Shown one piece after another: positions 1 to 64,000 of a stretch of 64,000 nucleotides of DNA. The notes under the pieces are model-generated. The model saw only the letters and a list, made by a program, of their open reading frames with translations. It was not told where the DNA came from and ran no database searches. The stretch is from an alpha proteobacterium SCGC AAA536-G10 (GTDB taxonomy: Bacteria > Pseudomonadota > Alphaproteobacteria > Puniceispirillales > Marisalimonadaceae), in assembly GCA_000384615.1 (NCBI GenBank), contig ARQU01000001.1, positions 1 to 64,000 of the forward strand, given 5' to 3'. Position 1 is the stretch's first letter. Every line of letters begins with the position of its first letter. Both the position numbers and the translations under genes were made by a program.

Positions 1-95
1 AGTCAGATAACAGATTTTGAATTGCATTCAATAATAGACAAACAAAAAAAACCAAGAGGCTTTATTAACAAACTTAATGGTCCAAAGAAATTAAA
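1..95 (+). repeat. 95-bp inverted repeat, left copy
   Basis: These first 95 bases are identical, in reverse complement, to 10297-10391. The next base differs (c here, t in the other copy). The repeat lies wholly inside trpC coding sequence, so it is one gene region present twice rather than a mobile element. The identity begins exactly at base 1, as expected if the window start is the end of an assembled contig at a branching k-mer. Confidence 0.97.
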
Positions 96-729
96 CTTAA
101 TTGCAGAAATTAAAAAAGCATCTCCAAGTAAAGGACTTATTAGAAATGATTTTGATCCTTTATATTTAGCGAAATGTTATAGAGATGGTAGTGCTTCATG
201 CCTGTCTGTTTTAACTGATGAAAAATACTTTCAAGGAAATAATAAATATATAAATATTATAAAAAGAGAAGTTGATTTACCGATCTTAAGAAAAGATTTT
301 ATAGTCGACCCTTGGCAAATAAAAGAATCAAGATCACTAGGAGCAGACTGTATATTGTTAATAATGGCAGCTTTAAGCTTAAATGAGGCGATTATGTTAG
401 AACAAGAAGCAAAAAATTTTGGAATGGATGTGTTAGTGGAAACTCATACAAAGGAAGAAATAGAAATGGCTAATAAGCTTGATACCTTATTGGTTGGTAT
501 AAATAATAGAAATCTTAAAACTATGGAAGTTGATATAAATAATACTTTAAAATTAAAAAGTTTTATTAACCCTGATAAAATTATTGTAGCCGAAAGTGGT
601 CTTAAAAATAATTTAGATTTACAATTACTCAAAGAAAACGGAATACAAAACTTTTTGATTGGAGAGAGCTTGATGAAAGAAAAAGATTTAACTTTGGCAA
701 CAAAAAAAATATTGGGGTTAATGAATTGA
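1..729 (+). CDS. trpC: indole-3-glycerol phosphate synthase, 5'-truncated
   Basis: TrpC closes the ring of carboxyphenylaminodeoxyribulose phosphate to give indole-3-glycerol phosphate in tryptophan synthesis. The reading frame is open from base 1, so the start lies outside. Family motifs are clear: AEIKKASPSKG near the N-terminus, then LRKDFIVDPWQI, GADCILLI, LVETHT, VGINNRNL and VAESG, which carry the catalytic Lys and Glu residues. The 242 residues seen here lack about 20 at the front. Exactly those 20 codons are found, in frame, on the minus strand at 10392-10451 after trpD. Joining them gives a normal 262-residue TrpC. The stop codon overlaps the moaC start, as in a trp-moa-moe-lexA operon. 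Family assignment is certain; the truncation is probably a contig-end effect. Confidence 0.96.
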   Translation, partial: SQITDFELHSIIDKQKKPRGFINKLNGPKKLNLIAEIKKASPSKGLIRNDFDPLYLAKCYRDGSASCLSVLTDEKYFQGNNKYINIIKREVDLPILRKDFIVDPWQIKESRSLGADCILLIMAALSLNEAIMLEQEAKNFGMDVLVETHTKEEIEMANKLDTLLVGINNRNLKTMEVDINNTLKLKSFINPDKIIVAESGLKNNLDLQLLKENGIQNFLIGESLMKEKDLTLATKKILGLMN

Positions 730-1211
730 ATAAAAATAAATTAACCCATTTAGATGACGATGGAAATCCATCTATGGTTGATATCAACAAAAAAGAAATG
801 ACAGAAAGAGTTGCAATTGCATTTGGAAAGATAACAATGCAAACAGAAACTCTTCAAAAAATACTAGATATAAAAATAAAAAAAGGAGACGTACTAAACA
901 TTGCAAAAATAGCAGGAATAATGGCTGCAAAGAAAACTGACCAATTGATACCATTATGTCATACGATACCTTTATCCTATGTTAATGTTGATATGAAACC
1001 TGAAATAAAAGAATCATGTATAAATATAAAAGCTGAAGCAGCCTTAGTTGGTAAAACTGGTGTTGAAATGGAAGCTTTTACCGCGGTTTCAGTTGCTGCA
1101 CTAACTATTTATGATATGTGTAAAAGTATTGACAGAGAAATGGTAATATCTGACATAAAACTTATTCATAAATCGGGTGGTAAGTCCGGAGAGTTTAATG
1201 CAAAAGTCTAA
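726..1211 (+). CDS. moaC: cyclic pyranopterin monophosphate synthase
   Basis: MoaC converts 3',8-cyclo-7,8-dihydro-GTP to cyclic pyranopterin monophosphate, the first stable intermediate of molybdenum cofactor synthesis. The 161-residue product has the usual length. It shows the MVDI start region, LIPLCHTIPL with the active-site His, GKTGVEMEA, IYDMCK and the C-terminal KSGGKSG. The TTG start overlaps the trpC stop by four bases. It is preferred over later codons because the N-terminus aligns with known MoaC (KLTHLDDDG before MVDI). Its neighbours trpC and moeA are the common alphaproteobacterial arrangement. The likely local client of the cofactor is the molybdenum hydroxylase at 34201-37790. 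Confidence 0.97.
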   Translation: MNKNKLTHLDDDGNPSMVDINKKEMTERVAIAFGKITMQTETLQKILDIKIKKGDVLNIAKIAGIMAAKKTDQLIPLCHTIPLSYVNVDMKPEIKESCINIKAEAALVGKTGVEMEAFTAVSVAALTIYDMCKSIDREMVISDIKLIHKSGGKSGEFNAKV

Positions 1212-2436
1212 TTTGTTATCATTAGACGAAGCTATTAAGAAAATTAAATTAAGTTTTGATAAAATTAGCACTGAGGATGTTTTTATCCAAAATGCCTTAG
1301 GTAGATGTTTGTCAAAACCAGTTGTAAGCAATATAGACAATCCAAAATATGATGTATCTTCCATGGACGGTTATGCCGTAAATTACAATAATTACACAAA
1401 AATAAATAAAGAAACTACGAAGAAGCTAAAAGTAATCGGAGAGTCTTCCGCTGGAAATACATTCTCAAAAAAAATTGAAGGACTAGAAACAGTTAGAATT
1501 TTTACTGGGGCCAAATTACCTTCAGGAAGTGATACAGTAATTATCCAAGAAGATGTTAGAAATTCATCAAATAAGAAATATGTTGAAACAAAGATTAATA
1601 TCAAAAAAAACCAGTTTGTTAGAAAAAAAGGTTTGGATTTTAAAAAAAATGAAATCCTTTTTAACGAAGGTATAGTAATTAAGTCTCGACACATTGGTTC
1701 CATTGCTATGACTGGCCAAACTTGGTTATCTGTTTCAAGAAAACCAATTGTTTCAATATTATCTACTGGAAATGAAATTATAAAAGTAGGAGAAACACCA
1801 AAAAAAGACCAAATACCAAATGGCAATAGTCTTATGCTTGCTGCAATGATTCAAGAATTTGGTGGAATACCAAAAATATTGCCTGTTGCTGGTGATAATG
1901 AATTAGATATATATAAAATTTTAAAAGACGCTAGTGATTGTGATTTAATTGTAACTACAGGTGGGGTTTCAGTTGGTAAATATGACCTCATTCAAAAGGC
2001 ATTAAAACATTTTAAAAGAAACAAAACTGAATTTTGGAAAATTGCTATGAGACCTGGTAAACCAATATTATTCTCAAAAGTAAATGGTACTCCTTTGATA
2101 GGACTTCCTGGCAATCCAGTTTCATCAGGAGTTTGTTCTCTAATTTTTGTTAATATTGCTATTAGGACAATGTTAGGAAACACTAATAAATTTCCAATAT
2201 TTGAAAAAGCTATTTTGCGTGGGGAATTGTTACAAAATGATCAACGTTTTGATTTTGTTAGAGCTAATGTTAAATATAAAAATGGTGACATTTATGCCAT
2301 ACCAATAAGTGTACAAGATAGTTCCATGATAACTAAATTTTCTCATTCAAACTGTTTGATAGCAAGAGAACCTTTTGATGATATTAAAAGTAATGGTGAG
2401 ATAGTTAAAATATTAAAATATCCAAATAATATTTAA
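1198..2436 (+). CDS. moeA: molybdopterin molybdenumtransferase MoeA
   Basis: MoeA inserts molybdate into adenylylated molybdopterin, the last step of Mo-cofactor assembly. At 412 residues it matches the family length (E. coli 411). Visible motifs are MDGYAV near residue 55, RIFTGAKLP, STGNEI, TTGGVSVGKYD and GLPGNPVSS. The ATG at 1198 is chosen because GGAGAG lies about six bases upstream and the protein then begins MQKSNLLSLDEA, like other MoeA proteins. A GTG seven codons earlier is possible but less likely. The gene overlaps moaC by 14 bases, so the two are probably translationally coupled. Confidence 0.95.
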   Translation: MQKSNLLSLDEAIKKIKLSFDKISTEDVFIQNALGRCLSKPVVSNIDNPKYDVSSMDGYAVNYNNYTKINKETTKKLKVIGESSAGNTFSKKIEGLETVRIFTGAKLPSGSDTVIIQEDVRNSSNKKYVETKINIKKNQFVRKKGLDFKKNEILFNEGIVIKSRHIGSIAMTGQTWLSVSRKPIVSILSTGNEIIKVGETPKKDQIPNGNSLMLAAMIQEFGGIPKILPVAGDNELDIYKILKDASDCDLIVTTGGVSVGKYDLIQKALKHFKRNKTEFWKIAMRPGKPILFSKVNGTPLIGLPGNPVSSGVCSLIFVNIAIRTMLGNTNKFPIFEKAILRGELLQNDQRFDFVRANVKYKNGDIYAIPISVQDSSMITKFSHSNCLIAREPFDDIKSNGEIVKILKYPNNI

Positions 2437-2464
2437 AAGCTTGAATTTTATAACAAATATGTTA

Positions 2465-2479
2465 GAACAAACCAAGAAC
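2465..2479 (-). promoter_or_regulatory. SOS box (LexA operator) of lexA
   Basis: The plus strand reads GAAC-aaaccaa-GAAC, which on the minus strand is GTTC-N7-GTTC. This direct repeat is the established LexA operator of alphaproteobacteria, unlike the palindromic E. coli box. It ends 13 bases before the lexA ATG, where bound repressor would block transcription or its initiation. This implies autorepression of lexA. Confidence 0.85.
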
Positions 2480-2492
2480 GTTTGAGGTTGTA

Positions 2493-3176
2493 ATGTTAAC
2501 ACAAAAACAAAATCAGTTATTATCTTTTCTTATAAAGCGAATAGAAGAGGACGGTGTTTCACCCTCCTACGAGGAAATTTGTATAGAGTTATCTTTAAAA
2601 TCAAAATCTGGAATTCACAGAATTGTAAAATCTCTCGAGGAAAGAGGTTATGTTGAACGTTTAGAGAATAAAGCTAGAGCAATAGCTCCAAAAAAATATA
2701 CTAATGGTCAACCATATATAAGTAATATTATAGATTTTACTAATAATTTTTTAAATAAAAAATCTAAAATAAATAAAGAACTACGAAACTTTAGTACCGA
2801 GCAAATTCCTCTTTTGGGAAAAATCGCTGCAGGGACACCAATAGAAGCAATTTCTAACTATGATAAATTTATTGAAGTACCATCTTCATATATATCTTCG
2901 AAAGATTGTTTTGCACTAAATGTTGAAGGTGATTCAATGATTGATGAAGGGATTTATGATGGAGACACTGTTATAATAAATAAACAAACAGATATTAAAA
3001 ATGGGGATATAATAGTTGCCTTGATCGACAAAGAAGAGGCTACACTTAAAAAGTTTAGGAAAAAAGGTGATAGTATTGCTCTTGAACCTGCTAATAAGCA
3101 TTATAAAACACAAATTTATGGTCCAGATAGAATTACTATTCAAGGTAAGATTAGTACTCTAATAAGAAAATATTAA
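2493..3176 (+). CDS. lexA: LexA repressor
   Basis: LexA is the SOS repressor that self-cleaves when stimulated by RecA filaments. The 227-residue protein has an N-terminal winged helix-turn-helix (residues 1-66, with SPSYEEICIELSLKSKSG as the recognition region). A linker leads to the S24 peptidase domain. The scissile Ala-Gly is at about 113-114 (IAAGTP), the nucleophile Ser at 148 (EGDSMID) and the general-base Lys at 186 (EEATLKKF). All elements for autocleavage are present. A matching operator lies just upstream (2465-2479), so the gene probably controls itself. It follows moeA after 56 bases and may also be read from the upstream operon. Confidence 0.97.
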   Translation: MLTQKQNQLLSFLIKRIEEDGVSPSYEEICIELSLKSKSGIHRIVKSLEERGYVERLENKARAIAPKKYTNGQPYISNIIDFTNNFLNKKSKINKELRNFSTEQIPLLGKIAAGTPIEAISNYDKFIEVPSSYISSKDCFALNVEGDSMIDEGIYDGDTVIINKQTDIKNGDIIVALIDKEEATLKKFRKKGDSIALEPANKHYKTQIYGPDRITIQGKISTLIRKY

Positions 3177-3240
3177 AAACGTCTTTATATTTTGTCTCAT
3201 ATATGTAAGTAGTTGTCACTAATTAATAACGGGAAAAGTT

Positions 3241-4614
3241 TTGAAAATTATAACTAGATTTGCTCCCTCACCTACAGGTTATTTACATATAGGCGGTGCT
3301 AGAACCGCTATATTTAATTACCTTTTTGCCAAAAAATACAATGGTAAATACTTGGTTAGAATAGAAGACACAGACACAAAAAGATCAACTAACGAAGCAG
3401 TTGAAGCTATATATGATGGTCTTAATTGGCTTGGTATTAATTCTTCAGAAAAAGTAATATACCAATCTAAAAATTTAGAATCGCACGTGAAGGTTGCTTA
3501 TGAGCTTTTAGATAAGGGTTTTGCTTATAAATGCTTCTTAAATTCAGAAGAATTGAATGATTTAAGGATTAAAAGTAGAGCTAATGGAAAACCGATAAAA
3601 TCTCCATGGAGAGATAATAGATGTAAAAGTGAAAAAGATGAATATGTTATTAGGCTTAAAATGCCCATAAATGGAATAACAACTATAAAAGATTATGTAC
3701 AAGGAGAAGTGTCAGTAAAAAACGAAATACTGGATGATATGATAATTCTTAGATCTGATAAAACACCAACGTACATGTTATCTTCAGTAGTTGATGATTA
3801 TGAGATGGGTATAACTCACATTATCAGAGGAGACGATCACTTCAACAATGCATTTAGACAAATACAAATTATTAATTTTTTAAACTGGAAAAAACCCTCT
3901 TATGCACACATACCGTTAATACATGGGACAGACGGTTCTAAATTATCTAAAAGACATGGAGCAACAAACTTAATAGATTATCGTAATATGGGGTTTACTA
4001 GTGAAGCAATGTTATCATATTTGATACAGTTAGGATGGACATCTCATGATGACAATGAAAATGATTATGAATTAAAAAAAGCTGTTAATTTATTTTCTCT
4101 AGAAAAAATTAATAGATCTCCTGCTAAATTCGATGTTAAAAAACTTAATAATATCAACTCAAAATACCTAAATAAAATTGATATCGAAACTATCTATAAG
4201 TTATTAAATGAAAGATTTAAACTAGTTCTTAATATTAATCAGGAGAAAAGATTAAAATCACTATTACCCGAGCTATTAAAAAGAGTTAATGTATATATAG
4301 ATCTAAAAGATGACTTTGAGTGGATTATTGACGATAAGTTTCTTTGTAAAGACATAAATAAGATAAAACTCTTACAAGAAAATAATATAATAATTAACGA
4401 TATTGGTAATCTATTAAAAGAATGTGAATGGAGCAAAGAGTCTATAGATCATTGTTTAAAAAAATATATTCAGGATAAATCTTTAAAATTTAAAGATGTT
4501 GGACCAATTCTTAGAATTGCATTAACAGGAAAAACTAATGCTCCAGATTTGGTGTCAATTATTTATGAACTAGGTTGTACAATTTCATTAAATCGACTAA
4601 ATTATAAATACTAA
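3241..4614 (+). CDS. gltX: glutamate--tRNA ligase
   Basis: GltX charges tRNA-Glu with glutamate in the cytoplasm. The 457-residue class I synthetase has the HIGH-type motif in APSPTGYLHIGGART at the N-terminus and the KMSKS-type motif GSKLSKRHGA around residues 235-244, followed by the helical anticodon-binding domain. The TTG start at 3241 leaves the standard MKIITRFAPSPTG opening and is preceded by GGGAAA. No ATG gives a full-length Rossmann fold. It sits between lexA and gltA. The matching tRNA-Glu gene is at 15958. Confidence 0.96.
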   Translation: MKIITRFAPSPTGYLHIGGARTAIFNYLFAKKYNGKYLVRIEDTDTKRSTNEAVEAIYDGLNWLGINSSEKVIYQSKNLESHVKVAYELLDKGFAYKCFLNSEELNDLRIKSRANGKPIKSPWRDNRCKSEKDEYVIRLKMPINGITTIKDYVQGEVSVKNEILDDMIILRSDKTPTYMLSSVVDDYEMGITHIIRGDDHFNNAFRQIQIINFLNWKKPSYAHIPLIHGTDGSKLSKRHGATNLIDYRNMGFTSEAMLSYLIQLGWTSHDDNENDYELKKAVNLFSLEKINRSPAKFDVKKLNNINSKYLNKIDIETIYKLLNERFKLVLNINQEKRLKSLLPELLKRVNVYIDLKDDFEWIIDDKFLCKDINKIKLLQENNIIINDIGNLLKECEWSKESIDHCLKKYIQDKSLKFKDVGPILRIALTGKTNAPDLVSIIYELGCTISLNRLNYKY

Positions 4615-4658
4615 TTTCATAATTAATTATTGATTAAAAATTTTTAAGCAGGTTATAC

Positions 4659-5960
4659 ATGTCAAATAATTCATATTCAGAAAAAAATAAAATTGTCTTT
4701 AACGGTAAAGAATTAGAATTAGAAACTTTATCTGGATCAGTTGGACCATCTGTAGTGGATATAAGATCTCTTTATAGTGATTTAGGGATATTCACCTACG
4801 ACCCTGGCTATGGATCAACAGGTTCGTGCGAGTCAGCAATAACATATATCGATGGTGAAAAAGGTGTTTTATTACATAGAGGTTATCCAATAGACCAATT
4901 AGCCAATAAAAGTAGTTTTTTAGAAGTTGCTTACCTATTGCTTAATGGTGAATTACCTAAAAAGCCTGAAAAAGATGAATTTGAAAATGCTATTACTTTT
5001 CATACAATGGTTCATGAACAATTAATTAATTTTTATAGGGGATTTAGGCGTGATGCTCACCCTATGGCTATTATGGTAGGTGTTGTAGGTGCTCTTTCAG
5101 CTTTTTATCCTGATTCAACCAACATTAATGATCCTTATGAGAGATTAGTCTCCTCTAGAAGATTAATAGCAAAAATTCCAACAATTGCAGCTATGGCATA
5201 TAAATACTCTCTTGGACAACCATTTAATTACCCTCAAAATAACTTATCATATGCAGAAAATTTTCTACATATGTGTTTTTCTGTTCCTGCCGAAAAATAT
5301 AATATAAATCCTATCATCGCAAATGCTATGGACAAGATTTTGATTTTACATGCCGATCATGAGCAAAATGCTTCAACGTCAACAGTTAGAATATCTGGTT
5401 CATCTGGTGCAAATCCTTTTGCATGTATTGCAGCAGGTATAGCCTCTCTTTGGGGTCCTGCTCATGGTGGAGCAAACGAAGCCGTATTGAAGATGCTATC
5501 AGAAATTGGAACTGTTGATAGAATTGGAGAATTTGTAGGTAAAGCTAAAGATAAGAATGATCCTTTTAGATTATTTGGATTTGGTCACAGGGTGTATAAA
5601 AATTATGATCCTAGAGCCGCAGTTATGAGAGTTTCATGTCATGAAGTGTTAGATTTATTAGGTGTAAAGAATGATCCTTTGTTGGAGATAGCAATGGAAT
5701 TAGAAAAAATTGCTCTAAATGATGAATACTTTATAGAAAAAAAGCTTTATCCAAATGTTGATTTTTATTCAGGTATTATACTTAAAGCAATGGGATTTCC
5801 AACGGATATGTTTACTGTTTTATTTGCTGTCGCAAGAACAGTTGGGTGGGTTGCTCAGTGGAATGAAATGATAACTGACCCGGTTCAGAGAATAGGAAGA
5901 CCAAGACAACTCTATACTGGGGAAATCAAAAGAGATTTTGTGAATTTAGATAAAAGATAA
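4659..5960 (+). CDS. gltA: citrate synthase
   Basis: GltA condenses acetyl-CoA with oxaloacetate to start the TCA cycle. The 433-residue length is that of the type II hexameric bacterial enzyme. Active-site motifs are [14 protein letters not shown] (first catalytic His), [11 protein letters not shown] (second His) and [14 protein letters not shown], with the catalytic Asp in the FYSG region near residue 370. An AGG lies seven bases before the ATG. The gene is convergent with lpxB: the two stop codons are directly adjacent, with no spacer at all. Confidence 0.98.
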
Positions 5961-7169
5961 TTAATATTTATAATTATTTATAATTTTATTTATCTCCTCA
6001 CATGAGCTAGTTGAAAAATCAAGTCCTTTTGGTTCTTTGTAGCCCATATTGTTAAGAATAATTTGAGAATAATTTCTAAATAATTTTCTTTTATTTTCAA
6101 TATCCTGAATGAATTCAATTAATAAATTGCTAATATGAAAAGAGCTACACTTTTCTTGAAATAGAAATGGTACTGACTTATCTCCTAACAAAAAATTAGG
6201 AAGTAACACATTCTGAAAATCAACTAATAACCTTCCTATAAAAGCACTTAAAAAATCTGATTTGTAAATTGCTATAGTTGGAACTTTAAATAAAACTAAC
6301 TCAAGCGTAATTGTTCCACTGCATGCAATTGCTAAATCAGCATATTTAAGTAATTCATAATTTTCTTCAAGTATAACTACTTTAGTATTAGTTGAAATAT
6401 TATACTTTTTAATTTTTGAAGTCACTTCGTCAAATTGAAGCTTTGTTGTTGGAATAATCCAATTTATGTTAGTAAATTTCGGATTTTCACTTTTAATCAA
6501 AGAAATAAATTCAGGTAGCAAATATTTTAATTCACTTTCTCTACTACCCGGTAACAATAAACAGTTTATATTTTTAGGATTATAGTAAGATTTATTATTA
6601 ATTAGTTTAGTGTCATTTTTATTATTACAATTTAAGACCTTTTCAATTACAGGATTGCCAACATATTTACATTTAGTATTCAGTTTATTTAAAATAACCT
6701 CTTCTTTTTTGAATAAACAAAATAAACCATCATGAAGATTTTTCCATTTTTTAATCCTTGATTTCCCATATGCCCATATAGTTGGAGGTACAAAATGTAT
6801 CAAAGGACATTCAAACTTAGTTTCAGAAAATTTTAATTTTAACTGTTTTGCTAAAGCAAGAGAAAAACCTTTTGTATCAATTGTGATTACAACTTTTGGT
6901 TTTTCTTTTAAAATCAATTTAACAATTTCGTTTAAATATTTATTTAATTTTTTAAAATTATAAATAGTGTTTAAAAATCCAATAATATTAAATGAATTTA
7001 TTTCATAGACAGAACGTAAGCCTTCTTTAATCATATTAGAACCACCTACACCAAAGAAATTTAATTCTTTGCTATTCTTTTTCAAACCTTTCATTATGGA
7101 AGAACCTATCAAGTCACTTGAAGATTCTCCTGCTAATATGAAAATTTTATTATTATTTACCATTGACAT
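5961..7169 (-). CDS. lpxB: lipid-A-disaccharide synthase
   Basis: LpxB joins lipid X and UDP-2,3-diacylglucosamine to form the lipid A disaccharide at the inner membrane. The 402-residue GT19-type protein begins with the glycine-rich loop KIFILAGESSSDLIGS. It carries HFVPPTIWAYG, the LLPGSRESEL motif and CSGTITLEL, all typical of LpxB. It is the last gene of the lpxD-fabZ-lpxA-lpxI-lpxB run, which is a standard alphaproteobacterial lipid A cluster. The first loop is slightly divergent (AGESSSD rather than AGEPSGD), but nothing else suggests loss of function. Confidence 0.95.
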   Translation of the reverse strand: MSMVNNNKIFILAGESSSDLIGSSIMKGLKKNSKELNFFGVGGSNMIKEGLRSVYEINSFNIIGFLNTIYNFKKLNKYLNEIVKLILKEKPKVVITIDTKGFSLALAKQLKLKFSETKFECPLIHFVPPTIWAYGKSRIKKWKNLHDGLFCLFKKEEVILNKLNTKCKYVGNPVIEKVLNCNNKNDTKLINNKSYYNPKNINCLLLPGSRESELKYLLPEFISLIKSENPKFTNINWIIPTTKLQFDEVTSKIKKYNISTNTKVVILEENYELLKYADLAIACSGTITLELVLFKVPTIAIYKSDFLSAFIGRLLVDFQNVLLPNFLLGDKSVPFLFQEKCSSFHISNLLIEFIQDIENKRKLFRNYSQIILNNMGYKEPKGLDFSTSSCEEINKIINNYKY

Positions 7170-7195
7170 AAATTTGTTAAAAGTTATTTAAAAAT

Positions 7196-8005
7196 TTATA
7201 TTGCATAAATACAAAAGTTATTCTCTTTAATATATGCCATTACTTTATTTAACTCTGCAATCAATGTACCCTTTGAGGATACAACAATAGAGCTGAAACG
7301 TAATTTTTTACATTTTTCAACTGTCTCTAATCCTATTACTGGTAAATCTAAATTAGTATTCTGGCCAATTTTAGGTATTTTAATTAGAACAGGTCCAAAG
7401 TCATAACGATTTTTATTATGGTTATATAAAATTCCAACTCTATCAATCATAGAGTTAGTTCCTTCTAATCCCTCAATTGCGTAAACAAGTTTATTATTTA
7501 CTACAACTGACTGACCAACATCAAATTTTGAAATTGTATTGAGTAGATCAACACCAAACTGACTACTTTTATAAACAAAATCTTTTAAATTTTGAGAAAA
7601 TAACTTTTCTTGATAAAAACCCTTTGGCATAAAGCAGCCTTTTAATATTGAACTAATTGGAAGTATTTTAAAACCATTTTTATTAAAAAAGTCCTGTATA
7701 TAATTTAAAGCTGAATTGTCTCCCACAGATATAATTTTATTTATCAATTCATTAGCTTTTTCGTTACTAATTTTGTCAAAGTTAGCAGGTCTTTCAATTT
7801 TACCTGCCATTACAATATGAGTTATATTGTTAGTTTTTAAGACGGTTAACCAACTAATAGGATCAAATAAAGAAACAATTTCGGACTTATTTTGAAATGA
7901 ATTAGGACAAGAATAATCTTTGATACACAATACAAAAACTTCTTTGTTTTGCGTTGCTATTTGTAATGGTAAATTACCACTACCTGCAATTATAGCAATT
8001 TTCAT
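7196..8005 (-). CDS. lpxI: UDP-2,3-diacylglucosamine pyrophosphatase LpxI
   Basis: LpxI hydrolyses UDP-2,3-diacylglucosamine to lipid X and UMP. It replaces LpxH in most alphaproteobacteria. The 269-residue protein opens with KIAIIAGSGNLPLQIA and ends with a domain carrying KIPKIGQNTNLDLPVIG, matching the DUF1009/LpxI catalytic domain, whose Asp is essential in Caulobacter. The start codon overlaps the lpxA stop by one base (TAATG), consistent with coupled translation. Its position between lpxA and lpxB supplies exactly the step needed between those two enzymes. Confidence 0.94.
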   Translation of the reverse strand: MKIAIIAGSGNLPLQIATQNKEVFVLCIKDYSCPNSFQNKSEIVSLFDPISWLTVLKTNNITHIVMAGKIERPANFDKISNEKANELINKIISVGDNSALNYIQDFFNKNGFKILPISSILKGCFMPKGFYQEKLFSQNLKDFVYKSSQFGVDLLNTISKFDVGQSVVVNNKLVYAIEGLEGTNSMIDRVGILYNHNKNRYDFGPVLIKIPKIGQNTNLDLPVIGLETVEKCKKLRFSSIVVSSKGTLIAELNKVMAYIKENNFCIYAI

Positions 8006-8805
8006 TAAAATTTATCCATTTTTGGATGAACTAAGGGTCTATTTGAATTTTCTGAAAGAAACACTAATATTTCTTTTACAAAAGAATTATCACTATATGT
8101 ATCGTTAACTTCAGATAACCGCTCATTAAAAGTGCCTTCAGGAGCAAATAGTAGCCTGTAAACATTTCTTAATGTTTTTATCTCTTCTTTTTTAAAAGAT
8201 CTTCTTTTCAAACCTACTAAATTTAATCCACTTAGATACCCTCTACTGCCGACAACTGAAGTAAATGGAATAACATCACCATCTATAGTGGTACCAGCGC
8301 CGATAATGGCGTGTTTTCCAATTCTACAAAATTGATGAACAGCACTTTGTCCTCCTAAATATACATAATCTGAAATTTCAACATGACCACCAATAACTGC
8401 ATTGTTAACGAAAACAACATTATTTCCAACTATACAATCATGTGCCACATGAGAACCAACCATAAAAAACCCGTTGTTACCAATAATTGTTTTTTTTGTA
8501 CCTATATTTGTTCCAGGATGAATTGTAACATGTTCTCTAAAAATATTATTATTGCCTATTATTAGTTTAGTTAATTCTCCATCATATTTCAAATGTTGTG
8601 GATCCAAGCCAATTGTTGAAAAAGGGTAAATTTCGTTGTTAACACCAATAGTTGTATTGCCTTGAATAATCACGTGAGAGTGAATTTTAGTATTTTTATC
8701 AATTTTTACATTTGGTCCTATTATTGAATAAGGGCCAATGACTACATTGTCCTCAATTTTACAACCATTATGAATTATAGATGTTGGATGAAACTGGTTG
8801 CTCAT
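8005..8805 (-). CDS. lpxA: UDP-N-acetylglucosamine acyltransferase
   Basis: LpxA performs the first lipid A step, moving a 3-hydroxyacyl chain from ACP to UDP-GlcNAc. The 266-residue length and the left-handed beta-helix hexapeptide repeats (for example VVIGPYSIIGPNVKI, VVFVNNAVIGGHV) are typical. The catalytic His is in MVGSHVAHDCIVGNN. A helical C-terminal part follows from about residue 190 (GLKRRSFKKEEIKTL). The gene overlaps fabZ by four bases (ATGA type) and lpxI by one, so the cluster is translationally coupled. Confidence 0.97.
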   Translation of the reverse strand: MSNQFHPTSIIHNGCKIEDNVVIGPYSIIGPNVKIDKNTKIHSHVIIQGNTTIGVNNEIYPFSTIGLDPQHLKYDGELTKLIIGNNNIFREHVTIHPGTNIGTKKTIIGNNGFFMVGSHVAHDCIVGNNVVFVNNAVIGGHVEISDYVYLGGQSAVHQFCRIGKHAIIGAGTTIDGDVIPFTSVVGSRGYLSGLNLVGLKRRSFKKEEIKTLRNVYRLLFAPEGTFNERLSEVNDTYSDNSFVKEILVFLSENSNRPLVHPKMDKF

Positions 8806-9281
8806 TTAGCTTTTTCCTTATCAACTAACATTGCAGAAAAAATAGAAGAAGCTACTAGTTTTTCTCCAACAAATGCTTCTCCATTAAATTTATATAATGA
8901 TCTTTTAATAGTAATAAGATTAATTTTAAAAAATAACACACAACCAGGTGTAACAGGTTTTCTAAATTTTGCTTTATCTATACCGGTAAAAAAAACAAGT
9001 TTGTTTTTAGATAAAGACTTGTGTTCATATGAGACTAAGCAAGCAGCGGTTTGAGCCATTCCTTCTAAAATAAGTACTCCAGGCAGGACTGGATGTTCAG
9101 GAAAATGACCAGGGAAATATGGTTCATTGAAAGAAACTGCTTTTATACCAGTTATAGATTTATTTAAGCAAATATCAGTTATTTTATCTATTAACAAAAA
9201 AGGATGCCTGTGTGGTATTAGCTTGATTATATCATTATGTAAAAGAGTTAATACATCTCCAATATCATTTTTAAGAACCAT
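8802..9281 (-). CDS. fabZ: 3-hydroxyacyl-ACP dehydratase FabZ
   Basis: FabZ dehydrates 3-hydroxyacyl-ACP in fatty acid elongation. Because LpxA and LpxD use the same substrate, it sits at the branch between phospholipid and lipid A synthesis. The 159-residue hotdog protein contains LIPHRHPFLLID with the catalytic His and PGHFPEHPVLPGVLILEGMA with the catalytic Glu. It lies between lpxD and lpxA, the classical location. Confidence 0.97.
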   Translation of the reverse strand: MVLKNDIGDVLTLLHNDIIKLIPHRHPFLLIDKITDICLNKSITGIKAVSFNEPYFPGHFPEHPVLPGVLILEGMAQTAACLVSYEHKSLSKNKLVFFTGIDKAKFRKPVTPGCVLFFKINLITIKRSLYKFNGEAFVGEKLVASSIFSAMLVDKEKAK

Positions 9282-9282
9282 T

Positions 9283-10269
9283 TTAATTATTCTTTCTTTT
9301 TTTTAAATTTAACCTTTGTGATGCAACGATTCTTTTCCAATCTTGAATATCTTGTGCTGGGCTCCCACCAATATAACTTCCTTTTGGAAAGCTATTGAAA
9401 ACTTTTGAAGCGCCCGCGATAATTGTATCTTCACCAATAGTAATATTATCTTTAAAACTAACATCACCACCAATAGTAACATTTTGTTTTAACACCACAG
9501 AACCAGACAAGCCAACCTGACCAGCTAAAATACAAAAATCTCCAACTATTGAGTTATGGCCTATATGCACTTGATTATCTATCATAACATATTTGCCTAT
9601 CATGGTATCATCTATTAAACCTCTATCTATGGTGCAACATGCACCAATATTAGTACCTTCACCAATAAAAACACCACCTATATGAGGAGTTAAAAATGTT
9701 TTTGATTTATTAGGTATAAAACCAAAACCAGACTTTCCAATAACTGTATTTGACGATATTATTACTTTATTCTTGATTATTGTATATTCAATAACTGATC
9801 CAACACCCAAAAAACACTCTTTACCTATTTTACAGTTACGAGAAACACTAACTCTTTCTGATATAAAAGTATCATCCTCTATAACGACACCTTCACCTAC
9901 AAAAGAAAATGCACCAATAGAGACATTATTGCCAATTTTTGCTGTTTTATGTATATATGCTGTAGGATGAATAATGTTATTATTATTTTGAGGGTAAGGT
10001 TTACCAAAATACTTTTCCAAAATTATTGAAAAATCACTCTTCGGATTTTTAGATGGAATTTTGATAATTTTTTCATGTAATAAATTTATATTTTTATTTT
10101 CTACAATACAAATACCTGAAACTACATTTAGAAAATTATTTTTTTTATTGGTGAAAAAAGTTAATTTATTATGACTCAAATTTTGAAATGACACAAAATC
10201 ATAAATGTATAAATTCTTAACGTTAAAATTTCTATTTTCGTTAAATTTCAAAAACTCTTCCTCAGACAC
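9283..10269 (-). CDS. lpxD: UDP-3-O-acylglucosamine N-acyltransferase, N-terminus damaged
   Basis: LpxD adds the second 3-hydroxyacyl chain in lipid A synthesis. Hexapeptide-repeat beta helices fill residues 100-300 and the catalytic His is in IDNQVHIGHNSIVGD. The only usable start is a GTG at 10269. The frame stays open upstream through IDILKILE, which looks like the normal first helix of LpxD. It then runs into the inverted trpC repeat (10297-10391) and reaches a stop without any ATG, GTG or TTG. I infer that the true start codon was lost at the junction at about 10296. The gene is normally preceded by bamA, which is absent here, consistent with a rearranged or chimeric junction. Confidence 0.9.
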   Translation of the reverse strand: MSEEEFLKFNENRNFNVKNLYIYDFVSFQNLSHNKLTFFTNKKNNFLNVVSGICIVENKNINLLHEKIIKIPSKNPKSDFSIILEKYFGKPYPQNNNNIIHPTAYIHKTAKIGNNVSIGAFSFVGEGVVIEDDTFISERVSVSRNCKIGKECFLGVGSVIEYTIIKNKVIISSNTVIGKSGFGFIPNKSKTFLTPHIGGVFIGEGTNIGACCTIDRGLIDDTMIGKYVMIDNQVHIGHNSIVGDFCILAGQVGLSGSVVLKQNVTIGGDVSFKDNITIGEDTIIAGASKVFNSFPKGSYIGGSPAQDIQDWKRIVASQRLNLKKRKNN

Positions 10270-10292
10270 TTCAAGAATCTTTAAAATGTCAA

Positions 10293-10451
10293 TTAATTTA
10301 ATTTCTTTGGACCATTAAGTTTGTTAATAAAGCCTCTTGGTTTTTTTTGTTTGTCTATTATTGAATGCAATTCAAAATCTGTTATCTGACTTTTTCTATA
10401 AGAAAACTCTTCTTTTTTGTAGTTTATAATTTCTTGTAATTTTGTAATCAT
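10293..10451 (-). pseudogene. trpC: 5' fragment of trpC ending at an inversion junction
   Basis: An ATG 15 bases after the trpD stop opens a frame reading MITKLQEIINYKKEEF and on into the 95-base repeat. It is in the same frame as trpC at the window start, then hits a stop three codons past KLNGPKKLN once homology ends. The 52-residue piece contains only the N-terminal helix of indole-glycerol phosphate synthase and cannot be active. Placed in front of base 96 it completes trpC exactly. It marks a genuine inversion breakpoint or a chimeric join. Confidence 0.92.
10297..10391 (-). repeat. 95-bp inverted repeat, right copy
   Basis: This is an exact reverse complement of bases 1-95. On the minus strand it continues upstream into the true start of trpC and downstream, after AAATTAAA, into the lpxD leader. 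Both continuations contain TTAATTG next to the break, so the join has short microhomology. Confidence 0.97.
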
Positions 10452-10466
10452 TAGTGTCTTTAAACC

Positions 10467-11489
10467 TTAACTGTTTGTCATTTCAATTAACTCATTTAAT
10501 TTGTTTAAAGCCTTTCCATTATCCAACGAATTAATAGACATACTTGCACCTTCTTCTAGGGACTTGGTATGCCCTGTTGCAACCAAAGCTGAAGCTGAAT
10601 TTAACACAACTATATTTCTAAATGTACTTTTTTTACCATTAAATAATTCAATTATTTCCTTTGCATTTTCTGTTGGTTCTCCTCCAATAATTTCATTGAT
10701 GTTAGCTACAGGAATATCTATGTCAGATGGATTAATCGTGAACTCTCTAATTGAACCATTTTTTAATTCTGCACAATGAGTTTTACCTGTAATAGTTACC
10801 TCATCTAATCCATCACTTCCGTGAACTATCCACGCATGTGTTGACCCAAGCCTTTTTAAAGATTCTGCAAACGGTAAAATTAATGATTTATCATATACAC
10901 CCAATAATTGTCTTTTCACTAAAGCGGGGTTAGACAATGGACCAAGTAAATTAAATATAGTCCTAATTCCAATTTCTTGTCTTATTTTGCCAACATATTT
11001 CATTGCAGAATGATGTTTTGGTGCTAACAAAAAACAAATACCTATATTATTTAAGCATTTTTCTACTATATCTATTCCGCAGTCTATATTAACTGATAAA
11101 GATTTTAGAACATTAGCGGCACCTGACTTAGAAGTTGCGGAATAATTACCATGTTTTGCAACTGGAACGCCAGTTCCAGCTAATACGAAAGATACTGCAG
11201 TAGAAATATTCAACGTTCCTAAATTATCACCGCCAGTTCCAACTACATCTATCGTATCCTCATTTGACGGAACTTTTAAACATTTTTCTCTAAGTATTTC
11301 TGCACCTGCAGCAATAACGATTGGGTTATGACTTTGCATTTTCACAGCAGTTAAAAAAGATGAAATTTGAGCGTCAGTAGCTTCTCCGGACATTATTATC
11401 TCAAAAGCTAACTTACTTTGTGTGGTATTTAATTCATTTCCATCTGTAATATTTTTCAAAATATTTTTGAATTTACAATCATTATCCAT
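10467..11489 (-). CDS. trpD: anthranilate phosphoribosyltransferase
   Basis: TrpD transfers phosphoribosyl from PRPP to anthranilate, the step just before the TrpF/TrpC reactions. The 340-residue protein shows the PRPP-binding DVVGTGGDNLGTLNIST, the KHGNYSATSKSGAANVL loop that binds anthranilate, and EIGIRTIFNLLGPLSNPA. All are standard. In this window trpG and trpE are not adjacent: upstream, divergently, lies rplM. Downstream, after 15 bases, comes the trpC start, which confirms that trpD and trpC form one operon in the real chromosome. Confidence 0.97.
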   Translation of the reverse strand: MDNDCKFKNILKNITDGNELNTTQSKLAFEIIMSGEATDAQISSFLTAVKMQSHNPIVIAAGAEILREKCLKVPSNEDTIDVVGTGGDNLGTLNISTAVSFVLAGTGVPVAKHGNYSATSKSGAANVLKSLSVNIDCGIDIVEKCLNNIGICFLLAPKHHSAMKYVGKIRQEIGIRTIFNLLGPLSNPALVKRQLLGVYDKSLILPFAESLKRLGSTHAWIVHGSDGLDEVTITGKTHCAELKNGSIREFTINPSDIDIPVANINEIIGGEPTENAKEIIELFNGKKSTFRNIVVLNSASALVATGHTKSLEEGASMSINSLDNGKALNKLNELIEMTNS

Positions 11490-11735
11490 AAAAAAACTCT
11501 TTGTCTAATTAGTTGAAAATTAATTAAATATCATAAAAAATAAATATAATGTTTTTTATTGATTTAATCTAGGATTCTTTGTTCACATTTTTAATGTGGT
11601 ATTATTATACTCATCGTTTTAAGCTGTTGAAAATAAAAAATAATAATTAAAATTTTTTGATTGACTGATAAAATTAAAAGGGTTAGGTGTTCATTGTTTA
11701 ATTAAATGTACTCAAACTTTTTTAAAGGAAATCAA

Positions 11736-12200
11736 ATGGCTTTAAAAGGTACTTATTCGGCTAAGCCTAAAGACATAACCAAAGATTGGTTTATAGTAGA
11801 CGCAGAAGGTTTGGTTTTAGGACGTTTAGCAGTAATTATTGCAAATAGGTTAAGAGGCAAGCATAAGGTTGGCTTTACTCCTCACATGGCATGTGGAGAC
11901 AATATAATTGTTACAAATTGTGAAAAAGTTGTCTTAACAGGAAATAAGAGATCACAAAAAACATATTATTGGCATACAGGCTATCCAGGAGGTATAAAGG
12001 AAAGAAAGGCTGATAAGATTTTGGATGGTAGATTTCCTGATAGAGTTATACGTAAAGCAGTAGAAAGAATGATCCCTCGTGGCCCTTTAGGACGTCAAGT
12101 AATGAGACAGCTTTATGTTTATGCTGGTAGCAATCATCCACATGAAGCACAATCTCCACAATCTTTAGATGTAAAATCTATGAATAGAAAAAATAGTTAA
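11736..12200 (+). CDS. rplM: 50S ribosomal protein L13
   Basis: L13 is an early-assembly protein of the large ribosomal subunit. The ATG at 11736 ([18 protein letters not shown]) is chosen because AAAGGAA lies six to twelve bases upstream and the product then has the expected 154 residues. An ATG ten codons earlier would add a non-conserved stretch. Family motifs are [37 protein letters not shown] and [13 protein letters not shown]. It is paired with rpsI as in nearly all bacteria. The 246-base region back to trpD must carry its promoter, but no convincing -35/-10 pair was identified. Confidence 0.97.
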
Positions 12201-12210
12201 AGGTTTAATT

Positions 12211-12699
12211 ATGACTGAAGAAAACAAAGAAATTAATGATTTAAGTGATTTATCTAAATTAAAAGAAAATGAAGAAAATCAGGTTATCCAAATTGAACCA
12301 AAAATGGACAAACTTGGAAGGTCATATGCTACAGGTAGAAGAAAAGAGTCTACAGCTAGAGTTTGGGTGAAAAGGGGTACTGGAAAAGTTTTAATTAATG
12401 GCAAAGAAATGATTAACTACTTTGCTAGGCCTGTCTTACAAATGCAACTTAATTTTGTTTTTGATATAACTGAGCGTAAAGACCAGTTTGATGTCATTGC
12501 TACAGTTAAAGGTGGTGGCTTGTCAGGACAAGCTGGCGCAGTCAGGCATGGCTTGAGCAGAGCCCTAAGCTTATTTGAGCCCGAACTTAGAAAACCACTT
12601 AAAATTGCAGGTATGCTTACAAGAGATTCTAGAGTTGTAGAGCGTAAAAAATACGGTAGAGCAAAAGCAAGAAAAAGCTTTCAATTTTCTAAAAGATAG
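12211..12699 (+). CDS. rpsI: 30S ribosomal protein S9
   Basis: S9 reaches the P-site tRNA with its C-terminal tail. The conserved body runs from [15 protein letters not shown] through [17 protein letters not shown] to the tail FQFSKR, including the invariant terminal Lys-Arg. The first 45 or so residues are an acidic, low-complexity extension, as often seen in alphaproteobacterial S9. The gene follows rplM after ten bases and is followed by a strong terminator at 12719. Confidence 0.97.
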
Positions 12700-12718
12700 A
12701 TTTTATTCAATTTTATTC

Positions 12719-12748
12719 AAAAGGTGTGCTTTGCGCACCTTTTTTTTA
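12719..12748 (+). terminator. Rho-independent terminator of rplM-rpsI
   Basis: AGGTGTGC at 12722-12729 pairs with GCGCACCT at 12733-12740 around a three-base loop, with one G-U pair. Flanking A and T runs lengthen the stem, and a run of eight T follows. It lies 20 bases after the rpsI stop, and the GC-rich stem stands out in this AT-rich sequence. Confidence 0.93.
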
Positions 12749-12796
12749 TTTTAAATTTATCATATAAGTAATTATAAAATAACAAAGGATAAAATT

Positions 12797-14092
12797 ATGA
12801 GCCTTTTAAAAATTGGAATTGCAGGTCTTGGGAATGTAGGTGAAGAGGTTGCCTATCAACTTATAAAAGGTTTCAGAGTACAAAAAAATCTTTTTAAATT
12901 TGAATTAGTAGCAGTTTCAGCAAAGTCAAAAAATAAAAAAAGAAAAATTGACGTGAGTGGTATTAGATTTTTTGATGATCCGCTCAAAATGGCTTGTTCT
13001 CAAGATATTGATGTTATAGTCGAATTAATAGGTGGTGATGAAGGAGTTGCAAAAAAACTATGTTTTACAGCATTAGAAAATAAAAAATATTTAATCACAG
13101 CGAACAAAGCATTAATAGCAAAGTATGGTAAGCAACTTGCTGAATTAGCCGAAAAAAATAATTTATTTTTTTCCTTTGAAGCATCTGTAGCTGGAGGGAT
13201 TCCTATTTTAAAGCTTATAAGAGAGGGTCTAATTGTAAATGATATTACAGAATTAACTGGAATACTTAATGGTACGGCAAATTACATTTTATCAGAGATG
13301 GAAGTGGCTGACAAAGGATTTGAAGAAGTTTTAGCTGATGCTCAAAAAAAAGGTTACGCGGAGGTTGATCCTTCTTTTGATATAGATGGTATTGACGCAG
13401 CTCACAAAACAATAATTTTATCTGCTTTGGCGTATGGAAAAATGCCAAATTTAGAAGATTTATCCATACAAGGGATAAGAGAAATTACACTTAATGATAT
13501 AAAATACTGTAATGATTTGGGTTATAAGATAAAATTATTAGGGAACTCTCTAATTTCAAAAGATCTTAATGGCAAAGAAGAATTATTTTGTTCAGTTAAG
13601 CCTTGGCTGATTGCAAAGAACTTTGGTCTTTCGAATGTTTCTGGTGTAATTAATGCTGTTCAAATTGAATCAAGCCTAGCTGGCCCTGTTATGATAACAG
13701 GAGCTGGAGCAGGGGGTGAACCTACAGCTTCAGCTGTACTGGCAGATATAGTAGACATTGCTAATGGAACCAAGTTATTTTCTTTTGGCAGAAACTCTTA
13801 TGACATAAAAGAAAATTTTAAAACAACACCTTACAGAGAAAAATACAAGTTTTACTTAAGGCTAAATGTCGTTGATAAATCTGGTATTCTTGCCGATTTA
13901 ACATCTATCTTTAAAGATTATAATATATCTATTGAGAGTGTTATCCAAAAATCAAATCAAGAAGATAAAACAGCAGAGTTAGTAATTATTACTCACAAAG
14001 CTAGTAATTCAGTTTTAGAAGATGCATTGACGTCGATAATAAAATTAGATGGTATTATTACTAAACCTGTTTGCTTAAGCATTTATTCGTAA
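12797..14092 (+). CDS. hom: homoserine dehydrogenase
   Basis: Hom reduces aspartate semialdehyde to homoserine, the branch point to threonine and methionine. The 431-residue protein has an N-terminal Rossmann domain (IGIAGLGNVGEEVA), TANKALIAKYG, the active-site segment GILNGTANYIL and YAEVDPSFDIDGIDAAHK. A C-terminal ACT domain from about residue 350 (LNVVDKSGILADLTSIF) suggests feedback control by an amino acid, usually threonine. It starts 48 bases after the rpsI terminator with AAGGA upstream. recJ follows after 20 bases, so the two may be co-transcribed. Confidence 0.97.
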   Translation: MSLLKIGIAGLGNVGEEVAYQLIKGFRVQKNLFKFELVAVSAKSKNKKRKIDVSGIRFFDDPLKMACSQDIDVIVELIGGDEGVAKKLCFTALENKKYLITANKALIAKYGKQLAELAEKNNLFFSFEASVAGGIPILKLIREGLIVNDITELTGILNGTANYILSEMEVADKGFEEVLADAQKKGYAEVDPSFDIDGIDAAHKTIILSALAYGKMPNLEDLSIQGIREITLNDIKYCNDLGYKIKLLGNSLISKDLNGKEELFCSVKPWLIAKNFGLSNVSGVINAVQIESSLAGPVMITGAGAGGEPTASAVLADIVDIANGTKLFSFGRNSYDIKENFKTTPYREKYKFYLRLNVVDKSGILADLTSIFKDYNISIESVIQKSNQEDKTAELVIITHKASNSVLEDALTSIIKLDGIITKPVCLSIYS

Positions 14093-14112
14093 AATTTTAA
14101 TAAGTTTTTAAT

Positions 14113-15921
14113 TTGTCCAAAACTATATTATACAATTCCAAAAAATCAGTAAGTAATGCTGATTGGAAAATTATTGTTTTAGATGATTTTACTAGAAGAT
14201 TTGTAGACTATTTATCTCAAAAATATAACTTACCAAATTTTATTTCTCCTTATTTAATGTTTAAAGAAATAAATTTGGACGATTTTGATAATTTTTATAA
14301 TCCAAAGCTGAAAAATCTTCTCCCAGAACCCTTTTTATTTAAAGATTTAGAAAAAGGTGTCAAAAGGTTGCTAGATGAAGTCGTAAACTCACGTCCTGTT
14401 GGAATTTTTGGAGATTATGATGTAGATGGAGCAACATCTGCTGCTATGATATCAAGTTATCTGGAGCAATGTGGTTGTAAAACATTCATTCATATACCCG
14501 ATAGATTTTTAGAAGGCTATGGTCCAAATGAAAAAGCTTTAAAAGCTCTTCATGAAAAAGGCTCAGAATTAATTATAACTGTCGATTGTGGTATTTCATC
14601 ATTTGAACCTTTGCAAGCAATGAATTCTGTTAATATAGATCTAATAGTTATTGATCATCATATCCCAGACATAAGATTACCTCCAGCATACGCAATCATT
14701 AATCCTAAAAGAGTTGATAATCATAAAGGATATGAAGATTTGTGTGCAGCAGGAGTGACATTTATTTTTCTTATTGGACTTAATAGGGAGCTTAGAAAAA
14801 AAGGTTTTTTTAAAAATAAAAAGGAACCTGATTTGTTTCAATTTTTAGATCTTGTAGCATTGGGGACTGTTTGTGATGTAGTGCCTCTAATTAAATTAAA
14901 TAGGGCATTTGTAAAGCAAGGTCTTTCAATAATGAAAAAAAGAGAAAATTTTGGCATCAAAGCTCTTTCAGATATTAGTAAATTAAGCAGCGCACCAAAT
15001 ACTCAAGCTTTAGGGTTTTCATTAGGTCCTAGAATTAATGCTGGGGGGCGAATTGGTAATAGTGAACTAGGTGTATATCTTTTAAAAGAAACTGATGAAA
15101 ATAAAGCTTTTGAAATTGCAAGTAAGTTAGATGATTTAAATAAAAAGCGAAGATTTTTAACTGCTGAATTAGAAAGTAAAATTGTAGGACAGATTGAAAA
15201 AATAATTTCGAAAAATAATAGTGAAGTTCCAGCTGCTTTAATTGTTTATGGAAATGATTTTCATGAAGGTATTATAGGTATAGTTGCTGGTAGAATGAAG
15301 GAATTATATAATAGGCCAGTTTGTATCATTGCTATTAATCAACATGGTGTAGGTAAAGGATCTGGAAGATCAATTCACGGTATTCCTTTAGGGGAAATAA
15401 TTTTAGAAGCTTTAAGTTTAAATATAATTAATTCTGGTGGAGGTCACGATATGGCTGCTGGATTTACCATTGATCCTAATAAGATAAATAATTTTATTGA
15501 ATATATAAATAAAAAGGTAAATAACATAGTGAATGCTGAAATTCCTAAAATTTCATATATTGCAACCTCAGTAATACCAATTTCAGCTTGTACTTTAGAT
15601 TTGGCAGAATGGCTAGATAAATTAGGTCCATGGGGGCCGGGTATGGAAGAGCCAAAATTTATTATACCTAATTCTAAAATTTCATCTTTCAGAAGGTTTG
15701 GTTCAAATAATGAACATGCATCTTTTTATATCAATGATGCATCGTCAAAAAAATTAAAAGTTAAAAAATTTAATCTTCTTAATAATGCTTTGAATAAAGT
15801 ATTTGATAATTATGAAAATGTTAATTTTAATTTCTTAGGAACGTTAAACGTTGATACATGGAATAATACTAAAACTATTGAGCTTATGCTGGATGATATT
15901 ATTTATGCAGATGTCACTTGA
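14113..15921 (+). CDS. recJ: single-stranded-DNA-specific exonuclease RecJ
   Basis: RecJ is a 5'-3' exonuclease on single-stranded DNA, used in recombination and mismatch repair. The 602-residue protein has the DHH-family motifs in order: IFGDYDVDG (near residue 100), ITVDCGISS, VIDHHIP (181-183 are the DHH residues), ALGTVCDVVPL, and in the DHHA1 domain SGGGHDMAAGF. It starts at TTG (MSKTILYNSKK); no ATG precedes the conserved domain. The usual alphaproteobacterial neighbour hom is upstream. Confidence 0.95.
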   Translation: MSKTILYNSKKSVSNADWKIIVLDDFTRRFVDYLSQKYNLPNFISPYLMFKEINLDDFDNFYNPKLKNLLPEPFLFKDLEKGVKRLLDEVVNSRPVGIFGDYDVDGATSAAMISSYLEQCGCKTFIHIPDRFLEGYGPNEKALKALHEKGSELIITVDCGISSFEPLQAMNSVNIDLIVIDHHIPDIRLPPAYAIINPKRVDNHKGYEDLCAAGVTFIFLIGLNRELRKKGFFKNKKEPDLFQFLDLVALGTVCDVVPLIKLNRAFVKQGLSIMKKRENFGIKALSDISKLSSAPNTQALGFSLGPRINAGGRIGNSELGVYLLKETDENKAFEIASKLDDLNKKRRFLTAELESKIVGQIEKIISKNNSEVPAALIVYGNDFHEGIIGIVAGRMKELYNRPVCIIAINQHGVGKGSGRSIHGIPLGEIILEALSLNIINSGGGHDMAAGFTIDPNKINNFIEYINKKVNNIVNAEIPKISYIATSVIPISACTLDLAEWLDKLGPWGPGMEEPKFIIPNSKISSFRRFGSNNEHASFYINDASSKKLKVKKFNLLNNALNKVFDNYENVNFNFLGTLNVDTWNNTKTIELMLDDIIYADVT

Positions 15922-15957
15922 TTTTTATTAAAATTAGAGTTAATACAAGTCTTTAGT

Positions 15958-16032
15958 GGTCCCTTCGTCTAATGGTTAGGACACCGCCCTTTCACGGCGG
16001 CAATACGAGTTCGAATCTCGTAGGGATCACCA
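15958..16032 (+). tRNA. tRNA-Glu (anticodon TTC)
   Basis: The 75 bases fold as a cloverleaf. The acceptor GGTCCCT pairs with AGGGATC (one G-U). The anticodon stem is CCGCC/GGCGG around CTTTCAC with anticodon TTC, and the T arm is ACGAG-TTCGAAT-CTCGT. The 3' CCA is encoded. It lies in the gap between recJ and the convergent dipeptidase gene. Confidence 0.97.
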
Positions 16033-16095
16033 CTTTCATGGCATATTTAATTTAGATAAGTTATAGTTTATATCATAATTTGTTTATTAACTTTT

Positions 16096-17088
16096 TTAAT
16101 TCCATATTTTTTTAAAAAATAAAAACCAATTTTGTCCTAGTATTTTTTCAATACGTTTTGTTGACCATCCTGCACGTTTCATTGCAGATACAAAGTTTTG
16201 AAATTGGCTCAGTTTCGAAATTCCCTTTGGCATAGGTGGCACATCTTTGTAAGGAGTTGAAACAAATCTACCTGTTCCTTTGTCTCTTTGTAAGTATTCA
16301 AAAAATTTTATATCCTGATCTTGAACCCAATCTGTACCTATGCCAACACTATCTTCTCCTACAATATTAATCATATATTCCATTGCTTCAACACAATCAT
16401 CAATACTGCTATCAGCACCTTTTAATAAAAAAGGTGTGTAACTTGCAAATCCTATCATTCCACCTTTGTTAGCGATTTCCTTGAGCTGGTCATCTGTTTT
16501 ATTTCTTGGATGTTTCTTAATTGCTGGACAACAATGAGTATATGCCACAGGCATTTTTGATAATTTAATTGTATCGGAACTTGTTTTAGGTCCTACATGT
16601 GAAAGGTCAATGACCATACCAAGTCTATTCATTTCACTTACTACATCCTTACCAAAATCTGATAAACCTCCATCATTTGTTTCCCAGCAACCAGAACCAA
16701 CCAAATTTTGTGTATTATATGTTAGCTGAGCTATTCGAACACCTAAATCATAAAAAATCTGAAGTTTATTTATATCGTCTTCGATAGCGCTTGTATTTTG
16801 CCATCCAAGAATTATCCCAACTTTCCCATCTGAATGTGCTTTGATTATGTCATTTGCAGATTTGATATGACAAATAATATCGCTATTTGTTTTAAAATGA
16901 TCATTCCAGATAGTTAATTTATTGATCGTTTCATTAAAGTTTTCCCAAACACTACATGTACAATTTGCAGCGGTTATTTTCCCACGTTGCATTTCTTTAA
17001 AAACCGATCTGGAGAATTTAGCTATTGCAAGTCCTTCAATTGAAATGTGACTATGAATATTATTCGATAACTGTTGATCCATACTCAT
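16096..17088 (-). CDS. M19 (renal dipeptidase-like) family protein
   Basis: M19 enzymes hydrolyse dipeptides, including those with D-residues, using two zinc ions. The fold is recognisable from DLGVRIAQLTYNTQNLVG, GMVIDLSHVG (His 164), VAYTHCCP (His 185) and VGIGTDWVQD. Two usual metal-site elements differ: the N-terminal HxD is replaced by HSH at 12-14, and the bridging Glu region reads LGWQNTSAIEDD at 94-105. From memory, a bacterial M19 subgroup carries similar GFQN-type sequences, so this is probably subgroup divergence rather than decay. The true substrate may not be a dipeptide. It is one base from the upstream hydrolase gene, so the two form an operon. Confidence 0.82.
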   Translation of the reverse strand: MSMDQQLSNNIHSHISIEGLAIAKFSRSVFKEMQRGKITAANCTCSVWENFNETINKLTIWNDHFKTNSDIICHIKSANDIIKAHSDGKVGIILGWQNTSAIEDDINKLQIFYDLGVRIAQLTYNTQNLVGSGCWETNDGGLSDFGKDVVSEMNRLGMVIDLSHVGPKTSSDTIKLSKMPVAYTHCCPAIKKHPRNKTDDQLKEIANKGGMIGFASYTPFLLKGADSSIDDCVEAMEYMINIVGEDSVGIGTDWVQDQDIKFFEYLQRDKGTGRFVSTPYKDVPPMPKGISKLSQFQNFVSAMKRAGWSTKRIEKILGQNWFLFFKKIWN

Positions 17089-17089
17089 A

Positions 17090-17914
17090 TTATCTTCCTA
17101 TGAAATTTAAAAACTTCTTAATATGTTTAATTAGGTCATTTGTTCGCGTTTCCGTTAGCATATGACCGCCACTATTAAGAGAAATTAATTCTGAGTTATT
17201 ACAGAGCTTTTGAAGTTCTATGCCATGATACACTTTCATTAACTTATCATCAATAGCATTGATAAACAGTTTAGGCTGTTTAAGTTTATGGAGTTCGTCT
17301 CCAATATTACAATCCAAAATGGATTTCAATCGTTTTTCTATATTAATAACATCAACTTTTTTATTTTTCTGATCAAATATGTACTTTTTAAATTGTACGT
17401 TATACTTATGAACATACTCAGCGGGATATAAAAGACTATATTCACTTTTAAGATACGTAATAGTTTCTAGAGTTTTAGAATTTTCTATTCGTTGTTTTTG
17501 TATTAAAGAAAACTCTTTATCTCTTTTGTTCCAGGGACTTATTAAAACAATACTCTTACAAGTTTCAAAATTTTGCTTTGTTATAAATGTTCCTAAGCCA
17601 CAACCAGTAGAATGACATATAATATGAAACTTAATTCCTTTCCATTTTTCTAAAGCACTACTTATAGCTAAAGCTTTGCTTTCAAGAGAAGTAACATCAG
17701 TTATGTTGAAAATACCTAATTTCTCTGTTGCGATGTCGTCATATTCGAGTAAGTTGAAATTATCTTTAATTAACTTTTTAAAGTTTTTTATGCCGATTGG
17801 TCCTTTTGTTTTTGGTAAAAGAAGTAGGACATTAGGTTGTTTTTTTTTAAATCCAAAGCCACCACGAAAAACTAATTTCTCTGGCATGTCACAGAGATGT
17901 TTTCCAGTCGTCAA
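17090..17914 (-). CDS. alpha/beta hydrolase
   Basis: This 274-residue serine hydrolase of unknown substrate has a nucleophile elbow CHSTGCG (Ser 102), an acid candidate in NAIDDKLM and a terminal GGHMLTE His, giving a complete Ser-Asp-His triad. There is no signal peptide or membrane segment, so it should act in the cytoplasm. The TTG start is supported by AAGGAG six bases upstream. An ATG closer to the Shine-Dalgarno sequence opens only a two-codon frame. It is co-directional with, and almost touches, the M19 gene. Peptide- or amide-related chemistry is possible but not shown. Confidence 0.75.
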   Translation of the reverse strand: MTTGKHLCDMPEKLVFRGGFGFKKKQPNVLLLLPKTKGPIGIKNFKKLIKDNFNLLEYDDIATEKLGIFNITDVTSLESKALAISSALEKWKGIKFHIICHSTGCGLGTFITKQNFETCKSIVLISPWNKRDKEFSLIQKQRIENSKTLETITYLKSEYSLLYPAEYVHKYNVQFKKYIFDQKNKKVDVINIEKRLKSILDCNIGDELHKLKQPKLFINAIDDKLMKVYHGIELQKLCNNSELISLNSGGHMLTETRTNDLIKHIKKFLNFIGR

Positions 17915-18146
17915 AACATGCTCCTTAAGTGTTATATCATTTAGTTACTAGTATAGTATAATTTCGTAAATATATATTCTAACGATTTTATTTAGAGTAT
18001 AAAAGAGATTAAAAAGTTAAAAAAAATGAATAGTGTTAGTTATTAAAAAAATATCACACTTATATTTTTTATAAACTAGTTCTTGTACATAAGTCTATCT
18101 TCAGCGATACTGTTTGAGTTGTAAAAAATTAAATCATTTATAATAA

Positions 18147-18878
18147 TTAAAAATTAAATGGTGGCAGTTTTTTTATACTTTTTTTGAGAGATTCTCCCCA
18201 GCCATAAGAAATTTTCTGAAAATAAGGATCATTCTTTTCTATTCTAATTTGTTTATTAACTTGATATTTATCTTTTTTCATAGTGCAAATATCTATTGGC
18301 ATTCCAACAGAAACATTAGCTTTCATGGTACTGTCAAAAGATACCAATAAAAGTTTTATAGAGTCACCAAAAGTTGCATCTTGTTCCAATGCTCTTACTA
18401 AAATAGGCTTCCCATATTTAGTCTCACCAATTTGAAAAAAAGGTTGATCTTCAGATGCTTCAATAAAATTACCTTCAGGATAAATCAAAAATAACTTATG
18501 GGTTTGTCCCTTAAATTGCCCGCCAAGTATAAACGTAGACGAATAGGGATTTTCACCAGCTTGTCCATCAGATGCGTATTCAGTTGAAATATTTCTTAAA
18601 ATTTTACCTATAATTCTTGCTACTTGAAACATTGAATTTGCTTTTAGAATGTTTTTTTCGTTATTTTCGTGGTCTTGAATACCTTCATTGATTAGATTAA
18701 TAGTAGCTTGAGACGTTGCTAAATTTCCAGATGTAAGTAAAACGATACATTTTTCGTTATCTTCGTGCCAATTAAACATCTTTTTATTAGTATTGATATT
18801 ATCTATACCCGCATTAGTTAGAGTATCTGAGATAAAAACTAAGCCACGATTTAATTTTAGTCCTACACAGTAAGTCAT
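18147..18878 (-). CDS. Anbu-type proteasome-like protease
   Basis: Anbu (ancestral beta subunit) is a Ntn-hydrolase related to HslV and proteasome beta subunits that assembles into open helical rings. After removal of Met the N-terminal nucleophile would be Thr 2 (MTYCVGLKL). Supporting Asp near 18 (ISDTLTNAG) and Lys near 33 (NKKMF) are in place, and LLTSGNLATSQATI is the family signature. The 243-residue length is typical. It is the last gene of a four-gene run with transglutaminase-like, alpha-E and ATP-grasp genes, the conserved Anbu operon. Its physiological substrate is unknown; a role with the ATP-grasp enzyme in making and removing a peptide is a published prediction. Confidence 0.93.
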   Translation of the reverse strand: MTYCVGLKLNRGLVFISDTLTNAGIDNINTNKKMFNWHEDNEKCIVLLTSGNLATSQATINLINEGIQDHENNEKNILKANSMFQVARIIGKILRNISTEYASDGQAGENPYSSTFILGGQFKGQTHKLFLIYPEGNFIEASEDQPFFQIGETKYGKPILVRALEQDATFGDSIKLLLVSFDSTMKANVSVGMPIDICTMKKDKYQVNKQIRIEKNDPYFQKISYGWGESLKKSIKKLPPFNF

Positions 18879-18890
18879 TTTTTATCCAAC

Positions 18891-19700
18891 TTATTGATCC
18901 AATTTTTCAATACTTAACTCTAAATTTTGATTTTCAACGAATACACCATTAATAACACCCCTAACTGGAGCAATGTTATTATAATCAAAACCTTTTGCTA
19001 TAACAACGTAACTATCATCAGGAGAAACTCCGTTGGATATATCAAAACCTATCCATCCTAAATCTTCAACAAAGACCTCAGCCCAGGCGTGCATAGCAAG
19101 GTTTTGATTTTTGTTTTTTGGTAGAAAAAAACCACTTACATACCTGCATGGCAAGTTATTTAGTCGAAGGATAGATAAAAATATATGAGTATGATCTTGA
19201 CAAACCCCTACTTTATTTCTGAATGCTTCTTCAGCATTGGTTTTATAATCAGTTTTTCCACTTTTATATTTGATACTAGTTTTAATTTTATTAGATAAAG
19301 TATGAAGATTTTTAATTAGATCGCTGAAATCTATAGGATTTTTTTTATAAAAGCTAAATATATTATTACCTGGCTTCGTAAGTTTGGTGTCAGATGTATA
19401 ACACCAAAGTGGTAAGTCTTGTTTAGATGTTTTAGTAATTCCACTAGTGTTTTTAGTTTCAATTTCTCCAACGACATCATATTTAATTTTTGTAGAATTA
19501 CTTTCTATGCTCACTAAATCGACTAAGTTACCAAAATGATCAGATGAACTAAGTTCCTTTTTACCTCCTTCAATACTAATATCCCAAAATCTAATTATTT
19601 GATTGTCGTCATTTTGTGGAGTTAGTATTAATTTGTTGTAGCCAAAATTAACTATACCATTAATATCATAATTTATTTTTTGCTGAATTTTTAAAATCAT
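18891..19700 (-). CDS. transglutaminase-like cysteine protein of the Anbu operon
   Basis: The 269-residue protein has an N-terminal beta-rich region (about 1-90) followed by a transglutaminase-like domain. The catalytic triad is visible: Cys 167 in NKVGVCQDHTHI, His 204 in MHAWAEVFV and Asp 220 in GFDISNG. Such bacterial proteins usually act as peptidases or amide-bond enzymes rather than true transglutaminases. There is no signal peptide. It starts five bases after the alpha-E gene stop and ends 12 bases before Anbu, so it is co-transcribed with both. Confidence 0.9.
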   Translation of the reverse strand: MILKIQQKINYDINGIVNFGYNKLILTPQNDDNQIIRFWDISIEGGKKELSSSDHFGNLVDLVSIESNSTKIKYDVVGEIETKNTSGITKTSKQDLPLWCYTSDTKLTKPGNNIFSFYKKNPIDFSDLIKNLHTLSNKIKTSIKYKSGKTDYKTNAEEAFRNKVGVCQDHTHIFLSILRLNNLPCRYVSGFFLPKNKNQNLAMHAWAEVFVEDLGWIGFDISNGVSPDDSYVVIAKGFDYNNIAPVRGVINGVFVENQNLELSIEKLDQ

Positions 19701-19705
19701 AATTT

Positions 19706-20632
19706 TTAATGAAAATTAAATTCATCCTCTATTTCATTAGCTAATTTCATATTTAATTCTATTAGATCATTTAAAAATGAATAATTATTAGAAAACATTT
19801 TTCTTGATTTTATTTTTTTATGAATATTCTGGGCTGTTTTATAGCATTTGCTCTTATAAATATTCCTACTAAGTATGATTTTTATACAATTTATAGTTTC
19901 TTGAATAGAAAACATTAGTGATCTTGGCATATCTTTATCCGATATTAGAAAATTTGATACTTTTTTAGAGTTTATTGTATTTTGATTTTTCCACATAAAG
20001 GATCTATATGATGAAATAGATCTTAAAATCATTTCTAATTGAAAATTATTGTAATTTTCCAATCCATATAACTTTTCTTCAACGAGTAAATATTGTCTTG
20101 TATTCAATATTCTTGCAGTATTATTAAATTTTTCGATATATGTGCCTAAACTACAAAAACTCAAGATTTCGTCTTTCAACATAGTTTTCTGTAAAAAACC
20201 ATAAATAAGGGCAATTTTTTCTCTAATATTTTTTATAATAGTTTGGACTTTGTTTTCAGTTACATTTTTTTTAGTCTGTTCCTTTAAGTATAGCCAGCAA
20301 GTATTAATAGACTCCCAAACTTCAAGAGTAATAGCAACTCTAGACCTTCTTGCATTTTCTCTTGCTTTTGAAATTAACAGATAAATATTATTAGAGTTTT
20401 TTTCATCTTTAAACATAAAGTTTATAATTTTTAAACTGTCTAATTGTGTATTATTTTTTGCGAAAAATTGTCTAATTGAACTGGTTTTAAGTATCGCATC
20501 CCATTCGTTTTTTAAATTTTTGGAAGAAATGAGATGGAGTTGAAAACCACTTTCTATCAAACAAAGAATATTCTCAGTCCTTTCAATATACCTAAACATC
20601 CAAAACAAGGAATCTGCAGTACTACCTAACAT
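19706..20632 (-). CDS. alpha-E domain protein of the Anbu operon
   Basis: Alpha-E proteins (COG2307) are all-helical, with no known catalytic activity. They occur almost only with the circularly permuted ATP-grasp enzyme encoded next to this gene. The signature start is MLGSTADSLFWMFRYIERTEN, with further conserved helices ARENARRSRVAITLEVWE and SISSYRSFMW. The length of 308 residues is typical. The start overlaps the end of the ATP-grasp gene by one base. It is probably a structural or substrate-holding partner of the ligase. Confidence 0.9.
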   Translation of the reverse strand: MLGSTADSLFWMFRYIERTENILCLIESGFQLHLISSKNLKNEWDAILKTSSIRQFFAKNNTQLDSLKIINFMFKDEKNSNNIYLLISKARENARRSRVAITLEVWESINTCWLYLKEQTKKNVTENKVQTIIKNIREKIALIYGFLQKTMLKDEILSFCSLGTYIEKFNNTARILNTRQYLLVEEKLYGLENYNNFQLEMILRSISSYRSFMWKNQNTINSKKVSNFLISDKDMPRSLMFSIQETINCIKIILSRNIYKSKCYKTAQNIHKKIKSRKMFSNNYSFLNDLIELNMKLANEIEDEFNFH

Positions 20633-22059
20633 TATTCACCTAATATCCAAGTATCTTTAGTACCACCACCTTGGCTGGAATTAACTACTAAAGAATTTTT
20701 TTTTAATGCTACTCTTGTTAGACCTCCATTTGTTACAGACACACCATGGTTTGATAATAAAGCAAATGGTCTCAAATCAACATGTCTCGGGGATAAACCT
20801 TTTTTTGTAAAGATTGGGCAGGTAGACAAAGAAAGCGTTGGTTGAGCAATATAATTATTTGGATTTTTTAAAATTTTATTTTTAAATTCAGAAATTTCAC
20901 TTTTATTGGATAAAGGACCAATCAACATACCGTATCCACCAGATCCATGTACCTCTTTTACTACTAATTCATCTATAAAATCTAATACGTATTTTAAATC
21001 ATTTTGATCACTACATTTAAAAGTTTTCACATTTTTTAATATAGCTTTTTCACCAAGGTAAAAATTTATAATTTCTGGAATATAAGAATATATAGCTTTA
21101 TCGTCAGCTATTCCAGTTCCTGGTGCATTTGCTATTGTTATATTTTTGTTTCTATAGACTTCCATTAAACCAGGCACACCTAGAAAACTATCTTCCTTAA
21201 ATGTTAGAGGATCTAAATATTCGTCATCAACTCTTCTGTATAAAATATCAATTTTTTCCCATCCTCTAATGGTTTTCATTTTTAAAAATTTATCAAGAAC
21301 TCTTAAATCTTTACCTTCAACTAATTCTGCGCCTAATTGATCAGCTAAAAAGGCATGCTCAAAAAAAGCAGAATTATGAACACCTGGTGTAAGAATAGCA
21401 ATATTAGGTTCTTTTTTTTTGTTCAAAGGTGAACAATTTTTTAAAATTTTGGATAATTTATTAGGGTAATCTCTATTATCAGTTACAGCGTATTTAGAAA
21501 ATAAATCAGGAAACAATTTCATCATAGTATCTCTATTTTCAATCATATAAGAAACACCTGAGGGAACTCTCACATTATCTTCTAAAACATAAAAATCATT
21601 TTTCTCAGTTTTTATTAAGTCAATTCCAGATATATGATTATATATTTTATTTGGAGGAGTAAGACCCATCATTTCAGGAAAAAATGCAGAATTATTTTTT
21701 AATAAACTTACGGGAATTATACCTGAATTAATAATTTCTTGGTTTGAATATATATCATTAAGAAACAAATTAATCGCAATAACTCTTTGAGTTATGCCCT
21801 TAACAACTTTTTCCCACTCTCTTCTATTTATTATCCTAGGTACAATATCGAACGGTATGAGATTTTCGTCATCATTGTTCTCAGAATAGACTTTAAACGT
21901 AATTCCAGTATCTTTAAAAAATTTAAAAGCTTCTGAATTTTTTTTTGCTAGATTAGAAAAGTTTTGATTGTTAAACCAATTATAATACTTTCTATAATTC
22001 GTTCTAACTGAATCATCGCTAATAAAAGCTTCATCAATATTTTTAATTTTGTAGACCAT
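20632..22059 (-). CDS. circularly permuted ATP-grasp ligase of the Anbu operon
   Basis: COG2308-type proteins are predicted ATP-dependent carboxylate-amine ligases that form peptide or amide bonds. The 475-residue product shows FEHAFLADQLGAELVEGKDL, YRRVDDEYLDPL, NAPGTGIADDKAIYSYIP, VKEVHGSGGYGMLIGP and HVDLRPFALL, the permuted ATP-grasp core. The ATG at 22059 is preferred because the family N-terminus (SVRTNYRKYYNWF) follows at the usual distance. An in-frame start 16 codons upstream would add a hydrophobic stretch. It is first in the Anbu operon and divergent from the antiporter gene, with about 210 bases of AT-rich control region between them. Confidence 0.9.
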   Translation of the reverse strand: MVYKIKNIDEAFISDDSVRTNYRKYYNWFNNQNFSNLAKKNSEAFKFFKDTGITFKVYSENNDDENLIPFDIVPRIINRREWEKVVKGITQRVIAINLFLNDIYSNQEIINSGIIPVSLLKNNSAFFPEMMGLTPPNKIYNHISGIDLIKTEKNDFYVLEDNVRVPSGVSYMIENRDTMMKLFPDLFSKYAVTDNRDYPNKLSKILKNCSPLNKKKEPNIAILTPGVHNSAFFEHAFLADQLGAELVEGKDLRVLDKFLKMKTIRGWEKIDILYRRVDDEYLDPLTFKEDSFLGVPGLMEVYRNKNITIANAPGTGIADDKAIYSYIPEIINFYLGEKAILKNVKTFKCSDQNDLKYVLDFIDELVVKEVHGSGGYGMLIGPLSNKSEISEFKNKILKNPNNYIAQPTLSLSTCPIFTKKGLSPRHVDLRPFALLSNHGVSVTNGGLTRVALKKNSLVVNSSQGGGTKDTWILGE

Positions 22060-22269
22060 GGAAATAGTCTTTATAATTAATACTTTCAACCATAATATTA
22101 CTTTCAATTACGCTATAATTATAAATCAAAATTTTGTATTAAATTATAAACCATTGTAATTTTAAAAATAATGCCTAATAATTAAGCTCAAATTTATCTT
22201 TATGATAAAATAATTATCTAATTTTTTGTAATGATTTAATTATTTTTAACAATTTTATATAAAAATATC

Positions 22270-23814
22270 ATGGAAATGTTTTTATTTTGGATGGGTGGCG
22301 CATTAATTTGTGGACAAGTTTTTAAAATTTTATCTTTACCAATCTTAATTGGTTTTATCTTCTCTGGTTTTTTATTCAAATATTTTAATTTTGCAGATGT
22401 TAATGGTTTACTTGATTTTCCTTCAAAAATTGGTGTTGAGTTACTATTATTTTCTATTGGCCTAAAGGTTAAACCTTCGGCTTTTTTAAATTTTACCTTT
22501 TTAAAAGTCTTTTTTTTTCACGCGGCAGTAGTAAGTTTTGTTTATTTCTTTTTAATTAACTTAAACGTTAATTTAGAAGTTAAGGTTCTGTTATGTATAG
22601 CTCTAACTTTCTCAAGTACAATTATAGCATCTAAATCATTAGAAGATAGACAAGAAATTAATTCATTTCATGGTAGAATTTCTATCTTAATACTTATATT
22701 TCAAGATATTTTAGCATTAACTTTATTACTTTACACTAGTAGTAATGATCTATCATTTAATACACTATACTTACTTTTTATTCCTTTAATTATCCCTATT
22801 TTAAAAAAGTTTTTAATTAAATTAGAAACAAGTGAGGAATTAGAATTGTTAGCTTCGGTATTAATTGCGTTATTATTAGGAGGTTATCTTTTTGAAAAGT
22901 TAGGTTTAACTGGTGAAATAGGCGCACTTATTTTAGGGATGTTACTCTCTAATTATAAAAGATCACAAAATTTAGCTGAAAAAATCTGGAGTTTAAGAGA
23001 GATTTTATTATTGGCCTTTTTTATTTCACTGGGAATGAAGTTGAATTTAAGTTTTGAAATTGTTTCAGAGTCATTAATAATAATAATGCTTCTAATTATT
23101 AAATTAGTTGTGCTTTTTTTCTTATTAATTGCAGTAAATTTACGAGCTTATTCCTCCTTCTTAATTTCAATATCACTTTTAACATATTCTGAATTTTCCT
23201 TAATTTTGTTAGCGCACTGGCTTGAAATTGGAATTGTTGATAATAGTTTATTTGCAGTTTTAGTTTGTTCTGTCAGTTTAAGTTTTATTATTGGGTCTAT
23301 TTTAAATAAATATATTCATGAGATTTATGTAATTTTAGAAAAATATTTAGTTAAGTTTGAAAGAGAAAAACATCATCCTGACGAACAACCTCACACTTGT
23401 GGTGAAGCTCAAGTAATGATTGTCGGTATGGGTCGAATTGGTAATGCAATATTTGAAAATTTATCTAAAAATAACATTAAAGTGGTTGGTTTTGACGCAA
23501 ACACTGACCTTTCTTTAGATCTTTTGAAACAAGGAAAAAGAGTATCCTTTGCAGATGCCGAGGACCCAGGTTTTTGGTCTAAATTAAGGTTTGGTAAATT
23601 AACAACTATTATCCTTGCCTTGCCTGAGTTTCATGCTCAAAACTGGTCGGTAAAACAGGCTAGAAAATATGGTTTTAAAGGAAGAATAATTGTACCTACA
23701 AGATCTCAGGGTAATCCAGATTTATTAAAATCGTCTGGTGCAGATGAAATTTATGATGCCTATGATGCTGCTGGTATAGGTGTAACTGAATCTTTTCTGA
23801 GACATAATGAATAA
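22270..23814 (+). CDS. CPA2-family cation:proton antiporter with TrkA-N domain
   Basis: The protein resembles Kef/RosB-type K+ or Na+/H+ antiporters. Residues 1-355 contain about 11-12 hydrophobic helices, including the family segments LLLFSIGLKVKPS, FSSTIIASKSLEDR and IGALILGMLLSN. After a charged stretch (KFEREKHHPDEQPHT) comes a Rossmann nucleotide-binding domain from about residue 378 (VMIVGMGRIGNAIF) that probably gates transport. Whether it moves K+ or Na+ cannot be decided from sequence. A Na+ role would fit the Na+-NQR encoded elsewhere in the window. It is probably a single-gene unit. Confidence 0.88.
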   Translation: MEMFLFWMGGALICGQVFKILSLPILIGFIFSGFLFKYFNFADVNGLLDFPSKIGVELLLFSIGLKVKPSAFLNFTFLKVFFFHAAVVSFVYFFLINLNVNLEVKVLLCIALTFSSTIIASKSLEDRQEINSFHGRISILILIFQDILALTLLLYTSSNDLSFNTLYLLFIPLIIPILKKFLIKLETSEELELLASVLIALLLGGYLFEKLGLTGEIGALILGMLLSNYKRSQNLAEKIWSLREILLLAFFISLGMKLNLSFEIVSESLIIIMLLIIKLVVLFFLLIAVNLRAYSSFLISISLLTYSEFSLILLAHWLEIGIVDNSLFAVLVCSVSLSFIIGSILNKYIHEIYVILEKYLVKFEREKHHPDEQPHTCGEAQVMIVGMGRIGNAIFENLSKNNIKVVGFDANTDLSLDLLKQGKRVSFADAEDPGFWSKLRFGKLTTIILALPEFHAQNWSVKQARKYGFKGRIIVPTRSQGNPDLLKSSGADEIYDAYDAAGIGVTESFLRHNE

Positions 23815-23858
23815 ATTTTTGCTACAATTCCATTATATTTCGATTCAAGGATAAACCC

Positions 23859-24287
23859 ATGAAAAATGAATTACCAACAGAAACTATAACTATTGATAAT
23901 ATTGAAAGAATATATGATTTCATCTTCGCTCCTTATGTAAAACAACTTAAATTATCTTTTTTAAAAATAGAAGAGGGAAGGGTAGTAGCTAGGTTAGAAA
24001 ACTCAAAAGAATATCAGTTTGTCACTGGAGCTCTTTCTGGACAGGTGATAATGTCTGTTATTGACACAACTATGTCAATTGCCATGAACACATCTTTAAA
24101 ATCACAGAGAGGGACACTTTCACAAAATAATAACTTTATACGTCCTGCATTCGGAGATTATTTTATTATTGAAAGTGTGGTTCAAAGATTTGGGAGTACT
24201 ATCGCAATTGGAGAAACAAAAGTATATTCAGAAAATAATAAAAATGACATTTTATGCCATTCCACTTCAACATTTCCGCTTAAGTAG
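23859..24287 (+). CDS. PaaI-like hotdog thioesterase
   Basis: This 142-residue hotdog-fold protein of the PaaI/acyl-CoA thioesterase type has the region VTGALSGQVIMSVIDTTMSIAMN, equivalent to the central helix, and RGTLSQNNNFIRPA, equivalent to the T-x-x-x-n-f-x-x-p strand. The usual catalytic Asp/Glu of the central helix is matched by the Asp of VIDTTMS. The substrate is an acyl-CoA of unknown type. The start has AAGGA nearby. It lies alone between the antiporter and the Gfo/Idh gene. Confidence 0.83.
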   Translation: MKNELPTETITIDNIERIYDFIFAPYVKQLKLSFLKIEEGRVVARLENSKEYQFVTGALSGQVIMSVIDTTMSIAMNTSLKSQRGTLSQNNNFIRPAFGDYFIIESVVQRFGSTIAIGETKVYSENNKNDILCHSTSTFPLK

Positions 24288-24317
24288 CTGTAATGTAATG
24301 ATTAAAATGGAATATAA

Positions 24318-25277
24318 ATAACAACTAGTGTAGCCATTATTGGTTTGGGTGTAATGGGTACTCGTATGATGAAGCATATGAGGTTACACAAGAAATTTAG
24401 ACCAGATTATTTATGGGATCCTAGCTCAATTGCTTGTGCAAATGCTATAAAACTAGATTGTAAATCTAAAATTATGAAAAGTGCTAATGATGCGATTGAA
24501 AAAGCAGACTTAGTTTATTTAGCATGTCCACCAACTGTAAGGGAAATATATGCTACTAAAACTGTTGAAATGGGAAAAGCTCTTTTTTTAGAAAAACCAT
24601 TTGGTATAAACATTCAAGAAAGTAGAGATTTTATTAAAAAACTTCAAAATTATGATGTTCCCATGGCTGTAAATTTTACTCAAGCATCAGGAGTTGCTTT
24701 AGCTGATATATTAAAAAGCAAAAATAGTGACGAAATGGGAGAAATGTTAGGTGTTGACATAATAGTTACATATTCATCTTGGCCTCGCCAGTGGCAAAAA
24801 GAAGCTGATTGGCTTAGATTTAAAAAAGAGGGCGGTATGACAAGAGAGGTAATATCTCATTTTATATTTTTTACTGAACGTGTTTTAGGTCCTCTTAAAC
24901 TAATTTGGGCTAATACTTCATATCCTAAAAATCAAGAATTATGTGAAACTTCTGTATTAGCCAAATTAGAAAATGAAAATGGTTTGCCCGTTAATATTTT
25001 TGCAAGTGTTGGCGGCATGCAACCAGACCGACAGGAACTTACAATCAAAGGCTCTAAAAATAGTAGAAAAGTATCTGAGTTCTTCAAGGAAGCAGTGTCT
25101 AGTGGTAACAAATTTATTTCTCTTAGAGAAGAGCCTAAAGATCCAAGGGCAGTAAGCTTAAAAGCCCAACTTGATAACTTGGTTCTTAAAATAAATAATA
25201 AACCTAATAGTTTAGCAACGATTCATGAGGCTTTTAGAGTTCAAAAACTTGTGGAAGAAATATTATCAAAAACATAA
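24318..25277 (+). CDS. Gfo/Idh/MocA-family oxidoreductase with an unusual start
   Basis: These enzymes oxidise or reduce sugars, inositols and related compounds with NAD(P). The Rossmann loop VAIIGLGVMGTRMM and the EKP signature (LFLEKPFG), followed by the C-terminal GFO/IDH domain with GGMTREVISHF, are clear. In frame, the first strand of the fold is preceded by ITTS and a stop. The only ordinary start codon, a TTG at 24345, would cut off that strand. An ATA at 24318, with GGA six bases upstream, gives a complete fold, so either a rare ATA start or a base error is implied. The true start is uncertain; the substrate is unknown. Confidence 0.82.
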   Translation: MTTSVAIIGLGVMGTRMMKHMRLHKKFRPDYLWDPSSIACANAIKLDCKSKIMKSANDAIEKADLVYLACPPTVREIYATKTVEMGKALFLEKPFGINIQESRDFIKKLQNYDVPMAVNFTQASGVALADILKSKNSDEMGEMLGVDIIVTYSSWPRQWQKEADWLRFKKEGGMTREVISHFIFFTERVLGPLKLIWANTSYPKNQELCETSVLAKLENENGLPVNIFASVGGMQPDRQELTIKGSKNSRKVSEFFKEAVSSGNKFISLREEPKDPRAVSLKAQLDNLVLKINNKPNSLATIHEAFRVQKLVEEILSKT

Positions 25278-25285
25278 GAGCATTT

Positions 25286-26277
25286 TTAATTAGGCAAACT
25301 TTTTATCCATTTCACCATTTTTTTTCGGGCAATGTCTGTTTGTCGAGGAGATAAAATAGCACCTGCAATTACATGTGAATATTTATCGTCAAACTCTGAC
25401 ATTTTTACATTTATAGTTTTCGTTTTACCTCCCCAATTTTCAATAAATTCAACAGTTTTTTTAGGTTCAACAACTTTGTCATCCATTGAAAAATAAAATA
25501 AAGCAGGATTATTTACATTACTAAAGTCTTTATTATTAATTTTTTTGACTAATCTAGCCATTGGTATAAGAGCCTTTGTCGGATATGATAATGTCCAAAA
25601 TTTTTTGTCTAATTCGTTTCTGGGTTTTATAGTTCTTGTTTTTCCTATAAATAAATGCAACCAATATTCAGAATAAGGCCATGAAATCAAATTGGCTAAT
25701 TTATGATTTATACCAAAATTAGGTGAAATAAATATATATCCTAATATTGTTTTTGAAAGATTTTCATTTAATGCTGAAATAGCACTCAATGTGCCACCAG
25801 TTGAAGTAGAAATTAAAATTACCTTTTGACCAATTCTACTTCCAATTTCAATAGCTTCATGTAGGTCATTAACCCAGTTAGATATAGATGACAAACCCAT
25901 TGCATCAGAACTTCTTCCGTGGCCTGTTAATCTTGTATAAAATATATTTGCACTTATATCTTTTCCAATTAAATCAGGAAGGGGACGCACTTCTTCTGAT
26001 GAAGCAGAGAAGCCATGTATATATACAATTGAAATTTTAGTTTTAGTATTTTTCTTTCTAGACCAAACTATTTTTTTTGAACATTTTTTTTTAGATCAGA
26101 AAATTGACTTTCTTTGTTTTTTAAATATTGGTCTAAGTCATTTCCAATCAAATTGATATTAAAACTACTTTTAAAATTTATATTATTTTTATGCATAGTG
26201 AAAATAAGTGTTATAAAAAAAATTAAAGCGACTAAGAAAAATATAAATTTGTTTTTGATGACTGAAACACCTTTCAA
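25286..26277 (-). pseudogene. alpha/beta hydrolase split by a -1 frameshift at an A8 tract
   Basis: The 5' part (26277-26068) encodes 69 residues with a membrane anchor (IFFLVALIFFITLIF) and ends KKNVQKK then stop. The 3' part is open from 26071 to 25286 in the -1 frame and reads IVWSRKK, then IVYIHGFSASSEE (oxyanion loop), ISTSTGGTLSA (nucleophile elbow) and KYSHVIAGA (His). The two parts join perfectly within eight A bases (26071-26078). The joined product of about 330 residues matches a known type of anchored hydrolase with DLDQYL...KKIVW before the core. It could be one missing A in the assembly, slippage on A AAA AAA, or a real mutation. It converges on the Gfo/Idh gene. Confidence 0.85.
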
Positions 26278-26396
26278 AATTATAGAATATTCTAATTATA
26301 AAAATTAATTAAAACATTTCTATATTAGAAAAAACTATTGTTTATTTAATTAAAAATATGGTTAAAAATAATTTAATATTATTTAGGTTAATTTAA

Positions 26397-28145
26397 ATGA
26401 ACACTTTAACACAACTTTTTTTTGAAAACTCATTATTGTATCAGAATAAAACATTATTTGGTTTCAAAAAAAATGGTGAATGGAGCCATATTTCTTGGAA
26501 CGAAGCTAGTGATCTTGTTCAAGACTTAAGTGTTGGTTTACATGAAATAGGCGTTAGAAAAAATGATAAGATATCAATTATAGCTGAAAATTCCTATAAA
26601 TGGTGTGTAGTTGATTTAGCTATAATATCTTTAGGTGCCATTACTGTTCCTGGTTATACCACAAGCAACGAAGATGAGATATTTTATCTCTTATCTCACT
26701 CTGAAGCCTCTGTTGTTTTTTTGAACTCAAAATTATTATCAACTATAGAAAATATTTTGCCAAAATTAGATAAATTAAAACATATAGTATGCATTGATGA
26801 AGTTAAGAGAGCAAAATTAAATAACACTATTAATAGTTTCGATAATCTCATTAGTAAGGGGTCTAAAAGTTTAAATAAATCGAACTTCAAAGAAGATACT
26901 CTTCACAAAGTCAAAGAAGATGATGTGGTTTCTATTATATATACATCTGGCACTAGCAGTAAACCTAAAGGTGTAATGCTTACTCACAAGTCTATTATAT
27001 CAAATATCTTAGGTGCAAATGAACTTGTTAAAGAATTAGAAGTTAAAGACCATAAGTTTTTATCTATAATTCCACTTTCACATGCATATGAACACACTGC
27101 TGGTTTTTTCCTTCCTATTCTGATTGGAGCAGAAATTTTTTTCAACGAAAACCGTGATCAAATTGTTAATGATTTACTTAGTGTCAAACCCTCTTTAATG
27201 ACTGCTGTACCAAGGCTCTATGAGGTATTGCATAAAAAAATAAACAATCAGTTATCTAATCAAAGTAAGATCACTCAAAAACTGTTTTCTAAAACAATTG
27301 AATTGGGAACAAAAAAATTTGAAAAACATGAATTACTTTTTATAGAAAAACTTCAAGATTTTGCTTTAGACAAATTAGTAAGAAAAAAAATTCAAAAAAA
27401 ATTTGGTGGTAATTTAAAAGCTTTTATTTCAGGTGGAGCTGCTTTAAATGAACAGGTTGGTTTGTTTTTTCAATCTCTTGGTATTAATATTTTGCAAGGA
27501 TATGGACAAACCGAATGCTCACCACTCATATCATGTAATCCAATTCATAACATAAAAATAAACTCTGTTGGTCCAGTTATAAAAGGTATTGATATCAAAT
27601 TATCTAAACAGAATGAAATACTTGTCAAAGGCAATTCTCTCATGAAAGGATATTGGAAGGATAAAAAAAACACTAATAATACAATAATAGACGGTTGGCT
27701 ACATACTGGAGATTTGGGATCGATAGATGAAGATGGATACCTATATATATCTGGCCGAATAAATGAAATGATTGTAAATTCAGGTGGAGAAAACATTGCA
27801 CCTGTACCAATCGAAAATCTCTTAATGTCTTTCGATGAGATTGAACAAGCTCTTGTTTGTGGGCATAATAGACCCTTTCTAATATCTGTACTTATCCCCA
27901 ATGAAACATTGTTAAAGTCAAATAGAAGCAATGTTAATAAAATGAAAACAGATTTCCAAAATATTATTAACAACGTAAATAAACAGTTGTCGCAAAACAA
28001 AAAAATTAGAAAATTTATTTTGTCAGACAAACTTTTTAGTATAGAGAATAGTCAATTAACGCCAACTCTCAAAATGAAAAGGCGTGTGATTGAAGCTTTT
28101 TATAAAGATGAAATAGAGAGCTTATATAAAAAATCCTATTTTTAA
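26397..28145 (+). CDS. AMP-forming long-chain acyl-CoA synthetase
   Basis: The 582-residue ANL-superfamily ligase activates fatty acids with ATP and CoA. The AMP-binding P-loop TSGTSSKPKGVMLTH, IPLSHAYEH, GYGQTECSP, DGWLHTGDLGSID and ISGRINEMIVNSGGENIAP are all present. The A10 Lys is probably in TPTLKMKRR near the C-terminus. The length and motifs resemble the FadD15/long-chain group. No membrane segment is evident, so it is probably a peripheral membrane enzyme. It may feed exogenous fatty acids into phospholipids or beta-oxidation. Confidence 0.92.
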   Translation: MNTLTQLFFENSLLYQNKTLFGFKKNGEWSHISWNEASDLVQDLSVGLHEIGVRKNDKISIIAENSYKWCVVDLAIISLGAITVPGYTTSNEDEIFYLLSHSEASVVFLNSKLLSTIENILPKLDKLKHIVCIDEVKRAKLNNTINSFDNLISKGSKSLNKSNFKEDTLHKVKEDDVVSIIYTSGTSSKPKGVMLTHKSIISNILGANELVKELEVKDHKFLSIIPLSHAYEHTAGFFLPILIGAEIFFNENRDQIVNDLLSVKPSLMTAVPRLYEVLHKKINNQLSNQSKITQKLFSKTIELGTKKFEKHELLFIEKLQDFALDKLVRKKIQKKFGGNLKAFISGGAALNEQVGLFFQSLGINILQGYGQTECSPLISCNPIHNIKINSVGPVIKGIDIKLSKQNEILVKGNSLMKGYWKDKKNTNNTIIDGWLHTGDLGSIDEDGYLYISGRINEMIVNSGGENIAPVPIENLLMSFDEIEQALVCGHNRPFLISVLIPNETLLKSNRSNVNKMKTDFQNIINNVNKQLSQNKKIRKFILSDKLFSIENSQLTPTLKMKRRVIEAFYKDEIESLYKKSYF

Positions 28146-28167
28146 GGTTTGATATGGTTTTAAGATA

Positions 28168-29118
28168 TTGAAATTTAATTTTTTTAATCCACAGGTAACT
28201 GATAATCCTGTTTCCTCACTTACCATGTTAGTCATAGGTGTTATAATCTTATCTTTACAAGATAGTTTAATTAAATACATGGCTAGTGAAACAAGTTTTT
28301 GGCAACTTCAATTTATACGTTCAATCGGAAATATTATTTTGTTATTTAGTATTGCTAGGATAACTAATGGGATTGGCATTCTATTTCCACTTAAATGGAA
28401 ACCAGTATATTTGAGGGCATTGACAATGACTACCTGCATGTTTTGTTTTTTTGCAGCGTCACCACAATTAAGTTTTGCTCAAATGGCAGCAGGTCTTTAT
28501 ACATTCCCAATTTTTGTATCTTTATTAGCAATAGTATTTCTTAAGGAAAGAATAGGTTTATGGAGATTTTTTGCCCTAATGTTAGGAAGTTTTGGAGCTT
28601 TGCTTATTTTAGAACCATGGTCTGAAAATTTTAAATATTTACAAATTTTACCTGTCATAGCAGGCTTTTTCTTTGCTTGTAATATTATTTTAATAAGGAA
28701 GTACTGCAGGCAAGAAACTGTTATGTCTCTTACTTTAGCTGTAGGGGTAATGTTTTTTATTTCAGCATCGCTAGGAATATTGTTCTTTGAATTAATATTT
28801 CAAAATAATTTTCTTAGAGGGAATAGTCCATTTGTTTTTATAGGTTGGCCATCTTTAACTATAATTGTTTTTGTATTTTGCCTTTCGTGTTCAATTCTTA
28901 ATATTTCAGGTAATATGCTATTAGCAAAAGCATACCAGACAGCAGAAAGCAGCTGGTTGGCACCTATGGATTATTCTTATTTAGTTTTTGCAGCTATTTG
29001 GGGAAAGATATTTTTTGGAGTGTGGCCAACTCTTTTGAATTTGATTGGAATGTTCTTTATAGCTTTTTCTGGTATTTTGATAGCCTTTCGTGAGCAAAGA
29101 AAATTAAAATCTAATTAA
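28168..29118 (+). CDS. EamA/DMT-family transporter
   Basis: This 316-residue drug/metabolite transporter has ten predicted helices in two EamA halves, with ITNGIGILFPLKWKP between early helices and FLKERIGLWRFFALMLGSFG at the end of the first repeat. The substrate cannot be told from sequence. It starts at TTG 22 bases after the acyl-CoA ligase, with only a weak Shine-Dalgarno sequence. Its end overlaps the convergent helicase gene by eight bases. It is one of four EamA genes within 11 kb. Confidence 0.88.
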   Translation: MKFNFFNPQVTDNPVSSLTMLVIGVIILSLQDSLIKYMASETSFWQLQFIRSIGNIILLFSIARITNGIGILFPLKWKPVYLRALTMTTCMFCFFAASPQLSFAQMAAGLYTFPIFVSLLAIVFLKERIGLWRFFALMLGSFGALLILEPWSENFKYLQILPVIAGFFFACNIILIRKYCRQETVMSLTLAVGVMFFISASLGILFFELIFQNNFLRGNSPFVFIGWPSLTIIVFVFCLSCSILNISGNMLLAKAYQTAESSWLAPMDYSYLVFAAIWGKIFFGVWPTLLNLIGMFFIAFSGILIAFREQRKLKSN

Positions 29119-30397
29119 GGAAAGACAGATTTAGGTTGTTATTAAAAAGTATATCTGAGATATTTATTGGCCTAGTTAAAAATAAGCCTTCTAAAGATGT
29201 TACTCTACTCAAAGCTACGTAGGTTTGTCCAGGTGCAAAAGAGCCTCTATCTAAATCAATTATAACTTTTTCAAAAGTTTGTCCTTGGCTTTTATGAATT
29301 GTTACTGCCCAAGCTAATTTGATCGGATATTGGGTAAAAGTTGCTACAACTTCATGTAAAACTTGACCATCTTTTATTAAATAATCAAATTTCTCCCAAG
29401 TGTCTTGTGTTATTTTATGAACCTTATTTTTTATTTTCAAATGAATGCTATCATGCGTTAAATCAGTAACGATCCCGATAGAACCGTTCACCCATCTCTT
29501 AGGAGATTTAATATCATTTTTAATTAACATTACTTGAGCACCAACTTTTAACTCAAGAACTTCGTCAGCAGGTTTTTCTTTAAAGTCACCTGTTTCTGAC
29601 GATTGATATGAAAATATTTCATTACTTATACTTTTAAGATTTGCACTATTAATAGAGTCAACCTTACGATTAGTGGGTGATAATATTATAGACTCATATA
29701 AATCATTAGATCCTTGATTAATTACTTTGTTATTTAAGGGTATGAGATCTGTTTCAGTTATATTTCCAGATCTAATCTTATTAAGTATGTCAATAAACTC
29801 AGTATCTTTTTGTCTATATATTTTTGTGAGTTCATATGTCCTTATATTGCTATTTTCATAACAATTAGCATGAAAAAAATAATGTCCGTTAGGATAAAAA
29901 TTATCAAAGATATCTTTTTCATTTTCTCGTATCACTGGTGGAAGTTGATGAATGTCACCCAAAAGAATAATTTGAACTCCACCAAAAATTTCATCATTAT
30001 TTCTGTTAAGTCTAAGTGACTGGTCTATTGCGTCAAGAAGGTCACATCTAATCATAGAACATTCATCAATCAAAATAGTATCAACGTTTTTAATTAAATT
30101 GCCTCTTAATCTTTTAATTTTTTCATTGATTAATATTCTGGGTGGGAATAAGAAAAAGGAATGTATGGTTTTACCTTTGGCTTTAATCGCAGATATTCCT
30201 GTTGAAGCAAGTATAACAAAATTTTTTTTGGAATTGATACGAAAGTATTCTAATAATGTTGTTTTACCAGTCCCAGCTTTACCAGTAATAAAAATATTTT
30301 GATTAGAATATTCCATCTTATTAAAAATATCTTCGAATTCATTTTTAAGTTCAATAATATTAGATATATCTTTGTTTTTATTGATTTTAATTACCAT
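29111..30397 (-). CDS. PIF1-like ATP-dependent helicase
   Basis: This SF1B-type helicase of 428 residues has Walker A FITGKAGTGKTTLLEYF, motif Ia ILASTGISAIKAKG, Walker B TILIDECSM, motif III LLGDIHQLPPV and the C-terminal 2B/VI region AVTIHKSQGQTFEKVIIDL plus YVALSRVTSLEGL. It matches the compact PIF1/RecD2-related helicases found in many bacteria, which unwind 5' to 3' and can resolve G-quadruplexes or R-loops. No extra nuclease or HRDC domain is seen. It ends one base before the gluconokinase stop on the same strand but has no functional link to that pathway. Confidence 0.9.
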   Translation of the reverse strand: MVIKINKNKDISNIIELKNEFEDIFNKMEYSNQNIFITGKAGTGKTTLLEYFRINSKKNFVILASTGISAIKAKGKTIHSFFLFPPRILINEKIKRLRGNLIKNVDTILIDECSMIRCDLLDAIDQSLRLNRNNDEIFGGVQIILLGDIHQLPPVIRENEKDIFDNFYPNGHYFFHANCYENSNIRTYELTKIYRQKDTEFIDILNKIRSGNITETDLIPLNNKVINQGSNDLYESIILSPTNRKVDSINSANLKSISNEIFSYQSSETGDFKEKPADEVLELKVGAQVMLIKNDIKSPKRWVNGSIGIVTDLTHDSIHLKIKNKVHKITQDTWEKFDYLIKDGQVLHEVVATFTQYPIKLAWAVTIHKSQGQTFEKVIIDLDRGSFAPGQTYVALSRVTSLEGLFLTRPINISDILFNNNLNLSFLN

Positions 30398-30398
30398 A

Positions 30399-30899
30399 CT
30401 AAGGCTTGCTATTTTTAAAAATTGACATTAATTGATTGACCATTTTATCTGGTTCTAGGGGTTCATCTAAAGTTATGGCTTTTTCAGGCTCTTCTAAAAT
30501 TGAAAATTGGCTTTCAACCAAGCTGTTTGGCATAAAATGATTTTGCCTATTACTTATCCTTTTTTGAGCTGTTTCTTTTTTAATCTTCAAATAAACTAAA
30601 TAATAATTCTTAACATTAAGTATTGTCCTATATTTTTCTTTGAGGGCGGAGCAAGTGACAACAAGATTTTCTTTTTCTTCCCTTTTAATAATTTCTTCTC
30701 TAATTTTAATAAGCCAATCATATCTATCCTCGTCATTTAAGGGGATACCTGAACTCATTTTTTTCACATTATTTTTACTGTGATAGTCATCTCCTTCTAT
30801 TAGAAAAGCATTCATTTTTTTACAAAGTTTTTCTGCTATTGTTGTTTTTCCCGAACCAGCAACACCCATAATCAAAAAAGTAACAAATTTTTTATTCAT
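30399..30899 (-). CDS. gntK: gluconokinase
   Basis: Gluconokinase phosphorylates D-gluconate to 6-phosphogluconate. The 166-residue P-loop kinase has MGVAGSGKTTIAEKL, the GntK signature EGDDYHSKNNVKKMSSGIPL with NDEDRYDWL, and the lid region RISNRQNHFMP. It overlaps the upstream gnd gene by four bases, so its product is passed directly to the enzyme encoded in the same operon. No gluconate transporter of the GntP or TRAP type is adjacent. Confidence 0.94.
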   Translation of the reverse strand: MNKKFVTFLIMGVAGSGKTTIAEKLCKKMNAFLIEGDDYHSKNNVKKMSSGIPLNDEDRYDWLIKIREEIIKREEKENLVVTCSALKEKYRTILNVKNYYLVYLKIKKETAQKRISNRQNHFMPNSLVESQFSILEEPEKAITLDEPLEPDKMVNQLMSIFKNSKP

Positions 30900-32275
30900 A
30901 ATTTAGTCCAATAAGGTTTAATCTTATTGTCATCCTTTTTACTCTTTATAGGATGAAGTCCAAAAAAACTTCTTTGTAATTGGATAGTTTCTCCAATTTT
31001 ATGATTTGAAAAAATTAAATCGTAATATGCAAGATTTGAAGATAAGACAGGGCAAGGGAGGCCAGATCTTATTCCGTTTGAATTAAATTCCCTTATTAAT
31101 TTGAATTTTTTTGAACATTTTTCTTCAATTAAACTATGTAGAAATTCAAAATTTAAGTTTTTGTGATTTTCATATTTTTGAGATATAAAATTAATGTAAT
31201 CGCCCTGTAATATACAGCCTGCACTCCATGCCTGAAAAATATCATCTATGTTATAATCAAAAAAATCCCAAACATTAGATTTTTTTATAAGATTAAGGCC
31301 TTGATATAGGGAGCAGGCAAAATTAAAAAAGATGATTTCTTCGAGGGGTATTTCAACATCGTCAATTTTTTCAGAAAGTATTTGGTCATTATTATTAACT
31401 TTTGATTTTTGCTTAAAATTATTTGAAAGAGACCTTGTAGAAACAGCTTCATAAATTGATGGAATACTTACTCCAAGTTCTAAAGCTGCCTTTATGGCCC
31501 AAATTCCTGTTCCATTTTGCTCTATTTTGTTATCTACTTCATCTATGAAATATTGGCTATTATTATTTTGAGCACTTATAATTTCCGAGGTAATCTTTAA
31601 AAGAAAAGAAGAGGACTGAGTTTTTAATATTTCTTCGAATTTTTTAGCTCGTAAATCATTATCCATATTATAAGCGTGTTCTAAAATATTACTTATTTCT
31701 GCTAATCCTTGCATAAGTGCATATTCAATCCCGTTATGAATTAATTTTACAAAGTGGCCGGACCCCGCGCTTCCAAAATAACAGCAGGCACTTTTGTTAT
31801 CAATTTTAGCGCTTATATCTTCAAATATACACCTTACATTTTCCCATGCGCTTTTTGAGCCTCCAACCATTATAGCAGGGCCGTCCTTAGCTCCTCTAGG
31901 CCCACCTGAAATACCAATTCCTAAAAAACTAATATTATGATCCTTTAAAAGTTTTTCTCTTTCAATCGAATGTAAATATAATGAGTTTCCTAGATCGGCA
32001 ATTATATCTTTTGGGTTTAAATAATTTATTAAATCACTTATACACTTATCAATTTTATTTGCTGGAAGGCTTAGCAATATTATTCTTGGTGAGGGGGTCT
32101 TATCAATTAGCTCTTTAGTAGTATTTAATAAACATAAATTTTTGATATTGTCATTATTTATACTTTCAACAATTAATTTATTTTTTTCATACGCATTTAC
32201 TTGATAATTTTTAGAAACCATATTTTTAGCTAAATTATAGCCCATTGAACCAAGTCCAATAAGTGCAATATTCAT
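30896..32275 (-). CDS. gnd: 6-phosphogluconate dehydrogenase (decarboxylating)
   Basis: Gnd converts 6-phosphogluconate to ribulose 5-phosphate, CO2 and NADPH. The 459-residue protein has the Rossmann start IALIGLGSMGYNLAKNM, the substrate region GISGGPRGAKDGPAIMVGG, the catalytic GSGHFVKLIHNGIEYALMQ and a C-terminal tail RSFFGLHPI. The substrate loop reads GGPRGA where most enzymes have GGEEGA, and the C-terminal FGAH motif is FGLH, so this is a divergent clade, but the catalytic Lys and His are kept. With gntK it forms a two-gene gluconate shunt. RpiB (51724) could take the product onward. Confidence 0.93.
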   Translation of the reverse strand: MNIALIGLGSMGYNLAKNMVSKNYQVNAYEKNKLIVESINNDNIKNLCLLNTTKELIDKTPSPRIILLSLPANKIDKCISDLINYLNPKDIIADLGNSLYLHSIEREKLLKDHNISFLGIGISGGPRGAKDGPAIMVGGSKSAWENVRCIFEDISAKIDNKSACCYFGSAGSGHFVKLIHNGIEYALMQGLAEISNILEHAYNMDNDLRAKKFEEILKTQSSSFLLKITSEIISAQNNNSQYFIDEVDNKIEQNGTGIWAIKAALELGVSIPSIYEAVSTRSLSNNFKQKSKVNNNDQILSEKIDDVEIPLEEIIFFNFACSLYQGLNLIKKSNVWDFFDYNIDDIFQAWSAGCILQGDYINFISQKYENHKNLNFEFLHSLIEEKCSKKFKLIREFNSNGIRSGLPCPVLSSNLAYYDLIFSNHKIGETIQLQRSFFGLHPIKSKKDDNKIKPYWTKL

Positions 32276-32345
32276 ACTATCTATTACCCATTTTATTTAA
32301 AAATTATTTTTTTATAACAATATAAAATATTGTTTACTATTAGAT

Positions 32346-33230
32346 TTAACTTAACTTAGATCTTGTTTGACTTACATATAGAATTATTCCTCCAACAATT
32401 ATTAAAGTCGTTCCAATAATACTGATTTTGTCAGGTAAAATTTGAAAAATAAAGAAATCATAAATACATACAAAAATCAAAGTGAAATAAAAAAAAGGTG
32501 CTACAAAATGAGCTTCACTTCTTTTCATTGCTTGAATAAAACATATTTGTGCGCAAAGCATGAGTGCGCCAACAAAAAACAAAGCTAAAATTTGTTTTAT
32601 GTTTGGTGAAATCCAGATGAAATATATTGGTATCGATGAAATCATTAATCCAATTCCATTATTTATTAGCAATATTTGTTTAGGTTTTTCTTCTATTGTA
32701 AGAATTTTTATAAATATAGACTCTAGTCCTAAAGCTAAAGCTCCAAAAATTAATAATATATAGACAAATTGTATTTCTAAAAGATTATTTTCTGGTCTAA
32801 TTAAAACAATTGCTCCAATAAAGGTAATAGCCACCGCAAACCATTTTGTAGTTTTAACAGTCTCTCCTAATAATGGTATAGCAAAAATCATTGTGAAAAT
32901 TGGGTTGATAAATATCAAAGCTGTCGCATCTGAAACAGGTATTAGAATTGAAGTTCCGAATAATATAGTTATCCCAATCCATCCACAAAAGGATCTACTA
33001 AAATGAAGTTTATAGTTAGGTTGAATTATTTTTGATTTTGTTTTCAAAAAAAAAAGAAAAATTAAAATAAATGCAAAAAGAAATCTTGAATGGCTAATTT
33101 GCATTGGATTTAATGGTTTTCCTAATAAGTCTGTGCCCAATACTTTAGCGATCACAGTTGTTCCACCAATAAATAAAGAGACAAAAATCATGTAGCAAAT
33201 TGAGGAAAGTGTATTATTTTTAATTATCAT
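32346..33230 (-). CDS. EamA/DMT-family transporter
   Basis: This 294-residue, ten-helix drug/metabolite exporter-type protein has paired EamA repeats (FAIPLLGETVKTTKWFAVAITFIGA in the first, FFIFQILPDKISIIGTTLIIVGG in the second). It begins inside the last codons of the next EamA gene (11-base overlap), so the two are co-translated and might form a heteromer. The substrate is unknown. Confidence 0.88.
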   Translation of the reverse strand: MIIKNNTLSSICYMIFVSLFIGGTTVIAKVLGTDLLGKPLNPMQISHSRFLFAFILIFLFFLKTKSKIIQPNYKLHFSRSFCGWIGITILFGTSILIPVSDATALIFINPIFTMIFAIPLLGETVKTTKWFAVAITFIGAIVLIRPENNLLEIQFVYILLIFGALALGLESIFIKILTIEEKPKQILLINNGIGLMISSIPIYFIWISPNIKQILALFFVGALMLCAQICFIQAMKRSEAHFVAPFFYFTLIFVCIYDFFIFQILPDKISIIGTTLIIVGGIILYVSQTRSKLS

Positions 33231-34170
33231 TTATTTTAATTATTTTAGAGATTGGTGTGTAGAAAATCTCTAATATAACGAAACCAGTTATTACAAATAT
33301 TGCTATTAATTGATTGATGCTGATGTCGTCCTTCAAAATAAAAAAAGCGAGACATAGTGCTATTACAGGTTTTAAAAAGAATAAGTAATTACCGCGAGCA
33401 ACATCAGGGATTTTAGAAAGTCCCCACAGCCACAAAATGAAGGCAATGCAAGTGTTCCAAATACCAAGGGCAATGATTGAAAAATATTCAACACTTGATC
33501 GATCAAAAAGATCAAGTGGGTTTACCCATATACCCCAGATTATGCCAACAGATGGATATAATGCTACAAAGCCAAGGGAGAATGTGTAGGTTGTCATTCG
33601 TACAGATCCGTATAATTGCACATAAGGCTTTACCATTACAAGATAGATTGCACCAACTAGAGCGCATCCTATTGATAAACATATTCCAGTTAGACTGTTA
33701 CTTGTTCCACTAAGTTGATCAAGATAACCATCTGTCAACAAAAATATGCATCCTAAGAAAGCTCCAATACCACTAATAATTTTTGGAGGTGTAATTTTTG
33801 TTTTTTCAATAATTCTTGCCACAAACACCACACCTATCGGCATTATTGTTACCATAGTGGCCACTTGTACAACAGATGCAAAATCTAAAGCCCAGTGAAA
33901 TAGAAATTGGCCAAAAGCCATTCCTAAAACTGAAAGAATTACAATAGGATAAGCATTTTCTTTTAGAGGTTTAATTAATTCTCTAGAGGTAGGATTTAAC
34001 ATGCATAAAATTAAGAGTGCAAATCCTCCTAATCCAAATCTCCAAACAGAAACTTCAACACCAGATATACCAGATAATTTTACAAAAAATTCTGAACTTG
34101 CATGCCCACAAACACCTAAAAAAGCAGCTAAATATGCTAGTATGATAATTGTTTTATTAGTTTGAATCAT
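33220..34170 (-). CDS. EamA/DMT-family transporter
   Basis: This is a 316-residue member of the same superfamily, with two EamA repeats and about ten helices (GVEVSVWRFGLGGFALLIL, LSVLGMAFGQFLFHWAL). It lies 30 bases downstream of the molybdenum hydroxylase operon on the same strand, so it may belong to that transcript and move the substrate or product of that enzyme. That is inference from position only. Confidence 0.88.
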   Translation of the reverse strand: MIQTNKTIIILAYLAAFLGVCGHASSEFFVKLSGISGVEVSVWRFGLGGFALLILCMLNPTSRELIKPLKENAYPIVILSVLGMAFGQFLFHWALDFASVVQVATMVTIMPIGVVFVARIIEKTKITPPKIISGIGAFLGCIFLLTDGYLDQLSGTSNSLTGICLSIGCALVGAIYLVMVKPYVQLYGSVRMTTYTFSLGFVALYPSVGIIWGIWVNPLDLFDRSSVEYFSIIALGIWNTCIAFILWLWGLSKIPDVARGNYLFFLKPVIALCLAFFILKDDISINQLIAIFVITGFVILEIFYTPISKIIKINDN

Positions 34171-34200
34171 AAAATTAAAACAAAAATCAAAAAAATAAAA

Positions 34201-36438
34201 TTAGTTACCTTCGATAATTTTCAATACCTTTGGGGGTGACATCGGTAAACTATAAGATCTTTTTCCAATAGCTTGATATACAGCATTTGAAATGGCGGCT
34301 AAAGGTGGAACCAATGGAACTTCACCAACTCCTCTAACGCCTTGCGGATGTTTTGGGTTAGGAACTTCAATTAAAACTGTATCTAGCATAGGTAAGTCAG
34401 AACAAACTGGCATCCTATAATCAAGGAATCCTGTGTTATCCAAATGACCTTGTTTATTATAAATATACTCTTCACTCAAGGCCCATCCGATTCCTTGCGC
34501 ACACCCACCTTGCAGTTGACCTTCAACATAATCTGGATGAATAGCCTTTCCTACGTCCTGTATAGAAGTATATTTTTTCACTCTTACTATGCCTAAATCC
34601 ATATCAACTTCAACATCACAAATATGAGTTGCAAATCCGCCTTCAGCTCCTTCAGTATTCACTTGATAACCTGCACCAATAGGTCCTCCAGTAGCAGTAG
34701 CTTTGCCAGCCAATTCTGCTAAAGATAATGGATCAAATTTACCAGCATTGTCGCCAGCTGGACGAGCTTCACCATTTTCCCATTCAATAGCTTCTTCATC
34801 AATTCCCCAAATTTTAGCAGCTCTTTGCTTAAGTTGCTTAATTACTATTTTAGCAGATTCAGTTACAACCATTGCAGATGCAAATAAGACTCTACTTCCT
34901 CCAGTCAAATTACTATATCCAATGGTTGCTGTGTCTCCTATTAACACAGAAACTCTATCATGATGGATACCTAAAAGTTCAGCGGTAATATTTGCTATAG
35001 AAGCTCTAGAACCTCCAATATCAGGGTGACCAGTAGTAACAACTACATTTCCATCTTCTGTAATATTAAGTTGTGCACTAGATTCTCCGCCAGCATTAAA
35101 CCAAAATCCGCTTGCAACACCTCTTCCTTGATGCTTTTCTAGTTGGGACTTGTAGTGTGGGTGGTTTATTGCAGCATCTAGTGTTTCCATGTAACCCATT
35201 GTTGGATACGTTGGCCCATGTACAGCTTTGGTACCTTCTTTTGCAGCATTTAATTTTCTTAACTCAAGCGGACAAATTTTTAAAGCTTCTGCAATTTCAT
35301 CCAATACGCATTCAACGCCGTAAGCTCCAATTGGAGCTCCAGGCGCTCTATATGCTGCAACCTTACATCTGTTCGATACCACATCGTATCCAAATGTATG
35401 TGCATTAGGAATATCATATGGCGCTAATGAACACCCAACAGCACCCCTTATTGGAGATCCAGGAAATGCGCCAGCCTGAAGATAATATGTACCCTGAGCA
35501 GCTACAATCTTTCCATCTTTAGTAGCTCCGATTTTAATTTTACTTTTTGAGCCTGAAGTAGGTCCAGAAGCCCTCATTGTATCTTCTCTATTCATCACAA
35601 TTTTAACAGGACGACCTGTTTTTTGGGACAAAACTGTTGCTAAAGGTTCAAGATAAACAATAGTTTTACCACCAAAACCTCCACCAATTTCTGCTGGTAT
35701 AGCTCTTATATTACTTTGAGGAATACCTGTAAGAAAAGATGTCATGGCTCTTACCATAAATTGACCTTGACTTGAACTCCAAATAGTAGCTCTACCGTCG
35801 GCCGCTACACTTACAAGGCACGAATGAGTTTCTAAATAACCTTGATGGACGGCTTCTGTTTTGAAATCACGTTCTATAATAATATCGGCTTTTGCAAAAC
35901 CTTGTTCAATATCACCTTTTTTATGCTCTAGAGTACCAGCTATGTTAGACGGTTTATTATTAAATTTAATATGATCGTGTAGAATTGGAGCATCCGGTTT
36001 AATTGCGTCTTCAATATCAATGGCCCAAGGTAATATTTCATAATCTACTTCAATAAGCTTACATGCTTCTTCTGCTATTGCTTCTGTGGTAGCAGCTACT
36101 GCTGCTAGTGGGTGACCATGAAACAGTACTTTGTCTCTAGCCATAACATTTCTACACATCCAGCGCATATCTTGTATACCGAGAATTACAGGTTTATCTA
36201 ATGGAAAATCAACAATATCCTTAGAAGTAATTACAGCTTTAACACCGTCAATAGCTTCCGCTTTCTTTGTGTTAATCGATTTGATCTTAGCATGTGGGTG
36301 AGGGCTTCTTAATACATGTCCCCATATCATTCCAGGCATTGTAGTATCTGAAGAATACTGAGCTCTACCAGTTACTTTTTCTGCACCATCAGGTCTGACT
36401 GTGTTTTTTCCAATCCATTTATTACTAATCTCATTCAT
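34201..36438 (-). CDS. molybdopterin-binding large subunit of a xanthine dehydrogenase-family enzyme
   Basis: This is the catalytic subunit of a molybdenum hydroxylase (745 residues). The Ald_Xan_dh domain starts with VRPDGAEKVTGRAQYSSD. Mo-cofactor binding regions include EIGGGFGGK, AAYRAPGAPIGAYG and GHPDIGG, and the catalytic Glu lies in RGVGEVPLVPP. The loop AYRAPGAP is neither AYxCSFR (form I CO dehydrogenase) nor AYRGAGR (form II). The substrate is probably an aldehyde, purine-like or aromatic-CoA compound rather than CO. The small and FAD subunits follow in the normal order. The cofactor is made with the help of moaC/moeA at the start of the window. Confidence 0.92.
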   Translation of the reverse strand: MNEISNKWIGKNTVRPDGAEKVTGRAQYSSDTTMPGMIWGHVLRSPHPHAKIKSINTKKAEAIDGVKAVITSKDIVDFPLDKPVILGIQDMRWMCRNVMARDKVLFHGHPLAAVAATTEAIAEEACKLIEVDYEILPWAIDIEDAIKPDAPILHDHIKFNNKPSNIAGTLEHKKGDIEQGFAKADIIIERDFKTEAVHQGYLETHSCLVSVAADGRATIWSSSQGQFMVRAMTSFLTGIPQSNIRAIPAEIGGGFGGKTIVYLEPLATVLSQKTGRPVKIVMNREDTMRASGPTSGSKSKIKIGATKDGKIVAAQGTYYLQAGAFPGSPIRGAVGCSLAPYDIPNAHTFGYDVVSNRCKVAAYRAPGAPIGAYGVECVLDEIAEALKICPLELRKLNAAKEGTKAVHGPTYPTMGYMETLDAAINHPHYKSQLEKHQGRGVASGFWFNAGGESSAQLNITEDGNVVVTTGHPDIGGSRASIANITAELLGIHHDRVSVLIGDTATIGYSNLTGGSRVLFASAMVVTESAKIVIKQLKQRAAKIWGIDEEAIEWENGEARPAGDNAGKFDPLSLAELAGKATATGGPIGAGYQVNTEGAEGGFATHICDVEVDMDLGIVRVKKYTSIQDVGKAIHPDYVEGQLQGGCAQGIGWALSEEYIYNKQGHLDNTGFLDYRMPVCSDLPMLDTVLIEVPNPKHPQGVRGVGEVPLVPPLAAISNAVYQAIGKRSYSLPMSPPKVLKIIEGN

Positions 36439-36917
36439 TATGCAGTCTCCTTCATATCTTCAGCAACCTCAAGAACCGCTTTTACAATTTTATCATAACC
36501 AGTACATCTACATAAATTTCCAGCCAACCAAAATCTTACCTCAGTTTCAGTTGGTGATGGATTATGATCTAGCAGAGCTTTTGATGCCATCAGAAAACCA
36601 GGTGTACAAATACCGCATTGTAACGCTGCTTTTTCTAAAAATTTTTGTTGTAAGGCATGAAGCTTTCCACCTTCTGACATGCCTTCGATAGTCTCTAAAT
36701 TACTTCCCTCGGCCTCAGCGGCTAACATTAAGCATGAGCAGACAAGTTCACCATCTAAAATAATACTGCAAGATCCACAATCACCTGAGCCACAACTTTC
36801 TTTAGAACCTGTTAACTCTAATTGGTTTCTTAAAACATCTAGCATAGTGTCATGAGGTTCACATAGATACTCGACATTTTCATTATTAATTTTTGTTGAC
36901 ACTTGAATTTTAGCCAT
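36438..36917 (-). CDS. [2Fe-2S] subunit of the molybdenum hydroxylase
   Basis: This 159-residue iron-sulfur subunit relays electrons from Mo to FAD. An N-terminal plant-type ferredoxin domain has ESCGSGDCGSCSIIL and, later, ELVCSC. A C-terminal helical domain has the second cluster in LQCGICTPGF and NLCRCTGYDKI. All eight cluster cysteines are seen. Its stop overlaps the start of the large-subunit gene (ATGA-type contact) and it begins three bases after the FAD-subunit gene ends. Confidence 0.95.
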   Translation of the reverse strand: MAKIQVSTKINNENVEYLCEPHDTMLDVLRNQLELTGSKESCGSGDCGSCSIILDGELVCSCLMLAAEAEGSNLETIEGMSEGGKLHALQQKFLEKAALQCGICTPGFLMASKALLDHNPSPTETEVRFWLAGNLCRCTGYDKIVKAVLEVAEDMKETA

Positions 36918-36920
36918 AAG

Positions 36921-37790
36921 TTAATTTCCTTTAATTCTATTAATTGTAGTTAATGTTGCTCTTTTAAATAAAACACCAGCGACTTTAGTTCTGTAATCTA
37001 TAGTTCCTCTTTTGTCGTCAATAGGGTCGCATGAATCCATACAAATTTTTGAAACTTTATCTAAAATCTCAGAGTTAAGATCTGAACCAATCATTATTTT
37101 TGAAGCTTCTTTTATAAGGAGTGGCGTTGGAGCAACTGCGCCTAAAGAAACTCTAGCAGCAGTACAAACGTTATTTTCAAAAGTAATGTTAACTCCACAA
37201 CCTACAACAGCAATGTCCATTTCAGTTCTTGGTGTCATCCTCAAATAGGTATCAGAGGAGTGTATTTCACGTTTTGGAAATTTTAGGCTTACTAACATTT
37301 CTCCATTATTCAATACTGTTTTTCCAGGACCAATATGAAATTCTTCAATTGGTATCTCTCTTTTACCATTTGGTCCAGCTATTAAAGCCATACATCCAGC
37401 TGCAATCAATGCTGGAACGCTGTCACCTGCTGGAGATCCATTACAAATATTTCCACCTAACGAAGCTCTTCCTTGTATTTGTTCTGAACCAATTAGTCTA
37501 AAAGCTTCAAGAACACCTGGCCAAAGTTTAGAAAATTTCTTATTTCTATTTAAGTTAACACCTGACACAGAGGCACCTATCACAAATTCATTTTCTGATA
37601 TTTCTTCTATTGAATTTAGTTCAACTATTTTTTTTACATCAATAACTAAATTTGGTTTCCTAATCCCACTCTTAATTTGAACTAGTAAATCCGTACCTCC
37701 AGCTAAAAATCTAGCTGAACCATCTGCTTTTGAATGAGCGTTAACAGCTTCTTCAATTGTAGAGGCCGCTAAGTATTGAGTGTCTGACAT
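36921..37790 (-). CDS. FAD-binding subunit of the molybdenum hydroxylase
   Basis: This is the medium (CoxM/XdhB-like) subunit of 289 residues. The FAD-binding motifs ARFLAGGTDLLVQIKSG and SLGGNICNGSPAGDSVPAL are conserved, with a C-terminal CO-dehydrogenase flavoprotein domain from about residue 175 (TYLRMTPRTEMDIAVVG). It is first in the operon, with about 110 bases between it and a divergent EamA gene. Those bases must contain promoters for both sides; no clear operator was recognised. Confidence 0.94.
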   Translation of the reverse strand: MSDTQYLAASTIEEAVNAHSKADGSARFLAGGTDLLVQIKSGIRKPNLVIDVKKIVELNSIEEISENEFVIGASVSGVNLNRNKKFSKLWPGVLEAFRLIGSEQIQGRASLGGNICNGSPAGDSVPALIAAGCMALIAGPNGKREIPIEEFHIGPGKTVLNNGEMLVSLKFPKREIHSSDTYLRMTPRTEMDIAVVGCGVNITFENNVCTAARVSLGAVAPTPLLIKEASKIMIGSDLNSEILDKVSKICMDSCDPIDDKRGTIDYRTKVAGVLFKRATLTTINRIKGN

Positions 37791-37900
37791 TTTTACTCCC
37801 GATATTATAAATTTGAATATGTGACAAAAGACTTGTACTAATAAATAACAATTAAATACTTTTTATTCAATATTTAAGTTCCACTTATAAACAATTCTGC

Positions 37901-38794
37901 ATGAAAATATTCACTAACGCACATTTTTTATTAACCTTAACGTCCTTGTTTTGGGCTTTCAATACAATTGCAGGCAGGGCAGCAGTAGATGAAGTTTCAC
38001 CATTGCTTGTAGTAAGCGTCAGATGGTTTTTTGTATCAATTTTATTAACTTTTTTATGTAGAAAAGAGTTATTTGAAACTTGGAAAGTTTTAAAATATAG
38101 ACTCAAATGGTTAGTTATAATGGGCTTGTTTGGTTTTACTAGTTTCAACTCTTTTTATTATATTGCCGCACATGATACTATAGCTATAAATCTAGGATTA
38201 GTTCAAGGTACTATGCCAGCTTTCATAATCATTATATCTAGAATTTGGTTAAAAGAAAAAATAAATATACCCCAACTAATTGGTGTAATCATTACGTTTG
38301 TTGCTGTTTTGTTAGTTGTAAGTTCAGGAAATCTCTATGCACTTATGAAACTTCAATTAAACAAAGGAGATATAGTGATGATATTTGCTTGTACTTTATA
38401 TGCTGTTTATGCTGTAGGGCTTAGAAAAAAACCAAAAATTGGAGCTTTAGTTTTACTTACATTCTTTTCGTATGTAGCATTTATTGGATCTTTACCTGGA
38501 TTATTTTATGAAACTTTTACTAGTAATTTAGTTTTGCCAGGTATAAAAGGTGTAATTATTTTAAGCATTATAATTATTTTTCCATCTTTTTTAGCGCAAA
38601 TATTTTTTATGAAAGGAGTTGAAAAAATTGGACCAGCAAGATCAGGACTTTATACAAACCTAGTACCTGTATTTGCTTCTATTTTAGCTGTTCTTCTTCT
38701 TGGTGAATTATTCAAATTGTATCACTTAATTTCTTTAATTTTAATTTTCTTAGGAATTTATATGTTTGAAAAAAAGAGAGATCAGGTTAATTAA
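37901..38794 (+). CDS. EamA/DMT-family transporter
   Basis: This ten-helix, 297-residue transporter has two EamA repeats (LTLTSLFWAFNTIAGRAAVD at the start, ARSGLYTNLVPVFASILAVL in the second half). It is divergent from the molybdenum hydroxylase operon. Such flanking suggests shared control or substrate, but this is not demonstrable here. Confidence 0.88.
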   Translation: MKIFTNAHFLLTLTSLFWAFNTIAGRAAVDEVSPLLVVSVRWFFVSILLTFLCRKELFETWKVLKYRLKWLVIMGLFGFTSFNSFYYIAAHDTIAINLGLVQGTMPAFIIIISRIWLKEKINIPQLIGVIITFVAVLLVVSSGNLYALMKLQLNKGDIVMIFACTLYAVYAVGLRKKPKIGALVLLTFFSYVAFIGSLPGLFYETFTSNLVLPGIKGVIILSIIIIFPSFLAQIFFMKGVEKIGPARSGLYTNLVPVFASILAVLLLGELFKLYHLISLILIFLGIYMFEKKRDQVN

Positions 38795-38844
38795 GCATAT
38801 AGATTAAAAAACTTTTTAATAATTTTATTGGTTTGTTATAATTT

Positions 38845-39034
38845 ATGTTTTTAGATTTATCATACAGCTCTATTCAAGGTTTAGTTTTATTGGTTGCACT
38901 TATTTTTTCTGGCCGAGCTTTTAGAGAGAATTGGATAAAAAAAAGGTAAAAATTGGATTTACAAATCTTGGTTCTATGGATTAATTTCGTCTTTATCATT
39001 TTTAATATTAGTACTTATACCAATGAAAGGATAA
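38845..39034 (+). pseudogene. small two-helix membrane protein gene broken at an A8 tract
   Basis: From the ATG at 38845 a 34-codon frame encodes one hydrophobic helix (GLVLLVALIFSGRAF) and ends at a stop just after eight A bases (38937-38944). In the +1 frame the sequence goes on as KNWIYKSWFYG with a second helix (LISSLSFLILVLIPMKG) to a stop at 39034. Removing one A joins the parts into a 62-residue hairpin with a basic loop, which looks like a genuine small membrane protein. I do not recognise the family. It is convergent with nqrM. It could be a base-count error, slippage or a real pseudogene. Confidence 0.6.
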
Positions 39035-39038
39035 AAAA

Positions 39039-39245
39039 TTAATTATTTCTTTTGCAATTTAGTTGGTCAATAAGAGGATTATTAGGATCTATATCCTTAT
39101 TACATACTGAGCACTTATCTGATCCAGAAATTGCATTAAGACCACCACAACTGCCTTTAATGTTTTTACCCATTAACATTACACCAAGCGACATTAGTAT
39201 TATGATTATAGAGAGGAATATAAATGTTATAAAGAAAATTTCCAT
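39039..39245 (-). CDS. nqrM: Na+-NQR maturation protein NqrM
   Basis: NqrM (formerly DUF539) is needed for insertion of the iron centre between NqrD and NqrE. The 68-residue protein has one N-terminal transmembrane helix (FFITFIFLSIIIILMSLGV), the conserved IKGSCGGLNAI and a CSVC pair followed by one more Cys, the usual four-Cys pattern. It follows apbE on the same strand after 38 bases, and the nqr structural genes are just beyond. This matches NqrM by size, topology, cysteines and neighbourhood. Confidence 0.9.
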   Translation of the reverse strand: MEIFFITFIFLSIIIILMSLGVMLMGKNIKGSCGGLNAISGSDKCSVCNKDIDPNNPLIDQLNCKRNN

Positions 39246-39283
39246 ATAGCTTCAATACATTATTATTAGATTAAATTCAATTT

Positions 39284-40306
39284 TTACTTATTTAATTTTT
39301 TAAACTGGCTACTTTTAATTTTCAACAATTTATCTTCTACTTCATCCACAAACATAACAGCAATTTTTTCATTTTCTGCAACCTTTAATCCTACTTTACT
39401 TCCCATAGCAAGTAGTGCGGTTGCCCATCCGTCGGCACTCATTGCATTTTTATATACTACTGTAACTGACTTTGTTGAGTGTGTAATCGGCATCCCATTT
39501 TTAGGATTAATAATATGTGAATATTTTATTCCATTTTTTGAAAAGTTATTTTTATAATCACCTGAAGTAGCTACTCCTTTATTTGATACAGTAATAATCT
39601 CTTTGATCAACTTCTCATCTAATTTTGGATTTTCTATTCCAATTACCCAATCTGTATTATTTTTATTATGCCCTTTTACAAATATATCCCCTCCAATATC
39701 AATGATATAATTTTTTATATTTAGATCATCTAATGTTTTAGCAATAATATCTATTCCGTAACCTTTACCTATAGCTGATAAATTTAGTTTAATATCTTCA
39801 TTTTTTTTTAACAATTGATTTTTGGCATTAATATGTAGCAGTTTACTTTGATTAACTAAGGTTAGAGTGTCTTTTATTTTATCGTTACTTGGAACTCTCT
39901 CAATAGTGTTGTTTTCTGAATAACCAAACCCCCACAATTCTATCAATGGATCTAATGTTAAATCAAAATATCCATTACTTTTATCATTTATAATAATTGC
40001 CTCTTTGAAAACATTTATTAAATCATTAGAGATACTTATTGGTTCTGTAGTTCTATTGTTATTTAACTGGCTAATTTCTGAATTTTCATCCCAATTAGAT
40101 AAAATTTTATTAGCTTTAGACAAAGCATTTTTAATCTCTAATTGTAATTTTTCTTTCGTTATAGTTTTTGGAATGTCTACTAAACTTATTAAATAATAAG
40201 TACCCATAGTATTACCTTTAAGGTCAATATTATGACTTTTATTTTCAGCACATGATGATAATAAAAAATAAAAAATTATATAGATAAAAAAATTTAAGAA
40301 TGACAT
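39284..40306 (-). CDS. apbE: FAD:protein FMN transferase (lipoprotein)
   Basis: ApbE attaches FMN covalently to Thr residues of NqrB and NqrC. The 340-residue precursor has a lipoprotein signal peptide with lipobox LSSC at about residues 16-19, so it is anchored on the periplasmic side where the target threonines lie. Family motifs are NTMGTYYL, LNLSAIGKGYGID, YIIDIGGDIFVKG, HIINPKNGMP and MSADGWATALLAMG, with Mg-binding Asp/Thr residues. It is divergent from nqrA with 235 bases between them. Confidence 0.95.
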   Translation of the reverse strand: MSFLNFFIYIIFYFLLSSCAENKSHNIDLKGNTMGTYYLISLVDIPKTITKEKLQLEIKNALSKANKILSNWDENSEISQLNNNRTTEPISISNDLINVFKEAIIINDKSNGYFDLTLDPLIELWGFGYSENNTIERVPSNDKIKDTLTLVNQSKLLHINAKNQLLKKNEDIKLNLSAIGKGYGIDIIAKTLDDLNIKNYIIDIGGDIFVKGHNKNNTDWVIGIENPKLDEKLIKEIITVSNKGVATSGDYKNNFSKNGIKYSHIINPKNGMPITHSTKSVTVVYKNAMSADGWATALLAMGSKVGLKVAENEKIAVMFVDEVEDKLLKIKSSQFKKLNK

Positions 40307-40541
40307 TACGATTAATTATTATTTCATAAAATTATCATAAACTAATACATTATAAATTGAATAATTGTTAGTTCAAATTGTTCATTTTTAAAGCATATTA
40401 ATTTAATATTTAAAAATTAAAAAAAACTCAAAAAAATCTATATATAACCTTGTTTTTTTTTTAATATATTATATATAAATCTTATTTACTGTACTTATAC
40501 ATAATCCTCATTTTAAAAATTCAAAGGCTAAATAATTTTTA

Positions 40542-41885
40542 ATGAAAAAATTCAAATTAAAAAAAGGTTTAGACTTACCTATAATGGGAATTCCGAAGCA
40601 AGTTATTAATGATATTGAACATCCTAGATCAGTTGCTGTATTAGGGCCTGAATACAATGGTCTTAAACCTAAAATGCTTATCAATGTTGGTGACAGTGTT
40701 GTTAGAGGTACCCCACTTTTTTGTCATAAAGACCATCAAAAAATTTTGTACGTGTCTCCTTGTAAAGGAAAAGTATCAGAAATTAATAGAGGCGAAAAAA
40801 GAGTTCTTTTAAGCGTTGTAATAGAAGTTGAGGATTTTGAGCATAAAGGAATAGCAATAACAAAATTACATACAAAGATTAAAAATAAGTCTGAATTTAT
40901 TAAAAATTGCTTGTTTGATAGTGGTTTATGGACTTCATTCCTAACAAGGCCTTATTCAAAGGTTCCAGCAAGTGATGCAAAACCTTCTTCAATTTTTGTT
41001 ACGGCTATGGATACTGAGCCGTTATGCCCAGACGCAGAATTAATTATTAGTAATGATTTAAAAGCTTTTAATGAAGGCGTCAAAAAGATTTCTTCCCTCA
41101 CAGATGGTAAGGTTTTCATTTGTAAAAAAGAAAATAGCAGTATTAAACTTAGTGAATTTGAAACATTCGAATTTGCAGGTCCACACCCCGCTGGTTTGCC
41201 AGGAACGCACATGCACTTTCTTGATCCTCCAAACTCTGACAAAACTGTATGGTCAATTGGCTATCAAGATGTTATAGCAATAGGTAAGTTATTTTCAACA
41301 GGCTTCATCGATATAGATCGAATTGTCTCAATTGCTGGGCCTCTTGCTAACAACCCAAGATTAGTTAAAACAGTTTTAGGCGCATCTTTAGACGACATAC
41401 TTGAGGGTGAATACCCAAAAACTGAAAATTGCAGAGTAATATCTGGTTCTATCCTGTCTGGATTTCATGCTATTGATGACTTAGCTTTTTTGGGAAAATA
41501 TTCTCGTCAAATAACAATTATAAAAGAAGACAAAGAAAAACATTTTTTTGGTTGGATTAAGCCACAACCTAGCAAATTTTCAGTAATGCCAGTTTTACTA
41601 TCAGCGTTTAGTTTTTTTAAGTTATTTAATTTAACATCAAATCTAAATGGAGGTAGAAGAGCAATGGTGCCGACAGGTGTCTTTGAAACATTAATGCCAC
41701 AAGATATATTACCTACCCAGTTATTAAGATCATTGTTGGTTATGGATACAGACGTTGCTCAGTCTTTAGGTGCATTAGAATTAGACGAAGAAGATGTAGC
41801 TTTATGTACTTTTGCTTGTCCTGCAAAATATGAATATGGTGTAGCTTTGAGAGAAAGTCTTCAAAAAATTGAGAAAGAAGGTTAA
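40542..41885 (+). CDS. nqrA: Na+-translocating NADH:quinone reductase subunit A
   Basis: NqrA is the cytoplasmic subunit that contributes to the quinone site of the Na+ pump. The 447-residue protein has the family opening FKLKKGLDLPIMG, the FAGPHPAGLPGTH motif and VIAIGKLFSTG. It is first of six tightly packed nqr genes (3-base gap to nqrB), so the 235-base AT-rich region upstream should hold the operon promoter. Confidence 0.97.
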   Translation: MKKFKLKKGLDLPIMGIPKQVINDIEHPRSVAVLGPEYNGLKPKMLINVGDSVVRGTPLFCHKDHQKILYVSPCKGKVSEINRGEKRVLLSVVIEVEDFEHKGIAITKLHTKIKNKSEFIKNCLFDSGLWTSFLTRPYSKVPASDAKPSSIFVTAMDTEPLCPDAELIISNDLKAFNEGVKKISSLTDGKVFICKKENSSIKLSEFETFEFAGPHPAGLPGTHMHFLDPPNSDKTVWSIGYQDVIAIGKLFSTGFIDIDRIVSIAGPLANNPRLVKTVLGASLDDILEGEYPKTENCRVISGSILSGFHAIDDLAFLGKYSRQITIIKEDKEKHFFGWIKPQPSKFSVMPVLLSAFSFFKLFNLTSNLNGGRRAMVPTGVFETLMPQDILPTQLLRSLLVMDTDVAQSLGALELDEEDVALCTFACPAKYEYGVALRESLQKIEKEG

Positions 41886-41888
41886 TTA

Positions 41889-43097
41889 ATGTCATTACGT
41901 AGTTATTTCAATTCTATTGAACCACATTTTGGAAGAGGTGGAAAATATGAAAAATATTATCCGATCTTTGAAATGGTTGAAACAATATTTTTTACAAGTA
42001 ATACTGTAACAAAGGTGGCGCCTCACGCAAGAAGTTTTGTTGATATGAAAAGAGTAATGACTTACGTCGTTATATCTACCATACCTTGCATATTGTGGGC
42101 TCTATATAATACTGGTTTTCAAACCAACACAGCTTTAGCTATAGTTGGTTCAAGTGGTGAAATAGGTTGGAGAATTGCTCTTTTAAAATTAACAGGAATT
42201 GGACTTGATCCACAAAGTCTATTATCAAACATTTCTCATGGCTTATTATATTTTCTTCCTATTTACCTAACGACTCTAATTGCAGGTGGTATATGTGAAG
42301 TCACGTTTGCTACAATAAGAGGACATGAGGTTAATGAAGGTTTTTTAGTTTCTTCTATGCTTTTCGCGCTAACTTTACCTGCATCTACTCCTTTATGGCA
42401 AGTTGCTCTCGGCATCGCGTTTGGAGTAGTTGTTGGAAAAGAGGTATTTGGAGGGACCGGTAAAAATTTCCTTAATCCTGCCCTTACTGGTCGTGCTTTT
42501 TTATATTTTGCTTATCCAGCGTACATGTCAGGTGACTCAATATGGACACCAGTAGACGGTTACTCATCTGCTACATCCTTAGGTATATCCGCTTCTGAAG
42601 GTTATGAAAGTCTTAGTAATTATGGAATAACATGGCTGGACGCATTTTTAGGTAACATTCAAGGATCATTAGGTGAAACTTCAACGCTGGCCATAGGTAT
42701 GGGGTTAGTGTTTCTTTTGATGACAAAAATAGCTAACTATAGAATGATAGTTGGATGTTTATTAGGTATGATAGTTTTTTCTTCTTTTTTAAATTGGGTT
42801 GGTTCTGATACTAACCCTATGTTTAGTATGCCTTGGTATTGGCATTTAGTGATTGGTAGTTACGCTTTTGGTTTAGTATTTATGGTTACAGAGCCAGTTT
42901 CTGCTAGCCATACTAATATGGGTCGTTACATTTATGGGGCTTTAATTGGTTTCATGGTTGTGATGATAAGAGTTTTAAACCCAGCATTTCCAGAGGGAAT
43001 GATGTTAGCAATTTTATTTGGAAATATTTTTGCTCCATTGATAGATCATTTTGTAGTAATGGCGAACATTAAAAGAAGGGCTAAATTTAGTGTCTGA
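41889..43097 (+). CDS. nqrB: Na+-NQR subunit B
   Basis: NqrB is the main membrane subunit, carrying covalent FMN, riboflavin and the Na+ path. The 402-residue protein has about ten helices. The FMN acceptor is Thr 229 in GYSSATSLG, matching the S/D-G-A-T flavinylation motif served by ApbE. Other conserved segments are FGGTGKNFLNPALTGRAF and MVTEPVSASHTNMGRYIYG. Its end overlaps nqrC by eight bases. Confidence 0.97.
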   Translation: MSLRSYFNSIEPHFGRGGKYEKYYPIFEMVETIFFTSNTVTKVAPHARSFVDMKRVMTYVVISTIPCILWALYNTGFQTNTALAIVGSSGEIGWRIALLKLTGIGLDPQSLLSNISHGLLYFLPIYLTTLIAGGICEVTFATIRGHEVNEGFLVSSMLFALTLPASTPLWQVALGIAFGVVVGKEVFGGTGKNFLNPALTGRAFLYFAYPAYMSGDSIWTPVDGYSSATSLGISASEGYESLSNYGITWLDAFLGNIQGSLGETSTLAIGMGLVFLLMTKIANYRMIVGCLLGMIVFSSFLNWVGSDTNPMFSMPWYWHLVIGSYAFGLVFMVTEPVSASHTNMGRYIYGALIGFMVVMIRVLNPAFPEGMMLAILFGNIFAPLIDHFVVMANIKRRAKFSV

Positions 43098-43881
43098 TTC
43101 AAATAATATATTTACAAAATTTAAAAATATGCCTGTCGATGGTATTGTTAAAACAGTTATAGTTGCAACTGCTTTATGTTTTGTTTGTTCTATGGTTGTT
43201 TCTTTTGCTGCTGTAAACCTTAAGTCTATACAAGAAGTTAATAAAGCAATTGATAAGCAAAAAAATATTTTACAAGTTGCAGGGGTTTATCATGAGGGTA
43301 TTGACGTAAATAAAACATTTTCTTCATTCCAACCATTGGTAGTTGACCTTAATAGTGGAAAGTTTACTGATAAATTTGACGCATCCATTTTTGATGATAA
43401 AAAAGCAGCTCAGGATCCGTTGCTCAGTATATCTCTAGAAAATGATCCTGCATCTATAGGTAGAAGAACTAATTATGCTACAATTTATCTTTTAAAAAAA
43501 GATGATGGATCTTTAGATAAAATTATTCTACCTATCCATGGATATGGTTTATGGTCTACATTATATGGCTTTATTGCATTAGAGAACAATCTAAATGATA
43601 TTTTTGGTCTTCAATTTTATCAACATGCTGAAACACCTGGTTTAGGTGCTGAAGTTGATAATCCTAAATGGAAAGCTCAGTGGAAAGGTAAAAAGTTAAA
43701 TAATGAAAATGGCGAATTAATGATACAAGTTGCTAAGACTCAAAAATATAAGGAACATCATATTGATGCATTAGCAGGTGCTACACTTACTTCTAATGGC
43801 GTAGATAATCTAGTGAAGTTTTGGATGGGTAAAGATGGCTTTAAAAAATTTCTTAATAATTTAAAAAATGGAGCGGCTTAA
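43090..43881 (+). CDS. nqrC: Na+-NQR subunit C
   Basis: NqrC has one N-terminal transmembrane helix ([20 protein letters not shown]) and a periplasmic FMN-binding domain. The covalent FMN Thr is residue 232 in [12 protein letters not shown]. Further family signatures are [14 protein letters not shown] and [11 protein letters not shown]. The GTG start overlaps the nqrB stop region, giving coupled translation. The next gene starts at the TAATG of its stop. Confidence 0.97.
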
Positions 43882-44534
43882 TGTCTCAGACTAGGAAACA
43901 ATTACTAGTTGATCCTTTAGTAGATAATAACCCTATAACTCTTCAGGTTTTGGGTATTTGCTCAGCTTTAGCAGTTACCTCTTCTTTAAATGTAGCTTTT
44001 GTTATGTCTTTAGCAGTAATTGCTGTTACGGGATTTTCGTCTTTATTTATCTCCTTTCTTAGAAATTATATTCCAAACTCCATAAGAATAATTGTCCAGA
44101 TGGTTATAATAGCTTCTCTTGTTATCCTCGTTGATCAAATAATAAAAGCTTATGCTTATGAAATATCAAAAACTTTATCCGTGTTTGTTGGATTAATAAT
44201 AACAAACTGTATTGTTATGGGAAGAGCAGAAGCTTTTGCAATGAAAAACACTCCTTTCAATTCTTTTGTTGATGGGATAGGAAATGGATTAGGCTATAGT
44301 TTGCTATTAATGTGCGTAGGGGTAGTACGAGAACTTTTTGGATCAGGTACTTTATTTGGAATAACCATTTTAGACCCAGTAAATAATGGTGGATGGTATG
44401 TTCCAAATGGTTTATTATTATTGCCTCCATCTGCTTTTTTTATAATTGGTTTTTTAATTTGGGGTGTGCGTTCCTGGAAGAAATCGCAAATAGAAGCTCG
44501 TGAGTATAAAATACAGTCATTAGAGGTTCATTAA
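43881..44534 (+). CDS. nqrD: Na+-NQR subunit D
   Basis: NqrD is a six-helix membrane protein that, with NqrE, forms the pore holding an iron centre. The two iron-ligand cysteines are present, in [10 protein letters not shown] and [13 protein letters not shown], and the two inverted half-helices of the family are recognisable. The 217-residue length is normal. Start and stop codons overlap nqrC and nqrE by one base each. Confidence 0.97.
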
Positions 44535-45142
44535 TGGAAGCCCTGATTTCATTAGCTGTTAAAGCAATATTTGTTGAAAATCTTGCACTTTCATTCTTTC
44601 TAGGTATGTGTACATTTATTGCTGTATCTAAAAAAATTTCTACAGCTATTGGTCTAGGCATTTCAGTAATGATAGTTCAATCCATAACTGTTCCTGCTAA
44701 TAATATTATATTATCGTATTTGCTTAAGCCTGGAGCACTTGCGTGGGCAGGTTTCCCTGATGTTGATTTGACATTTTTAGGATTGATATCCTATATTGGT
44801 GTTATTGCAGCATTAGTTCAAATTTTAGAAATGATATTAGACAAGTATTTTCCACCTTTATACAACGCATTAGGTATCTTTCTACCATTAATAACAGTTA
44901 ATTGCGCAATTTTAGGTGGTTCATTATTTATGGTTGAAAGAGACTATAATTTTTCTGAATCCATAACCTATGGAATAGCTTCTGGTTTTGGTTGGGCTTT
45001 GGCTATAGCTACAATGGCTGGCGTAAGAGAAAAGTTAAAATATAGTGATATTCCTGATGGTTTACAAGGTTTAGGTATCACATTCATTACTGCTGGATTA
45101 ATGGCTATGGCTTTTATGTGTTTTTCTGGTGTTAAACTTTAA
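44534..45142 (+). CDS. nqrE: Na+-NQR subunit E
   Basis: NqrE is the inverted partner of NqrD in the membrane. The 202-residue protein keeps the two conserved cysteines, in [13 protein letters not shown] and [14 protein letters not shown], which together with those of NqrD bind the intramembrane iron centre. [19 protein letters not shown] is another family signature. It is one base overlapped with nqrD and 12 bases before nqrF. Confidence 0.97.
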
Positions 45143-45154
45143 GGATTAAAATAA

Positions 45155-46375
45155 ATGGACACTTTTATTCTCGGTATAACTCTTTTTACAATGATCGTAC
45201 TGTCTTTGGTTTCAATAATTGTTATTGCTCGGAGTAAATTAGTTTCTTCTGGCGATGTTAACATTACTATTAATGGTGAAAAGACAGTCACAGTCCCTGC
45301 AGGTGGTAAATTATTACAAACATTAGCTGCTGAAAAACTTTTTGTACCCTCAGCATGTGGTGGTGGAGGTACTTGTGCCCAATGCAGAGTTAAAGTTCAT
45401 GCTGGTGGTGGATCAATACTCCCAACTGAACAAGGGCACATTAATAAAAGAGAAGCTTCTTGTGGTGATAGATTATCTTGTCAAGTTGCAGTCAAACAAG
45501 ATATGCAAATCGAAGTTCCAGAAGAAGTTTTCGGTGTAAGAAAATGGAGATGTAAAGTTCGAAGTAATAATAACGTTGCCACATTTATAAAAGAACTAAT
45601 ATTAGAATTACCAGAAGGTGAAGATGTAAATTTTCGAGCTGGTGGCTATATACAAATAGAAGCTCCAAAATATTCTTTGTCTTATAAAGACTTTGATGTC
45701 GATAAAGAATATCATGAAGATTGGGACAGATTTAAAATATGGGATTTCAATGCCGAAAGTAATGAACCTATTGAAAGAGCTTATTCAATGGCTAATTGTC
45801 CTGCCGAAAAAGGTATAGTAATGTTAAATGTAAGAATAGCGTCACCTCCACCAGGATCATCAGATATTCCTGCAGGTAAAATGTCCTCTTACATTTTTAA
45901 CTTAAAAGCAGGTGATGAAGTCGTAATATCAGGTCCTTTTGGTGAATTTTATGCCAGAGAAACTGATAAAGAAATGGTTTTTATTGGAGGTGGAGCTGGT
46001 ATGGCTCCAATGAGAAGTCATCTTTTTGATCAATTTAATAGAATAAAGACAAACCGCAAAGTTACATTTTGGTATGGTGCAAGATCAAAGAAAGAAATGT
46101 TTTACGTAGAAGACTTTGATAAATTAGATAAAGATAACTCTAATTTTAGTTGGCATGTTGCTCTTTCAGATGCAATGCCAGAAGATAAATGGGAAGGTCA
46201 TACTGGGTTTATACATAACGTATTGTATGAACAATATTTAAAAGATCATCCAGCTCCTGAGGACTGTGAGTTTTATATGTGTGGTCCTCCAATGATGAAT
46301 CAATCAGTTATAAACATGCTTCTTGACTTAGGTGTTGATAGAGAAGATATTATGCTAGATGATTTTGGCGGATAA
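45155..46375 (+). CDS. nqrF: Na+-NQR subunit F (NADH dehydrogenase)
   Basis: NqrF accepts electrons from NADH. The order is one N-terminal helix (1-26), a [2Fe-2S] ferredoxin domain with Cys 68, 74, 77 and 109 ([12 protein letters not shown] and RLSCQV), an FAD domain with [13 protein letters not shown], and an NADH domain with [14 protein letters not shown] and [11 protein letters not shown]. The product is 406 residues, the usual size. It ends the nqrA-F operon; no clear terminator follows in the 69 bases before the NuoL-like gene. Confidence 0.97.
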
Positions 46376-46444
46376 TTGTACAATAAAAGTTTATGTAATA
46401 AAAAATTATTAAAGTGTTTTGATTTCAAATGTTAATGTCATGAA

Positions 46445-48139
46445 ATGGAAATATTAATATTCATTTTCCCTTTACTGAGTTTTTTGACTTTTCAGTTTTT
46501 TGGTAGAATAAAGAATATAAAAATAATATATGCTTTGAATAGCTTTATTATGATTTTGTCTTTTGTTGTAAGTTTATATTTATTCTCAAAGTTATTAGGA
46601 TTAGAAAATGATTTACCACTTTATTTCTATTCAATTATAAAATCAGAATATTTTCTTCTAGATTGGTCTTTAAGGTTAGATTTATTTGTTTCGGGTTTGA
46701 TATTGATAATAAACTTTGTTGGATCTATATCCACAATATTTATTTTAAGTTTTTATAAAGAGCATAAAGTTAACCATGATATATTAAAGGGTTCATCACT
46801 TTTAATATTTGGTGCTTTAACTCTTGTAACATCCAATAACTTAATACAATTTTATTTGGGTTGGCAAATAATAATATTATCGTCTTATTTAATAACTAAT
46901 CTTTCAAAAAAACAAAATGATTTTCATAATAACGGTAATGTTTTTCTTTTTAACAGATTATCAGATTTAGGTATTTTTTTAAGTTTGTTCTTTCTTTACT
47001 CAAATACAAACTCATTTGATTTTGATGTAATCTTTGAAAGTCATTATCTAGCAAAAAATTATGAATCAAACTTATTAGATATAGAATGTTCAAATTTTGA
47101 ATTAATATTATTTGTTTTGTTTTTATCATTTTTATTAAGGTGCAAACAATTTTTTAAAAAAGATTCTACATACAACTTTTTAAAAATTAAATCTTCTACG
47201 TTAGCTCTATTATACTCTGGAATATATTTACCTTCTGGGATTTATTTTCTATTAAGATTTTTACCATTAACTCAGACATATTATAATTTTTTTAATATAA
47301 TTATTCTTCTAGGATTGATTTTAACAATAATTTTTACTTTTTTATTTTTTATTTCAAAAGATTTAAAAAGTTTAACCTTATACGTTGCTTCTTCTCAATT
47401 CGGTATAATAATTTTTTTAATTGGATTAAAAGCATACAATGGAGCTTTCTTTTATTTGTTGACCACAATAATATCTTTAACAATGCTTTTTTTAAGTTTT
47501 GCAATCATAATAATGAAATTGAATGGCGAACATCAAATAAATAAGATGGGATCGCTTATATTTAAAACACCTTCAACATTTTTATTCACATTAATTGGTT
47601 TCTTGTCATTAATTGGAATTCCTTTTTTCTCAGGATTTTACTCCAAAAAATTGATTTTTACTTCACTCTTATCAATTAATGACTCATTTATTATATTTGC
47701 CATAATTATATGTGTCTGTCATATATATTTATTATCATATACTTTATTAAAAAACATGTTGATTGTATTCTTTTGTCAAAACAATTGTAACATACATTTA
47801 TATAATAAAATTAATGAAAAAATGATGCTTACTAAAACTTTACTATTTGTATTGGCAATCTGTTTAATTTTCTCTGGTTGGTTATTAAATAATTTATTTT
47901 CTGGCTCAAACCCAGAGTATTTATGGAATTTAGTATTAAATGTACATTCAGATTTTTCTTTAAAACACGAAAATCAAATATTTGTCTGGTTTATAAAGTT
48001 AACAAATATTATTTGTTTATCAGCTATATTAATGTCTTTTTTAAATTATATTGTAATTCCCAAAATTGGAAATAATGTAAAAATAAAGCATAATAAGCTT
48101 TTTAAAAAATACTCATCCTTTCTGTCTCTTAATAGATAA
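46445..48139 (+). CDS. degenerate NuoL-like (complex I antiporter subunit) protein
   Basis: The 564-residue, roughly 14-helix protein aligns along its length with NuoL: ALTLVTSNNLIQFYLGWQ, NRLSDLGIFLSLFFLYSN and LIGIPFFSGFYSKK are the tell-tale segments. However, key proton-path residues are gone. The helix-5 Glu (GWE in normal NuoL) is Gln 141. The KSAQ Lys region reads LRCKQ near 231-235. The PTPVSALIHAATMV stretch is replaced by unrelated residues (about 249-263) although spacing is kept. No nuoM, nuoN or other nuo gene is nearby. It lies between nqrF and birA, where nuoN often sits in relatives. It is either a relic of complex I or a repurposed transporter. Confidence 0.8.
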   Translation: MEILIFIFPLLSFLTFQFFGRIKNIKIIYALNSFIMILSFVVSLYLFSKLLGLENDLPLYFYSIIKSEYFLLDWSLRLDLFVSGLILIINFVGSISTIFILSFYKEHKVNHDILKGSSLLIFGALTLVTSNNLIQFYLGWQIIILSSYLITNLSKKQNDFHNNGNVFLFNRLSDLGIFLSLFFLYSNTNSFDFDVIFESHYLAKNYESNLLDIECSNFELILFVLFLSFLLRCKQFFKKDSTYNFLKIKSSTLALLYSGIYLPSGIYFLLRFLPLTQTYYNFFNIIILLGLILTIIFTFLFFISKDLKSLTLYVASSQFGIIIFLIGLKAYNGAFFYLLTTIISLTMLFLSFAIIIMKLNGEHQINKMGSLIFKTPSTFLFTLIGFLSLIGIPFFSGFYSKKLIFTSLLSINDSFIIFAIIICVCHIYLLSYTLLKNMLIVFFCQNNCNIHLYNKINEKMMLTKTLLFVLAICLIFSGWLLNNLFSGSNPEYLWNLVLNVHSDFSLKHENQIFVWFIKLTNIICLSAILMSFLNYIVIPKIGNNVKIKHNKLFKKYSSFLSLNR

Positions 48140-48162
48140 AGTTTTTATAAAGGAAAAAATTT

Positions 48163-48903
48163 TTGTTTAATATTGATTTAAAAATATTAAAAACTTGTTC
48201 TAGTACTAACGATATAGCTAAAAATGAAGCCATTAAGGGTTCTTTAGAAGGAAGCTCCTATTTATCTTACTTGCAAACTAATGGAAGAGGCACGAATAAC
48301 AATAAATGGGAATCATTAGAAGGTAATTTATTTTTGTCGTCTATTTTTAGGCCAAAAAAGAACAAAATAAAATGGCACCAATTATCGTTGTTAATAGGAT
48401 ATTCAGTTCTACACACTTTAATTGATCTTGGTATTAATAGAAATAGTATTGAATTAAAGTGGCCAAATGATGTATTAATTAATAATAGGAAGATTTCTGG
48501 TGTTCTATTAGAAGCTTTTGATAATTTTATTATTGTAGGTATAGGCTTAAATATTTTAAAAACACCTAAGAATCAAACTAAATGGAAAACAACTAAATTA
48601 AATGATCATATTAAAAATAAAATGTCTTTAGAACAAATTTCTTATAAACTTTTAAATAAAATTTTTTATAATTATTATATTTGGCAAGATGAAGGATTTT
48701 TTTATTTCAAAAATAAAATTAATGATAATATTAAAAACAGACTAAAAACTATAAATTTAACTTTTAATTCATTTAAAAAACCAATAAAAGGTATTTTCTT
48801 AGGATTAGGAGACGATGGTTGTCTACAAGTTAAGGTTGGAAACAGTATTTTTGACTATTATTCTGTTGAAACTATTTCTTTCCCGTCAGATGATTCGTCA
48901 TGA
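48163..48903 (+). CDS. birA: biotin--[acetyl-CoA-carboxylase] ligase
   Basis: BirA activates biotin with ATP and attaches it to the biotin carrier domain. The 246-residue protein lacks the N-terminal DNA-binding domain of E. coli BirA, so it is a ligase only. Motifs are CSSTNDIAKNEA, NGRGTNNNKWES (the adenylate-binding GRGxxxxxW loop), KWPNDVLINNRKISGVLLE and IIVGIGLNI. It starts at TTG. It overlaps coaX by four bases, and the birA-coaX-rnj order is conserved in alphaproteobacteria. Confidence 0.94.
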   Translation: MFNIDLKILKTCSSTNDIAKNEAIKGSLEGSSYLSYLQTNGRGTNNNKWESLEGNLFLSSIFRPKKNKIKWHQLSLLIGYSVLHTLIDLGINRNSIELKWPNDVLINNRKISGVLLEAFDNFIIVGIGLNILKTPKNQTKWKTTKLNDHIKNKMSLEQISYKLLNKIFYNYYIWQDEGFFYFKNKINDNIKNRLKTINLTFNSFKKPIKGIFLGLGDDGCLQVKVGNSIFDYYSVETISFPSDDSS

Positions 48904-49694
48904 TTTTAGCTATTGATTGTGGAAACACAAATACTGTTTTTGCATTGTATTCTTATAATAAAAATATAAGACAAGAAGGTTGTTGGAGAATTAATAATAA
49001 CTCCAAAAGGACTGCGGATATTTACTACCCTTGGTTATTACAAATGTTAAATTTATCAAAATTTGGATTGAAAGACATAACCGGTGTATGTATTGCATCA
49101 GTAGTTCCTGAAACACTTTTGAATATCAAAACATTAATAAAAAAATATTTCAATGTTAAGTCATTTGTTGTTGGAGAAGATAACTTCAGCATAGGAATAA
49201 AAGTTAACATTGATAATCCAAATGAAGCGGGTGCTGATCGTTTAGTAAACTCTTTTGCGGCAGGAAAATTAAATTTATCTCCAGCAATTATAATTGATTT
49301 AGGAACAGCTACGACTTTTGATTTAGTTGGAAAAGACGGAAGCTATAATGGAGGTATTATTGCTCCTGGAGTTAATTTATCATTGGAAGCCTTATATTTA
49401 GCAGCAGCAAGGCTACCTAGAATTTCTTTGAAACCATTGACTGATATTAATGAAATTATTGGTAAAAATACCATAAATGCCATGGAATCAGGCATATTTT
49501 GGGGTTATGTTTCGATGATTGAAGGTTTGATAAATAAAATTAAATCTATTGATCAATTTTCTGATTATAAAGTTATAGCCACAGGTGGATTAAGTCATTT
49601 ATTTAAAGTTTCTATAAAATCCATCGATCTAATAATTGAAGATTTGATTTTAATTGGACTAGTAAAATTATTTCTAAAAAACAACCCTATATAA
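48900..49694 (+). CDS. coaX: type III pantothenate kinase
   Basis: CoaX phosphorylates pantothenate in the first step of CoA synthesis and, unlike CoaA, is not feedback-inhibited by CoA. The 264-residue protein has the ASKHA phosphate loop AIDCGNTNTVFALY, the substrate region NEAGADRLVNSFAA, IIDLGTATTFDLV and TGGLSHLF. It overlaps birA by four bases and precedes rnj by 19. Confidence 0.96.
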   Translation: MILAIDCGNTNTVFALYSYNKNIRQEGCWRINNNSKRTADIYYPWLLQMLNLSKFGLKDITGVCIASVVPETLLNIKTLIKKYFNVKSFVVGEDNFSIGIKVNIDNPNEAGADRLVNSFAAGKLNLSPAIIIDLGTATTFDLVGKDGSYNGGIIAPGVNLSLEALYLAAARLPRISLKPLTDINEIIGKNTINAMESGIFWGYVSMIEGLINKIKSIDQFSDYKVIATGGLSHLFKVSIKSIDLIIEDLILIGLVKLFLKNNPI

Positions 49695-49713
49695 GTAATT
49701 AGAAAGTTATTAA

Positions 49714-51369
49714 ATGTATTGGAAAAAATCTGATTTATTGTTTTTACCTGTTGGTGGCTCCGAAGAAATAGGTATGAATGCAAACCTATATCATTATGAA
49801 GATAAATGGATTTTAATAGATTTAGGCATTTCATTTCCTGACGAAACTGATTTAGGTATAGATATTTTATTACCAGATTTTGAATTTATCAAATCTTTAG
49901 GAGATAAATTTTTAGGTATTTTTTTAACTCATGGTCATGAAGATCATATAGGGGCTATACCTTATTTTGCAGATGATATTACCTGTCCTATCTGGGGTAC
50001 TTCATTTACTATGGCTTTATTAAAAAGAAAACTTAAAGAAAATAATAAAGAAAAAAAATTAAAATTAAATATATTAACTATAAATGAACAATTTAAAATT
50101 GGTCCTTTTCAAATAAAGGCCATTAAAACATCACACTCAATTCCTGATCCGGTTTCTATATTAATTTCTACAAAAGCAGGAAACATCTTTCATTCGGGAG
50201 ATTGGAAGTTAGAAAAATCGATTAACCTCGATGAAAAAACTAATCTAGAAAATTTTCGTTCATTAGGTACAAATGGAATATTAGCAATGGTCTGTGATTC
50301 AACTAATGCTTTAGTAAATGGAAGAACCCCATCTGAAAATTTTGCATATGAGGGTTTGTTAGATATTATTAAAAATAGAAAAGGTACTATCCTTGTAACA
50401 TGTTTTTCTTCAAATATTAGTAGAATTAAGTCACTCTTAGATATTGCTCTGAAAACTGACAGAACAGTCCTAGTAGTAGGGAGGGCTTTGTTAAGAGCTA
50501 TTGATGCTGCAAAAGAAGTTGGATTTTTAACAGATATTCCAGATTTATTGTCTTTAAAGGATTTAAGCCTAATTCCAAGGTCAAATGTTCTTATAATTTC
50601 CACAGGTTCACAAGGAGAACCAAATTCGGCATTATCTAGAATTTCTAAGGATATGGATAAATTTATAAAACTTATTAAAGGTGATACAATAATATTTTCT
50701 AGTAGAAAAATTCCAGGAAATGAAAATGCAATCTTAAAAGTTCAAAATAGATTTCTCGAGAGGGGTATAGAAATAATTACAGATGATGATAAAAATGTTC
50801 ATGTGTCCGGACACCCGTCAAGAGATGAGTTAATAGAGATGTACTCATATATTAAACCTAAAATTTCTATACCTGTTCATGGAACCAGAGAACATATTGA
50901 AGCACACGCAGATCTAGCGAGTAATTGTCAAGTGCCAAATATTATAAAACCAAAAAATGGAGAAATTATTAAATTAAATGCAAACACACCAAATGCAATA
51001 TCTAAAATTGATTTTACTACACATGTATTTGACGCAGGCGAAATAATACCAATTAATAATGATAGGTTCACAACTAGGAGACATTCTTTATGGAATGGAT
51101 TTGTTACTATTTCTATCGTCATCAATAAAGATGGATACCTCGTTATTACTCCGCAAATATCTCAAATAGGTGTGTCTGATAGTAGTATTGTAGAGAATGT
51201 TTTAATCGATTTATCTCTTAAAATAGAGGATTTTATAGAAAATATATCTTCTTTTAAAGAAATGTTAGATCAAGAACTTGTTAATCAAATTTCAAAATTA
51301 GTTAAAAGAGAATTCAAGTTAACTTTTTCTAAAAGACCGATAGTCAAAGTCCATGTTAATAGAGTTTAG
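49714..51369 (+). CDS. rnj: ribonuclease J
   Basis: RNase J is a metallo-beta-lactamase-fold RNase with 5'-3' exonuclease and endonuclease activities, used for RNA maturation and decay. The zinc motif LTHGHEDHIGAIPYF, SHSIPDPVSI, FHSGDWKLE and VSGHPSRDEL are visible, with the beta-CASP insertion (SSNISRIKSLLDIA) and a C-terminal domain from about residue 450. The 551-residue length is normal. Confidence 0.95.
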   Translation: MYWKKSDLLFLPVGGSEEIGMNANLYHYEDKWILIDLGISFPDETDLGIDILLPDFEFIKSLGDKFLGIFLTHGHEDHIGAIPYFADDITCPIWGTSFTMALLKRKLKENNKEKKLKLNILTINEQFKIGPFQIKAIKTSHSIPDPVSILISTKAGNIFHSGDWKLEKSINLDEKTNLENFRSLGTNGILAMVCDSTNALVNGRTPSENFAYEGLLDIIKNRKGTILVTCFSSNISRIKSLLDIALKTDRTVLVVGRALLRAIDAAKEVGFLTDIPDLLSLKDLSLIPRSNVLIISTGSQGEPNSALSRISKDMDKFIKLIKGDTIIFSSRKIPGNENAILKVQNRFLERGIEIITDDDKNVHVSGHPSRDELIEMYSYIKPKISIPVHGTREHIEAHADLASNCQVPNIIKPKNGEIIKLNANTPNAISKIDFTTHVFDAGEIIPINNDRFTTRRHSLWNGFVTISIVINKDGYLVITPQISQIGVSDSSIVENVLIDLSLKIEDFIENISSFKEMLDQELVNQISKLVKREFKLTFSKRPIVKVHVNRV

Positions 51370-51379
51370 AGATTGTTAA

Positions 51380-51622
51380 ATGAGTACAGTATCATTTATT
51401 TTAGTTCATTTAATGATGTGGTTAATTGTTTTTTTTATGTCTCTTCCATTTGGTGTCGAAGTTTCTGACAAACCTAAACAAGGAAATGCAAACTCAGCAC
51501 CAATAAAAACTAACCTTAAATTTAAATTTTTTCTATCCTTCATAATTGCATTTATTCCTTCATTGTTTACTTATTGGATTGAAAGTGAAGGTTTCTTGAA
51601 ATATTTTCTAACAAACATATAA
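51380..51622 (+). CDS. DUF1467 family small membrane protein
   Basis: This 80-residue protein has two transmembrane helices (ILVHLMMWLIVFFMSLPFGV and FFLSFIIAFIPSLFTYWI) separated by a polar loop. Its SLPFGVEVSDKP motif is typical of DUF1467, a family I know as alphaproteobacterial and often encoded next to rnj. The function is unknown. It begins ten bases after the rnj stop and is probably in the same transcript. Confidence 0.85.
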   Translation: MSTVSFILVHLMMWLIVFFMSLPFGVEVSDKPKQGNANSAPIKTNLKFKFFLSFIIAFIPSLFTYWIESEGFLKYFLTNI

Positions 51623-51723
51623 CTATATATAATTTATATTATTTATTTATTTTCAAATTGAAGTTTCTACTTTTCTAGGTTAAGTCTATAGTTATAAGCT
51701 TATGAGTTATTGGTATTAATTGT

Positions 51724-52152
51724 ATGTTAAAAAAAATCTTTTTGGCCTCAGATCACGGTGGGTATAGACTGAAGGAATTAGTAAAAGATTTCTTAAATAA
51801 ACAAAAACAACCTATAGAAGATTTAGGATGTTTCTCCCTTGATGCAGTTGATTACCCAGATTATGCAAAACTTTTATCAGATAAATTAAAAAATGATCTC
51901 AATTCACAAGGAATATTATTTTGTGGCACTGGTATAGGTATTTCAATGGCTGCGAATAGATACTCGCATATTAGAGCAGCACTATGTACAACCGCCGAAA
52001 TGGCATCTAAAAGTAGAAAGCATAATAATGCTAATGTACTGGCTTTAGGTGGGAGAATTATAACGGATACTTTGGCTACAGACATAGTTTATGAATTTTT
52101 AAATACTGATTTTGAGGCTGGAAGGCATAGTTTAAGAGTAAATAAGATTTAA
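51724..52152 (+). CDS. rpiB: ribose-5-phosphate isomerase B
   Basis: RpiB interconverts ribose 5-phosphate and ribulose 5-phosphate. The 142-residue protein has FLASDHGGYRLKELV, the catalytic Cys loop LFCGTGIGISMAANR and HNNANVLALGGRI with the ring-opening His region. It precedes glyA by 31 bases, the usual rpiB-glyA-nrdR order. It can use ribulose 5-phosphate made by the Gnd encoded at 30896. Confidence 0.95.
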   Translation: MLKKIFLASDHGGYRLKELVKDFLNKQKQPIEDLGCFSLDAVDYPDYAKLLSDKLKNDLNSQGILFCGTGIGISMAANRYSHIRAALCTTAEMASKSRKHNNANVLALGGRIITDTLATDIVYEFLNTDFEAGRHSLRVNKI

Positions 52153-52183
52153 TAATTGTATAATTAAGATTAAGGAATAATAA

Positions 52184-53455
52184 ATGTTTTATAAAGATGG
52201 TTTTTTTAATGATGATATAAATAGCTACGATCCAATTTTATCTAAATTTATAAATCAAGAACTTATTAGGCAGCAAAATCAAATTGAATTAATAGCTTCT
52301 GAAAATATTGTTTCTAAATCAGTTTTACAAGCACAAGGGTCAGTTCTAACTAATAAATATGCTGAGGGTTTACCAGGTAAAAGATATTATGGTGGGTGTG
52401 AATTTGTTGACGAAGTAGAAAAGCTCGCAATCGATAGAGCAAAAGAACTTTTTAACGCTAATTTTGCAAACGTTCAACCTCACTCTGGAGCTCAAGCCAA
52501 TCAGGCTGTTTTTCTCAGCATATTAAAGCCAGGTGATACTATACTTGGGATGAGTTTAGATGCTGGTGGGCATCTGACACATGGAGCAAAACCAAATATT
52601 TCAGGTAAGTGGTTTAACGCAATTCAATATGGGGTTAGAAAAGAGGATGCTCTAATAAATTTTGATGAAATAGAAAAACTATCAATAGAACATAAGCCAA
52701 AATTGATTATAGCTGGTGGATCAGCATATTCTAGAATAATTGATTTTAAAAAATTTAGAGAAATTGCTAATAAAGTTGATGCTTTTTTATTGGTAGACAT
52801 GGCTCATTTTTCAGGTTTAGTAGCAGGTGGAGTTCATCCCAATCCTATTCATATTGCAGATGTTGTTACTTCAACAACTCATAAAACTCTTCGATCTGGA
52901 AGAGGAGGGATGATTTTAACTAATCATGAAAAACTTTTTAAAAAAATAAATTCTGCTGTTTTTCCTGGCCTTCAAGGTGGTCCATTGATGCATGTTATAG
53001 CAGGTAAAGCTGCAGGCTTTGGTGAAGCTTTAACAGATGAATTCAGAATTTATGCTAAAAATATTGTTTTGAATGCTCAATGTCTCGCAAATACCTTAAT
53101 TAATAGAGGCTATGATATAGTTTCAGGAGGAACGGATAATCATATAGTTTTATTAAGTTTGAAAGACAAAAATATAACTGGATCAAGTGCAGAAATAGCT
53201 CTAGAGAATGCTGGTTTAACATGTAACAAAAATGGTATTCCTTTCGATCCTTTACCACCAACTATTACATCAGGAATTAGATTTGGAACAGCTGCTGCTA
53301 CAACCAGAGGATTTAGAGTGGAAGAATTTGAATTAGTAGGAAATTTTATAGCGGATGTTTTAGATCAATTTATTAATAATAGTTCAAGTGAAAAGCAAGA
53401 GCAAATAACTTATAATGAAGTAAAGAAATTATGTAATAAATTTCCAATTTACTAA
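52184..53455 (+). CDS. glyA: serine hydroxymethyltransferase
   Basis: GlyA interconverts serine and glycine with tetrahydrofolate, the main source of one-carbon units. The 423-residue PLP enzyme has [27 protein letters not shown], the PLP lysine in [16 protein letters not shown] and [12 protein letters not shown]. The last segments ([14 protein letters not shown]) are also standard. There is no room for a glycine riboswitch in the 31-base gap upstream. Confidence 0.98.
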
Positions 53456-53470
53456 TTCAAGGAGAATATT

Positions 53471-53923
53471 ATGAGATGTCCTTTTTGTGGGAAAGAAGAC
53501 ACCCAAGTTAAAGATTCTCGAGCAAGTGAAGATGGAGCATCAATTAGACGACGTAGGTTATGTACGAGTTGTGGGTCAAGATTTACAACATTTGAAAGAA
53601 TACAACTTAGGGATCTAATCGTAATAAAAAGAAATGGAAAAAAAATTTCATTTGATAGAGATAAATTACTTAAATCAATGATGATGGCCCTTAGAAAGCG
53701 ACAAACAAACGAAGATGCAATTGAACGTGCAGTCAATGGAATTGTTAGGCAATTAGAAGCAAACGGTGATAATGAAATACAATCTAAGTTTATAGGTGAA
53801 TTGGTAATGAACGCATTGGCAGAAATTGATAATGTAGCTTATATCAGATATGCTTCAGTTTACAGAAATTTTAGAGAAGCTAGTGATTTTGGTAAATTTG
53901 TTGCATCAGAAATTAAAGATTAA
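53471..53923 (+). CDS. nrdR: transcriptional repressor NrdR
   Basis: NrdR represses ribonucleotide reductase genes in response to ATP/dATP. The 150-residue protein begins with a zinc ribbon ([17 protein letters not shown] and [15 protein letters not shown], four Cys) followed by an ATP-cone domain ([20 protein letters not shown]). The ATG is preceded by AAGGAG. The glyA-nrdR-ribD order is widespread in alphaproteobacteria. Confidence 0.97.
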
Positions 53924-53940
53924 TCTATTAAGTTTATTAA

Positions 53941-55041
53941 ATGTCATTAAGTCATAAAAAATGGATGAATTATGCAATTTTGCTTGCAAATAGGTCCAAA
54001 GGTATAACTGGTAAAAATCCACCTGTAGGATGTGTAATAGTTAAGAATGATATTTTAATATCATCAGGTAGAACATCATTGTCTGGAAGGCCTCATGCTG
54101 AAGAGAATGCAATAAATAGTGTTATAGATAAAACAAATTTGTTAGGTGCAATCATGTATGTAACTTTAGAACCTTGTGCTCATAAAAATTCAATTGGGTT
54201 ATCATGTGCTGAGTTAATATCTGCTTCTGGTATTTCTGAAGTTTTCGTTAGTTGCAATGATCCTGATCCTAGAACATTACACAAAGGAATTAAAACTTTA
54301 AAAAACAATAATATTAAAGTACATAATAATTTTATGAACGATAGTTGTTTAGACCTGTATGAGGGCTTTTACTCAAGAATATTAAAAAAAAGACCTTTTG
54401 TTACATTGAAAATTGCTTGTTCACTAGACGGTAAAATAGCATTAAATAATTATCAATCTAAATGGATTACAAATGATTTAAGTAGGAAATATGCTCACTT
54501 AATAAGATCTCAAAATGACGCATTAATGACAACTAGTTCAACTATAATTGCTGATAATCCTGAAATGAATTGTAGACTTAATGGTTTAGAAAATAGAAGC
54601 CCTATAAAAGTAATTATAGATAGATTTTTAAAAATTTCACCAGACTATAAAATATATAATTCATCAATTAATGATATTTTTATTTATTCTTTATATGAAA
54701 AGCATGATCATTTAAATGAAAATCCTCAAATAAAGAAAATACAAATTGACAAAAATCTTAATAATGAAAATTTTTTTAATTTTATTTTCAATGATTTAGC
54801 AATTAGAGGTATAAACAATTTATTGATTGAAGTAGGTTCAAAATTAAATACCATATTATTGTCTCTGGGCTTAATAGACAAACTTCTTATTTTTAGATCT
54901 GGTAAAATCATAGGTAATGACGGACTTCCATTTATTGATAACTTAAAAATAAAATCTATTAATAATGTTCATAATTATAAATTAATTAATCAAAGAACTA
55001 TTGACGATGATATGCTAGAAATAAGAAAGTTAAATAAATAA
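53941..55041 (+). CDS. ribD: riboflavin biosynthesis deaminase/reductase
   Basis: RibD is bifunctional: it deaminates the pyrimidine from GTP cyclohydrolase II and then reduces the ribosyl side chain. The N-terminal deaminase has GRPHAEENAI and EPCAHKNSIGLSCAELI, with the zinc His and two Cys. The reductase domain begins near residue 150 (PFVTLKIACSLDGKIAL). The length of 366 residues is typical. It starts the ribD-ribE-ribBA-ribH run. No FMN riboswitch fits in the 17-base gap upstream. Confidence 0.95.
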   Translation: MSLSHKKWMNYAILLANRSKGITGKNPPVGCVIVKNDILISSGRTSLSGRPHAEENAINSVIDKTNLLGAIMYVTLEPCAHKNSIGLSCAELISASGISEVFVSCNDPDPRTLHKGIKTLKNNNIKVHNNFMNDSCLDLYEGFYSRILKKRPFVTLKIACSLDGKIALNNYQSKWITNDLSRKYAHLIRSQNDALMTTSSTIIADNPEMNCRLNGLENRSPIKVIIDRFLKISPDYKIYNSSINDIFIYSLYEKHDHLNENPQIKKIQIDKNLNNENFFNFIFNDLAIRGINNLLIEVGSKLNTILLSLGLIDKLLIFRSGKIIGNDGLPFIDNLKIKSINNVHNYKLINQRTIDDDMLEIRKLNK

Positions 55042-55050
55042 GGATTAAAA

Positions 55051-55662
55051 ATGTTTACTGGTATTGTTAGCCATATAGGTAGGGTTGAAAAAATTTTACA
55101 TCCCAATGACTGGGAGCTAGCAATCTCTGTCCAAAAATCATTACAATTAGATAACTCTTTTGACTTTGATGACATTGTAATAGGAGCTTCAATTTCATGC
55201 TCAGGTATTTGTTTAACATTAAAAAAAAATAGTGATGAACTATTGTTTTTTGATGTAAGTGATGAAACTGCTTCTAAAACAAATTTTTTAAATTGGAAAG
55301 TTGGTACAATTGTTAACTTGGAAAAATCACTTAAAGTTGGAGACGAATTAGGTGGGCACTTTGTTTACGGTCATGTGGATACCACTTGTAAAATCAAGTC
55401 CATCAACAAGATAAATGGATCTTATAAAATAACTTTTTCAATAAAAAATAAATTTATGAAATACTTTTCATCAAAAGGCTCTGTTTCAATTGATGGTGTA
55501 TCTTTAACTGTTAATGAAGTTTTTGCAGAAGTATTTACTGTAAATATTATTCCTCATACATGGGCTTATACAAGTTTCAATAATTTTAAGGTAGGCACAG
55601 TAGTAAATATTGAAATTGATATTTTGGCTAGATATTTAGAAAGACTTAGTGCTAAAAACTAA
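55051..55662 (+). CDS. ribE: riboflavin synthase
   Basis: This enzyme (alpha chain) dismutates two lumazines to riboflavin. The 203-residue protein has the two lumazine-binding repeats. It begins with MFTGIVSHIGRVEKI and contains GASISCSGICLTL, GGHFVYGHVDTTCKI and, in repeat two, SVSIDGVSLTVNEV. It is nine bases downstream of ribD. Confidence 0.96.
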   Translation: MFTGIVSHIGRVEKILHPNDWELAISVQKSLQLDNSFDFDDIVIGASISCSGICLTLKKNSDELLFFDVSDETASKTNFLNWKVGTIVNLEKSLKVGDELGGHFVYGHVDTTCKIKSINKINGSYKITFSIKNKFMKYFSSKGSVSIDGVSLTVNEVFAEVFTVNIIPHTWAYTSFNNFKVGTVVNIEIDILARYLERLSAKN

Positions 55663-55706
55663 GTGTTCTAAAATATTAATTTTTAAATTGTTTTCTTGGA
55701 GTTCGA

Positions 55707-56804
55707 ATGAGTTTGTCTAATATTGAAGAGGTTATAGAAGAAGCTTCAAAAGGTAAGATTTTTATTCTTGTAGATGATGAAGATAGAGAAAATGAAGGCG
55801 ATTTATGTGTTTTAGGTGAATATGCTTCACCTGATGCCATAAATTTCATGGCAAAATATGGTAGGGGGCTTATTTGTCTATCATTAACTAGAATTCAGTC
55901 TGAAAAGTTGGGTTTATCTCTAATGGAACGAAGAAATGAAGGTAGATTTGAAACTGCTTTTACAGTCTCAATAGAAGCGAGTGATGGTGTTACTACTGGT
56001 ATATCCGCTGGCGATAGATCATTGACAATTAAAACTGCTATTAATTTAAATGCATCTAAAAATGAAATCACAACTCCTGGTCATGTTTTTCCTCTTATTG
56101 CTAAAGACGGAGGCACACTTATAAGAGCTGGTCATACCGAAGCTGTTGTAGACATAGCCAAGTTAGCTAATGCGAATCCGTCTGGCGTTATTTGTGAAAT
56201 AATGAAAGATAACGGAGAGATGGCCAGATTACCAGATCTTTTACAATTTTCAAAAAAACATAATATTATAATTGCTTCTATCTCTGATTTAATTTCATAT
56301 AGGCGCAAACATGAATTTTATATTAGAAGAGTTTCAGAATCTGTATTAGAAAGTAAGTTTGGAGGAGTATGGAGGTTAATAGTATTTAAAAATATTATAG
56401 ATAATTCTGAGCATGTAGCTTTGGTTAAAGGTATTATTAATAAAAAAAATACTATTTTAGTTAGAGTTCATGCATTAGATTTATTATCTGATGTTCTTGG
56501 AGACCAATCAGGAAATAGAACTGGGTCTGAATTGTCAATTGCAATGGAAACTATATCAAAAAATAAAAATGGCATAATTATATTAATAAGAGACTTATCA
56601 TCAGAATCTATATCAAAGAAATTTTCTAGAAATATAAAAAATTCTACTAAAAATTTAAAAAGTATAAGAGATTATGGTGTAGGAGCCCAAATACTACTAG
56701 ATTTAGGGGTGAAAAATATGACGATTTTATCTAATACAAAAGCGAATGCGATAGGTTTAGAAGGTTTTGGTTTAAGTATTAAAAATTGGCAAAAATTAGG
56801 TTAA
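55707..56804 (+). CDS. ribB: 3,4-dihydroxy-2-butanone-4-phosphate synthase with degenerate GTP cyclohydrolase II domain
   Basis: The N-terminal 200 residues form the DHBP synthase, which makes the four-carbon unit of riboflavin: LVDDEDRENEGDLCV, YGRGLICL, ISAGDRSLTIK, TPGHVFPL and RAGHTEAVVDIAKL. The C-terminal 160 residues resemble GTP cyclohydrolase II in fold and ending (LRDYG-like SIRDYGVGAQIL, GLEGFGL). The three zinc cysteines and the catalytic TGDxxGSxRCDC region are absent; the segment reads LSDVLGDQSGNRTGSEL. It is therefore of the RibBX type, with DHBP synthase activity only, and a separate RibA must be encoded outside the window. Confidence 0.9.
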   Translation: MSLSNIEEVIEEASKGKIFILVDDEDRENEGDLCVLGEYASPDAINFMAKYGRGLICLSLTRIQSEKLGLSLMERRNEGRFETAFTVSIEASDGVTTGISAGDRSLTIKTAINLNASKNEITTPGHVFPLIAKDGGTLIRAGHTEAVVDIAKLANANPSGVICEIMKDNGEMARLPDLLQFSKKHNIIIASISDLISYRRKHEFYIRRVSESVLESKFGGVWRLIVFKNIIDNSEHVALVKGIINKKNTILVRVHALDLLSDVLGDQSGNRTGSELSIAMETISKNKNGIIILIRDLSSESISKKFSRNIKNSTKNLKSIRDYGVGAQILLDLGVKNMTILSNTKANAIGLEGFGLSIKNWQKLG

Positions 56805-56808
56805 TTAA

Positions 56809-57258
56809 ATGTTAAAAAATAAAAAAGTACTTTTAGTCTGTTCACCGTATTATAAAAAGATAACAGAAAACTTAATAAAAGGTGCTTCGCAGATTTTAAA
56901 AAAAAATTCTGTCGAATTTAAAATAATTGATGTTCCAGGTGCTTTAGAAATAGCTCCTGCAATTAAATATTTTTCTGAAAGTTCATCAAAAAATCAATTA
57001 TTTGACGGTTATGTTGCTTTGGGTTGTATTATAAGAGGTAAAACATATCATTTTGAAATTGTTTCAAATGAATCAGCTAGAGGTTTAAGTGAATTAACAA
57101 TAAAGTATTCTTTGCCGATAGGAAATGGAATTTTAACTGTAGAGAATGTAGATCAAGCAATTGAAAGATCAGATCCCTTAAAACTTAATAAAGGTAAAGG
57201 TGCAGCTTTAGCATGTTTGTCTTTAATTAAACATAAAAATAATAATTCAAATGAATAA
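56809..57258 (+). CDS. ribH: 6,7-dimethyl-8-ribityllumazine synthase
   Basis: RibH condenses the RibD product with the RibB product to lumazine. The 149-residue subunit has VPGALEIAPAIKYF, LGCIIRGKTYHFEIVSNESA (with the catalytic His) and LPIGNGILTVENVDQAIER. It overlaps nusB by eight bases, the ribH-nusB arrangement known from many bacteria. Confidence 0.97.
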   Translation: MLKNKKVLLVCSPYYKKITENLIKGASQILKKNSVEFKIIDVPGALEIAPAIKYFSESSSKNQLFDGYVALGCIIRGKTYHFEIVSNESARGLSELTIKYSLPIGNGILTVENVDQAIERSDPLKLNKGKGAALACLSLIKHKNNNSNE

Positions 57259-57724
57259 ATCGCTAATTAAAGTTAAAGACAATGTTAGGCATATTTCAAT
57301 AATAAAAAAAACTGCTGCTAGAATATGTTCTACTCAAGTTCTCTATGGCGCCGCCTTCTTAGAAAGTGATATAGATTTATTAATCAAATCTTATATGGAT
57401 AATTATTTAGAAACAGTTTTAATAGAATTAGGTATAAAAAAAATTGATACTGATTTGTTTACCTCAATAACTAAAGGTGTACAAAAAAATAAAATAAGTA
57501 TTGATGATATAATATCTAGGCATTTGTCAAAAGATTGGAGTTTCAGCAGATTAAGTGAAACAGAAAAATCTGTGCTTAGATTAGCAACCTACGAACTACT
57601 TTTTGATAAAAAATTTAAAAAAATTACAATTATTAATGAGTACATAAGTATTGTTGAATCTTTTGGTGGAAATCCGAATTTTGCCAATGGTATATTAGAA
57701 AGTATATCAAATAAAAAATTATAA
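57251..57724 (+). CDS. nusB: transcription antitermination factor NusB
   Basis: NusB binds boxA RNA with S10 (NusE) and keeps rRNA operon transcription processive. The 157-residue all-helical protein shows ARICSTQVLYGA at the N-terminus, and the C-terminal signatures LATYELLFDKKFKKITIINEY and ESFGGNPNFANGILESI, all typical. It lies between ribH and thiL. Confidence 0.94.
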   Translation: MNKSLIKVKDNVRHISIIKKTAARICSTQVLYGAAFLESDIDLLIKSYMDNYLETVLIELGIKKIDTDLFTSITKGVQKNKISIDDIISRHLSKDWSFSRLSETEKSVLRLATYELLFDKKFKKITIINEYISIVESFGGNPNFANGILESISNKKL

Positions 57725-57735
57725 ATATATTTTAA

Positions 57736-58671
57736 ATGAATGAATTTGATTACATAGAAAAATATTTTCAGCCACTTACAAGTGATGAAGCTAGAAATTT
57801 GAAAGATGATGCTGCAATATTTAATCAAAAATCTAATTATGATCTTGTAATTAGTACTGATACATTGGTTGAAGGGATACATTTTTTTGGTCATGAAAAC
57901 CCAAAACATATAGCCAAAAAAAGTTTAAGGGTGAATTTGTCTGATATGGCAGCAATGGGTGTAAAGCCAATTTTTTATAATTTGTCCATAAGCGTTCCTA
58001 AAAATAAAGTTAATAACTTCATTCCAAAATTTGCACGAGGTCTTTTTGAAGACCAATTACTATATGGATTAAAGTTAATTGGAGGTGATTTAACATCTTC
58101 ATTACAACACATTAACATAACTATAACTATATTCGGTGAAACTCTTAATAAAAAATCAATCTCGAGAGATGGAGCAAAAATAGGGGACATACTTTATGTT
58201 ACAGGGGTTTTAGGACTTTCAAAAATCGGGTTAGATAATTTTTTTTCTAAGTCTAAGAGATTTGTTTTAGCAAAAAAAAGATATTTATTTCCAGAACCAC
58301 GAGTTGATCTTGGCCTTCGTCTAAATACAATAGCAAACTGTATGATTGATATTTCAGACGGTTTAATTCAAGATGCAAGTCATCTAGCTAAAAATTCAAA
58401 TTTGTCAATCGTGCTTGATATTGGAAAGATACCCTTACCTTCTTTAATTCTTAAAAAAGATATCTTATTAGATGCAGCTTTACATGGAGGTGATGATTAT
58501 GAATTATTATTTTCTTGTGACCCCATCTATGAAAAAAAGATAAAAAAATTATCTATAGAAAAAAATATAGCTATTACTAGTATAGGTTTTTTTGAAAACT
58601 TTAAAAAAGATTATATTAAAATTAAAAATCACAATCATTACTTAAAGGACAAGTCATATAAGCATTTTTAA
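57736..58671 (+). CDS. thiL: thiamine-monophosphate kinase
   Basis: ThiL phosphorylates thiamine monophosphate to the active diphosphate. The 311-residue PurM-like ATP-binding protein has DDAAIFNQ, STDTLVEGIHFF, LRVNLSDMAAMG, LIGGDLTSS, DISDGLIQDASHLA and GGDDYELLFSC. It follows nusB by 11 bases. Its 3' end overlaps the convergent bamE gene by four bases. Confidence 0.96.
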   Translation: MNEFDYIEKYFQPLTSDEARNLKDDAAIFNQKSNYDLVISTDTLVEGIHFFGHENPKHIAKKSLRVNLSDMAAMGVKPIFYNLSISVPKNKVNNFIPKFARGLFEDQLLYGLKLIGGDLTSSLQHINITITIFGETLNKKSISRDGAKIGDILYVTGVLGLSKIGLDNFFSKSKRFVLAKKRYLFPEPRVDLGLRLNTIANCMIDISDGLIQDASHLAKNSNLSIVLDIGKIPLPSLILKKDILLDAALHGGDDYELLFSCDPIYEKKIKKLSIEKNIAITSIGFFENFKKDYIKIKNHNHYLKDKSYKHF

Positions 58672-59096
58672 TTTTGAATATTTTGTCTTCTTAAGTTATT
58701 TAAAAGTTCTTTCCATACAAATACAGAACTTTTTTTATCACTTGTTTTGTCAGAAACTAAAATATTGAAACTGTCTTTTTCAGAATATTCTTTAAAATTT
58801 TTCACAATATTATTATCACTCAAAATAATTTCATAAACTAACAATTTTTTAGTCTTAATTCTATCTAATAGCTTATAACTGGTTTTATGCGAAACATAAT
58901 AAATTACATTTTTTTTAAAAACACTTTCAAATACAGGAGGTCCATATTTGTTAATTAAATCTTTTTTAGAAGTTTTACCAATTTCAATTTTAATTTTATT
59001 GAACTTTACTTCAGAAAGACCATTATTTTGATAATATTGTGAACAGGATGTTGAAATAAATAAGAAAACACAAATAAAAAGTTTGAAATGATACAT
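58668..59096 (-). CDS. bamE: outer membrane protein assembly factor BamE-like lipoprotein
   Basis: BamE/SmpA is a lipoprotein of the BAM complex that inserts beta-barrels. The 142-residue precursor has a signal peptide ending in a lipobox at about residues 15-18 (STSC). The BamE domain shows IEIGKTSKKDLINKYGPPVFES, the typical helix-helix start with a GxP turn, and then beta strands (VIYYVSHKT, VYEIILSDNNIV). The place next to the CBP3 chaperone and plsX is the normal one in alphaproteobacteria. It is divergent from the CBP3 gene. Confidence 0.85.
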   Translation of the reverse strand: MYHFKLFICVFLFISTSCSQYYQNNGLSEVKFNKIKIEIGKTSKKDLINKYGPPVFESVFKKNVIYYVSHKTSYKLLDRIKTKKLLVYEIILSDNNIVKNFKEYSEKDSFNILVSDKTSDKKSSVFVWKELLNNLRRQNIQN

Positions 59097-59162
59097 ATAT
59101 GTTTCCAGGTAAAATGTTTTAATATATAGATATAAGTTAATTTAAATTACTATATTATGTAA

Positions 59163-59702
59163 ATGTTTTTTAATTCTTACACAAGTTCTCAGTCTCAGAT
59201 AAGAGATTTAATTGATAGTTTTTATTATAAAATTGTCAACGTTTCTCGAAATAAAGCTTTTTATGACAAGCTGGCTGTTCCTGACACAATTGACGGTAGA
59301 TACGACTTATTAGTTTTATTTGCTATAATTTTTACATTTAATCTTTCTAAATGTGGCTCCAAGGGTCAAGAATTATCACAAAATTTATTTGACAAAATTT
59401 TTCTAGATTTAGATTTAAGTTTGAGGGAGTTAGGTGCAGGAGACGCAGGAGTTCATATTAAAATAAAGCAAATGATCAATTTATATATGGGTCGTCAACA
59501 AGCTTATTGTAATTGTTTAAAAAATAAAGATTTCAATAAATTAAAAAAACATATTATAAAAAACGTATATAGAAATGTTGACAATTTTGGTAATTCTCCT
59601 GAATTACTGGTAGAATATTGTAAGAAAATTTTTTTAGAATTTCAAAATAAAAATCACAAATATTTTTTATTAAATGAATTTAACTTCCCTAATTATGATT
59701 AA
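59163..59702 (+). CDS. ubiquinol-cytochrome c chaperone (CBP3/UQCC1) family protein
   Basis: This 179-residue alpha-helical protein has VSRNKAFYDKLAVPDTIDGRY, DLSLRELGAGDAGVHIKIKQM and FYGR-like LYMGRQQAYCN, which fit the CBP3 domain. In mitochondria and alphaproteobacteria this domain assists cytochrome b or bc1 assembly. Its neighbours bamE and plsX are conserved. The DUF177/YceD gene that often follows it in relatives is missing here. No signal peptide is seen. Confidence 0.87.
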   Translation: MFFNSYTSSQSQIRDLIDSFYYKIVNVSRNKAFYDKLAVPDTIDGRYDLLVLFAIIFTFNLSKCGSKGQELSQNLFDKIFLDLDLSLRELGAGDAGVHIKIKQMINLYMGRQQAYCNCLKNKDFNKLKKHIIKNVYRNVDNFGNSPELLVEYCKKIFLEFQNKNHKYFLLNEFNFPNYD

Positions 59703-59814
59703 TGTTTTTTAGGGTATTACAATACTTATATTACTTTGTTTTAATTATGTGTTATTGATTACAAACTATTTAATATATCTTAAAATTAAAGTTAACCCCA
59801 TATTGGAGTTTTTT

Positions 59815-60834
59815 TTGAAAAAATCTATTCACTTATCATTGGACGCTATGGGTGGTGATAATGCTCCTCAGATAGTAGTTGATGGTGCTGCTCAATCAAA
59901 AATAAGACATCCTAACATCAAATTTTCTTTTTTTGGAAATGAAAATAAATTATCCCCATTAATATGTTCTCAAAGTATACTTAAAAATTCTAAGATTATT
60001 CATACTGACGAGACTATTGATGCAAATGAAAAGCCAAGCGTTGCTGTAAGAAAAAGAAGAAACTCTTCTATGGGGATGGCTATTCAATCAGTTAAATCAG
60101 GATATACTGATGCGATAGTTTCTGCTGGAAATACTGGTGCATTAATGGCAATGACAAAATTGTTTTTGAGACCTATTGAAGGTATAAGTAGACCAGCAAT
60201 TGCAGCTTATTTCCCAACTATAAAAGGTGAAAGTTGTATGCTTGACTTGGGTGCAAATATTGAATGTGATGCAAAAAATTTAGTACAATTTGCTTTTATG
60301 GGACAGGCATTTGCAAATATAGTTATGGGTGTTAATAATCCTTCAATATCTCTTTTGAATATTGGTGAAGAAGAACAAAAAGGTCTAGATTATATAAAAG
60401 AGGCTTCACAAATTTTATCTAGCTTAAAAGGTCAAATTAATTATACAGGCTTTATTGAAGGAGACAAAATTGCGCAAGGTATTTCAGATGTAATTATTGC
60501 TGACGGTTTTAGTGGAAATATATCTTTAAAAACAGCTGAAGGTACTGCTTTATTTGTAACATCCTATTTAAAAAAAGCATTTTCCAGCTCTTTAAGTTCT
60601 AAAATAGGATATTTGTTTGCTAGAAAATCAATGAGTGATTTTAAATTACAAATGGATCCTAGAAAATATAATGGAGCCGTTTTTTTAGGCCTAAATGGTG
60701 TTGCGGTGAAAAGTCATGGTGGAACAGATGCCTTTGGTTTTGCTAATGCTATTAGTGTTGCTGTAGATATGGTAAAATATAATTTTATTCATGATTTAAA
60801 AAATAGAATTACTGAAATAAGCATAAGCGTATAA
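59815..60834 (+). CDS. plsX: phosphate acyltransferase PlsX
   Basis: PlsX makes acyl phosphate from acyl-ACP for phospholipid synthesis. The 339-residue protein starts at TTG 59815 (MKKSIHLSLDAMGGDNAP), supported by GGAG about eight bases upstream. Longer in-frame starts would add a non-conserved stretch. Further motifs are ANEKPSVAVRKRRNSSM, SAGNTGALMA, LDLGANIECDAKNL and DGFSGNISLKTAEG. It starts the plsX-fabH-ihfA-merR series. Confidence 0.95.
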   Translation: MKKSIHLSLDAMGGDNAPQIVVDGAAQSKIRHPNIKFSFFGNENKLSPLICSQSILKNSKIIHTDETIDANEKPSVAVRKRRNSSMGMAIQSVKSGYTDAIVSAGNTGALMAMTKLFLRPIEGISRPAIAAYFPTIKGESCMLDLGANIECDAKNLVQFAFMGQAFANIVMGVNNPSISLLNIGEEEQKGLDYIKEASQILSSLKGQINYTGFIEGDKIAQGISDVIIADGFSGNISLKTAEGTALFVTSYLKKAFSSSLSSKIGYLFARKSMSDFKLQMDPRKYNGAVFLGLNGVAVKSHGGTDAFGFANAISVAVDMVKYNFIHDLKNRITEISISV

Positions 60835-60858
60835 TTTTAAATATATGGAGAAATTATC

Positions 60859-61848
60859 ATTTCTAAAAAAATATTATTGACTGGAGTTGGTTCATACCTC
60901 CCAAATAATAAATATTCAAATGAAGATCTTTCTAAATTTGTAGAAACTTCTGATGAGTGGATTACAAAACGATCAGGTATAAAATTTCGTCATTTTGTAT
61001 CCAATAATGAAACAACCTCAGATATGGCTGTACATGCTGCTTTAAATGCTATTAAAAATTCTCAAATTAAAAAAGAAGATATTGATTTAATTATTGTTGC
61101 AACTACAACACCGGACAACACCTTCCCGGCGACAGCAACTCTTGTACAAAAAAAATTAGGAGTAAATGCAGTTTCTTTTGACGTACAGGCAGTATGTGCT
61201 GGATTTGTTTTCGCATTATCCGTAGCAAAATCTATGATGATAGACAATAATTATACTAATTGCTTAGTTGTTGGGGCTGATTCAATGTCAAAACTTCTTA
61301 ATTGGAAAGATAGGACCACTTCAGTATTATTTGGTGATGGTGCTGGAGCTGTAATACTTCAAAAATTCGAGTGTGTTAATAGAAGATTAAAAGATTGGGG
61401 AATATTATCTAATGTGATTCATTCAGATGGTAGTTTATATAATTTATTGAAAACTAGTGGAGGTGTTGCTTTTAATCAAATGACTGGCTTTATAGAGATG
61501 TCTGGTAAAGAAGTTTTTAAACATGCCATTGACAAATTATCATCATCTTTAGAAGAAGCTTTGTCTCTTTCAAACAAAGAAGTTAATCAATTAGACTGGT
61601 TGGTACCTCATCAAGCAAACCAAAGAATAATTTTAGCAGTAGCAGATAGATTAAGAATGAATACTCAAAAAATAATTTCAACTGTTAAGGTTCATGGGAA
61701 CACATCTGCTGCTTCAATACCTTTAGCTTTAGATTATGCCATATCTGCTAAAAAAGTTAAAAATGGCAATCTAATAGGATTACAGGCGATTGGTGGTGGC
61801 TTGAGTTGGGGAGCTTCAGTAATTCGAATTGGAAAGCCACAAAATTAA
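60859..61848 (+). CDS. fabH: 3-oxoacyl-ACP synthase III
   Basis: FabH starts fatty acid synthesis by condensing acetyl-CoA with malonyl-ACP. The triad is visible: Cys in VQAVCAGFVFAL, His in LVPHQANQRI and Asn in VHGNTSAAS. GDGAGAVIL and the C-terminal GGGLSWGA are also standard. The usual N-terminus (KKILLTGVGSYLP) has no ATG, GTG or TTG before it. The ATT at 60859, eight bases after GGAG, gives the complete first strand, whereas the first ordinary codon (TTG 60877) would remove six residues. The ATT start is an inference. Confidence 0.93.
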   Translation: MSKKILLTGVGSYLPNNKYSNEDLSKFVETSDEWITKRSGIKFRHFVSNNETTSDMAVHAALNAIKNSQIKKEDIDLIIVATTTPDNTFPATATLVQKKLGVNAVSFDVQAVCAGFVFALSVAKSMMIDNNYTNCLVVGADSMSKLLNWKDRTTSVLFGDGAGAVILQKFECVNRRLKDWGILSNVIHSDGSLYNLLKTSGGVAFNQMTGFIEMSGKEVFKHAIDKLSSSLEEALSLSNKEVNQLDWLVPHQANQRIILAVADRLRMNTQKIISTVKVHGNTSAASIPLALDYAISAKKVKNGNLIGLQAIGGGLSWGASVIRIGKPQN

Positions 61849-61890
61849 AAAAAAACTTTTATATTATCTAAATTTCATTAGAATAAAACA

Positions 61891-62175
61891 ATGAAAAAAA
61901 CTGTGACTAGAAATGATATAATTGAAGCTATTAGCGAAAATGTCGGTTTATCCTTATCCGATTCATCTGTAATAATTGAAGAAATTTTTGAGTTAATAAT
62001 AAATGAACTTGAAAAAGGAAATGAAGTAAAAGTTTCTTCTTTTGGAACTTTTTCTGTAAGACATAAAAAGCAAAGAATTGGTAGGAATCCTAAAACTGGA
62101 ATTGAAGCTCCAATTAATGCAAGAAATGTAGTTACTTTTAGTTCTTCAAATATTTTAAAAATGAATTTTAAATAA
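61891..62175 (+). CDS. ihfA: integration host factor subunit alpha
   Basis: IHF bends DNA in a sequence-preferring way. The 94-residue HU/IHF-fold protein has TVTRNDIIEAISENVGLS, GNEVKVSSFGTFSVRHKK and the DNA-intercalating arm RIGRNPKTGIEAPINARNVVTF with the conserved Pro. Its place after fabH and before a MerR gene identifies it as the alpha subunit rather than HU or beta. Confidence 0.95.
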   Translation: MKKTVTRNDIIEAISENVGLSLSDSSVIIEEIFELIINELEKGNEVKVSSFGTFSVRHKKQRIGRNPKTGIEAPINARNVVTFSSSNILKMNFK

Positions 62176-62193
62176 AACTAAAGTTTAAATCAA

Positions 62194-62535
62194 ATGTATG
62201 AAGAAAATAATTTTTATACAATCTCTAAAACTGCTACCATAGTTGGTGTTCAAACGCATGTGCTAAGATTTTGGGAAAAAAAGTTTTTTATTTTAAAACC
62301 AAAAAAAAGTTTAAGTGGTAGAAGATATTATTCATCCCTAGATATTGAATATCTATTGATAATTAAAAAATTATTATATGAAGAAGGCTTTACAATTAAA
62401 GGAGCAATAAACTTAATTAATAAAAAATACAAAGATAAAACAGACGTCTCTCAAGATAGAATTAATAAGAACATTGTGCTAATAAAGTCTCTCATTAGAG
62501 AAGGCTCATCTTTGATTAAGAAAAATTTAGACTAA
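62194..62535 (+). CDS. MerR-family transcriptional regulator
   Basis: This 113-residue protein has an N-terminal MerR winged helix: YTISKTATIVGVQTHVLRFW (residues 8-27) and GRRYYSSLDIEYLLIIKKL. A short helical tail follows, with no sensing domain and no metal-binding Cys. The ihfA-merR pairing is conserved in alphaproteobacteria; targets are unknown. It is convergent with the PpiD-like gene four bases further on. Confidence 0.9.
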   Translation: MYEENNFYTISKTATIVGVQTHVLRFWEKKFFILKPKKSLSGRRYYSSLDIEYLLIIKKLLYEEGFTIKGAINLINKKYKDKTDVSQDRINKNIVLIKSLIREGSSLIKKNLD

Positions 62536-62539
62536 TCTA

Positions 62540-64000
62540 TTAATTATTGTTAATAAATAGTTCATTAATTAATGAAAAGTCTCTTTTTAGCTTATGTTTA
62601 ACTCCTAAATTTTGCAAATAAAAATTTAAAAAATCGTTAAAAAAACTGCTCGACAATGTTTTATTAAAATTATTATAAATTTCTTTATTTAGATCATATT
62701 TTTTTGTAGTAGTATTCAACACTTTAACTGCAAAAATATAATTTTGAGACTGTAAATAATTAACTTTTTTATTTTCAATATCAAAAATTTTGTTAATTAA
62801 AAAAGTGTCGTTAATCTTATCTATAGATTTACTTGTTCTTTCTATGTTCATTTTAGATGATAAATTATTTTTTGTTAGAACTGATTCTTTGGCTTTCTCT
62901 TTAGACTTCAAAATTAATTCTTTATTTAACCAATCATTATAGACATTAGTCCTAATCTTAACAAATAGTGGAAGTTCTTCTGCATTCTCATTAGTAACTT
63001 CAATTAAATTATATGTGTCTTCATTAGAATTAAAAATTTCACTCAACTCATTCACATTAGTACTCCAAACGTTTTCTAAAAAAACCTTATTTTTACTAAA
63101 AAACTTTTTTGCAGTTGAGTAGGAGTAAATAAAGCCATTTTTAGAGATCATTTTTATATTTTTAACAGTAACATTTTTGTTAAATAATTCAGATTTCGAG
63201 ATTTCGTCTAAGTTATTACCTTCCGCTATTAAATCTTCAACTTCATCTAATTTTTCAAAAAGAATATCGAGTGATAATTCTTTTAGTAATTTTTCTTTTA
63301 CATCTTTAATAGAATCTTCATAATTTACTTGTTTTTCCTCAGCTATATTTATTATCTTATAAATAGTTAAACCAAATTTAGTTTTTATAGGTCCCAAAAC
63401 TTGGTTCAATTTACCCTTAAAAATTTTATCAGCGCTATCTGATGGTAGGTCTGATTTTTCTAGATAGCCAATATTTGTGTCATTTTCTGATAAATCAAAA
63501 TATTCTTTTGCAAGATCATCAAAAGCATTGCCTTTATCAATCGAATTCATAAATTTTTTTGCCTTAGTTTGATCTTGTGTAGTTATTTGTAGAAGTTCTC
63601 TCTTTTCTGGAATAAAATAATTAGATTTTTCAATTTCATATTTTTCATTAACTTGTTTTTGATTTATCACTACTTGATCTTCAAAAATAGAAGGATCTAT
63701 TTCTAAGAATTTGATATTTCTTGTGATTGGTATTTTATAATTTTCTTTGTTGTTATTATAGAATGTTTTTAAGATACTATCTGCAGGCTTACTAATTTCA
63801 TTTTTATTAATCATTTCATATATTTCATAATTAATAGTTCTAATTTGATTTTGCCAATCCATTAATTTTTTAATTATTTTATCATCATAATATTCATTAA
63901 GTGAATATGGCATTGTTATTTGTTTAAGATTAGCTTCACTATTGATCATTTCTAAATAATTTGCTTCAGAAAGACCTGCATTTTTCAAAGATTGTAGGAA
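62540..64000 (-). CDS. PpiD/SurA-like periplasmic peptidyl-prolyl isomerase, 5' end outside the window
   Basis: The frame is open to the right edge, so the N-terminal membrane anchor is not seen. The visible 486 residues include a SurA_N/PpiD-like region (FLQSLKNAGLSEANYLEMI, then PITRNIKFLEIDPSIF). A PpiC rotamase domain follows (LLQITTQDQTKAKKFMNSID, FDDLAKEYFDLSENDTNIGY, LNQVLGPIKTKFGLTIYKI), and then a helical C-terminal part. It probably chaperones exported proteins at the periplasmic face of the inner membrane. In many alphaproteobacteria ppiD is near the trp genes; here it lies on the far side of the window. Confidence 0.88.
   Translation of the reverse strand, partial: FLQSLKNAGLSEANYLEMINSEANLKQITMPYSLNEYYDDKIIKKLMDWQNQIRTINYEIYEMINKNEISKPADSILKTFYNNNKENYKIPITRNIKFLEIDPSIFEDQVVINQKQVNEKYEIEKSNYFIPEKRELLQITTQDQTKAKKFMNSIDKGNAFDDLAKEYFDLSENDTNIGYLEKSDLPSDSADKIFKGKLNQVLGPIKTKFGLTIYKIINIAEEKQVNYEDSIKDVKEKLLKELSLDILFEKLDEVEDLIAEGNNLDEISKSELFNKNVTVKNIKMISKNGFIYSYSTAKKFFSKNKVFLENVWSTNVNELSEIFNSNEDTYNLIEVTNENAEELPLFVKIRTNVYNDWLNKELILKSKEKAKESVLTKNNLSSKMNIERTSKSIDKINDTFLINKIFDIENKKVNYLQSQNYIFAVKVLNTTTKKYDLNKEIYNNFNKTLSSSFFNDFLNFYLQNLGVKHKLKRDFSLINELFINNN

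Follow-up and report, generated by a model that had tools for sequence, protein, structure and literature searches.

A NuoL-derived orphan membrane protein beside the Na+-NQR operon of SAR116 Alphaproteobacteria, a probable relic of complex I replacement

NuoL-type proteins outside complex I

NuoL-type proteins also occur outside complex I. One is DabB/MpsA, the NuoL-like component of inorganic-carbon uptake by DAB or Mps systems, and subunits A and D of Mrp antiporters belong to the antiporter domain family PF00361. Closest to the locus studied here are the SAR116 genomes LGC2-C and LGC2-D, in which nuo is replaced by nqr and a nuoL lies immediately adjacent to nqr; the nqr most closely related to theirs is that of HTCC2181, from which the adjacent nuoL is absent (PMC8547437). 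This nuoL is almost surely the gene described below, the location of which is therefore already in print. The accessible parts of that paper name the gene nuoL and make no mention of changed residues, selection or absence from lineages. The literature searched, mostly papers outside subscription and available in part, gives no account of a dismantled proton path in this protein, of selection on it or of its loss. New here are four nqr genomes of two lineages that lack the gene and have nqrF joined to birA.

The window, which is the whole stretch of 64,000 nucleotides analysed, comes from the alphaproteobacterium SCGC AAA536-G10, a SAR116 genome to judge from its relatives, and encodes a putative membrane protein, hereafter X, in that position (Table 1). 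Like NuoL/ND5 (TIGR01974), which provides its best family and structure matches, X has a similar hydropathy and keeps the TM6 Arg-Asp pair and the LRxD and GIPxFSGxYS-type segments. Unlike NuoL/ND5, it scores at about half the family cut-off, lacks NADH5_C, has the relay Glu/Lys/His/Lys replaced and belongs to a genome in which no NuoD or NuoH was found. X resembles DabB/MpsA in being a NuoL-type protein outside complex I, but the DabA partner (PF10070) was found in 0 of 41 genomes, the window genome included, so that we reject this identity; no partner was found there for the carbon-transporter role that the initial annotation had considered. Antiporter domain PF00361 is shared with Mrp subunits A and D; however, a mrp-type operon is located elsewhere in the genome (contig C4) and its three proteins are parted from X and NuoL in the tree, and an Mrp identity is likewise rejected. 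That operon (L005, 5022-12347; mrp names assigned from translations) encodes three antiporter-type proteins of 497, 485 and 570 amino acids and no long MrpA-sized protein.

Table 1. Features of the window around X
Feature	Position	Strand	Basis
EamA-type transporter	37901..38794	+	PF00892; 60-61% identity in L167, L168, L169; left flank common to same-family nuo genera
NqrM match, beside apbE	39093..39182	-	PF04400 above cut-off, E 1.6e-6
apbE, divergent from nqrA	39284..40306	-	ORF; PF02424 E 6.4e-80; synteny conserved
nqrA	40542..41885	+	ORF 447 aa; three NqrA Pfam domains
nqrB	41889..43097	+	ORF; PF03116 E 1.1e-95
nqrC	43090..43881	+	ORF 263 aa, GTG start; FMN-binding PF04205; name from operon order
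nqrD	43881..44534	+	ORF 217 aa; PF02508; D vs E by operon order
nqrE	44534..45142	+	ORF 202 aa; PF02508; D vs E by operon order
nqrF	45155..46375	+	ORF 406 aa; Fer2, FAD- and NAD-binding domains
X, NuoL-derived orphan membrane protein	46445..48139	+	ORF 564 aa; NuoL-family best matches below cut-off; conserved in place across SAR116 relatives
birA	48163..48903	+	PF03099; right flank common to nuo-bearing relatives
coaX (type III pantothenate kinase)	48900..49694	+	PF03309; synteny
rnj (ribonuclease J)	49714..51369	+	ribonuclease J domains; synteny

X and the slot of the nuo operon

The X frame starts with ATG, runs for 564 codons with zero internal stops, and lies 69 bases after the end of nqrF (46375) and 23 bases before birA. 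The initial annotation had described a full-length NuoL-like ORF, alone between nqrF and birA-coaX-rnj. Its position is borne out by neighbours checked against Pfam, and its frame is indeed open, but its length is not preserved: X proteins have 559-565 amino acids where the open frames of true NuoL have 642-655, and NADH5_C (PF06455) is absent in 4/4 X proteins scanned, whereas a control SAR116 NuoL (L022) has this domain. The two best family models are TIGR01974 (NuoL, 216.6 bits) and PRK06590 (201.4 bits), with weaker matches to PRK08668 ('NADH dehydrogenase subunit M', 90.4 bits) and TIGR01972 (NuoM, 59.6 bits); among the best 25 of 39 families, Mrp models reach at most 63.5 bits. Four X proteins miss the TIGR01974 cut-off of 407.5 bits (216.6, 211.4, 208.3 and 187.7), and the control scores 808 bits. 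In Pfam, the window protein is above the cut-off of PF00361 and two of the four X proteins scanned just pass that of PF00662; the control has all three NuoL domains. A profile search of solved structures places complex I NuoL/ND5 chains at the top (8qby_L 'NADH dehydrogenase subunit L', E 1.8e-68), with MrpA at best at E 5.5e-21. Aligned hydropathy profiles of X and NuoL correlate at r = 0.835 (against a maximum of 0.266 over 482 circular shifts), which we treat as supporting only because alignment tends to pair hydrophobic stretches. The G+C content of X is 22%, versus 29% for the window.

Genes for apbE and NqrM adjoin nqr. ApbE is the flavin transferase that matures NqrB and NqrC, and NqrM is a Na+-NQR maturation protein; their presence led us to drop the idea of X as a stand-in maturation factor. 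In the single-cell genome AAA536-K22 (L083), the nqrA and nqrE matches are both split in two (3009-4350 and 7002-7680), through a frameshift or assembly error. A site scan found nothing terminator-like in the nqrF-X gap and one such match within X at 47899-47917, against 0.4 expected. Upstream of the EamA-type gene, the region 34201-37790 encodes three molybdenum hydroxylase-like subunits (xanthine/CO dehydrogenase type), named from translations alone.

Same-family genera with complex I (L167, L168, L169) have the order EamA-nuo-birA-coaX-rnj, and the window clade has EamA-apbE/nqrABCDEF-(X)-birA-coaX-rnj. NuoN lies directly before birA in 5/5 nuo loci that reach birA (those three, L069 and L071), and all five NuoN proteins are above the TIGR01770 cut-off; the count omits slices L068 and L070, which end short of birA. 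Since NuoN adjoins birA and the flanks are shared with nuo-bearing relatives, X sits in the old nuo slot. Two premises of the initial annotation thus hold true: in these order-mates the nuo operon ends with nuoN before birA, and in the window clade nqrABCDEF occupies its position.

Genome counts support the scar of complex I replacement proposed in the initial annotation. In a sample of 41 genomes, many of them incomplete (52-99%), none of the 25 genus genomes, including that of the window, showed NuoD or NuoH, each of which was found in 15 of 16 order-mates; NqrB was found in 17 of 25 versus 0 of 16. No nuo operon was found elsewhere in the window genome (G000, 90% complete; NuoD and NuoH searched). 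Across the 136 genomes of the order, NqrB is encoded by 28/40 genomes of genus g1, 2/2 of genus g284 and 0/94 others, and NuoD by 74/94 others versus 1/42 in g1 plus g284. The single exception, G432, has a listed contamination of 5, and its other, full-size NuoL (L165), which places outside the order, beside another lineage (100/100), is treated as contamination on this placement. On L165 (contig C68 of G432), matches to birA, coaX and rnj come after nuoL and two further antiporter-type matches, and this piece is probably contamination. A full-strength SdhB-type match (PF13085, E < 1e-30) is present in 21/25 genus genomes and was not found in the window genome (90% complete); genus LGC2-C is reported to be without complex II (PMC8547437).

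In the phylogenetic tree, which includes 16 of 25 available class NuoL rows and excludes L030 for its many unread residues, X forms one clade (100/100) within NuoL. NuoL plus X is split (100/99) from seven paralogues comprising NuoM, NuoN and the genome's three mrp-type proteins, with a long-branch warning on this split; X thus groups with NuoL and not with the mrp-type proteins, in agreement with its original assignment. The sister of X has little support (43/0) because the X branch is very long and its composition biased. A clade of X plus SAR116 NuoL is not rejected by an AU test of 27 rows without the contaminant L165 (p-AU 0.84; log-likelihood 17.5 above the free search), and is rejected with 40 rows including it (p 2e-7 and 3e-4). 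Judged from synteny, X most likely descends from the nuoL of its own family.

Residues, distribution and selection

We compared 15 X proteins with 12 NuoL proteins of the order, mapping sites by motif; E. coli numbering of Glu144, Arg175, Asp178, Lys229, His254, Lys305, Lys342 and Glu359 is as in PMC13358369. Every compared residue is kept in 12/12 NuoL. Four core relay sites, Glu144, Lys229, His254 and Lys342, are kept in 0/15 X. Specifically, the Glu144 site (TM5) is Tyr in 9, Gln in 5 and His in 1; the Lys229 site (TM7, KSAQ) is Arg in all 15; the His254 site (TM8) is Leu in 9, Phe in 3, Tyr in 2 and Ile in 1; and the Lys342 site is Leu in 12 and Val, Phe and Thr in 1 each. The reported change of the helix-5 Glu to Gln141 in the window protein is confirmed, as is the loss of the PTPVSALIHAATMV segment of NuoL, which is replaced in X. 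The KSAQ Lys has also gone, but rather than being plainly lost it has become an invariant Arg (Arg232 in the window). Further replacements affect sites that we take to correspond to E. coli His338 (Ser 13, Thr 1, Phe 1), Lys399 in helix TM12 (Asn 10, Lys 4, His 1; the window protein keeps Lys401) and Asp400 (Gln 7, Lys 6, Thr 1, Glu 1). Kept in X are the TM6 Arg175/Asp178 pair (15/15; Arg171/Asp174 in the window), Glu359 (14/15), Lys305 (11/15) and the site presumed to be His334 (9/15). Mutation of a conserved lysine abolishes function, and substitution of Glu144 in subunits L and M has effects, according to work cited in PMC3046159. From the replaced relay residues, we infer that X would be unable to work as a NuoL proton module. 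A partial ion path is possible, given Lys401 and the uptake-side Lys308 and Glu362 sites, the latter two retained by the window protein as by most X.

X also has invariants of its own. Of its 78 invariant columns, 35 keep the NuoL-invariant residue and 43 do not; the latter comprise 17 at which each family has its own invariant residue and 26 at which NuoL varies. That X is a relic under selection without pumping is, in our view, highly probable. Our best explanation, on which we are evenly divided, is that this non-pumping relic of nuoL may be kept as a non-conducting accessory membrane protein beside NQR. Its main rival, which we judge unlikely, gives X no useful job: since an isolated NuoL might let ions leak, selection would strip its protonatable residues and keep the expressed fold sealed, with deletion following by chance. 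The four relay sites lost in every X and the hydropathy preserved along the protein would fit this idea as well, although the 43 columns in which X has set its own or different invariants would not.

A search of genome contigs for X relatives returned 18 loci, comprising 14 SAR116, two alphaproteobacterial and two weak, far matches, and the two weak non-SAR116 matches (L088, L089) were set aside. Full-length X occurs in 16/136 order genomes, all nqr-bearing and in genus g1, always in the order nqrF-X-birA and without inner stop (16/16), one with a TTG start. Four genomes carry X pieces at contig ends (G003, G009, G019, G433), the TAG that seems to interrupt the frame in G433 being its normal stop, and four carry the first codons, read by eye (G013, G015, G023 without the usual ATG, and G434 with TTG). 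Contigs thus end inside X in 8/24 X-bearing genomes, seemingly above the contig-count expectation. X is kept in 24/28 informative nqr-clade genomes; four nqr genomes end too early to judge (G001, G011, G022, G439), and in the remaining g1 genomes neither nqrB nor X was found. In the four informative genomes without X, G424 and G425 (g284) and G440 and G431 (g1), nqrF is joined to birA with 68-102 bases between. A tree built from 13 neighbouring proteins pairs G424/G425 with X-bearing G432/G433 as sister groups (98/100) and unites G431 with G440 on a branch of their own (100/100), so that X presence must have changed at least twice. The change count alone cannot separate gain from loss, but because X is in the place of nuoL and forms a single clade, two losses from an X-bearing ancestor are most simply assumed. 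Among the matches listed from a class-wide search of 385 sampled genomes, none other from the genus, there was no further X (window X 840 bits; next best 264 bits, with a frame of 640 amino acids, the length of NuoL), and the viral contigs searched held no X relative.

The clean absence of X from two lineages would suit a gene kept only to avoid harm, but a useless 1.7-kb gene in small genomes would be expected to be broken or lost more often than the retention in 24/28 genomes and 16/16 open frames indicate. The distribution bears equally on a second alternative, in which Na+-NQR binds X as an accessory or assembly subunit. Its place directly 3' of nqrF in 16/16 genomes, the restriction of full-length X to a nqr-bearing genus and the nqrF-X gap without a terminator-like site are consistent with such binding; four genomes carrying nqr without X, the maturation already supplied by apbE and NqrM, and the far slower evolution of nqr make it improbable. 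Absence from 4/28 informative genomes excludes an obligatory Na+-NQR subunit, and the accessory role named in the initial annotation is not supported if X is taken to be required. X is therefore dispensable, and the X-free nqr operons suggest that NQR works without it.

Distant X pairs are saturated for dN/dS, hence closer pairs were used. Omega is 0.17-0.26 in five unsaturated pairs (dS 0.25-0.50), for which the likelihood comparison with omega = 1 yields 2dlnL values of 60-88; at dS 1.5-2.5, omega in three more pairs is 0.066-0.098. Seven pairs of true NuoL give 0.020-0.083, nqrB and nqrF 0.011-0.038, and birA 0.064-0.186. X is thus relaxed compared with NuoL, as a fold kept merely harmless would also be, and close to its fastest neighbour, birA, yet it is clearly constrained. 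At about 0.2 and not 1, the ratio supports the original view of selection over simple decay, and together with the full-length frames it leads us to reject a pseudogene.

Compared with four close relatives, X shows only 67-69% identity and NqrA-F show 93-99%. Against L072 and L073, DNA identity of the window is 92-97% over 37.4-45.8 kb, 74-81% across X and 91-95% near 50.7 kb, with a second fall to 79-89% that starts well outside X, near 53.6 kb. At four-fold sites, divergence amounts to 0.42-0.46 in X versus 0.09-0.34 in flanking genes. On this pattern, the interval 46400-50650 looks like an X allele swapped in by recombination. Such divergence, the absence of X from some lineages, and the TM12 Lys and uptake-side residues that persist in some X could fit a novel transporter or channel for ions, or else a determinant in the membrane that varies (e.g. 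a phage or bacteriocin entry point), but this is very unlikely given the lost core relay residues, the lack of a partner such as DabA, omega below 1 in each X pair examined (whole-gene pairwise) and an allele pattern that may be due to recombination alone, identity also dropping beyond 53.6 kb.

Possible role of X and its meaning

In our reading, the lineage's nuoL stayed put while nqrM-apbE/nqrABCDEF took the place of all remaining nuo genes from EamA to birA. Its proton relay was dismantled: the Glu-Lys switch is gone, and the permanently charged Arg232 may pair with the kept Asp174, leaving an antiporter fold that would no longer relay protons. X is perhaps made with NQR from one transcript. 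It may, tentatively, act as a scaffold for a complex of the inner membrane or help to stabilise one, a service of use to most lineages and yet dispensable; its fast evolution compared with nqr gives little reason to expect a tight NQR interface. Ion leakage control or a new role, as suggested in the initial annotation, may also apply. We hypothesize, with some doubt, that an antiporter subunit could have outlived complex I by being sealed, its Glu-Lys switch exchanged by selection for a fixed Arg-Asp pair and its other core relay sites cleared, and by taking a new job beside Na+-NQR as a non-conducting membrane protein.

One slot in one marine family displays stages of the replacement: nuo intact, nqr with a relay-dead NuoL, and nqr alone. 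If the hypothesis is true, the sealed X proteins would form a natural series of pump-dead NuoL folds, and X-bearing and X-free lineages offer natural comparison pairs. The locus raises the questions of what use an antiporter-like subunit has outside complex I and of whether cells can tolerate a lone NuoL only in sealed form.
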